IMG/VR virus record: IMGVR_UViG_3300025120_000217
Location: 1-35,732 of that record
DNA length: 35,732 nt
DNA from: a virus
Direction: 5' to 3' (one strand)
Positions 1 through 35,732 of the stretch are shown in pieces. Position 1 is the first letter of the stretch, and the number at the start of each line of letters is the position of its first letter. Below the pieces are notes generated by a model. That model was not told where the DNA came from and did not search any database. It saw only the letters and a list, made by a program, of their open reading frames with translations. Both the position numbers and the translations under genes were made by a program.

Positions 1-87
1 CTTACAGATCTGCCAAATAGAACAACGTACTCATTAACTTTTGAAAACGGACTGCTAGTAGATTTTAGACCTGCTGAAGAACGATAA
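1..87 (+). CDS. C-terminal end of an unidentified protein (partial at left edge)
   Basis: The first 84 bases read as an open frame of 28 codons ending in TAA at 85-87, so this is the tail end of a gene that starts outside the window. The visible residues (for example ENGLLVDFRPAEER at the end) are not enough to name a family. It lies 20 bases upstream of the fibre gene, so it may be another tail or fibre component, but that is inferred from position only. Confidence 0.55.
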   Translation, partial: LTDLPNRTTYSLTFENGLLVDFRPAEER

Positions 88-107
88 TAAATATTAAAAA
101 TAAAAAA

Positions 108-1904
108 ATGGCAATAATATATACATACCCAAGTAAAGCCGCTGCAGCGCAAGACAAGGTGTTAATATCTGATTCTGCAGATGAAAATAAAACTAAAAAT
201 GCTTCTATAGATTCAATAAGAGATGCTATAAATGTAGTTGATGTTATATCTGCTGGGTCTGGTATATCAGTTAGTAACCCAACTGGAAATGTTACTATAG
301 GTAATACTGGTGTGTTGTCTTTAATAGCTGGAAGTAATATATCTTTATCTGGATCTACTGGAAACATAACAATAAGTACTTCAGCTTCTAATGTTGATGG
401 ATCAGGAACTCCTAGAAGATTCCCACTCTGGGTTGATTCTAACACTATAGGTAATAGTAACATCTTCCAACCATTAAACTCTGGAAACATTGGTATCGGA
501 ACTACTACTGCTGCTAAGTTACTAGATGTTGAAGGTGATGTTACTTTTGGTACAGGAAATAAATTCGTAACAGGTGTAAACGTATTAGAAGGACTTGGTC
601 CAAATGGAGTTTCTTTAAGATCAGGTGTATCAAGCGCTGTTTTCCCTAGCTTTTCTAACTCAGATGATACAAATACAGGTATGTTTTTACCTGGCTTAGA
701 TGTTTTAGGCTTATCTACAGCTGGATCAGAAAGACTTAGAGTTACTTCTGCAGGTAATGTAGGTATTGGAACTACTACTCCTGGATATAAACTAGATATA
801 AATGGAGACGTTAGAGGAAATTCTCTTTGGTTCAGAGCTGATACAGCTACCGCTCCTTCAGCAACAGGAGGTTTTTATAGACCTTCTTTAGGAGATGTAG
901 CTTATGGATACAATGCTAGTGAGCTATTTAGAATAACAAGTGGTGGTAATGTAGGTATTGGAACTAATAGTCCTTCTACTAAGCTTGATGTAAACGGAAC
1001 TACTAACCTTACAAATCTTAAAATAAGTGGAGCTCAAGGTACTAATGGTCAAGTTTTAACTTCTACAGGAAGTGGTATTGGTTGGCAAACCCCTACTGGA
1101 GGTATAAGTGGAACAGCTGGTGTTGTGCCTGTTTTTGATGCTCTTGGAACTGGCATTGCAAATTCATCATTAATAACTACAGGATCTGGAAATACTCAAA
1201 CATTCCAGTTTAACACTCAAGCCGCCGTAACTTTTGATGGTACTATACTTGGTACTGAAGGAGGAACCTTTAGTAATAGTGATTTAGTAACTGAATCTAC
1301 TTCTACACTACACATAAAAGGTGCCCTTAAAGATTATGGTAACTCTACAGGAAGTCAAGGTCAAGTCTTAACTTCTACTGGAATTGGAGAAGTTCAATGG
1401 CGTCCAAATAATAATAATGGAACTATAAACGCAGGTTGCGCAAGCGTAGGATCATCTTCTAATATTGCATCTAACCCAAGACAAGCTTCTTTTACTTTTC
1501 CTAACGAAGTTGGATCATCTAATTTTGGACCATGTATTCCAATAATGGCTCCTTTAACAGTACAGTTGATAGCAATTAAATGGAATGGTGCTAACGCCCC
1601 TGTAATAGGTGCTAACGGAACTGTTAATTTTAAGTTAGGTAAATTAACTAGCAGAACTGGTGTTCCAGACACGCAGGAAGGCACTGTCAACTATACTAAT
1701 CTAGTTGATTTAACAGGTTTACAAATTACATCTGCAGATTCTGGAACTTGGATATATAAATTCATGAATTTATCTGGTGCTGGAGCCACTTACGTAGCTC
1801 AAGATATAATGGTTCTACTTTTTCCAAGACCAACAACAGGATGGACAGGTACTGGAGCCACTAATGGAGACTTGCAAGTAACCATGCAAGTAGCATATGC
1901 ATAA
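108..1904 (+). CDS. Tail fibre / receptor-binding-like structural protein
   Basis: A 598-residue protein rich in Gly, Ser, Thr and Asn, with low Lys and Cys, as in beta-rich phage fibres. It carries three imperfect copies of a motif GN(V/I)GIGT followed by (K)LD(V/I)NGD, near residues 125, 216 and 280, and two copies of GQVLTSTGxG(x)xW near residues 310 and 420. The GIGTxxP...LDVNG repeat is common in phage tail fibres and collar or appendage proteins. The C-terminal 170 residues look like a separate globular domain that could bind a receptor. I see no clear S74 intramolecular chaperone domain at the end, which many fibres with this repeat have. The start at 108 follows an A-rich leader. The chaperonin genes lie a little downstream, so this protein is one possible folding client. 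Fibre is well supported; receptor binding is inferred. Confidence 0.75.
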   Translation: MAIIYTYPSKAAAAQDKVLISDSADENKTKNASIDSIRDAINVVDVISAGSGISVSNPTGNVTIGNTGVLSLIAGSNISLSGSTGNITISTSASNVDGSGTPRRFPLWVDSNTIGNSNIFQPLNSGNIGIGTTTAAKLLDVEGDVTFGTGNKFVTGVNVLEGLGPNGVSLRSGVSSAVFPSFSNSDDTNTGMFLPGLDVLGLSTAGSERLRVTSAGNVGIGTTTPGYKLDINGDVRGNSLWFRADTATAPSATGGFYRPSLGDVAYGYNASELFRITSGGNVGIGTNSPSTKLDVNGTTNLTNLKISGAQGTNGQVLTSTGSGIGWQTPTGGISGTAGVVPVFDALGTGIANSSLITTGSGNTQTFQFNTQAAVTFDGTILGTEGGTFSNSDLVTESTSTLHIKGALKDYGNSTGSQGQVLTSTGIGEVQWRPNNNNGTINAGCASVGSSSNIASNPRQASFTFPNEVGSSNFGPCIPIMAPLTVQLIAIKWNGANAPVIGANGTVNFKLGKLTSRTGVPDTQEGTVNYTNLVDLTGLQITSADSGTWIYKFMNLSGAGATYVAQDIMVLLFPRPTTGWTGTGATNGDLQVTMQVAYA

Positions 1905-1930
1905 TAAAAAAAATTAAATAACCGAATTAT

Positions 1931-1948
1931 CAAGTGATAATATAAATA
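1931..1948 (+). promoter_or_regulatory. Candidate phage promoter motif, copy A
   Basis: CAAGTGATAATATAAATA, 27 bases before the 98-residue gene and after the fibre gene. It matches the other three copies at CAAGTGAT and contains TATAAATA, the T4 late promoter core. Promoter activity is inferred. Confidence 0.5.
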
Positions 1949-1975
1949 ACCAACGTTTAACTAAACCAAAATACA

Positions 1976-2272
1976 ATGACGTTTTTATATACCCGTACCA
2001 ACACGTGGAATCGTACACCACAAGAAACACCTACAATGGAAGCCATTAAAATGTGGGAGCACCTCAAAAATAAAACAAATTGGAGAATAGTGCAACTACC
2101 TAATGGATATTTACAAACCGAATATAATAGCATGGAAGATCCTGGCACGTGGATCGATGTTACCAGAAGAGAAACCTTAGAAGGAGCAGAACAAGCAATA
2201 GATGCTTCTATTCAACACTATGGTAATAAAATTAACCATGAAAAAGGACCAATAGTTGTTAAGACCTTCTAG
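1976..2272 (+). CDS. Conserved small phage protein, unknown function
   Basis: A 98-residue protein with WRIVQLPNGYLQTEY followed by WIDVTRRETLEGAEQAID. The pattern resembles small proteins I recall from marine phage genomes next to tail fibre genes; no function is known to me. Family members seem to begin around the second methionine (base 2036, MEAIKMWEHL), so the true start may be 2036, giving 78 residues; the first 20 residues (many Thr, Asn, Pro) look less conserved in style. A candidate promoter motif at 1931-1948 lies just upstream of the long start. No membrane segment, signal peptide or catalytic motif is visible. Confidence 0.6.
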   Translation: MTFLYTRTNTWNRTPQETPTMEAIKMWEHLKNKTNWRIVQLPNGYLQTEYNSMEDPGTWIDVTRRETLEGAEQAIDASIQHYGNKINHEKGPIVVKTF

Positions 2273-2312
2273 GAATAGTTATTAAAAAATCAATTATATC
2301 AAATTAAATCAA

Positions 2313-3857
2313 ATGGAAGAAATAAAGTTAGTTAAAAATCTGGCTTTTGGTGATATTGCCAGAAGTCAGATATTAACTGGTGTTGAGAAACTTACTAATG
2401 CAGTAAGCTCAACTCTAGGAGCAAGTGGTAAATGTGTTATATTAGAAGATTCTAATGGAATGCCACAAATAACAAAAGATGGAGTAACAGTAGCTAATAG
2501 CATAACGCTACAAGATCCTCTAGAAAATATTGGAGCAACGCTTATAAAACAAGCTGCTCAAAGAACAGTTACAGAAGCTGGAGATGGCACAACTACAGCA
2601 ACCGTGTTAGCAAAAGCTATACTAGACCAAGCTACAGAACATTCTCTACTAGATAATCCAAGAGAAATGAAGTTAGGTATTGATTCAGGTGTTGAAAAAG
2701 TTATAAAATATTTAGATAAAAAATCTAAAAAAATATCTGGTAAAAAAATTGATCAAGTAGCTACTATATCATCTAACAATGATGCTTTTTTAGGTAAAAC
2801 AATAGGTGAAGCTTTTAGAATGGTGGATGAAACAGGAGTAGTCATAATGGAGATAAGTGAAAAAGCTGAGACAAGTGTTACTTTAACAGAGGGAGTACAG
2901 TATGTTAAACCTTTATTAAATACTCACTTTATAACTAATCAAGAAGTAGGAACTGCAGAATTAGACAATCCATTGGTACTAGTAGTAGAATCAAATATAG
3001 ATTCTATAAGAAAAATACAACCAATTCTAGAGCATTGTATAAAAAATAATAATAGCTTATTGATAATAGCAGACGTAGACACGCAAGTCATGAATGCTTT
3101 AGCTATGAACAAAGTTAAAGGAAATATAAAAGTTAATATAATAGGCGCTCCTACATTTGGTTTAAATAAAAAAGAAATTCTTAGTGATTTATGCTCTTTG
3201 ACTGGAGCTACACTTATAAATGAAGACCTAGGAGATGATATGGATATAATACAACCTGAACACTTAGGTTATTGTTTAAAATCTATATCAGGTAGAGAAG
3301 ATACTATATTAAAAGTTGATTTAACTGACAATAAAGAAGTTAAAAATAAAATTACCCTTCTTGAAGGTTATTTAAAAGACCAAAAAAATCCTAATCAAGT
3401 TATAAGAACTGAAAAAAGATTAGCTATGTTAAAAGCTAAAGTTGCAACAGTTAAAGTTGGAGCTAATTCTGAAATAGAATTAAAAGAAAAAAGAGATAGA
3501 GTAGAAGATGCTATTTGTGCTACAAAAGCCGCAATTAAAGAAGGCATAGTGCCAGGAGGTGGTATAGCTTTACTAAATGCAAGTTTTAATTTAAAACCAA
3601 CATGTATAGGCGAAGAGGTATTGTATCAAGCGATAAGAAGACCTTATGAATTAATATTAAAAAATGCAGGTATAGATAAACTTGAAAAACTTGAAGAAGG
3701 TAAAGGATTAGACGTGGTTACAGGAAATACGGTAGATATGGTAAAAGCCGGAATTATAGATCCTTTATTGGTTACTAAAAGCGCTTTAAGAAATGCGGCT
3801 TCAGTAGCTACTACTATATTGTCAACTGATTGTGTAATAAATAATATTAGAGCATGA
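2313..3857 (+). CDS. groEL: Phage-encoded GroEL-like group I chaperonin (Hsp60/Cpn60)
   Basis: A 514-residue chaperonin with equatorial, intermediate and apical regions in the normal order. ATPase signatures are present: TKDGVTVA at 54-61, GDGTTTATVLA at 90-100, RVEDA with the catalytic Asp at 399, PGGGIAL at 414-420 and IIDP at 481-484, matching E. coli Asp52, Asp87, Asp398 and Asp495. It should bind ATP and fold client proteins in the host cytoplasm. Unusual points: it ends right after the last equatorial strand and has no Gly-Gly-Met tail; the TLGP nucleotide loop reads TLGA (34-37); the near-invariant DRGYxSPYF of the substrate/GroES-binding face is replaced by VKPLLNTHF (198-206); and the hinge pair GG (E. 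coli 374-375) reads AK (375-376). The leader is AT-rich without a Shine-Dalgarno. The gene overlaps the GroES-like gene by 4 bases, implying coupled translation. The family is certain; activity and client are inferred. Confidence 0.95.
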   Translation: MEEIKLVKNLAFGDIARSQILTGVEKLTNAVSSTLGASGKCVILEDSNGMPQITKDGVTVANSITLQDPLENIGATLIKQAAQRTVTEAGDGTTTATVLAKAILDQATEHSLLDNPREMKLGIDSGVEKVIKYLDKKSKKISGKKIDQVATISSNNDAFLGKTIGEAFRMVDETGVVIMEISEKAETSVTLTEGVQYVKPLLNTHFITNQEVGTAELDNPLVLVVESNIDSIRKIQPILEHCIKNNNSLLIIADVDTQVMNALAMNKVKGNIKVNIIGAPTFGLNKKEILSDLCSLTGATLINEDLGDDMDIIQPEHLGYCLKSISGREDTILKVDLTDNKEVKNKITLLEGYLKDQKNPNQVIRTEKRLAMLKAKVATVKVGANSEIELKEKRDRVEDAICATKAAIKEGIVPGGGIALLNASFNLKPTCIGEEVLYQAIRRPYELILKNAGIDKLEKLEEGKGLDVVTGNTVDMVKAGIIDPLLVTKSALRNAASVATTILSTDCVINNIRA

Positions 3858-4114
3858 AAGCAGTAGGCAAATACATAGTAATAAAACCTCTTGAAGAACA
3901 AAATGTAAAGACCGAAGGTGGTTTGATATTAGGGGAAAAACAAAGAGAAGATATAAGATTCAGGCAGGCTTTAGTAATAGAGCCTGGTTCTGATGTTAAA
4001 GTTTTAAAAAAAGATCAAATAATATATTATGATCAAAATGCTGGGTTTGGCATAGAGATAAATAATAAAAAATTAAAAGTTATAAAAGAATTCGACGTTG
4101 TCGTAATACTATAG
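3854..4114 (+). CDS. groES: GroES-like co-chaperonin (Hsp10/Cpn10), phage-encoded
   Basis: An 86-residue protein, about 11 shorter than E. coli GroES. The N-terminal strand KYIVIKPLEE aligns with the GroES RVIVKRKEVE strand, and the mobile loop with GGLIL (22-26) matches the GGIVL that docks on GroEL. The C-terminal part (KLKVIKEFDVVVIL) matches the final GroES strands. The roof hairpin segment is much reduced, as in phage co-chaperonins such as T4 gp31. It should cap the GroEL-like ring encoded just upstream, or the host ring. Its ATG lies inside the upstream gene's end (ATGA overlap), so the two are probably made together in a fixed ratio. The order groEL then groES is the reverse of typical bacterial operons. 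Confidence 0.88.
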   Translation: MKAVGKYIVIKPLEEQNVKTEGGLILGEKQREDIRFRQALVIEPGSDVKVLKKDQIIYYDQNAGFGIEINNKKLKVIKEFDVVVIL

Positions 4115-4116
4115 TT

Positions 4117-5157
4117 ATGGGTAGAACAAGAAAAGGTGGTAAATTTAAAGGTGGTCCTTTTGCTGAAACGTTTAAGACGGGTTTAGCTATGAAATCACCA
4201 TTTAACGTTGTTGTAGCAGGTGAATCTACATCTCCAGAAGCTGATGCTAAAGCAGCACAAGATAAAGCAACCCTTTCGCCTGACGATAAGGATATAGTAG
4301 ATACAATAGATGACAAAAGACAAGAAAAGTTCGGAAGAGCAGAAGTTGATGCTTTTATGCAAAGAAAAAAATTAGCTGAAGAGCAAGAAGCTGCTGAGGC
4401 AGCCAAAAATGCAGCTGCAGCTGAAGCGGAAAAAGAAAAAGAACCAACTGAAGAAGAAAAGAAAGATGCTGCTTCTACAACAGGAGGTGATTTAAATCCT
4501 GAAGAAACAAAAGGAGGAGCTGATCAATCATACACTGATGACTATACAGGTGATATGACAAATAAAGAGATAAGAAAAGAAAATAGAGAAAATAAGAAAG
4601 AGATAAGACAAACAGCTAGAGAACAAAAGAAAGACGCGAGAGATGATTTTAAAGATAGAAAGAAAGATGCAAAAGAAACTAAGAAAAACACTAAGAAAGA
4701 TTTAAAAGATAAATTAGCAGCTGGTGAAATTACCAAAGATGAATTTAAAGCTGGTAAAAAAGATGCAAGAGTAGATAAAAGGGCTGAAAAGAAAGATGCT
4801 AGAGTAGATAAAAGAGCTGATAAAAAAGACGCGAGAAAAGATAAAAAAGCAAATAAAAAAGATAATAGGCAACAGAAAAAAGCAACTAAAAGAACAACTA
4901 GAGCAAATAAAAGATCTACTAAATTAATTGCTAAAGGTAAAACTGACAAAGCAAAGAAGAAAACAGACAAGGCAGCTGCTAAAAACTTAAAGAAAACTAC
5001 AAAGCAAACAACTAAGGCAGTTAAGAAGCAAACAAAAATAGCAAATAAAGCTACTAAAAAAGCTGATAAAAAAGATTCTAAAGCTACTAAAAAAGCTGGT
5101 AGAAAAGATAAAAGAGCAGCTAAAAAATCCAAAAGAAAAAATAAAAGAGGAAAATAA
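4117..5157 (+). CDS. Lys-rich protein with 11-residue repeats, possible DNA-condensing or virion protein
   Basis: A 346-residue protein in two parts. Residues 1-148 begin with a Gly-rich basic start (MGRTRKGGKFKGGPF), then a stretch rich in Ala, Glu and Asp. From 149 to 268 it is built of about eleven units of 11 residues (one of 10), such as KKDARVDKRAE and KKDARVDKRAD; 11-residue periodicity is typical of long straight helices or coiled coils. One unit (LKDKLAAGEITKDEFKAG, about 196-213) resembles the short SHOCT-type motif. From 269 to the end it is a Lys/Thr/Ala tail like linker histone H1. The charge suggests nucleic acid binding, perhaps DNA packing in the head or binding to host nucleoid or RNA, but this is inferred. 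It starts 2 bases after the GroES-like gene and so is likely in the same operon. Confidence 0.7.
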   Translation: MGRTRKGGKFKGGPFAETFKTGLAMKSPFNVVVAGESTSPEADAKAAQDKATLSPDDKDIVDTIDDKRQEKFGRAEVDAFMQRKKLAEEQEAAEAAKNAAAAEAEKEKEPTEEEKKDAASTTGGDLNPEETKGGADQSYTDDYTGDMTNKEIRKENRENKKEIRQTAREQKKDARDDFKDRKKDAKETKKNTKKDLKDKLAAGEITKDEFKAGKKDARVDKRAEKKDARVDKRADKKDARKDKKANKKDNRQQKKATKRTTRANKRSTKLIAKGKTDKAKKKTDKAAAKNLKKTTKQTTKAVKKQTKIANKATKKADKKDSKATKKAGRKDKRAAKKSKRKNKRGK

Positions 5158-5161
5158 TTAA

Positions 5162-5596
5162 ATGAGAAGGTTAACTTCTAAAGATTTAAAAGAATTAAAT
5201 TTACTTAAACATTATAGAATTATTAGAAAATGGGCTTGTAAAACAAGTTGTCTAAACGATGCAGACTTAGAGCTGTTGATATATTTAGACTCTATAGAAC
5301 ATTTTACTAAAGATGATTTTAAAAAAGGTACGTACTCATATAGTTGGGATAACAGACGCTGGAACAGATTATTGAAACAAGGGTGGATTACAGTGTGGAG
5401 AAAAAGAAACCACACAACTCAAAAATATCATATATATAAAGTTTCCTATAAGTGTAAACAATTAATAAGCCGTATGTACCGTATAATGTTAGGCGAAGAA
5501 GATATGCCTTTAAAAAAATTAGAAAATAACAATAAGTATTCATGGAAAGTTACGGCTAAAGCTATATCTTTCGTTAATAAAGATAAAAACAGATAA
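5162..5596 (+). CDS. Small basic protein, winged-helix-like, conserved in marine phages
   Basis: A 144-residue basic protein. The central part reads as helix-helix-helix then a strand pair: NDADLELLIYLDSIEHF, a second helix, then WNRLLKQGWITVWRKRN and QKYHIYKVSYKCKQLISRMY. The pattern L(L/K)xxGWI followed by a basic hairpin and YxxS is what a MarR-like winged helix-turn-helix shows. Similar proteins recur in marine phage genomes as I recall, with no proven role. It could be a transcription regulator of the late genes or a virion-associated DNA-binding protein. It starts 4 bases after the Lys-rich gene and is followed closely by the next gene. No signal peptide or membrane segment is seen. Confidence 0.6.
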   Translation: MRRLTSKDLKELNLLKHYRIIRKWACKTSCLNDADLELLIYLDSIEHFTKDDFKKGTYSYSWDNRRWNRLLKQGWITVWRKRNHTTQKYHIYKVSYKCKQLISRMYRIMLGEEDMPLKKLENNNKYSWKVTAKAISFVNKDKNR

Positions 5597-5598
5597 AA

Positions 5599-6570
5599 AT
5601 GGCAACGACTCCAGAAAATGCAAATAAAGTATTAAAAAGAAAAGATTATCAAAAACCTACTCTTAAAACAATAAAAGTAAAAACTGCTGATGGTGAAGAA
5701 ATTATTGGTGGAATAAAAGAGCCTAATACAGATGCGCTAAGCATGTATAATAAAACAGAAAATATGAAACAAGTAAATAAATTTGGTGAAGCATTTCCAA
5801 TGCTAAGAAAAGATCAAGCTCCACACTTAAATCCTATGGCAGCAGCTGAAACTCCGGAAATTGTAAATAGAGCTGCAGGTCCTCAAGGAAGGAATATGCT
5901 TGTGGCAGATCAATCAAATCCTCAACCACCACAGAAAATAGCTGCTAGTAGTTATCAAAGAGATCAAATGTTTGGTGACATGGCTAGTAGTCAAGGTCAA
6001 ATGTATAATCAGCAAGCATCTACAACTCCTCAAGTTCAAACATTTCCACCTCAACAAGGTTTGGCTTCTTATGCTAGTCCAACAAAAATAGATAATACTA
6101 ATGCTAATGCTATTATAAAAGGTGGTAAAGATATTCAAGAAAAGTTGAATGAAGTTGTTGAAACTAATGCTAAAAAAGGAGAAGAAAATAAAGATCTAGC
6201 AAAAAGAGTAATTGCTGGAGTTGCCACAGGCGGAACAAGTGAAATAGCTAGAGGATTAAGTATGTATGATGGACCTGAATTTAATGCTGGTTTAAAAAAT
6301 GCAATGAAAGGTAAAGAAGGCAAATTCGCTGACATGGTTGCTGATGCACCTGGAATGCACGAGAAACATACTCAAATAAGTAAAGCTAATGTTAATTCCG
6401 CTAGAAGAGATGATAAAGCTCATATTGATTATTTAAAACGCGATATCAATTATGACAGCAGACATGGCGGAAGCGATAAAAGCATGACTGATGATGAGAA
6501 GCATATTTCTAAATTAGCTGGTGATATAAAGTACGACACTAAGAAAAAGAAAAAATACGACAACGTGTAA
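5599..6570 (+). CDS. Hypothetical protein, probably virion-associated
   Basis: A 323-residue hydrophilic protein that I do not recognise. Residues 1-50 are basic (KVLKRKDYQKPTLKTIKVK), residues 85-160 are Gln/Pro-rich and probably unstructured, and the middle (190-220) has an Ala/Gly-rich weakly hydrophobic helix after a Glu/Lys helix. The C-terminus is Lys-rich and charged. It has no Cys, signal peptide or clear catalytic motif; the MHEKHT sequence near 253 is not an HExxH motif because the last position is Thr. It is the last gene before a 65-base gap with a candidate promoter, so it probably closes the operon that starts with the chaperonin genes. Confidence 0.55.
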   Translation: MATTPENANKVLKRKDYQKPTLKTIKVKTADGEEIIGGIKEPNTDALSMYNKTENMKQVNKFGEAFPMLRKDQAPHLNPMAAAETPEIVNRAAGPQGRNMLVADQSNPQPPQKIAASSYQRDQMFGDMASSQGQMYNQQASTTPQVQTFPPQQGLASYASPTKIDNTNANAIIKGGKDIQEKLNEVVETNAKKGEENKDLAKRVIAGVATGGTSEIARGLSMYDGPEFNAGLKNAMKGKEGKFADMVADAPGMHEKHTQISKANVNSARRDDKAHIDYLKRDINYDSRHGGSDKSMTDDEKHISKLAGDIKYDTKKKKKYDNV

Positions 6571-6584
6571 AAGTGAAAATAAAT

Positions 6585-6600
6585 CACGTGATTATATATA
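6585..6600 (+). promoter_or_regulatory. Candidate phage promoter motif, copy B
   Basis: CACGTGATTATATATA in the 65-base gap before the small genes that lead into the lysis region. It differs from copy C by one base in the first 12. It is the longest non-coding gap in this part, which is where a promoter would be expected. Confidence 0.5.
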
Positions 6601-6635
6601 GTACAACAGAATTACAAACATTAAAATAAAAAATT

Positions 6636-6806
6636 ATGCCAAGTTACGGAGAAAAACAAAAGCCAGCAGGTGTTAAACTTAAGTGTGGAAAACCTATAGT
6701 AGGTACTAGAGTTATGAAATCAAATAATTCTACAATAACACCTACACTTAAAAAAATAGATAATATAGAATATAAAGGTAACCCAACTTTATTAGCTCAA
6801 AGATAA
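6636..6806 (+). CDS. Small hypothetical protein (56 residues)
   Basis: A 56-codon frame from ATG 6636 to TAA 6804-6806: a Lys-rich peptide with KCGKPIVGTRV in the middle and PTLLAQR at the end. It follows an AT-rich leader and the candidate promoter motif at 6585-6600, and its stop overlaps the start of the next small gene by one base (TAATG). That tight junction and the lack of any other coding frame here support it as a real gene. No family is recognised and no function can be given. Confidence 0.55.
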   Translation: MPSYGEKQKPAGVKLKCGKPIVGTRVMKSNNSTITPTLKKIDNIEYKGNPTLLAQR

Positions 6807-6961
6807 TGGGTATAGAAGATTTAAAGTTATATTGTTTAAATATAACTTCATTCACTATAGCAAGTTTAAACTGGATGGAACCGGCATTAGAAATAGTATT
6901 ATTATTAATGACTATTGGATATACAACACATAAGTGGATTAAATTAAGAAATAAAAAATAA
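6806..6961 (+). CDS. Small membrane protein, holin-like
   Basis: A 51-codon frame from ATG 6806 to TAA 6959-6961. It has a strongly hydrophobic stretch (ALEIVLLLMTIGYTT, about residues 27-41) followed by a basic end (HKWIKLRNKK), and a weaker hydrophobic stretch before it. This is one, perhaps two, membrane passes with a positively charged cytoplasmic tail, as in small holins or holin accessory proteins; similar short proteins sit near lysis genes in marine phages as I recall. It overlaps its neighbours by one base on each side, so its translation is likely coupled. The holin role is inferred from topology and from the amidase 0.3 kb downstream. Confidence 0.6.
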   Translation: MGIEDLKLYCLNITSFTIASLNWMEPALEIVLLLMTIGYTTHKWIKLRNKK

Positions 6962-7302
6962 TGGCAATTAATTATAAATGGGACATCCCACAAATGAACG
7001 CTCACATTCAAGCAGAAGGTGAAGACAATGTTATATACACGGTGCATTACAGGTACACAGCATCTGAAGAAAATGGAGGCAAAAAATACTCTAACTCAAT
7101 ACTAGGATCTCAAGATTTTGAATACAAAGCGGGAGAATCTTTTGTGCCTTATGAAGATAGTGAAAGTTTTGAAACCGTAGTTGTAGGTTGGTTAGAAAAT
7201 GCATTAGATATGGTTGCTATAAAAGCCAACCTAGATGCTGGTATCAAGCAACAAATAACTCCAGTAAATGAAGATTTATATTTTAGCTGGCAAGACAAAT
7301 GA
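6961..7302 (+). CDS. Conserved small phage protein, unknown function
   Basis: A 113-residue acidic soluble protein. The first part has YKWDIPQMNAHIQAEGEDNVIYTVHYRYTA, a pattern I recall from short conserved proteins in cyanophages and other marine phages, sometimes near structural genes. The C-terminal half has a helix (VVGWLENALDMVAIKANLDAGI) and ends with a DLYFSW motif. No enzyme motif, membrane span or signal peptide is visible. It starts on the stop codon of the membrane protein gene and overlaps the amidase start by a few bases, so it is part of the lysis operon, but its job there is unknown. Confidence 0.6.
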   Translation: MAINYKWDIPQMNAHIQAEGEDNVIYTVHYRYTASEENGGKKYSNSILGSQDFEYKAGESFVPYEDSESFETVVVGWLENALDMVAIKANLDAGIKQQITPVNEDLYFSWQDK

Positions 7303-7712
7303 GAATTGTAAAAGAAATTATAATACATTGTTCTGCTACTAGAGAAGGGCAAGACGTACCAGTTGATACAATAAAAGACTGGCACATCAATTCTCGAGGG
7401 TGGAGCGACATCGGATATCATTTCTACATCGAATTAGATGGAACTATAAAGAAAGGTAGAGATATAGACCGAATCGGAGCTCATTGCAAGGGTCATAACC
7501 GTAATTCTATAGGTTTGTGTTATTGTGGAGGCGTTGAGGCAGATGGTAAGACTCCGAAGGATACTAGAACACCAATACAAAAAGAAAGTCTGTTACAAGT
7601 ACTTAAAACATTAAAGGCTATGTATCCAGATGCTATTATTTATTCACACAACGAGTTTGCTAATAAAGCATGCCCGTCATTTGATGCTACAGAGGAGTAT
7701 GAAAATATCTGA
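7299..7712 (+). CDS. N-acetylmuramoyl-L-alanine amidase, T7 lysozyme type (endolysin)
   Basis: A 137-residue Amidase_2 family protein that cuts the bond between MurNAc and L-Ala in peptidoglycan, for release of progeny. It follows T7 lysozyme along its length: IIHCSAT with the first zinc ligand His10, WSDIGYHF with Tyr40, the GRD and NSIGLC blocks, then SHNEF...KACPSFD with zinc ligands His117 and Cys125 and catalytic Lys123. All expected active-site residues are present, so it should be active. There is no signal peptide or SAR segment, so it needs a holin to reach the wall. T7 lysozyme also inhibits T7 RNA polymerase, but I see no RNA polymerase here. The next gene overlaps its last 14 bases. 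Confidence 0.92.
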   Translation: MRIVKEIIIHCSATREGQDVPVDTIKDWHINSRGWSDIGYHFYIELDGTIKKGRDIDRIGAHCKGHNRNSIGLCYCGGVEADGKTPKDTRTPIQKESLLQVLKTLKAMYPDAIIYSHNEFANKACPSFDATEEYENI

Positions 7713-8055
7713 AAACACTGAGTTTAAAATTGATATAAAAACTGTAATTGGAATAATCATGTTAACTACAACTTTAGTCGGTATGTATTACACTTTACAA
7801 GAAGATATAGCTTTAGCTAAAGAGTTACCACCAGTAGAAGTAGGTAGACTAGAATATGAGCTAAAAGAAGAATGGAATAAAAAAAATATAGATTATCTTA
7901 TAGAAAGAGTTGATATGCTGGAAAAGATGGGTGATGTGCTTTCTGAGGAAATAACAGTATTGTCTACATTAGTAAAAGACGGAACTAAGACAGATGGTAA
8001 ATTAGATGAGTTAGCTAAACAACTAAAAGTTTTAAAAGATGGCAGAAAAAATTGA
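7699..8055 (+). CDS. Membrane-anchored coiled-coil protein, inner-membrane spanin candidate
   Basis: A 118-residue protein starting at ATG 7699 inside the amidase end. A short N-terminal cytoplasmic part is followed by one membrane span (TVIGIIMLTTTLVGMYY, about residues 14-31), then a long charged helical region with heptad-like spacing to the C-terminus. This type II layout with a coiled coil outside the inner membrane is what inner-membrane spanins (Rz-like) show, and its place directly after the endolysin supports a lysis role. I see no outer-membrane lipoprotein partner in another frame. The frame extends upstream to 7630, but those codons lie inside the amidase and read as an artefact, so I chose 7699. 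It could also be a holin regulator. Confidence 0.6.
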   Translation: MKISENTEFKIDIKTVIGIIMLTTTLVGMYYTLQEDIALAKELPPVEVGRLEYELKEEWNKKNIDYLIERVDMLEKMGDVLSEEITVLSTLVKDGTKTDGKLDELAKQLKVLKDGRKN

Positions 8056-8314
8056 TAAAAAAGCAATGGCTTGTAATACGCCTAGAAAAACACCAACGCA
8101 TAGAACTAAGTCTCACATAGTGAAAGCTTGTGAAAATGGTAAAGAAAAAATTATTAGATTTGGTCAACAAGGTGCATCTACAGCAGGTGAACCTAAAGAT
8201 GGTGAATCAAAAAAAATGAAAGCTAAAAGAAAAAGCTTTAAAGATAGACATGGCAAGAATATTGCTAAAGGGAAAATGTCCGCCGCTTATTGGGCAGATA
8301 AAGTAAAATGGTAA
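8039..8314 (+). CDS. Conserved basic marine phage protein, unknown function
   Basis: A 91-residue very basic protein. The motif run MACNTPRKTPTHRTKSHIVK, then KIIRFGQQG, then RKSFKDRHGKNIAKGKMSAAYWADKVKW is one I recall as conserved among marine phages and cyanophages under 'hypothetical protein'. It has a Cys, many Lys/His and an aromatic C-terminus; the pattern could bind nucleic acid, but no function is established. It overlaps the end of the membrane coiled-coil gene by 17 bases and is followed 3 bases later by a short Cys-containing protein. Confidence 0.7.
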   Translation: MAEKIDKKAMACNTPRKTPTHRTKSHIVKACENGKEKIIRFGQQGASTAGEPKDGESKKMKAKRKSFKDRHGKNIAKGKMSAAYWADKVKW

Positions 8315-8317
8315 ATT

Positions 8318-8464
8318 ATGGAAACAGTTGGATTAGGAGATGTATTTGAAAAGTTCACAAAAGCTACTGGTATAAAAAAATTAGCAGATAAAATACCTGG
8401 TGGCTGTGGCTGTAAAGGTAGAAAAGAATTACTAAACGGAATCAGAGTTCCAAAAATAATATAA
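8318..8464 (+). CDS. Small CGC-motif protein (48 residues)
   Basis: A 48-codon frame from ATG 8318 to TAA 8462-8464. It has a short N-terminal helix (VFEKFTKATGIKKLADKI), then PGGCGCKGRKELLNG. The GGCGCK(x)RxExLN pattern is one I recall from short proteins near lysis and head genes in marine phages; the paired Cys could bind a metal or form a disulfide, but this is a guess. It fits exactly between two genes with 3- and 4-base gaps, which supports it as real despite its size. Confidence 0.6.
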   Translation: METVGLGDVFEKFTKATGIKKLADKIPGGCGCKGRKELLNGIRVPKII

Positions 8465-8468
8465 AGAT

Positions 8469-9662
8469 ATGGCTTTTAAATTAAGACAACCAATTAAAAT
8501 AGATCCTGTAGCTAGGTATGAAGTACCTTTTACACCGGACAATATAGCTCCACCTGAAGGCCCTGCTTTAGTGGCTAAAGCTAATGATAATGGTAATATG
8601 ATTTATAACAAGAATATTCCTCAAAGCTCTGCTCTTTATAAAGAAGCTAAATCACATGAAGATCACCACTTAAGAGATATCATGGACAATAAACTTGCCT
8701 ATGATGAAGAAGCTGTTTATCATAACATGGATGGTAAAGGCATGAAAAGAACTGCTAGATCTGAATTTGATGAAAGTGATGAGAATCTAGCTTGGGAAAA
8801 ACCTGCATATAAAGCTGGTAGAGATAGAGAAGAAAAAGACATGAGGCCAAAGAAAGACAAACTAAACAGAGCTGGTGAAGTAGCTGCTGGTGAATTTGCT
8901 TTTGCTTTTAGGGAAATAGGTAAACCTATGAGAAAGCAAGATAGTGATAGCGTATCAATGAATGAAAACTTTGGTACATCAATGGTTAAAAAATTTGGTA
9001 TTGGCCCACAAGTAAATGTAGAAATAGGTAGTGACACAGATTTAAGTGGTAATGATGAACTAGGACCTTGGGGAGAATGGCAAGACGATCCAAATAATCC
9101 TAAGAGACAAGTTAGATATAGATCTGGAGAATCTACAGCAAGTTCAAAACCTGAATATAGAGTTAAAGCCGCTATTAGCGGAGGTAAAGCTGGCGCTGGT
9201 TATGATGCAACAATGATAAAGATGCTAGAAGATGGAAAAACCTATGAAGAGATAGCAGCAGCAGGTCATGGTACAGCAGAAGGTTTAAGATCTAGATTTG
9301 AAGGTAAGTTTACACCCCCAAGTACAGAAACTACAACCGTTAATGAGGAAGAAGAAAGATTTAAAAAAGATCCACCATCAACAGAGATAAAAAAAGAGGA
9401 AGACCCATGTCCAGAAGGATATTTCTTTTCACATCGTGATAACAAGTGCAATAAAAGATCTAACTTGTCTGGAAGTAGGAAAAAGAAAAACACATCAAAA
9501 AAGAAACTTAAACAAGATCTTTCAAAAACTACGGGTGATACACAAGTTTGTAAAGTTGATGACACTCCAAAAGAAAAGAAAAGAAAAGGTTGTAGTTATA
9601 GTAAAGCAGATGCTAGGAGAGATGCTAGAAAGAATAAACCTGGAAAAGGAGGGCTTTATTAA
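8469..9662 (+). CDS. Putative HExxH metallopeptidase-like phage protein
   Basis: A 397-residue protein. The N-terminal third holds HEDHH at 63-67, an HExxH zinc-protease motif, followed by LAYDEEAVYHNMDG and then LAWEKPAY (107-114), where Glu110 could be a third zinc ligand. I recall phage proteins with a similar HE..H ... YD..V ... WEK.AY layout. The middle (200-310) is charged and includes GPWGEWQ and RVRYRSGE-like repeats of short polar motifs; the last 90 residues are Lys-rich with four Cys (about 313, 328, 359 and 376). Possible roles are wall degradation during entry or processing of virion proteins. No signal peptide is visible. Peptidase activity is inferred from the motif only; if the motif is chance, it is an unknown virion protein. 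Confidence 0.5.
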   Translation: MAFKLRQPIKIDPVARYEVPFTPDNIAPPEGPALVAKANDNGNMIYNKNIPQSSALYKEAKSHEDHHLRDIMDNKLAYDEEAVYHNMDGKGMKRTARSEFDESDENLAWEKPAYKAGRDREEKDMRPKKDKLNRAGEVAAGEFAFAFREIGKPMRKQDSDSVSMNENFGTSMVKKFGIGPQVNVEIGSDTDLSGNDELGPWGEWQDDPNNPKRQVRYRSGESTASSKPEYRVKAAISGGKAGAGYDATMIKMLEDGKTYEEIAAAGHGTAEGLRSRFEGKFTPPSTETTTVNEEEERFKKDPPSTEIKKEEDPCPEGYFFSHRDNKCNKRSNLSGSRKKKNTSKKKLKQDLSKTTGDTQVCKVDDTPKEKKRKGCSYSKADARRDARKNKPGKGGLY

Positions 9663-10111
9663 TGAAAAACAAAACATTTAAAGAAACTAATATAGGCATA
9701 TTCTTAAAGTCTAAAGCTCCTAAGCTGTTAAAAACATTAGGTAGCTTTTTGCCTGATAAAGGAGGACTAGGAATAGTAAAAAATATTATAGCAAGTGATA
9801 GTAGTATTAAGCCAGTAGATAAAGAAATAGCTATGAGGCTTGTTGACCAAGATATAGCTGAAATGAAAGAAGTCTCTAGTCGTTGGAAAAGCGATATGAA
9901 AAGTGATTCATGGCTTTCAAAAAATACTCGTCCACTAGCTCTTATATTCTTAACTGCTTCTGCTGTCGTTATGATGTCTATAGATTCTTTTCATTTACAA
10001 TTCGATGTTGATGAAGCTTGGATAAACTTATTAAAAACATTACTGGTAACAGTTTACGTAGCATACTTCGGAAGTCGTGGTGCTGAAAAAATAACAAAAA
10101 TAAATAAATAA
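9662..10111 (+). CDS. Holin-like protein (3-TM type family)
   Basis: A 149-residue protein with a soluble N-terminal helical part (residues 1-95, including DQDIAEMKEVSSRWKSDMKSD) and two clear hydrophobic spans at the C-terminal end: PLALIFLTASAVVMMSI (about 98-114) and WINLLKTLLVTVYVAYFGSRGAEK (about 126-145). The WLSKNTRP turn before the first span and GSRGAEK after the last match the 3-TM holin family used in phages and gene-transfer agents. It should make the membrane lesion that lets the amidase out. The distance from the amidase (2 kb) is larger than in compact lysis cassettes. The gene starts on the last base of the upstream stop codon. Confidence 0.72.
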   Translation: MKNKTFKETNIGIFLKSKAPKLLKTLGSFLPDKGGLGIVKNIIASDSSIKPVDKEIAMRLVDQDIAEMKEVSSRWKSDMKSDSWLSKNTRPLALIFLTASAVVMMSIDSFHLQFDVDEAWINLLKTLLVTVYVAYFGSRGAEKITKINK

Positions 10112-10113
10112 AA

Positions 10114-10386
10114 ATGGACGGTTTACAAGGAAATATGATGGCTCAACCAAGAATGTTTGGTCATGATGCTGTAGCTTTAACTGCTGGAACAGGTGCGATA
10201 GCAAACACAGAAAAAAGAGGTGTTGTAATATATAACGGTGGATCAGCACAATCTATTACTATAACAACAGAAGCTGGTAATGACGTTGTATTTAAAAATG
10301 TACAACCAGGAACAGTTGTAGGTGATAAAACGCCTATATTAGCTACTAAATTAAAAGTTGGAGCAGATTGCGTAGCTATATATTAA
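10114..10386 (+). CDS. Conserved small phage protein, possible decoration protein
   Basis: A 90-residue beta-rich protein. It has FGHDAVALTAGTG, then VVIYNGGSAQSITITTEAGNDVVFKNVQPGTVV and a C-terminal AxKLKVGADCVAIY strand. This pattern of short strands with Thr and Gly turns resembles small phage proteins I recall from marine phages, and would suit a jelly-roll or Ig-like surface decoration protein. No function is known. The start at 10114 follows the holin-like gene by 2 bases. It is not next to the major capsid gene, which weakens a decoration role. Confidence 0.6.
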   Translation: MDGLQGNMMAQPRMFGHDAVALTAGTGAIANTEKRGVVIYNGGSAQSITITTEAGNDVVFKNVQPGTVVGDKTPILATKLKVGADCVAIY

Positions 10387-10416
10387 AACAAACAACAAGT
10401 AATCAAATCAAATCAA

Positions 10417-10665
10417 ATGAGTAAAAAAGTAAATAAAATAACTGAAGAAGAATTAAAATCAGTAAAAGAACAGCAAACTAAACTTAACACACTATTACAA
10501 GAAATAGGTGTTTTAGAATCACAAAAACACGCAGCTTTACACGAATTAGCTAGTGTTAATGAAGATATAAATGTTTATAAAAAATCCTTAGAAGATAAAT
10601 ACGGAAGCGTACAAATAAATCTTCAAGATGGTTCTTTCGAAGAAATAGAAAATGTCAATAATTAG
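10417..10665 (+). CDS. Small coiled-coil phage protein, unknown function
   Basis: An 82-residue protein made almost entirely of helix: EEELKSVKEQQTKLNTLLQEIGVLESQKHAALHELASV, with hydrophobic residues at heptad spacing, then KYGSVQINLQDGSFEEIE at the end. Proteins with this layout are frequent in marine phages as I recall. The leader 10394-10416 (repeated AAATCA units before the ATG) resembles the leader of the GroEL-like gene at 2291-2312. The next gene overlaps by 14 bases. No function can be given. Confidence 0.65.
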   Translation: MSKKVNKITEEELKSVKEQQTKLNTLLQEIGVLESQKHAALHELASVNEDINVYKKSLEDKYGSVQINLQDGSFEEIENVNN

Positions 10666-10876
10666 AAAAATAAGCGTAGGCGTTGACTATAAAAACGAAG
10701 CAATGCATTATTCTTTAGGTCAAGAAGTTTATGGTGGTCATATTATTAATGATATAATTTTTAAAGAAAAAGACAATTCTTATAATATTTTTATAATTAA
10801 AAATAAAGAAGTTTTGCCTTGGAAAAAGTTTAATTCAAATATGGCTATATCTGTAGAATATGATTTAAAATATTGA
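10652..10876 (+). CDS. Conserved small phage protein, unknown function
   Basis: A 74-residue soluble protein with RKISVGVDYKNEAMHYSLGQEVYGG, then a beta-rich region (INDIIFKEKDNSYNIFIIKN) and a KKFNSNMAISVEY end. Short proteins with this signature recur in marine phages in my recollection, and sit near the terminase genes. It overlaps the coiled-coil gene by 14 bases and shares one base with the next start (TGATG), so translation is probably coupled. No domain or activity is recognised. Confidence 0.62.
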   Translation: MSIIRKISVGVDYKNEAMHYSLGQEVYGGHIINDIIFKEKDNSYNIFIIKNKEVLPWKKFNSNMAISVEYDLKY

Positions 10877-11469
10877 TGAATAGTTTATATAATTTTATTG
10901 TTAAACCTTTTGAAGAAAGATATAGCAATGAAAAAAAAATAGGTGATAAATCTCTTATTGTAAACACTCAAATATCAAATCATCAATTTGTTAGTAAAAA
11001 AGCTGTAGTTGTTTCAACACCTGCAGCTTATAAAACTAAAGTAAATATAGGTGACGAAGTTTATATACATCATAATATATTTAGAAGATGGTATGATCAA
11101 AAAGGTAGAGAGCGAAATAGCTCTAGTTACTTTAAAGAAGATCTTTACTTTGTTTCACCAGAACAAATTTATATGTATAATCTAAAACCACATTTAGATT
11201 ATTGCTTTATAAAACCTATAATTAACAGCAATAAACTAGATAACATTAAAGAACAACCTAATGTTGGTATAGTAAAATACATAAACAGCTCTTTAAAAGC
11301 CATAGGAATAGCACCTGGAGAGCTTATAACGTTCACACCTAACTCTGAATTTGAGTTTATTATAAATGGTGAGCGACTCTATTGTATGAAATCAAATGAT
11401 ATAGCTTTAACGCATGAATACCAAGGAAACGAAAAAGAAAATAATCCAAGCTGGACACAAGGCTATTGA
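10876..11469 (+). CDS. Tandem GroES-like protein (second co-chaperonin candidate)
   Basis: A 197-residue protein that appears to hold two Cpn10-like beta-barrels. Barrel 1 (1-103): FIVKPFEER (7-15), a loop with GDKSLIVN (23-30) in the mobile-loop position, then KAVVVSTPAAYKTKVNIGDEVYIHHNIF (42-69), which matches the GroES block xGxVxxVG...VKVGDIVIFNDG. Barrel 2 (104-185): DYCFIKPI (108-115), VGIVKYINSS (130-139), GIAPGELITFTPNSEFEFIINGERLYCMKSNDIAL (144-178), matching VGDIVIF...NEEVLIMSESDILA. Barrel 2 has no GGIVL-like tip. I recall similar proteins next to terminases in marine phages, annotated as co-chaperonins. The ATG at 10876 is chosen; an in-frame TTG sits one codon upstream. It could cap the phage GroEL ring, cap the host ring, or be a structural protein that has reused the fold. 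Confidence 0.68.
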   Translation: MNSLYNFIVKPFEERYSNEKKIGDKSLIVNTQISNHQFVSKKAVVVSTPAAYKTKVNIGDEVYIHHNIFRRWYDQKGRERNSSSYFKEDLYFVSPEQIYMYNLKPHLDYCFIKPIINSNKLDNIKEQPNVGIVKYINSSLKAIGIAPGELITFTPNSEFEFIINGERLYCMKSNDIALTHEYQGNEKENNPSWTQGY

Positions 11470-11689
11470 AGAACTTATTAAGGTGGCAAAAGAAAAGATT
11501 GTAGACTCAGACGACGATGTAAGCGCTGATAGATTAAAAAATGCTGCCGCAACTAAGAAGTTAGCAATAATGGATGCTTTCGAGATATTAACCAAGATAC
11601 AGTTAGAGGAAGATATATTAAATGAAAAACCTAAAGAAGTTAAATTAGAAAAAACATTTAAAGGTTTTGCTGAAGGGAGAAGTAAATGA
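11414..11689 (+). CDS. Candidate small terminase subunit
   Basis: A 91-residue protein, almost all helical, with KKKIIQAGHKAIEELIKVAKEKI, then DVSADRLKNAAATKKLAIMDAFEILTKIQLEEDIL and a GFAEGRSK end. It sits directly before TerL and overlaps it by 4 bases (ATGA), where small terminases usually lie, and small helical proteins of this shape precede TerL in marine phages as I recall. No helix-turn-helix typical of TerS is obvious, so DNA recognition is inferred. The gene overlaps the upstream co-chaperonin-like gene by 56 bases, an unusually long overlap; no later Met would give a plausible shorter protein. Confidence 0.5.
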   Translation: MNTKETKKKIIQAGHKAIEELIKVAKEKIVDSDDDVSADRLKNAAATKKLAIMDAFEILTKIQLEEDILNEKPKEVKLEKTFKGFAEGRSK

Positions 11690-13908
11690 TTTACGAACAA
11701 ACTCTTTGGAAAGAAATTAAAGACATTATAAATCCTCAAATTTTAAAAAAACAAAATCGTTTAAAAAAATGGGAATATGGTTATAATGTAGAATATGATT
11801 TTATAGTAATAAGTAAAACTGGAAAAATTGGACAAGTCATTGAAATACAAAATCTCAGGATTGCTTTACCAGCAGAGCATGAATCGTTTAAACGAGGCAA
11901 AAATAAAGAAGATCAATATTGGGAAAGATTTGAATATCCAAAAGAACTTAAAAGAATAAAAAGTAGATTTGATTGGGAAGAATATTCATCTGAGTTTAAG
12001 GAAGAGTGGTATGATTATATTGATAAAGAATTTAATAGAAGAGATCAAGGCTTTTGGTTTTATAATAAAGGTGAACCTGCTTATATTACTGGTTCTCATT
12101 ACATGTACTTACAATGGTCAAAAATTGACATTGGAGCACCAGAGTATAGAGAGTCAAATAGATTATTCTTTATATTTTGGGAAGCATGCAAAGCGGATAG
12201 TAGATCTTACGGAATGTGTTACCTTAAAAACAGACGATCTGGATTTTCATTCATGTCTTCTGCAGAACTCGTTAACCAAGCAACAATATCATCAGATGCA
12301 AGATTTGGTATACTATCTAAATCAGGGGCTGATGCAAAGAAAATGTTTACGGATAAAGTTGTCCCAATATCAGTCAACTATCCTTTCTTCTTTAAACCCA
12401 TTCAAGATGGTATGGACAGGCCGAAGACTGAATTGGCATATCGTATTCCGGCATCAAAACTTACTAGAAGAAAGCTTGAAAGCAATGAGCAACTAAAAGA
12501 ACTTGATGGGCTTGACACAACTATTGATTGGAAAAACACAGGAGACAACTCTTACGATGGTGAGAAATTAAAAATATTAGCACACGACGAAAGTGGAAAA
12601 TGGGAAAGACCGGACAATATATTAAACAACTGGAGAGTTACAAAAACAACACTAAGGCTAGGATCAAGAATCGTAGGCAAGTGTATGATGGGCTCAACTT
12701 CAAACGCATTAGATAAAGGTGGAGACAACTTCAAAAAATTATACGACAATTCAAACGTTGAAAAAAGAAATAAAAACGGACAAACAGCTTCTGGACTCTA
12801 TTCTTTCTTCATACCTATGGAATGGAACTACGAAGGGTTCATGGATACTTTTGGATCACCTATATTCATTGGAGGAAAAAATCCAATCAAATCAATCGAC
12901 GGTTCTACAATTACTACGGGAGTCATACAGCACTGGGAAAATGAAGTCGAAGGATTAAAACATGATCAAGACGCTTTAAACGAGTATTACAGACAATTTC
13001 CAAGAACTGAAAAGCATGCGTTTAGAGATGAAACAAAAGATAGTCTATTTAATTTAACTAAGATATACCAACAAATAGATTACAACGAAGAAGCAAACCA
13101 AAAAGTAAGTGTTACTTCTGGTAACTTTCAATGGATTAATGGAATTAAAGACACTCAGGTTATTTTTTATCCAAATACAAAAGGTAGGTTTAAAGTATCT
13201 TGGGTTCCACCAGTTGGTTTACAAAATAAAGTAATATTAAGAAATGGAGTTAAATACCCAGGTAATGAACATATTGGAGCTTTTGGCTGTGACTCTTACG
13301 ATATTAGCGGTACTGTTGATGGTAAAGGCTCTAAAGGAGCACTACATGGACTAACTAAGTTTAGTATGGAAGATGCACCACCAAACCATTTTTTCTTAGA
13401 ATACATAGCTAGACCTGAAACCGCAGATACTTTTTTTGAAGATATGCTGATGGCTTGTGTATTTTATGGTATGCCTATACTTGCTGAAAACAATAAACCA
13501 AGACTATTGTATTATTTCAAGCGTAGAGGTTACAGAGGTTTTAGTATAAATAGACCTGATAAACTTTATAATAAACTTTCACCAACAGAAAGAGAGATAG
13601 GTGGAATACCTAATACTAGTGAAGATATAAAACAAGCACACGCAGCTGCGATAGAGTATTATATAGAAACTTATGTTGGGGCTTTACAAAATGGTTATGG
13701 AGATATGTATTTTCAGAGAACATTAGAAGACTGGTCTAGATTTAATATAAATGCTAGAACTAAACATGATGCTTCTATTAGTTCTGGATTAGCTATAATG
13801 GCTTGTAATAAAAACAAATATAGGCCTATACCATTAAAAAAACAAAAAGAAATTAATCTAGGAATACGTAGATTTAATAACGAAGGATCTACTTCACAAA
13901 TAATATAA
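11686..13908 (+). CDS. terL: Terminase large subunit (ATPase and nuclease of DNA packaging)
   Basis: A 740-residue terminase. The region GFWFYNKGEPAYITGSHY (122-139) is the adenine-binding block typical of TerL; the Walker A region (181-190, KNRRSGFSFM) is present but degenerate, without the usual GKT/S; Walker B is LKILAHDE (295-302) with Asp301 and Glu302; GSTSN (336-340) is the coupling motif. The C-terminal RNase H-like nuclease has Asp536 in GAFGCDSYD and His694-Asp695 in TKHDAS. It drives ATP-dependent filling of the capsid through the portal and cuts the DNA. It overlaps the candidate TerS gene by 4 bases and is followed 3 bases later by portal. The family is secure; the odd Walker A is noted separately. 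Confidence 0.9.
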   Translation: MIYEQTLWKEIKDIINPQILKKQNRLKKWEYGYNVEYDFIVISKTGKIGQVIEIQNLRIALPAEHESFKRGKNKEDQYWERFEYPKELKRIKSRFDWEEYSSEFKEEWYDYIDKEFNRRDQGFWFYNKGEPAYITGSHYMYLQWSKIDIGAPEYRESNRLFFIFWEACKADSRSYGMCYLKNRRSGFSFMSSAELVNQATISSDARFGILSKSGADAKKMFTDKVVPISVNYPFFFKPIQDGMDRPKTELAYRIPASKLTRRKLESNEQLKELDGLDTTIDWKNTGDNSYDGEKLKILAHDESGKWERPDNILNNWRVTKTTLRLGSRIVGKCMMGSTSNALDKGGDNFKKLYDNSNVEKRNKNGQTASGLYSFFIPMEWNYEGFMDTFGSPIFIGGKNPIKSIDGSTITTGVIQHWENEVEGLKHDQDALNEYYRQFPRTEKHAFRDETKDSLFNLTKIYQQIDYNEEANQKVSVTSGNFQWINGIKDTQVIFYPNTKGRFKVSWVPPVGLQNKVILRNGVKYPGNEHIGAFGCDSYDISGTVDGKGSKGALHGLTKFSMEDAPPNHFFLEYIARPETADTFFEDMLMACVFYGMPILAENNKPRLLYYFKRRGYRGFSINRPDKLYNKLSPTEREIGGIPNTSEDIKQAHAAAIEYYIETYVGALQNGYGDMYFQRTLEDWSRFNINARTKHDASISSGLAIMACNKNKYRPIPLKKQKEINLGIRRFNNEGSTSQII

Positions 13909-13911
13909 TGC

Positions 13912-16344
13912 ATGAAACAAATTTCAAATACATATAGTTCTTTTCCTGACCAGGTAGTTTCCGACGAGATAAAGAGTAGCATGGAATATGGCAAGCAAGT
14001 TGGTCAAGCTATAGAAGGTGATTGGTTTAGTGGCACTAGAAATGGTATTGAAAATAGATTTAATACAAATTTCAATAATTTTAGAACTCGTAGACTGTAT
14101 GCTAGAGCTGAGCAACCGGTAGAAAAATACAAATCTGAATTAGCTATAAATGGAGATTTATCTTACTTAAACTTAGATTGGAAGCCAGTTCCTATAATAC
14201 CTAAATTTGTTGACATAGTTGTTAATGGCATGGATAATAAGCTTTATGATATAAAAGCATTCGCTCAAGATCCTGAGTCTAGAAAAGTGAGATCTAGATA
14301 TGCCGATGATATAATAAGAGACATGGAGTCAAAAGATTTTATAAATAATATAAAATCAACTATAGGCGTAGATATGTTTAATAGTTCAAATCCAGAAGAA
14401 CTTCCTGAAAACAAAGAAGAACTAGACTTACATATGCAACTTAGTTATAAGCAAGCTTCTGAAATAGCTTGTGAAGAGGCAATAAACAACTCATTAGAAT
14501 ACAATAAATATGATTTAACTAAAAGAAGGATTATAGAAGATTTAGTTGTAATAGGTATAGGAGCTTGTAAAACAGACTGGAATAGATCAGAAGGAGTTAC
14601 CGTTGAATATGTTGATCCATCTCGTATGGTACATTCATATAGTGAAGATCCAAATTTTGAAGACTTATGGTACGTTGGAGAAATAAAACCAATATCATTA
14701 GCTGATTGTAAAAAACAATTTCCTAATTTAACAAATGAAGAATTAGAAAGATTAGAACAGTACCAAGGTAATAGTAGTTTTTTATATAATTATAATGGAA
14801 GAAGAGATGGAAATTCTATTTATATAATGTACTTTGAATATAAAACATACAGTGAGCAAGTATTTAAAATTAAAAAAACGGCCACAGGATTAGATAAATC
14901 TTTAGAAAAACCAGATACTTTTAATCCGGAAGAAAATGACAATTTTGATAGAGTCAGTAGATCAATAGAAGTTTTATACAGCGGTGCTAAAGTGTTAGGT
15001 TATGATATGATGCTTAAATGGGAGATGGCTAAAAACATGACTAGACCAAAATCTAATTTAGTTAAAGTTAACATGAACTATAATTTATGTGCACCTAAAC
15101 TTTATAATGGTAGAGTTGAATCGCTGGTTAGTAGGATGATGGGTTTTGCAGATATGATACAACTAACTCATTTAAAGATACAACAAGTAATTTCTAAAAT
15201 AATACCAGATGGTGTTTATTTAGATGTAGATGGATTAGCAGAGGTTGATTTAGGTAATGGAACTAATTATAACGCTAAAGAAGCTTTAAACATGTATTTC
15301 CAAACAGGTAGTATTCTAGGTAGATCCATGACTACAGAAGGAGATCCCAACAACGGCAGAATACCAATACAAGAATTAGTAAAAAGTGATGGAGGCGGTA
15401 AAATAAATTCTTTAATAAGTACTTATCAATATTATCTACAAATGATAAGAGATGTTACTGGACTTAATGAAGCTAGAGATGCTAGTGTACCAAACTCAGA
15501 CTCATTAGTTGGTTTACAAAAGCTAGCTGCTGCCAATTCAAATGTAGCAACAAAGCATATACTAAATAGTTATTTATATTTAACTATAAAAACTTGTGAA
15601 AATATAGTTTTAAGAACTGCTGATAGTATTGAATTTGCTTTAACAGAAGAAGCTTTAAAAAATAGTATATCTACTTGGAATGTTGGTCAACTTAACGATA
15701 TATCTCAAATACATTTAGCTGATTTTGGTATATACTTTGATTTAGTTCCAGATGAAAGAGAAAAAGAACAACTAGAAGCTAACATACAGGTTGCACTGCA
15801 AAGTGGTAGTATAAACCTGGAAGATGCTATAGATATAAGACAAATAAAAAACTTAAAATTAGCTAATCAAATGATTAAGCTAAAACGTAAAAAAGCTGCT
15901 GAAGCCGCTCAAGCCGCTTCAATGGCTAATATCGCTGCTCAAGGTGAAGCTAACGCAAAAGCTAGTGAAGCTGCCGCAATGTCTGAAGTTCAAAAACAAC
16001 AAGCTATATTAGATACTAAACTTAAGTTTGAAAAAGGTAAATCAGGTTTTGAAATAGAAAAAATGAGAGTTGAATCTCAAATGAAAAAAGATTTAATGGA
16101 ACTTGAGTTTAATTATAACATGCAGTTAGGGCAACAAAAAATAAATAAAGAAGGACAAAGAGAAGCTGATATAGAAACCAGAAAAGACGAAAGAGCTAGA
16201 ATAGTAGGTACTCAACAGAGTGCAATGATAGACCAAAAGAAAAACGATCTATTACCAATAGATTTTGAAAAACCAGATGCAGGAAGTGATGTTCAACCAT
16301 TGAGTGGTATTAGTAATCCACCTTTAGCACCTGAAATTATGTAA
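13912..16344 (+). CDS. Portal protein
   Basis: An 810-residue protein directly after TerL. The core region has the mix of helices and an EYVDPSRMVHSY block plus YNGRVESLVSRMMGFADMIQLTHLKIQQ stem-like helices, and a DVTGLNEARDAS block that is typical of large portal proteins in short-tailed phages. It forms the dodecamer through which DNA is packed and ejected, and binds TerL and the connector. From about residue 658 the C-terminus is a long coiled coil rich in Lys, Ala, Gln and Glu (KRKKAAEAAQAASMANIAAQGEANAKASEAA and onward), as in P22-type barrel domains extending into the head. Length is close to that of portals of P22 and crAss-like phages. Assigned mainly by position, length and layout. 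Confidence 0.78.
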   Translation: MKQISNTYSSFPDQVVSDEIKSSMEYGKQVGQAIEGDWFSGTRNGIENRFNTNFNNFRTRRLYARAEQPVEKYKSELAINGDLSYLNLDWKPVPIIPKFVDIVVNGMDNKLYDIKAFAQDPESRKVRSRYADDIIRDMESKDFINNIKSTIGVDMFNSSNPEELPENKEELDLHMQLSYKQASEIACEEAINNSLEYNKYDLTKRRIIEDLVVIGIGACKTDWNRSEGVTVEYVDPSRMVHSYSEDPNFEDLWYVGEIKPISLADCKKQFPNLTNEELERLEQYQGNSSFLYNYNGRRDGNSIYIMYFEYKTYSEQVFKIKKTATGLDKSLEKPDTFNPEENDNFDRVSRSIEVLYSGAKVLGYDMMLKWEMAKNMTRPKSNLVKVNMNYNLCAPKLYNGRVESLVSRMMGFADMIQLTHLKIQQVISKIIPDGVYLDVDGLAEVDLGNGTNYNAKEALNMYFQTGSILGRSMTTEGDPNNGRIPIQELVKSDGGGKINSLISTYQYYLQMIRDVTGLNEARDASVPNSDSLVGLQKLAAANSNVATKHILNSYLYLTIKTCENIVLRTADSIEFALTEEALKNSISTWNVGQLNDISQIHLADFGIYFDLVPDEREKEQLEANIQVALQSGSINLEDAIDIRQIKNLKLANQMIKLKRKKAAEAAQAASMANIAAQGEANAKASEAAAMSEVQKQQAILDTKLKFEKGKSGFEIEKMRVESQMKKDLMELEFNYNMQLGQQKINKEGQREADIETRKDERARIVGTQQSAMIDQKKNDLLPIDFEKPDAGSDVQPLSGISNPPLAPEIM

Positions 16345-16348
16345 TTAC

Positions 16349-16368
16349 TAATTATTATATTATATTAT
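16349..16368 (+). repeat. 20-base AT repeat, copy 1 (leader of scaffold candidate)
   Basis: TAATTATTATATTATATTAT, identical to 19361-19380. Here its last two bases are the A and T of the scaffold candidate's ATG. It may act as a strong AT-rich translation leader or promoter element. Confidence 0.6.
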
Positions 16369-17515
16369 GTCAAATAAAGTAGAAAATGAAGCTACTAGTA
16401 AAGATTCTTTAAAAATAAAAAAGAAGGCTGGTAGACCAAGAAAAATGATAAAAGAACAATCTATAAATAAATTAGATTTAACTAAAAAAGAACAAGATGC
16501 CGTTCAAGAGCAAAGCACAATCAACGTGGATGAGAATAAACAAACCACAACTCTGGAAAGAGTGGAGGAAAAAACATCCGAATCAAAACTTGAAAAGCCT
16601 AATGAAACGGAAAAAGAAGTAACAATAATAAAAGAAAAAGCTGTAAAAAAATTAGAGTCTGAAATTAAAGAGGCTGTAAGAGACGAGAAACTAGTTGGTA
16701 AGCAATTACCAGAAAACATAGAAAAATTAGTTAGTTTCATGGAAGAAACAGGAGGTACAGTAGAGGATTATGTTACATTAAATAAAGACTACAACAAGTA
16801 TGACGATAAATTACTTGTTAAGGAATTTTATAAAAAAACTAGACCACATCTAAACGAAGAGGAAGTTAGCTTCATAATGCAAGATAACTTTAACTACGAT
16901 GAAGAAGAGGACGAAGAAAGATTTGTACGTAAGCAAAAACTAGCGTACAAAGAAGAAGTTGCGAAAGCCAAGAACTTTTTAGAGCAAATGAAAGGTAAAT
17001 ATTATGATGAAATCAAGTTGAGGCCATCTGTTACTAATGAGCAGAAAAAAGCTATGGAATTTTTCCAACGATACAATGAAGAGCAACAACACGTGTCACA
17101 AGCAAGAGAAGAGTTTGTAAAAAATACTGAAGACTTTTTCCACAATAAATTTGAAGGTTTCAATTTTGAAGTTGGAGATCAAAGATTTAAGTATCAAGTA
17201 TCAAACCCTACTGAAATGACAAACGCACAAAGTGATGTTACTAAGATTATCAATAAATTTTCTGATAATCAAGGAAACATAACTGATTTGAGCGGTTATC
17301 ATAAAGCATTATATGCTGCTAGAAATGCTGATAGATTAGCTGAACATTTTTATGAGCAAGGCAAAGCCGATGCTACTAGAGATATAATAGCAAAATCTAA
17401 AAACATTGATAATGACCCAAAGCCAATGGCTACTGAAACAATGAGTAATGGCTGGAAAGTTAAAGCTATAAGTGGTGTTGATAGTTCTAAATTGAAAATT
17501 AAGAAAAAATCATAA
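16367..17515 (+). CDS. Scaffold / internal head protein candidate
   Basis: A 382-residue highly charged helical protein between portal and MCP, where scaffolds lie. Its first 110 residues are Lys/Glu/Thr-rich and disordered, then long charged helices (residues 110-260) and a C-terminal Gly/Lys part. No protease motif is visible and no separate head protease gene is seen in this stretch. Residues 22-26 (GRPRK within KKKAGRPRKM) match an AT-hook, a minor-groove DNA-binding motif, which is unusual for a scaffold and could tie the protein to DNA. It should guide MCP assembly and be absent or cut in the mature head. The leader 16349-16368 is repeated exactly before the gene at 19385. Confidence 0.6.
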   Translation: MSNKVENEATSKDSLKIKKKAGRPRKMIKEQSINKLDLTKKEQDAVQEQSTINVDENKQTTTLERVEEKTSESKLEKPNETEKEVTIIKEKAVKKLESEIKEAVRDEKLVGKQLPENIEKLVSFMEETGGTVEDYVTLNKDYNKYDDKLLVKEFYKKTRPHLNEEEVSFIMQDNFNYDEEEDEERFVRKQKLAYKEEVAKAKNFLEQMKGKYYDEIKLRPSVTNEQKKAMEFFQRYNEEQQHVSQAREEFVKNTEDFFHNKFEGFNFEVGDQRFKYQVSNPTEMTNAQSDVTKIINKFSDNQGNITDLSGYHKALYAARNADRLAEHFYEQGKADATRDIIAKSKNIDNDPKPMATETMSNGWKVKAISGVDSSKLKIKKKS

Positions 17516-17530
17516 TATAAAAATAAAAAC

Positions 17531-19003
17531 ATGAGTTTTAATACAGGTGGGAGTTTTCCCGCATCGATAGTTCCTATGCCAAATCAAGTAGTTGTACAAG
17601 ATAATTATATCGACTTCAACAACTTGGCTAACGGTCAATGGGCACAACAATATCTACCTGAGCTTTATGAGCAAGAAGTAGAGAGATACGGAAACAGGAC
17701 TTTGTCTGGTTTCTTGAGAATGGTAGGCGCTGAAATGCCTATGACATCTGACCAAGTTATTTGGTCTGAACAAAATAGATTACACGTAGCTTATAACAAC
17801 GCAGCTGTTGTTGCTGTTGGTGGTACTGCTGATGTAACAGTAACAATCACTCCAGGTGCTGGTAACCCAGCTACTTCAGGTATTAGAGTTGGTAACACAA
17901 TTTTACTTTCTGATAATGCTACTGGATTAGTTACTGCTAAAGCTTTAGTTACAGCTTCAAACGCTTCAGGTTATACTTTAACTTGTGAGCTATACGAAAC
18001 TACTGCTGCTGCTTTACCAGTTGCTATTAGTGGTGGAACTTGTAGCTTATTTGTTTACGGTTCTGAATTTCCTAAAGGAAGTAACGGAATGGTTGGAGCA
18101 ATCGAACCAGGTGTTACTACTTTTACTAATTCACCAATTATCTTAAAAGATAATTACGAATTAAGTGGTTCTGATGCTGCACAAATTGGATGGATCGAAG
18201 TTGCTACTGAAGACGGTACTTCTGGATACTTATGGTATCTAAAAGCTGAGTCTGAAACTAGACTAAGATTTGAAGATTATATGGAGATGTCAATGGTTGA
18301 AGGTGAGTTAATGGCTAACGCTGCTACTCCTTTTGGAGCTCAATTCACACCAGGTGGTGCTGCTCAAAACATCAAAGGTACTGAAGGTTTATTCGCTGCT
18401 ATCGAAGCAAGAGGTAATGTATACTCTGGTTTTGCTGGTGCGGCTGCTCCTGGTTCAGGTGCTTTAGGTGATTTTGATACTATCCTAAAACAATTAGATA
18501 AGCAAGGTGCTATTGAAGAAAATATGTTATTCTTATCAAGATCTACGGCTCTTGATTTTGATGATATGCTAGCTGCTGTTAACGGTGGATTTGCTTCTAC
18601 TCAAGCTGCATCTTACGGTTTATTTGACAACGAAGCTGAAATGGCTTTAAACTTTGGTTTTTCAGGTTTTAGAAGAGGTTCTTATGACTTCTATAAGACT
18701 GACTGGAAATACTTAAACGATGCTACTACAAGAGGTTTATCTAATGCCATTGATGGTGTTATGATACCAGCTGGTACATCTACAGTATATGATCAAATGT
18801 TAGGTTCAAATATCAGACGTCCTTTCTTACACGTAAGATTTAGAGCTTCTGAAACTGAAGACAGACGATTCAAAGCATGGATCACTGGATCTGTTGGTGG
18901 TGCTTACACTACTGATTTAGATACAATGAGAGTCAATTTCTTATCTGAAAGATGTTTAGTTACACAAGCTGCTAATAACTTCGTGTTATTCAAAGGAGCA
19001 TAA
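17531..19003 (+). CDS. Major capsid protein
   Basis: A 490-residue protein after portal and scaffold, as in the usual late order. It opens with an N-arm (PNQVVVQDNYIDFNNLANGQWAQQYLPELYEQEVERYGNRTLSGFL) and has a long beta-rich insertion (about 95-175), then conserved-looking helical blocks (GTEGLFAAIEARGN, FDTILKQLDKQGAIEENMLFLSRSTALDFDDMLAA) ending in an Arg-rich segment (RRPFLHVRFRASETEDRRFKAW). This fits an HK97-fold capsid protein with an inserted surface domain. Codon use is noticeably enriched for GCT/GGT, as expected for the most strongly expressed gene. It forms the head shell, and is the leading candidate client for the phage chaperonin. It precedes a small gene and a strong terminator. 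Confidence 0.85.
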   Translation: MSFNTGGSFPASIVPMPNQVVVQDNYIDFNNLANGQWAQQYLPELYEQEVERYGNRTLSGFLRMVGAEMPMTSDQVIWSEQNRLHVAYNNAAVVAVGGTADVTVTITPGAGNPATSGIRVGNTILLSDNATGLVTAKALVTASNASGYTLTCELYETTAAALPVAISGGTCSLFVYGSEFPKGSNGMVGAIEPGVTTFTNSPIILKDNYELSGSDAAQIGWIEVATEDGTSGYLWYLKAESETRLRFEDYMEMSMVEGELMANAATPFGAQFTPGGAAQNIKGTEGLFAAIEARGNVYSGFAGAAAPGSGALGDFDTILKQLDKQGAIEENMLFLSRSTALDFDDMLAAVNGGFASTQAASYGLFDNEAEMALNFGFSGFRRGSYDFYKTDWKYLNDATTRGLSNAIDGVMIPAGTSTVYDQMLGSNIRRPFLHVRFRASETEDRRFKAWITGSVGGAYTTDLDTMRVNFLSERCLVTQAANNFVLFKGA

Positions 19004-19032
19004 TTAATAATTAACATTTAAAAAATAAGAAA

Positions 19033-19320
19033 ATGGGTTTAATAAATATCATACCACAAGATTCACTTCCTGAAAATCCAGGAGTAAATCAATTAGTAGA
19101 TTCTGGAACAGGCGTATTATCAATAGCTTCGGGTGTTGTTACTCTTGGATCTAAGACTATTACTTACACAGCCACAACAGGTTCACTACCATCTGATCAA
19201 GAAATTTTTGATCTATGGGCACCGGTTGTTGGAGCTGCTAACGGAGCCGCTGGCCCCGCTACAGTAGCACCAAGAATAGTCGCCAGCAATGACGATGTTC
19301 TTTATCCTGCTATTACGTAG
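19033..19320 (+). CDS. Small head-associated protein candidate
   Basis: A 95-residue protein directly after MCP, with beta-rich Gly/Thr/Val sequence (VLSIASGVVTLGSKTITYTATTG) and an Ala/Gly stretch (APVVGAANGAAGPATVAP). Its small size, place next to MCP and lack of a membrane segment suggest a capsid decoration or head-completion protein. No specific family is recognised. It is the last gene before the terminator at 19335-19361, so it is probably co-transcribed with MCP at high level. Confidence 0.55.
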   Translation: MGLINIIPQDSLPENPGVNQLVDSGTGVLSIASGVVTLGSKTITYTATTGSLPSDQEIFDLWAPVVGAANGAAGPATVAPRIVASNDDVLYPAIT

Positions 19321-19334
19321 GACATAAAATAACA

Positions 19335-19361
19335 AGATCCCGCTTAGGCGGGGTCTTTTTT
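19335..19361 (+). terminator. Rho-independent terminator after the MCP operon
   Basis: A 9-bp stem (AGATCCCGC pairing with GCGGGGTCT, one G-T wobble) with a TTAG loop, at 19335-19343 and 19348-19356, then a T tract to 19361. Its GC-rich stem stands out in an AT-rich genome. It should end or thin out transcripts of MCP and the 95-residue gene before the 265-residue gene. Confidence 0.85.
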
Positions 19362-19380
19362 AATTATTATATTATATTAT
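19361..19380 (+). repeat. 20-base AT repeat, copy 2 (leader of 265-residue protein)
   Basis: An exact copy of 16349-16368. It follows the MCP terminator directly and ends 4 bases before the ATG at 19385. Its position after a terminator suggests that it contains or flanks a promoter for the next gene. Confidence 0.6.
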
Positions 19381-19384
19381 ATCA

Positions 19385-20182
19385 ATGAAAACAAAAGAAA
19401 AAACAAAGCCTGTGGCTAAAGCCCCAGCAACTCCTAAAGTACAAAAAGATACTTGGGAATATAAAGATAGAACTTACTTTTTAATAGGTAACAAAACTCC
19501 TTTAACTTATACTATACCTAGTAGACACTCAAGAAGATACCCTTTAGTCTGGTTTGACGAAGAGAAAGGTTATGAAAGAGAGATGCGATACGCGACTAAT
19601 CAAAAAAGTATATTTGTTGAAGAGCAAGAAGGTCAAGTAACACTAAAGCATATTGTATTTGATAAAGGCGTTTTAATCGTTAAAAAAGAAAAAAGAAATT
19701 TACAAGAATTATTATTAAAGCATCCACATAGAAATGTTATATTCAAAGAACATGATAAAGTTGAAGTAGCTATAGATGAATTTGAACATTTAGAAGTTGA
19801 AATTGAAGCTATGAATATGGCTTACGAAATGGATATAGATTATTCTGAAGCTATACTAAGAGTAGAAAAAGGTTCTGCTGTAACTAAAATGAGTAGTAAA
19901 GAAATAAGAAGAGATTTGATTTTATTTGCTAAATCAAATCCAGCTTTATTTTTAGAATTAGCTAATGACGATAATGTTCAACTAAGAAACTTCGCTATAA
20001 GATCAGTTGAAGAAGGAATAGTTGCTCTATCTGATGACAATAGATCTTTTATTTGGAAAAGCAATGGTAGAAAACTAATGACTGTACCATTTGACGAAAA
20101 CCCATATTCAGCAATGGCTGCTTGGTTTAAAACAGATGAAGGTTTAGAAGTTTACAGATCTATAGAGAAAAGATTTGAATAA
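19385..20182 (+). CDS. Conserved phage protein, unknown function
   Basis: A 265-residue soluble protein. The N-terminus is Lys/Pro-rich and flexible; then come WEYKDRTYFLIGNKTPLTYTIPSRHSRRYPLVWFDEEKG, EREMRYATNQKSIF and, near 168, SSKEIRRDLILFAKSNPALFLELANDDNVQLRNFAIRSVEEGIV, ending in MTVPFDENPYSAMAAWFKTDEG. I recall similar proteins from marine phages after the MCP, without a known role; it may be a head-neck or assembly protein. The gene stands alone between two terminators (19335-19361 and 20196-20221), so it is probably a single-gene transcript, and shares an exact 20-base leader with the scaffold candidate. Confidence 0.6.
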   Translation: MKTKEKTKPVAKAPATPKVQKDTWEYKDRTYFLIGNKTPLTYTIPSRHSRRYPLVWFDEEKGYEREMRYATNQKSIFVEEQEGQVTLKHIVFDKGVLIVKKEKRNLQELLLKHPHRNVIFKEHDKVEVAIDEFEHLEVEIEAMNMAYEMDIDYSEAILRVEKGSAVTKMSSKEIRRDLILFAKSNPALFLELANDDNVQLRNFAIRSVEEGIVALSDDNRSFIWKSNGRKLMTVPFDENPYSAMAAWFKTDEGLEVYRSIEKRFE

Positions 20183-20198
20183 CAAGTGATTATATAAG
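20183..20198 (+). promoter_or_regulatory. Candidate phage promoter motif, copy C
   Basis: CAAGTGATTATATAAG directly after the stop codon of the 265-residue gene. Its end touches the left arm of the UUCG terminator at 20196. Transcripts starting just past it would begin inside the hairpin and so escape termination, a neat arrangement for driving the tail genes. Confidence 0.5.
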
Positions 20199-20221
20199 GG
20201 TGGTTCGCCACCCTTTTTTTT
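20196..20221 (+). terminator. Rho-independent terminator with UUCG loop
   Basis: A perfect 8-bp stem AAGGGTGG / CCACCCTT around a TTCG loop (20196-20203, loop 20204-20207, 20208-20215), followed by T residues to 20221. It comes 13 bases after the stop codon of the 265-residue gene. UUCG loops make very stable hairpins, so this should be an efficient terminator. A candidate promoter motif (20183-20198) touches its left arm. Confidence 0.88.
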
Positions 20222-20233
20222 AAAATAAACAAT

Positions 20234-20995
20234 ATGGCAATAAATGTTAACACAGTATATACTACAGTATTATCAATACTAAACAAGGAACAACGTGGGT
20301 ATTTGACTCCTTTTGAGTTTAATAAACTTGCCGTACAAGTACAATTAGAAGTATTTGAAAAATATTTTGAAGATTTAAACGTTCAATTAAGAAGCCCTCA
20401 AAACAATGATGAATATGCTGATAGAGTTAAGAGCATAGAGGAAAAAATTGATAGTTTTTTAACTTCAGACAACACAACAGCGACAGGTAACTTGGGAGTA
20501 ACAGTAGTAGGCGGTTTAGGTGTTATTGATACTACAGCTGCTTCTCCAGCAATACATAGATTTGGAGATGTTACTTTTACTGATAGAGCTTTACTACCTG
20601 TTACTATAGAAAAAGTCTCTAAGCATGAGTTATCTATGTCTAGAAGATCTCAATTTGCAGCTCCAACATCTAAGTTTCCAATGTGCTTTATACAGGGTTC
20701 TAGTGTTAATATATTACCAGCAATAGCTAGTAGCAATACTTTAGGTAACGAAAAAGTATATGAAATAAATTATGTAAAAAAACCATCTTCTCCTAATTGG
20801 TCTTTTACTACAGGTACTCTAGGTCAATACGTATATGACTCTACAAACTCAGTTAATTTTGAAATATCTGATGAAGATCAATCTGAAGTAATACTTAGAA
20901 TATTAACATACGCTGGCGTTGTGGTTAGAGACACTGAAATAATACAAGCTGCGGCCGGTGCAGTATCTCAAATGGATCAACAACAACAACAATAA
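20234..20995 (+). CDS. Head-tail ring / adaptor protein candidate
   Basis: A 253-residue protein at the start of the tail gene block. The N-terminal helices (NTVYTTVLSILNKEQRGYLTPFEFNKLAVQVQLEVFEKYFEDLNVQL) and the EYADRVKSIEEKIDSF block resemble proteins that precede tail tubular genes in short-tailed Bacteroidota phages in my recollection. The middle is beta-rich (VTFTDRALLPVTIEKVSKHELSMS) and the C-terminus has a Gln run. It probably forms a ring below the portal together with the next gene product. Assigned by position and shape only. The gene begins 12 bases after the UUCG terminator. Confidence 0.5.
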   Translation: MAINVNTVYTTVLSILNKEQRGYLTPFEFNKLAVQVQLEVFEKYFEDLNVQLRSPQNNDEYADRVKSIEEKIDSFLTSDNTTATGNLGVTVVGGLGVIDTTAASPAIHRFGDVTFTDRALLPVTIEKVSKHELSMSRRSQFAAPTSKFPMCFIQGSSVNILPAIASSNTLGNEKVYEINYVKKPSSPNWSFTTGTLGQYVYDSTNSVNFEISDEDQSEVILRILTYAGVVVRDTEIIQAAAGAVSQMDQQQQQ

Positions 20996-20998
20996 GAT

Positions 20999-22213
20999 AT
21001 GACTAAAACTGTAGCAACAATTCCAATTCAAGAAAACGACGCTGTATATTATTCAGGTCAAATGAGATTAGGTCCTTTAAGTGCTGGGCAAAATACTGTT
21101 ACTTTTAATCCTGGAAACGGTGGACCATTAAACACTACATTGATATCTGATTACGATTCTGCATTTAATTATGTAACTGACACTGGTAATTTTGATATAC
21201 ATATATTAGCTGACTCTACAGATCCACCTACTTCGGCTAATAAAGTGCCTGCAGATCAATTCTATGTTAGTGATCCAACTAACAACAGTGTTTTTTTCTC
21301 CCCAAATGCAGCGGCAGGCGAATATATATTTTTACAATTAAAAACACAGGCAGTTGAAGATAATTATGGTAGTTATAGATATACTTCTTTAGACGACGTT
21401 ATAAATAACTTTTTATTAACCTATGTTGGAGAAGGTAAAACTCTTTTAAGAATAAAAAGAACTGATGTTCTATTTCACGCTAGAAGAGCTATGCAAGAAT
21501 TATCATACGATACTCTGCCTTCTGCAAAATCTATAGAAGCAACAGTTCCTCCAAGTTTAAGTATTCCTATTCCAAGAGACTATGTTAATTACGTTAAAAT
21601 ATCTTACGTTGATGAAAATGGAGTTCTTTGTGTAATATATCCTTTAAATGGATTAAGTGGAAATCCAACAGACTTGTCTATAGATGATAGTAACGGAGTA
21701 CCATTACAGAGTTCATTTGGTAATAACATACTAGCTGAACAATCTTTAACAGAGGAAGCTTGGGCAAAGGCTAATTTATCAAACTTAAGCGGTTCGAGGT
21801 TTCAGCAAAGCAACATAAACGATGTTCCATGGTTTAGGCAAGCTTATGGACAGCGTTATGGTTTAAATCCTGAACTATCTCAAACAAATGGTTATTTTAG
21901 CATAAATGAAAGATTAGGCTCTATAACGTTTTCAAGTAATTTGTCTGGTAGACTTCTTAATGTAGACTACATATCTGATGGACTTTCTTTAGACTTAAAC
22001 TCACTAGTACCTAAAATGGTAGAAGATGCATTATACTCAGTTATAATGTCAATGATGGTAATGCCTAGAAGAGATGTAGACCCAGGTACTAAAGCTTTTT
22101 GGAAAAGAGATGCATATGTAAAAACTCGCAATGCTAAAATAAGATTATCTAATTTAAAACTTGATGAAATTGTTCAAGTGTTTAGAGGTCAGTCTAAGTG
22201 GATTAAATATTAA
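20999..22213 (+). CDS. Tail adaptor / tubular protein A-like
   Basis: A 404-residue protein. After an N-terminal beta-rich domain (residues 1-125) it has YRYTSLDDVINNFLLTYVGEGKTLLRIKRTDVLFHARRAMQELSYDTL, a helical block like the gatekeeper/adaptor core of T7 gp11-type and ring proteins, then SIPIPRDYVNYVKISYVDENG and a helical C-terminus with MVEDALYSVIMSMMVMPRRDV. It should link the portal or first ring to the large nozzle protein encoded next. The N-terminal extra domain is longer than in T7 gp11 (196 residues). Its order (ring, adaptor, nozzle) supports the call. Confidence 0.6.
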   Translation: MTKTVATIPIQENDAVYYSGQMRLGPLSAGQNTVTFNPGNGGPLNTTLISDYDSAFNYVTDTGNFDIHILADSTDPPTSANKVPADQFYVSDPTNNSVFFSPNAAAGEYIFLQLKTQAVEDNYGSYRYTSLDDVINNFLLTYVGEGKTLLRIKRTDVLFHARRAMQELSYDTLPSAKSIEATVPPSLSIPIPRDYVNYVKISYVDENGVLCVIYPLNGLSGNPTDLSIDDSNGVPLQSSFGNNILAEQSLTEEAWAKANLSNLSGSRFQQSNINDVPWFRQAYGQRYGLNPELSQTNGYFSINERLGSITFSSNLSGRLLNVDYISDGLSLDLNSLVPKMVEDALYSVIMSMMVMPRRDVDPGTKAFWKRDAYVKTRNAKIRLSNLKLDEIVQVFRGQSKWIKY

Positions 22214-22217
22214 TTAA

Positions 22218-25200
22218 ATGCAAAGAAAATTTAAACATACTTTTACTAAGTCTAAAATGAATCAAGACTTAGACGCTAGGTTGCTTTCTGCTGACGAGTA
22301 TAGAGAAGGTGTTAATATATCTGTATCAAGAGCTGAGGCAGATGACGTAGGAGCTTTAGAGAATATACTAGGAAATGGTTTAATTTCAAATTTAAACAAT
22401 GTCCAAAATGATTATTTGTCTCAAGTTATTGGATGGTTTTTTAACCAAGATACAAATAAAGTTTATATATTTGATACAAATTTTCAAGATAATTCTATAG
22501 ATCAATTAAGTGAATTTGCAGCAGTAGGTACAATTCATAGAATAATATTAGTAAATTTAGATACTCAAGTCTTGTCTACAATAGCACAAGGTAGATTTTT
22601 TAACTTTTCGTGGAATAGCAGAATAAATGATATTGTCATACTAGAAGATTTAATGTATTGGACAGATGATAGAAATCAGCCTAGAATGATAAATGTAAAT
22701 ACTGCTGAGTCTGATGCTAATTATTACTCACATGAAGACCATATTTCAGTTGCTAAATATTATCCTCACAAACCTATTAATTTAAATTCTACATTTAATC
22801 CTCAAATAGTTGGTGTTAATGGTTCTAACAATTGGTTATCCGCTGGTAGTAGATGGCAGAGTACGTATAACTATGTGATACTAAGACCAGACCAAAACCC
22901 AACTAAAGAATATGAAATAGAAACATTAAGTATCGCACCTGATGCTGCTAAAGACAGTCCAGCCGTAGCAGCTATAAGGGATAATATAGGCATGCAGTGT
23001 TACATGAAAGCAGAAACTGCAACGCCTGGAGAATTTGAGATTTTTGAGGCTAAAGTCGCAGGCACAATGATTTGGCCATATGTGAATGGTAATAATCCTG
23101 CAGTTCAACCAATATTATATTCGTTAGTAGTTTTTTTTGATAGAGATCTTGGTGGTACGTCAGGTGGTTCTGATAACTTTCTACAAGATCCACAAGACTT
23201 AGATGATGATTTTGATCCTGGAACACCTAGTCAGTTCTTTTTTACTGAGGCTAATTCTAAAGATGTAAGCTCACCTTGGCTTAGACAATCAGGAGCTAGA
23301 TTATCTATTACAAGTTTAACTGCTAATGACTTAAAATATGCTGATGATAATACTCAAGGTAGTGGATATTGTAATTTATTATATGACTTGGGAACTTGTG
23401 TTAGTAATTTTACTCAAACGCAAGTAGCACCAACGACAGCTTTACCTTATTTATCTTGGAACTTTAAAGGACCATATTTTTTAAGAAACCATTTCCCTAA
23501 AAATATAGATAATCCAGACGCAGTCAATGGTTATATAAGAGTTATTCACCCTCAATTAGATGATTTAAAATACTATGTAATTAAAAACCCTACTGATCCG
23601 GCTTTAACTACAGCACAAGGTTTTGAAATTTGGGAATTAACTTCTTTTGTAAATGGAAATCTAATAAAACAAAATCCAGTAAGTTTAGGCTTAAATGTTG
23701 GAGACGTATTGTCCATACATAGACCAAATACTAGTTATGATTTTGAATTTCCTGGAGATTCTAATTTTTTAACTGATAAATTTGTTAGATTTAGTTATAG
23801 ATTTAAATATGATGATGGTCAATATTCTTTAATAGCTCCTTTTACTCAAAATATTTTTATACCAAAACAAGATGGATATTTTTTAAAAGATATTGGTGAA
23901 ACAAGATCTAATGATACTAGTGATAATAATTATATTCCACAGGAAAATATTGTAGGTCAAAATACTATAAATAACTTTATGACAAATGAAGTTACAAATA
24001 CAGTGCTTAATATAAACTGTGAATATAAGATAAATGAACTAGCTAATAAGTTAAAAGTTAACGAAATAGATATATTATATAAAGAGTCAGACACTAATAA
24101 TATAAACGTTATAGACACTATAAACGTTAATGACACATCTGTCACGTCCAATTCGTCTAATGTACTAAAATATATATACCAATCAAAAGCTCCTATAAAA
24201 ACTTTAAGATCAGCTGAAACAACAAGAGTATACGACACTGTTCCCGTTAGAGCTAAAACATTATCTGCGTCAGGTAATAGAATAATATATGGTAATTTTT
24301 ATGACAGACATACTTCTCCTCAAGGCTTAGGATACTTTGTTTGTGCTAGCTCTAAAATGACACCTGGAAGTATTACTCAAACTAAAGATGTTATAATAGG
24401 AACTCCAAAAAATGATCCAAGTCCTTATTTACCTAATAAATTTGCTAGTGTATCTTATCCAAATCACAGTTTAAAACAAAATAGAAGTTATCAAGTTGGG
24501 CTAGTACTTCAAGATAGGTATGGAAGATCTTCTGACGTTATATTGTCTAATTTTTCAAAAACTAATTTCACGCTAAGAGACGGCGTTTATGCAAATGATC
24601 CTTTAACGTTTTTTGGATCTACACTATCTCATGAATATTTAAATTCTGTTTTAACGCCTGCTACTTTGACTAGCGATATAACTACATCTAATAAAATATA
24701 TTCAGGTATAATTAATTGGCCTGGTGATTCTTTAAAAATGCTATTTACTGAAGAACTTCCAAGAACCGTAAGTTATGCTAGTGGTTATCCTGGTTTATAT
24801 GAGGACCCTTTTACTACAACACCTATGATCGAGGCTCCTAAGGTAGATGCTACTACTGGAGTGTCTTATATAAATATAACACCAGGTGGTAGTAATGACA
24901 ACATAAGACCTGGTATGGTTTTAGAATGGCAATCTGATTACAATGATACAACTATAAGTAAATTGCTAGTTAAAAGCGTTGTAGTAAATTACCAACCAGA
25001 TGCTAGTATTACAGCAGTAAATGTTTTATACTTAACAGATCCAAATGGTAATTATGTTTCATTGTCTGAGATGCCTGCTGAATTCATTGCAAATACGCCT
25101 GTAGGAATTACAATAAATACTCCTATGCAGTTTGTTGAAGCAGAAAATAGTTTAGGATGGTATTCTTATAAAGTAGTTGTTAAACAGAAAGAACAAGATT

Positions 25201-27323
25201 ATTATAATGTTTATTTACCTAGTCTACTTAGTGGAACACCTGTAATAAAGCCTTTTGAATTAACATGTACTTGTGCAGCTAATAGTAGTGTATTTACCGT
25301 AGATCCAATAGGAACTATGGAATATTTAACTTTTCCTTTATTAAGAGGTATGAAGCTAGTTTCTGGAAGTAATATTTTCTTTATATCAAACATATTAAAC
25401 TATACTCAATTTGAAGTAACAACTGCTAATGGTGCAACTGCTATAACGAGCTTAGATTTTACTTTTAGCACTTCTTCTTCTGTAGGTATATTAAATACTA
25501 CAACTTTATTAACTGACAATTCAAATAAAGTTCCTCCAGCATTAATTGAGACATCACCTGTACAACAAAATTATTCAACAAGCGAAGTTGATTTAATACC
25601 TAGATATGCTTTTAGTAATAAATGGGAATTAACAACAGGTGATAATTTTAATATTACTAACACTTCAGCAATGCCAATATTCCCTGGCAACCAGATATCA
25701 AAAGTACAATCTTTAGGTAATTTCGAATCACTATATCCAAGAGGTAGTTACTTTGGATTATACAATTCCGACACAGATCCAATAGTTGCAACTATAGAAG
25801 ATAAATTTAACCTAGGTCAAAACTCTAACATAGTTAAGCCAGATAATGAAGCAGAGACAGTAGCCGCTGTTTACGAAACTACACCAATTAGATCTGAAAT
25901 AGATATTTATTACGAAACAAGTACATCTGGAACTGTTAAATCTTTAAATCAACTAGTAAGAGATAATTTAGTAATACCTAGTAATTTTGTTACATCTGGA
26001 ACTACTAATAATTTAAGTATAGTATCTATTCTAGAAAGCGCAGATTTTACAGACCCAGCTAATTCACTTGCAGAATTCCAAGTGGTAGATCAAGACAATA
26101 ATGTACTGAGTTACCAACAAGCTGAAAATTTTATAGTATCAACTGTTTTATATGCTAATGGTGTTGCTGTGAACAATGGGGTTTCTCCTTTTACTATTGC
26201 TAAAACTAATACTAATAACGCTTATAAAATAACTTCAACAGCTACAAATCCTTTATATAGTGCAAATAATTCTTTATTAAATACTGTTACTTTTAATATA
26301 AGTTTTACTTTTTTACAATTTAATGTTTTACCTTTAAGTTATACTATACCTTTAAGTGTTTTTGTTCAAAATGTTGCTCCAGTTAAAGTTAATAATTATG
26401 TTAATAGTAGTTCGGATGTTTATATATTTTGGAACAATGAAGGTGTATTACCTAAACCAAAAAAAGCGGTTAGTTCATATACTGATCCTGACTCACCAGA
26501 TCCTTACGAATTCTTACCTGGTGGATGGAATAATGTTAACGGATTAAACAATGGTTTAAGTGAAGCTACTAATGGTAGCAATATTAACAATGTGAGTGCT
26601 ACGGAAGAAATCTCATGGTGTATTCAATTGTCAGTAGATAATAATACTAATTTCCCTCCAGTAAGTAATATTACTAATGCAAGTAGTTTCCCTGGGGCAG
26701 GGTTTGGTTTTTTTACTCAAAATACAACACCACCAACTTCCAACAGATCTCTTACTATAGGTAATTTTTCTAATGTATGGATTAATAGAACTTTTTACGT
26801 AAGACTTGTAGCAACTGATGGTGGTGGTTTATCAACAATAATTAGTGAATTTGCATGTAAAGTTGTAGAAAGACCTTTTGTAGCTAATCAATACAATGTA
26901 GCTAACATGATACTTAGACAAGCTGGCACAGGTTTTCCAATACAAAGTTATTATCCAGATGCTTTCCCTAATGATACTATTAGAAGTAATTCAGGTATTC
27001 GACCTTATTTAGCAAATGATCCTGCTCCTAAACCTCTACCAACTACCGCGGATATGATTAGCTTTGGGTTTTCGGGTGTTGGAACTCAGTATAATCTTGG
27101 TACAACAGGTTTTTCAATGCAAGCTGATATAATTGGGCAACAAGGTCAAATGATAATAACAGGAAATGGATTTAACTATCAAACAGGAGATGTAATATAC
27201 ACTTCTTTAACACAAGTAGTTCAAAATAATGGCAGCACTTCAATACTAGCTCGTCAATTCCCTTATTCAAATGCTTATTATGTTTTAACTCCTTCATTGT
27301 TCAATGTTACACCACCAGCATAG
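22218..27323 (+). CDS. Large tail nozzle protein (tubular protein B-like / muzzle-like)
   Basis: A 1701-residue, Asn/Thr/Ser-rich beta protein. The start, KSKMNQDLDARLLSADEYREGVNISVS, followed by DDVGALENILGN, is the signature I recall for tail stabilisation or nozzle proteins of short-tailed phages, and near residue 755 it has RSYQVGLVLQDRYGR followed by SDVILS, also typical. About 700 residues after that look like a string of Ig-like or other beta domains, including a Pro-rich stretch near 1415. It should form the end of the tail tube and hold fibres; homologous proteins in T7 (gp12) are about 800 residues, so this one is roughly twice as long, comparable to the muzzle of crAss-like phages. 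No peptidase or lyase motif was spotted. Confidence 0.7.
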   Translation: MQRKFKHTFTKSKMNQDLDARLLSADEYREGVNISVSRAEADDVGALENILGNGLISNLNNVQNDYLSQVIGWFFNQDTNKVYIFDTNFQDNSIDQLSEFAAVGTIHRIILVNLDTQVLSTIAQGRFFNFSWNSRINDIVILEDLMYWTDDRNQPRMINVNTAESDANYYSHEDHISVAKYYPHKPINLNSTFNPQIVGVNGSNNWLSAGSRWQSTYNYVILRPDQNPTKEYEIETLSIAPDAAKDSPAVAAIRDNIGMQCYMKAETATPGEFEIFEAKVAGTMIWPYVNGNNPAVQPILYSLVVFFDRDLGGTSGGSDNFLQDPQDLDDDFDPGTPSQFFFTEANSKDVSSPWLRQSGARLSITSLTANDLKYADDNTQGSGYCNLLYDLGTCVSNFTQTQVAPTTALPYLSWNFKGPYFLRNHFPKNIDNPDAVNGYIRVIHPQLDDLKYYVIKNPTDPALTTAQGFEIWELTSFVNGNLIKQNPVSLGLNVGDVLSIHRPNTSYDFEFPGDSNFLTDKFVRFSYRFKYDDGQYSLIAPFTQNIFIPKQDGYFLKDIGETRSNDTSDNNYIPQENIVGQNTINNFMTNEVTNTVLNINCEYKINELANKLKVNEIDILYKESDTNNINVIDTINVNDTSVTSNSSNVLKYIYQSKAPIKTLRSAETTRVYDTVPVRAKTLSASGNRIIYGNFYDRHTSPQGLGYFVCASSKMTPGSITQTKDVIIGTPKNDPSPYLPNKFASVSYPNHSLKQNRSYQVGLVLQDRYGRSSDVILSNFSKTNFTLRDGVYANDPLTFFGSTLSHEYLNSVLTPATLTSDITTSNKIYSGIINWPGDSLKMLFTEELPRTVSYASGYPGLYEDPFTTTPMIEAPKVDATTGVSYINITPGGSNDNIRPGMVLEWQSDYNDTTISKLLVKSVVVNYQPDASITAVNVLYLTDPNGNYVSLSEMPAEFIANTPVGITINTPMQFVEAENSLGWYSYKVVVKQKEQDYYNVYLPSLLSGTPVIKPFELTCTCAANSSVFTVDPIGTMEYLTFPLLRGMKLVSGSNIFFISNILNYTQFEVTTANGATAITSLDFTFSTSSSVGILNTTTLLTDNSNKVPPALIETSPVQQNYSTSEVDLIPRYAFSNKWELTTGDNFNITNTSAMPIFPGNQISKVQSLGNFESLYPRGSYFGLYNSDTDPIVATIEDKFNLGQNSNIVKPDNEAETVAAVYETTPIRSEIDIYYETSTSGTVKSLNQLVRDNLVIPSNFVTSGTTNNLSIVSILESADFTDPANSLAEFQVVDQDNNVLSYQQAENFIVSTVLYANGVAVNNGVSPFTIAKTNTNNAYKITSTATNPLYSANNSLLNTVTFNISFTFLQFNVLPLSYTIPLSVFVQNVAPVKVNNYVNSSSDVYIFWNNEGVLPKPKKAVSSYTDPDSPDPYEFLPGGWNNVNGLNNGLSEATNGSNINNVSATEEISWCIQLSVDNNTNFPPVSNITNASSFPGAGFGFFTQNTTPPTSNRSLTIGNFSNVWINRTFYVRLVATDGGGLSTIISEFACKVVERPFVANQYNVANMILRQAGTGFPIQSYYPDAFPNDTIRSNSGIRPYLANDPAPKPLPTTADMISFGFSGVGTQYNLGTTGFSMQADIIGQQGQMIITGNGFNYQTGDVIYTSLTQVVQNNGSTSILARQFPYSNAYYVLTPSLFNVTPPA

Positions 27324-27340
27324 TAAATTATATTAAAAAA

Positions 27341-27356
27341 CAAGTGATTATAAATT
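27341..27356 (+). promoter_or_regulatory. Candidate phage promoter motif, copy D
   Basis: CAAGTGATTATAAATT ending one base before the ATG at 27357. It shares 12 bases with copy C. If a start site lies a few bases past the TATAAAT core, the message would be leaderless or nearly so. Confidence 0.5.
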
Positions 27357-29315
27357 ATGGCTCAAAACGTATTACCTTTAATTGAAATAGACTATTACAA
27401 TTGTATTTGGAATAAGAGAATTTTAACACCACAAAGTGATATACAAACTTCTACTGGCACAAGTAGTGTACCAGTTGCTGTGGTCCCAGGTGGTACAGGC
27501 GTCAACGCTAATAATGTATATCCTTTAGGCAATGTTTACGCTGCTCCTTTTACAGGCGCAACTAGTGATGGTGTACCTACTTCTACAGTAGTAAACAACT
27601 CTTGGAATGGACAACTTGTTCCACAACCAAGAATACAAGTTTCAGGTTCTCTTGTTAAAGAAAATATGTACATAGAAGAGTCTAGAATTAGAGGAGGTTT
27701 TGGAAATGTACAAATGGACTTAGGTGTTAGAGCTTACCTAGATGAAGAAGATCCAATACAACAACATAGGTTTAATACTTTAATATATTCTGGTATTTAT
27801 AATTCTAGGACTGGTATAAATAGAACTAATGAATTTCCTATAGGTACAAACATAAGTAGATCTGCTAATCCTCAGTATAATGCTATACAAAAAATATATG
27901 CTGAAGAAAATAATTTAGTAGTTCTACAAGAAGATAAATGTAGCAGATGTTTGATAGATAAAAATGCTATTTACAACGCTGAAGGTGGTGGTAATGTAAC
28001 AACTTCTAATCAAGTTTTAGGAGAAATAGTTCCTTATACCGGAGAGTACGGAATAAGTAAAAACCCCGAAAGCTTTGCTATCTATGCAAATAGAAAATAT
28101 TTTGTAGATAGACATAGAAATGCTGTTTTAAGACTATCTAACAATGGAATAACAGAAATATCTGAATATGGTATGAGAGACTATTTTAGAGATCGTTTAG
28201 CGCCATTAAATGATAATTATACAAACGAATTTACTAAGCAAATACCTACCATAAACACCTTATCCGCCATTAATGATCCAGTCGCTCTTTTACCAGCTAG
28301 TGGTAGTGTATTATTTCTTCCACTTGGAAGTGTAGGAACTAAAAGTCAATACAATATAGGTTCTAAGGTTTTTTGGTCTCAAGATTCTGGATCTAGTTAT
28401 ATAGATACAGGAGCTACAGTTAGTAGTATTGGCCTAGATGTAACAGGTACTTATGATGTTATGTTTTTATCAAGTAATATAGGTTCTGGTTTTTCAAATG
28501 TAACAGCATTAGATGCTAGAATAAGACTAGTTAGTAAATACAGAAGTTTAATACCATCTGGTTGGGATGCTTATAACAAACAATATGTAATATCTATACA
28601 ACCTAATAATTCAACTCTTGATAATACTTCTGGAGTTGTTAAAAGAGACTCTACATATTTTACTTTAGGATTTGATGAGGCAATAAATGGATGGCCTAGT
28701 TTTTATACTTATAGACCTGGTTTTTTAGGAAGTTTAAAATCTAGTTTTTTTACTATAAATAACTGGGTTTGGAATGGTAGCTCTTATATTGTAAATGGGT
28801 TATATCAGCATTACAATGTTAATTCTGCTAGAGGTAATTTTTATGGAATAAATAATCCATCTACAATTAAATTTGTAGCTAACTCACAACCATCAACTCA
28901 AAAAGTTTTTCTTTCAATAGGGTACGAAGGAGCTAGTGGATGGAAAATAACATCAGCAGATTCTGATCAAACTGGTAGTTCTTTAAAATACGATAATTCA
29001 GGAAATTTAACTGGTCAATGGTATAATTTCTTTGATTCTTCATCTTTAATATATAGCTATGAAGAAGGAGCTTATGTTGATTTACCTACTTCTCAAGTAT
29101 TAAGGGCTGGTTTTGATAGAAAAGAAAACAATTATGTAGCTAATTTTGTTAACAACTCACCTGTAAATCCAGGAGAAATTGTATTTGGTAATCAAGTATC
29201 TGGATTAAAAGGTTATTACTTAGATGTAACAATGTCTACAGATGGTGTTACTGATCCGGGAGCTATGAAAGAATTGTATGCTGTTAATTTAAATTATAAT
29301 GTTTCAAATTTTTAA
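27357..29315 (+). CDS. Tail structural protein, conserved in marine phages
   Basis: A 652-residue protein following the nozzle gene. It has IEESRIRGGFGNVQMDLGVRAYL near residue 105, then NNLVVLQEDKCSRCLIDKNAIYNAEGGG (about 185-212), GEYGISKNPESFAIYANRKYFVDRHRNAVLRLS (about 232-264) and ITEISEYGMRDYFRD. This run looks like a beta-propeller repeat and is one I recall from tail proteins of marine phages. Residues 410-600 are rich in Trp, Tyr, Asn and Gly, possibly another beta domain. It may complete the nozzle or bind fibres. The promoter-like motif D (27341-27356) sits 1 base before the ATG, so any transcript from it would be nearly leaderless. Confidence 0.6.
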   Translation: MAQNVLPLIEIDYYNCIWNKRILTPQSDIQTSTGTSSVPVAVVPGGTGVNANNVYPLGNVYAAPFTGATSDGVPTSTVVNNSWNGQLVPQPRIQVSGSLVKENMYIEESRIRGGFGNVQMDLGVRAYLDEEDPIQQHRFNTLIYSGIYNSRTGINRTNEFPIGTNISRSANPQYNAIQKIYAEENNLVVLQEDKCSRCLIDKNAIYNAEGGGNVTTSNQVLGEIVPYTGEYGISKNPESFAIYANRKYFVDRHRNAVLRLSNNGITEISEYGMRDYFRDRLAPLNDNYTNEFTKQIPTINTLSAINDPVALLPASGSVLFLPLGSVGTKSQYNIGSKVFWSQDSGSSYIDTGATVSSIGLDVTGTYDVMFLSSNIGSGFSNVTALDARIRLVSKYRSLIPSGWDAYNKQYVISIQPNNSTLDNTSGVVKRDSTYFTLGFDEAINGWPSFYTYRPGFLGSLKSSFFTINNWVWNGSSYIVNGLYQHYNVNSARGNFYGINNPSTIKFVANSQPSTQKVFLSIGYEGASGWKITSADSDQTGSSLKYDNSGNLTGQWYNFFDSSSLIYSYEEGAYVDLPTSQVLRAGFDRKENNYVANFVNNSPVNPGEIVFGNQVSGLKGYYLDVTMSTDGVTDPGAMKELYAVNLNYNVSNF

Positions 29316-29719
29316 TGAAAGCTAGAAAAATAAAAGAAGAAGATTTCAATACAATAAATTCATGGTATAAAGGTTGGGGTTGGCCAATACTAGATAGAGA
29401 ATTATTACCTAATAATGGTAAAGAAGGCTTGATTATAAGTGATAATAATATAGACCTAGTAGCTGGTTTTATATGGTTTACTGACTCAAAGATGGCTTTT
29501 TTTGGTTATGTTATATCAAATCCAATAAAACTTAAAAAAGGACAAAGGGATATAGCAATATCTACTTTAATATCATGTGCTGAAGAGTTATGTAAAAGAG
29601 TTGGAGTAAAAGTAATAGTTACAAGTAGCTCGACTAAAAGTTTAATAAAAAAACATAAAGAATTAAATTGGAAGTCTAATGTTAGATCTTCTTTTGAATT
29701 ACAAAAAATTTTAAAATAA
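29315..29719 (+). CDS. GNAT-like acetyltransferase-fold protein
   Basis: A 134-residue protein starting with MKARKIKEEDFNTINSWY, the usual first strand and helix of GNAT proteins, then LIISDNNIDLVAGFIWFTDSKMAFFGYVISNP (strands 2-4) and AISTLISCAEELCKRVGVKVIVTSSS (helix plus strand 5), then SLIKKHKELNW. The acetyl-CoA pyrophosphate loop (Q/RxxGxG/A) is not clearly visible between strand 4 and helix 3; KKGQRDIA is a weak match. Small GNAT-like proteins sit among tail and internal protein genes in marine phages. It may modify a protein or may be an inactive structural relative. It shares one base with the upstream gene's stop (TAATG). Confidence 0.5.
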   Translation: MKARKIKEEDFNTINSWYKGWGWPILDRELLPNNGKEGLIISDNNIDLVAGFIWFTDSKMAFFGYVISNPIKLKKGQRDIAISTLISCAEELCKRVGVKVIVTSSSTKSLIKKHKELNWKSNVRSSFELQKILK

Positions 29720-29724
29720 TAATT

Positions 29725-30423
29725 ATGGGTAAAAACATGGGACCGGCAGGTGTAGGCATGGGATTAATTGGTGGTATAGCAGGAGCTGTTACCTCAGGCG
29801 TAGCAGCTAGACAAGCTAAAAACGAAGCTGAAAAACAAGCAGGTATTGCAGCAGATAAAGAAGCAGCTTTAGCGGCTTTAGAAGCTGATAGACCAACTTT
29901 AACAAATCCATATGAAAATACACAAAACGCTTTTGCAGACCTAGACAATCCATACGCTAACTTAACTGTTTCTACTGAAGCTTTTAGATTGAAAGCTCAA
30001 GAATCTGATCAAGCCTTAGCAAACAGCTTAGATATTATGATGGAAACAGGTCAAGCTGCAGGTGGAGCAACAGCACTGGCTCAAGCAGCACTACAAAGTA
30101 AAAGAGGTATTGCAGCTAGTATAAGTGCTCAAGAAACTACAAACGCTAAACTAGCGGCTGAAGGAGCAGCAAGCGTTGCTAAAGCCAAAGCTCAAGGAGA
30201 AGCTAATTTACAACAATTAAAAGGTCAAGGAGATTTAACTGCTCAAAAAGATGCTATTAATTTTCAAGAAATGAAAATGGAAAGAGCTGCTACACAGATG
30301 GATAATGCATTACAAAATGAACAAGACGCAAGAGCAGCTAGATCAGCTGGAATTGCCGGTATTGGTTCTAGTATAGTTGCTGGTGTAGGTTCTGCCGCTA
30401 AATTAGGAAAATTAACCCAATAA
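29725..30423 (+). CDS. Internal virion / DNA ejection protein candidate
   Basis: A 232-residue Ala/Gln-rich protein. A Gly-rich hydrophobic segment at 8-28 (AGVGMGLIGGIAGAVTSGVAA) is followed by long Ala-rich helices, and the C-terminus has another Gly/Ala hydrophobic stretch (IAGIGSSIVAGVGSAA). Two weakly hydrophobic ends around a helical middle is the shape of T7 gp14-type core and ejection proteins, which leave the head first and pass through the membrane. It is followed by two larger proteins of the same group, like the gp14-gp15-gp16 order of T7. Function inferred from shape and order. Confidence 0.6.
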   Translation: MGKNMGPAGVGMGLIGGIAGAVTSGVAARQAKNEAEKQAGIAADKEAALAALEADRPTLTNPYENTQNAFADLDNPYANLTVSTEAFRLKAQESDQALANSLDIMMETGQAAGGATALAQAALQSKRGIAASISAQETTNAKLAAEGAASVAKAKAQGEANLQQLKGQGDLTAQKDAINFQEMKMERAATQMDNALQNEQDARAARSAGIAGIGSSIVAGVGSAAKLGKLTQ

Positions 30424-30430
30424 TAATATT

Positions 30431-32170
30431 ATGAGTTACAAAAACCCCTCAAGAATAATAAATAGGCAAGCTCAAGCAATACAAGCTGGTGGTGAAAGAA
30501 TACAAAACCAAGTATTAGAAACAGCAGGCGAGTATGCTGCAGGCGTTGCATTGCAAAAAAAACAATTAGAAGAATTAGAGGAAGAGAATGTACAATTAGA
30601 GTCTAACCTGATTGATAATGCTAATAGTGCTACAAAAAACTGGAGTGGAGCAGATCAAGAAGTAGTTGGTCTTTTTGATGGTTTAATAGACCAAAGGATG
30701 GAGATTAAAAGATTAGTTGATCTTGGGCCTAAACGTGGTGGTATATCGAAAAGAGATGGAATGCTTAGAACAAAAGAAATAGAGGGTGCTCCTGAACAGT
30801 TTGCTGCCGAAGCAAAATACATAGCTGGTCAAGTCCAAGACTATGGAGCTGCATTAAATGATTCGTCTTTGTCTTCTATTGGATCTGTAGAAACTAAAGC
30901 AGTATTAAATGCTTTGCATCAAAAGCAAGATGTTAAAATACATAGAGAAGGAGGAGAGTTCTTTTATTATCTTCCTAAAAAAGATGCAAATGGTAACTTA
31001 TTACCTTGGCCAGATAATGAAGGTAAGCTAAATGGAACTGTATTAATGGATAAAGCTGCAGAAGGAAAAGATTTATTTTCTAAAAAACAAGATATAAGTG
31101 GAGTTATAGATCTAGCCTGGGAAAAAAATAATGAAGCTGAACTAGGAGATCTTGGTGAATATATAAAAGAAGAAGTAGTAAGAAACGGATCTATACATCC
31201 AGTCACTGGAGAGGTTATAGAGATGGAAGAAGGTTATGAGCAAGTTATAACTCTACCTAGAACTGATAATAGAGATAAATACATTGAGAAAGTAGAATCA
31301 AGCTCTATGCTTACTCCTTTATTAGGTGACCAGAAAAAAATGTTAAGTGTTTGGCAAGATACTATAGATGATGGAGAAGAAACTGGAGTAGACCCTGTAA
31401 CTGGTAGTAAAATATACACACCTAATAGTTTAGGTTCTTTTGCTCAAGAAGGAAATGAATTAGGCATTAGTTTAACTGATATGGGGTTAACAATGGATCA
31501 ATGGCAAAATTCTGTATATGGTGAATACCCAACTGGTATAGGTGATGATCAAAAAGCTTTAATACAACAAAACCAATCTAAAGCAGCTAAAAGATATATG
31601 GCTAATTTATCTTGGGATAAAAACTCTCTAGCAGCTGGAGGCCACTCAAGTAGTGGAAAAAGAAAAATAGTTGAAAAAGCTGAACCTAACTCAAGTACTA
31701 AGCGTACTTTTAAAGGAGAAGGTGGAAAAGATTATTCAAATACAGAAACTAATAACATAAGAGCAGGTATTGCAGCTGAAAATAAAATTATAAAAGATTT
31801 TGAATATGTTACAGATGCTACTGAAGATAGCACTCGAGAAGAAAAAATGGCTTCTCTTCAATCTAAAATTAAAGCTCAAGCAGATGTTGATGACATGCTT
31901 GGTCCAGATGTTATTACAGTAAGTGACTATGATAATAAAGATGAATTAATAGAAGCAATTGCTAGAGTAAAACTTGAAGGTGATAAATCTGTTAAAAATT
32001 ATGACACTTATAAAATTGGTAGAGATGATTATCAAAAATTTAATTCTGGAAATAAACCAAATATGCCTCAAGAAGAGTTTAACAAAAAATATGCAGCATT
32101 AGCTCCTGGAGAATCCTTTGTCGCAATGGTAAATGGAAAGCTACAAAAAATCAAAAAACCAAAGTCTTAA
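30431..32170 (+). CDS. Internal virion protein candidate
   Basis: A 579-residue acidic, helix-rich protein. The first 60 residues are a Gln/Glu/Ala coiled coil (QAQAIQAGGERIQNQVLETAGEYAAGVALQKKQLEELEEENVQLE); then mixed helices, and a Gly/Ser/Lys-rich part near 400. It has no Cys, no membrane span and no catalytic motif. Its position between the gp14-like protein and the giant right-edge protein matches the second internal core protein (T7 gp15 position), which would enter the host periplasm with the DNA. No homologue is recognised by sequence, so the role is inferred from gene order. Confidence 0.55.
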   Translation: MSYKNPSRIINRQAQAIQAGGERIQNQVLETAGEYAAGVALQKKQLEELEEENVQLESNLIDNANSATKNWSGADQEVVGLFDGLIDQRMEIKRLVDLGPKRGGISKRDGMLRTKEIEGAPEQFAAEAKYIAGQVQDYGAALNDSSLSSIGSVETKAVLNALHQKQDVKIHREGGEFFYYLPKKDANGNLLPWPDNEGKLNGTVLMDKAAEGKDLFSKKQDISGVIDLAWEKNNEAELGDLGEYIKEEVVRNGSIHPVTGEVIEMEEGYEQVITLPRTDNRDKYIEKVESSSMLTPLLGDQKKMLSVWQDTIDDGEETGVDPVTGSKIYTPNSLGSFAQEGNELGISLTDMGLTMDQWQNSVYGEYPTGIGDDQKALIQQNQSKAAKRYMANLSWDKNSLAAGGHSSSGKRKIVEKAEPNSSTKRTFKGEGGKDYSNTETNNIRAGIAAENKIIKDFEYVTDATEDSTREEKMASLQSKIKAQADVDDMLGPDVITVSDYDNKDELIEAIARVKLEGDKSVKNYDTYKIGRDDYQKFNSGNKPNMPQEEFNKKYAALAPGESFVAMVNGKLQKIKKPKS

Positions 32171-32182
32171 ATAAAAAATAAT

Positions 32183-35100
32183 ATGAGTGAATTCATTCCA
32201 CCACCAGGTGCTATTATATCAGACGTAGAAGAAGAAAAAAATCAACAAGAGGGTTTTATTTTACCAGAAGGAGCTATTGCTACGGATGTAGATAAAGAAC
32301 CTAGCATGGAGGCTGATGCTTTGGGAGCTATAGAGGATGAGGTAATAGACAAAACAGCTGAGGTGCAAGATGAGGAAGAAGAAGAAGAAGAAGTTATGCC
32401 AGTAGAAATAGCTCGCTATATCCAAAACCAACTTAGAGATAATAAAATTCTTTATACTTGGAAAGGAGAAAAAACTGCTGATGAAATGCATAATAATGGT
32501 AATTACTCATATTTAGACAGCGAAGATAAAGCTGAAGAATTAGATAGAGCAAAGAAAGAACATAGTTTAATTAGTCAAAAAGCAGAAACTAAAGCTGCTA
32601 CAAATAGAGCTGTTCAAGAAGAAAAAGATAAAAAAGATTTAAACAGAGACGACTTTGAACTAGAAGAAACTGACTTTGTTAAAGTAATGAACCAAAAGTA
32701 TTTAGATAGAGGTATTACTTTTGAAGAAGCAAATGTTGGTAATGGAGTTAGTGTTATAAAGACAGATCCTGAAACTGGTGATGTAATTAGAAAAGATTTT
32801 GATCTTGGTGGTTTTGATTTTCATATAGGTGATTTTGGTAAACAAGATAAAGAAGCTGACTTTGATAATCTTAAAAACTATGTAGATAACATAAGTGGTA
32901 AACCAGCTGAAGAATTAACAGAGGTTGATAGGTTAATGAGAGGTAGACATCCTGAAATGAACTCTTCAGCAAGTTTAGAAGAACAGCAAGAAGAGTACAT
33001 GAGTACTGTAGAGAAAATAGAGAACTCTGAAAAACTAACACCTGAACAAAAATGGGCTAAGATAAGTAATTTATCTAAACCTAGATATAGTGATATTGAG
33101 TTTAACAGAGAGACTGAGAAATATGAATTTAAACCTACTAATGATTTTCAATCAAAAATTAATGATAGTTTTAAAGACATTATAGGTGGAGCAGGTTTTG
33201 CTGGTTCAAGCAAATACGAAAGTGAAGGTCAACTAGTTGAAGACATTAAAAAAAGAAGAGAAGAAGTTATATCTAATGATCCTATTTTAAATAGACAAGC
33301 TAAAAATATACAAATAAAACTAGAGCCACAGTTCAAGAAAATGGCAGAAGAAATATCTTCTAAATATGATATGTCAAACGCTGAAGATGTTGAAGCTGCT
33401 AATAAAGAATTTGATCTAGCTAGAAGAGAGCTTTTTAATAAAAACTTAAGTGAAAATAAAGTATATAGACATGTTGTTACTGACATTGATAACGCTATAG
33501 ACGTAGCAGCAAATAAAGCTAATATAAAATATAAAAGAGCTAATACTGGTAGTACGTTTGATGATCTCATGTTTGCAACAGGAGATATTATAAGACTAAC
33601 AGGCGCTGAGACAATAGCTAGTGGTGTAGAAGCTTTAACAACTGGTTTTAAAGCTCAAACAGGTAAAGCGTGGAATGCCACGCAGATAGCTATGCAACAA
33701 TTTGATATTGAAACTGCTCAAGGTAATATTGATGAAACTGCTTTACTTAACGACAAACAGAAGATAGTTGTTAATGCAGATGGATCTATAAATCAAGACA
33801 AGTCAAAAGAACAATTTGGTACTGATGGTTTTCAAGCTACTTTAACACAAGCTTCAGCAACTCCTAGATCAGGTAGATATAATTTAGATGGAACTATAGA
33901 CACTAAAAAAAGAGATGTTTACGGAGGAGAGATGAAAACCAAAGAAATGACTGTTGGTGAGTATAGAAAATACCAAGAAGATAGAAAAGAAAAATTTAAA
34001 AAAGACATAGACCAAGATATAAAGGAATTAGATGCTTATGAAAAAACTTTAGAATTAGTTCCTTCTGCTAAGTTTGATGATGGTGTGAATTTTAAAGACA
34101 TAATGCTAACAGTGGCTAATGTTATACCTCAAGTAGGTATTGGCGTTGGAGGTGCATTACTTGCTCCAGCAACTGGTGGAGGTTCTATTGTTGCATCTAC
34201 TATGTTTATGGGTATGCAAGAATTTGGTAATAATTATTGGGATGCTGTAGAAACTGGATTAACAGAGGAATTAGGTCAGCCCCCTACAAAAGAACAAATA
34301 GCTCAAGCTTTAGCTGATGACAAATATTCTGATCAAGGTACTGCAGCTGGTTGGGCTGCTGTGTCTTCTATATTAGAAACAGGTACAGGTCTTAGAGGAG
34401 CTGCTGGTTTACTAAGCAAAGGGGCTAAAATACAAAAAGGTTTAAAAGGCACTAAAAGAATTGTAGAACAAATTTCTAAAAAATCTGGTTATAAAGGAGC
34501 TAAAGATCTATTTGTAAAGCAAGGTAGAAACATGGTTACAGACATGTTTAGAGACGGTGCGGTTACATTTAAAGATGCTGCTAAAAGTGGTTTTAAAGAA
34601 TATTTAACTGAAGCTACTCAAGAATTATCAAGCCAAGCTTCTGTAGCTCAAGCGTTAGGTGACAATGCTATGGATAGATTAGATTTTAAAGCCGCTAATG
34701 AAGCTGGTATTGGTGGAGGTATATTTGGTTTTATATTACCAAGTTCTGGAGCTATGTTTAGAGGTGGTGTTAAATCTGTGAGACTAGCTACCAAGCAAGC
34801 ATCTATAGGTTTAAACTGGAAAGGTGCAGAGTCGTATAAGCAAGCAGATAAATTTTATCAACAAGCTGTGCAAGCTACAGATAAAATGTTAAAAGACGGT
34901 GTTTTAACAAAAGAAGAACACCAGCAAGAGTTATCAAGTATAGCTGATTCTAGGAATGCAGCTATGAAAATTCCTAATGATTTTTCTGCTACAGGCAGAC
35001 AAGAAGCTTTAGAACTAATGCTTGAGAAAAAGAGATTAGAAACTAATATTAAAAACAATGACGATGTTTTTGTAGATTTTCAAAAAAATAATTTAGAAGA

Positions 35101-35732
35101 AATAAATACTAGATTAAAAGTAATAAACAATGTTGAAAGAGCTCACAATAGCGCTGTTAAAGCGACTAAAGGAGCTGACATGAAAGTAGATGTTGTTAGG
35201 TCTAAAAATACAGAATCGGTAGCTTTAGAATTAGATAGAGTAAACCCAAGTGGTAAAGGTGAAAAGAATAGTGCTGCTGCTCAAAATAAATTTGGAATAA
35301 ATGTTTCAAAAAATCCTAAGACTGGTAGATCAACGATAATACTTAACGAGGACTTAATAGGTAAACAAAATCAATGGACTACAGCTCAACATGAAGTACT
35401 ACACTCTGTTCTTGAATCTACTTTAAAATTAAACCCTAGAAATGCTTTTGCATTAGAAGCTTCTTTATTTGAAAAGCTAAACACTTTAGATGAAAAGCAA
35501 TTTAAAGATAGTAATTTAAGAAAAAGATTAAAGCAATACAAAAATAATAGAGAAATAGGTGGAGAGATTAAAGCTGAGGAAACTCTTACATTATTCTCTG
35601 AAGCGCTAGCTACTGGAGATATTAAATTTGACAAAGGTTTATTGGAAAAGCTTGGGGATTTAGTTAGAAGAGTTTTCCAACAAGTAGCGCCTGGTAGTAG
35701 TTTAGGTAAAATTAAATTTGAAACAGCTGAAG
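32183..35732 (+). CDS. Giant internal virion protein with HEVLH metallopeptidase-like domain (partial)
   Basis: An open frame from ATG 32183 to the right edge with no stop: at least 1183 residues, truncated by the window. The first 80 residues are acidic (run of Glu near 69-75). Residues 80-560 are mixed helical, charged. A Gly/Ala-rich hydrophobic stretch at about 643-680 (VANVIPQVGIGVGGALLAPATGGGSIVAS) and another near 845-856 may insert in membranes. Near the right end AQHEVLHSVLES carries HExxH (His1070-Glu1071 to His1074), then AEETLTLFSEAL (about 1131-1142) offers Glu ligands. Large ejected phage proteins often bundle several enzymatic domains, and phage 'polyvalent' proteins carry such peptidase domains. 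It probably enters the host with the DNA and cuts a host or wall-linked protein. The motif is clear; role and target are inferred. Confidence 0.72.
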   Translation, partial: MSEFIPPPGAIISDVEEEKNQQEGFILPEGAIATDVDKEPSMEADALGAIEDEVIDKTAEVQDEEEEEEEVMPVEIARYIQNQLRDNKILYTWKGEKTADEMHNNGNYSYLDSEDKAEELDRAKKEHSLISQKAETKAATNRAVQEEKDKKDLNRDDFELEETDFVKVMNQKYLDRGITFEEANVGNGVSVIKTDPETGDVIRKDFDLGGFDFHIGDFGKQDKEADFDNLKNYVDNISGKPAEELTEVDRLMRGRHPEMNSSASLEEQQEEYMSTVEKIENSEKLTPEQKWAKISNLSKPRYSDIEFNRETEKYEFKPTNDFQSKINDSFKDIIGGAGFAGSSKYESEGQLVEDIKKRREEVISNDPILNRQAKNIQIKLEPQFKKMAEEISSKYDMSNAEDVEAANKEFDLARRELFNKNLSENKVYRHVVTDIDNAIDVAANKANIKYKRANTGSTFDDLMFATGDIIRLTGAETIASGVEALTTGFKAQTGKAWNATQIAMQQFDIETAQGNIDETALLNDKQKIVVNADGSINQDKSKEQFGTDGFQATLTQASATPRSGRYNLDGTIDTKKRDVYGGEMKTKEMTVGEYRKYQEDRKEKFKKDIDQDIKELDAYEKTLELVPSAKFDDGVNFKDIMLTVANVIPQVGIGVGGALLAPATGGGSIVASTMFMGMQEFGNNYWDAVETGLTEELGQPPTKEQIAQALADDKYSDQGTAAGWAAVSSILETGTGLRGAAGLLSKGAKIQKGLKGTKRIVEQISKKSGYKGAKDLFVKQGRNMVTDMFRDGAVTFKDAAKSGFKEYLTEATQELSSQASVAQALGDNAMDRLDFKAANEAGIGGGIFGFILPSSGAMFRGGVKSVRLATKQASIGLNWKGAESYKQADKFYQQAVQATDKMLKDGVLTKEEHQQELSSIADSRNAAMKIPNDFSATGRQEALELMLEKKRLETNIKNNDDVFVDFQKNNLEEINTRLKVINNVERAHNSAVKATKGADMKVDVVRSKNTESVALELDRVNPSGKGEKNSAAAQNKFGINVSKNPKTGRSTIILNEDLIGKQNQWTTAQHEVLHSVLESTLKLNPRNAFALEASLFEKLNTLDEKQFKDSNLRKRLKQYKNNREIGGEIKAEETLTLFSEALATGDIKFDKGLLEKLGDLVRRVFQQVAPGSSLGKIKFETAE

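Follow-up and report, generated by a model that had tools for sequence, protein, structure and literature searches.

A reversed groEL-groES pair accompanied by a tandem Cpn10 in a lineage of aquatic phages

Does a virus that carries groEL directly followed by groES bring a folding machine of its own, where did that machine come from and which proteins would it serve? Textbook phages mostly use the chaperonin of the host or bring a lid only. The locus lies in the IMG/VR virus record IMGVR_UViG_3300025120_000217, a linear record of 35.7 kb whose whole length (35,732 nucleotides, hereafter the window) was analysed. The features of the window are listed in Table 1.

Table 1. Features of the window, with the basis of each assignment
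Feature	Positions	Strand	Basis or remark
Tail fibre-like protein	108..1904	+	598 aa; PHROG 9942, E 1.2e-13; upstream of groEL-groES
groEL (Cpn60), group I chaperonin	2313..3857	+	514 aa; Pfam, NCBIfam and PHROG matches; residue table
ATGA overlap of groEL stop and groES start	3854..3857	+	Read from sequence, agcATGAaag
groES (Cpn10)	3854..4114	+	86 aa; Pfam PF00166, E 5.2e-9; PHROG 3188, co-chaperonin GroES
Tandem Cpn10 (Cpn20-like)	10876..11469	+	197 aa; PHROG 13932, co-chaperonin GroES, E 1.7e-21; AF2 model; hhalign
Terminase large subunit	11686..13908	+	PHROG 6681, E 1.7e-164; 63% identity to ctfjg026
Portal protein	13912..16344	+	PHROG 6547, E 9.6e-127
490-aa virion structural protein	17531..19003	+	PHROG 13704, 'virion structural protein', E 5.3e-93

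The window is a member of a large aquatic phage lineage near Elemovirus, Callevirus and Maribacter phage Panino, and the record covers part of a genome of roughly 60 kb. Identities of the terminase large subunit were 63%, 45-46%, 43% and 38% to Podoviridae sp. ctfjg026, Elemovirus, Panino and the Cellulophaga phages, respectively, and the portal and structural genes also matched these phages. The lineage is very common in aquatic viromes (at least hundreds of IMG/VR contigs), and GroEL has at least 80 close relatives in IMG/VR at 64-92% identity, with a sister set at 60-67%. Since the hosts known for the lineage are Flavobacterium, Cellulophaga, Maribacter and Tenacibaculum, the host of the window is probably a marine flavobacterium. 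No tRNAs were found within the window. In a 652-aa protein (27357-29315), a match above the cut-off to the crAssvirus muzzle C-terminal domain (PF25729, E 1.3e-8) links the tail of the lineage to Crassvirales, and a long open frame of more than 1,100 codons (32183-35732) runs off the end of the window and corresponds by position to the 11.6-kb gene of ctfjg026.

Both open reading frames of the pair are intact. GroEL matched a full-length, three-domain Cpn60 profile (Pfam PF00118, Cpn60_TCP1, E 1.1e-55 over residues 27-511, 188/190 bits), the NCBIfam GroEL models (best E 4e-134) and PHROG 5725 (chaperonin groEL). The score against the NCBIfam model PRK00013 passed the cut-off (443 against 397 bits), and the 441 bits against the equivalog TIGR02348, below the cut-off of 582, fit a divergent member. 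The ATPase residues are as E. coli D52, D87, T89-T91, D398, G414-G416 and D495, and were kept in all 71 members of the window clade tested. An earlier note, made from the sequence alone, had claimed a full-length Cpn60 with all ATPase motifs, and profiles and residues agree with it, the sole exception being P33 of E. coli, which is replaced by A in the first ATP motif (TLGASG); Panino, phi38:1 and 71/71 members of the clade share this replacement. GroES scored 36.5 bits against PF00166, past the curated cut-off of 21.1, and its mobile loop carries GGLIL, as the same note had read and the alignment bore out, with a hydrophobic triplet of the IVL type that is kept across the clade (L25 100%, I26 92% and L27 98%). 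The dN was 0.047 and the dS 0.43 between GroEL and its nearest relative, and dN was well under dS for groEL, groES and the tandem Cpn10 gene. The phage encodes a full and apparently functional GroEL and GroES.

The TGA of groEL (3855-3857) overlaps the ATG of groES (3854-3856), so that the claimed order of groEL then groES with an ATGA overlap could be read directly. Among the viral loci with both genes detected, groES was located 3' of groEL in 185/187, a count that includes repeated contigs and does not stand for 187 independent events; in bacterial loci groES was located 5' of groEL in 75/75, and the order of the window, which had been called the reverse of bacterial operons, occurred in 0/75. 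The 4-base overlap was the commonest junction (90 of the 185 viral loci), other overlaps were found in nearly all of the rest, and groES was missing from only one of the 80 closest loci (L067), at a contig end. Conservation in nearly every related locus and a dN of GroEL far below the dS put the pair far beyond what chance would produce. It is real, but not peculiar to this phage, the reversed arrangement being typical of a large lineage and already annotated. The order of groEL then groES is annotated in GenBank for Elemovirus (68 records) and ctfjg026, and Cellulophaga phage phi38:1 and the Flavobacterium immuto phages have annotated matched pairs that are arranged otherwise, in the immuto phages with the bacterial gene order. 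These annotated pairs are nearer than T4 gp31, RB49 CocO and the chaperonins of EL and OBP, with which the locus had been compared, and the GroEL-GroES pair itself is a divergent form of a pair already known. In several Vibrio and crAss-like phages, a GroEL is present with no groES called alongside. Three bases past groES starts a Lys/Ala-rich repetitive protein of 346 aa (4117-5157) with low-complexity repeats such as KKDARKDK, and its gene could be on the same transcript as groES.

GroEL is about 40% identical to its best bacterial matches, which are those of Flavobacteriaceae, and likewise to its best annotated phage matches. In a GroEL tree of 82 rows, the window clade received full support and lay outside the bacteria, set apart by a stem of 1.2 changes per site, and all six related viral groups lay together as one side of a branch (support 96), several of the rows having long branches. 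Grouping with Flavobacteriia was 42.6 log units worse, yet was not rejected (AU p 0.111), and the viral GroEL may be of ancient flavobacterial or Bacteroidota origin. The GroES tree (94 columns) did not separate phage from bacterial lids with confidence (support 52/0). A recent copying of the pair from the operon of a flavobacterial host might be read from the best bacterial matches and from the unrejected grouping, but an identity of merely 40%, the fully supported viral clade on its long stem and a gene order absent from the bacterial loci make such a copy extremely improbable, and the pair as a recent host passenger was discarded on the same grounds of identity, gene order and deep viral clade. 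The outcome that the earlier note had named as decisive against it, trees placing both proteins inside one host operon, was not seen for GroEL, which forms a well-supported viral clade. Elsewhere, the GroELs of Bacteroides phage DAC16 (L431) and Vibrio phage pv27 (L432) branch inside bacterial groups, as host captures would, so phage GroELs were acquired several times; a small ORF before the GroEL of DAC16, labelled hypothetical, matches GroES.

The positions compared in the apical groove, by which the client and GroES are bound, were Y199, Y203, F204, L234, L237, L259, V263 and V264. In the window F204 and L237 are kept, and L234Q, V264M, V263A, Y203H and Y199L are changed. The altered groove (L234Q, V264M, Y203H and Y199L, at positions where bacteria are nearly invariant) suggests a ring that may be matched to its own lid. 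These changes bear on a reading of the pair as a module for stress or host takeover, which would replace or supplement the host GroEL and GroES and have no dedicated phage client. The ordinary ATPase core would suit such a module, T4 gp31 and CocO replace GroES in host folding (PMC3012670), and some phages with a GroEL are without an adjacent GroES. However, the groove changes are fixed across the viral clade (L234Q and V264M, 100% each), and the lineage-wide stability of the pair with structural genes fits dedicated viral clients better; we regard a module of this kind as quite unlikely.

The C-terminal GGM tail is absent from the window GroEL, and the median length beyond E. coli K526 is 0 residues in the viral clade, whereas the tail is GG-rich in 76/80 bacterial GroELs. 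The ring-ring contacts are changed: the window and 71% of the clade carry E in place of R452, the residues corresponding to E. coli 462-467 and E434 are missing, and the contact helix is shortened, all of this within a gap-rich and hence uncertain stretch of the alignment. A single GroEL ring is possible, judging from the altered and deleted contacts; as proof of single rings, the altered interface was rejected on account of the gaps. In phage EL a loop replaces helix alpha-Q and the rings separate with ATP (PMC7185714), and the ring-ring changes of the window, in their uncertain part of the alignment, resemble it. The window GroEL might then act mainly as a lid-free single ring like the chaperonin of OBP or AR9, with groES as an accessory, and the lost contacts as well as the precedent of EL speak for this. 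Against it, groES is always kept beside groEL and is under purifying selection, the chaperonins of EL, OBP and AR9 are far less closely related and lack a groES beside them, and the gap-rich alignment makes the loss of contacts itself uncertain, which leaves a lid-free ring rather improbable.

The lid is altered as well. The mobile-loop segment of GroES has 22 residues (19 in E. coli), the roof segment has 11 (20 in E. coli) and the roof hairpin is absent; at the position of Tyr71, which is aromatic in 99% of bacterial GroES, the window clade has A, S or N. A short roof as a purely viral trait was considered and rejected, as some bacterial GroES are also without a roof (minimum 11).

The claim that the phage brings a complete folding machine held in that GroEL and GroES are both encoded, but it missed a third component, the tandem Cpn10, whose gene lies just upstream of the terminase gene. 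Recognition of this protein needed relatives, profiles and structure; Pfam gave only a sub-threshold match to domain 2 of the window protein. Domain 1 (about aa 1-104) holds a mobile-loop-like segment at aa 12-39 with LIV at 27-29, and in domain 2 (about aa 105-181) the mobile loop is deleted. The AF2 model has two barrels (mean pLDDT 78, pTM 0.71), and the best PDB matches of the full model by Foldseek were chains R and Q of 7ekq (E 3e-5, TM 0.57), chain R being named 'Cpn20 co-chaperonin subunit', followed by GroES structures; VIA-align against 7ekq_Q gave Z 10.3 over 151 residues (model 1..180). When domain 1 was folded alone (pLDDT 87), the top Foldseek match was a Cpn10 with a probability of 1.00 but an E of 5.6e-3, and the top 15 in the Z ranking were all Cpn10 (Z 8.3 to 6.6), with unrelated folds at 5.5 or below. 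By hhalign, domain 2 matched bacterial Cpn10 at 97% (E 1.8e-11) with a gap in place of the mobile loop, and domain 1 matched phage GroES at 77%. Direct hhalign of domain 1 against domain 2 gave no signal, and an internal duplication is therefore proposed from fold and not from sequence. The loop of domain 1 is a low-confidence segment of 27-31 residues in which L/F-I/V-V/I/L was found in 40/40 proteins, a near-complete conservation. Two Cpn10 folds thus lie head to tail, as seen in the full model and in both domains, and the mobile loop is present in domain 1 only; because it is missing from domain 2, the architecture is described as Cpn20-like and the protein is not filed as a Cpn20. A phmmer search of PDB sequences found no Cpn20 (best match a NUDIX hydrolase, E 0.064), and a kinship with Cpn20 may exist all the same. 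The relatives in phi19:3 (gp101) and phi38:1 pass the Pfam Cpn10 cut-off and are named Cpn10 or GroES by their depositors, so that the label is already known, while the recognition of two domains appears to be new; the literature searched yielded no account of a tandem Cpn10 in a phage, which is weak evidence, subscription papers lying outside the search.

Co-occurrence of the three genes was determined in 41 related records, chosen through one of the three genes or the terminase: GroEL, Cpn10 and tandem Cpn10 were found in 39/41, 40/41 and 40/41, respectively, and all three in 35/35 of the long IMG/VR contigs tested. None of the three was found in Gundel_1. Cellulophaga phage phi19:3 (NC_021789) has a single and a tandem Cpn10 (32116-32370 and 45084-45686), and a GroEL match was not found there. 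The tandem protein is therefore not tied to a phage GroEL, which suggests that the co-chaperonins may also work with a host GroEL, in the manner of gp31, or that the tandem protein may have a different function. A search for the tandem protein across 296 genomes from the host order and 198 from the phylum gave one match, in the set of the order; as it lies beside a terminase 72% identical to that of the window and the GroEL of the bin is elsewhere, it is a phage contig. This contig of the lineage (contig 11 of genome G297, loci L437 and L439) was binned with a genome of the Flavobacteriales set, possibly as a host hint or as a contamination.

The constant neighbour of the tandem gene is the terminase large subunit. 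The tandem protein might be read as a head or packaging factor, for example a terminase partner or an assembly scaffold, in which the Cpn10 fold is merely kept and no lid is formed. Its place directly before the large terminase gene in all relatives, the loss of the GroEL-binding loop from domain 2, its persistence in phi19:3 and the sub-threshold Cpn10 similarity of the window protein are what such a factor would predict, but domain 1 still has a long, flexible loop in which a hydrophobic triplet resembling the IVL of GroES is conserved, gp101 of phi19:3 exceeds the Pfam cut-off, and the Cpn10 of T4 works with the host GroEL alone, which explains phi19:3. A pure packaging role is conceivable but on balance doubtful. 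An ORF of 91 aa (11414-11689) overlaps the end of the tandem gene and abuts the terminase, a small ORF occupies the equivalent place in ctfjg026 and phi19:3, and this ORF is a candidate small terminase.

The same set can be recognized in cultured and sequenced relatives. Elemovirus (vB_FspP_elemo, e.g. NC_055853) resembles the window in having groEL then groES, with a 1-base overlap, a terminase 46% identical and, directly before it, a 180-aa 'co-chaperonin GroES' (gp30), on whose tandem nature the annotation is silent; it differs in a GroEL of 37% identity and in a pair on the strand opposite to the structural genes. In ctfjg026 (MW202828, circular, 60.8 kb, Manatee Spring), which has the closest terminase, groEL is likewise followed by cpn10 and the tandem protein is present, but labelled hypothetical; its GroEL is 35% identical and the overlap is longer, with the groES start inside the end of groEL. 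Both phi38:1 (Callevirus) and Panino share with the window a GroEL, a single Cpn10 and a tandem Cpn10 next to the terminase, but phi38:1 has Cpn10, one gene and GroEL in the bacterial order, and in Panino one small gene separates GroEL from a Cpn10 labelled hypothetical. GroEL and GroES homologues have both been reported for Panino (PMC11590407).

Taken together, we consider it probable that the lineage encodes a three-protein, virus-specific group I chaperonin, consisting of a GroEL ring, its own GroES lid and a tandem Cpn10 made with the packaging and head genes. GroEL and GroES would be produced from one message, coupled through the ATGA, and GroEL would form heptameric rings and bind non-native phage proteins. 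Upon ATP binding, the phage GroES would cap the ring and the client would fold in the chamber, which the missing GGM tail, the missing roof hairpin of the lid and the longer mobile loop may each enlarge or open. The tandem Cpn10 could dock on the GroEL ring via the single loop of domain 1 and serve as an alternative, additional or mixed lid used in head assembly. The chaperonins of EL, OBP and AR9 work without a co-chaperonin (PMC9598537), which speaks against this model in that a lid is no necessity for a GroEL of a phage; they are phage-encoded GroEL homologues like that of the window, but they are far more divergent, whereas the window GroEL comes with its own GroES.

In chloroplasts, single Cpn10 and Cpn20 have been proposed to combine into seven-domain lids (PMC5780408). 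The phage encodes both types and might do likewise, though each tandem protein would offer a single loop. Chloroplast-type Cpn20 (Chlamydomonas 7ekq, Plasmodium cpn20) resembles the phage protein in having two Cpn10 domains head to tail and, as in the phage set, is accompanied by a single-domain Cpn10 (PMC5780408), but domain 2 of the phage protein is without a mobile loop and sequence similarity is not detectable; the likeness is one of architecture, and the phage protein more probably arose by a fusion of its own. A compound lid for the phage GroEL formed by both co-chaperonins, which would be a Cpn20-type lid invented independently by viruses, is unlikely, although two versions can be drawn: three tandem proteins and one single Cpn10 would give seven domains, or seven tandem proteins would stack their loopless second domains as a second tier and give a taller chamber for head proteins.

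For the three-protein chaperonin, the machine most likely serves the phage's own proteins, among which the major capsid protein and the fibre would be candidate clients. The earlier note had placed a 490-residue major capsid protein and a fibre nearby; matches to structural and tail-fibre families were found, and the identity of the 490-aa protein, about 54 kDa as estimated by size, as the major capsid protein is only probable, judging from its family match. In T4, gp31 has a loop of 22 against 16 residues, no roof and a chamber 8% larger, which suits a capsid protein of 56 kDa (PMC6318259), and a larger chamber for the T4 capsid protein has also been described elsewhere (PMC3012670). T4 gp31 and RB49 CocO resemble the window GroES as phage Cpn10s with a longer mobile loop and no roof (PMC6318259), and they differ in that no phage GroEL accompanies them, only single-domain forms exist and the sequences are barely related. 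The gp31-like lid and the candidate capsid protein of similar size form a suggestive parallel to T4.

The set of three, in which a one-loop tandem Cpn10 is the putative double lid, appears undescribed. A lineage that brings a ring, a lid and a double lid would allow the chaperonin to be studied as a freely evolving, virus-owned system, in which, unlike in phages that bring a lid only, ring and lid could co-evolve. With the lid changes and the missing tail, the idea that phages enlarge the folding chamber for the capsid protein becomes testable in a second, unrelated system, and one loop per two domains bears on the question from chloroplasts of how an even number of Cpn10 domains is accommodated on a ring of seven-fold symmetry. 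The cultured relatives with known hosts (Elemovirus, Callevirus and Panino) make such testing practical.
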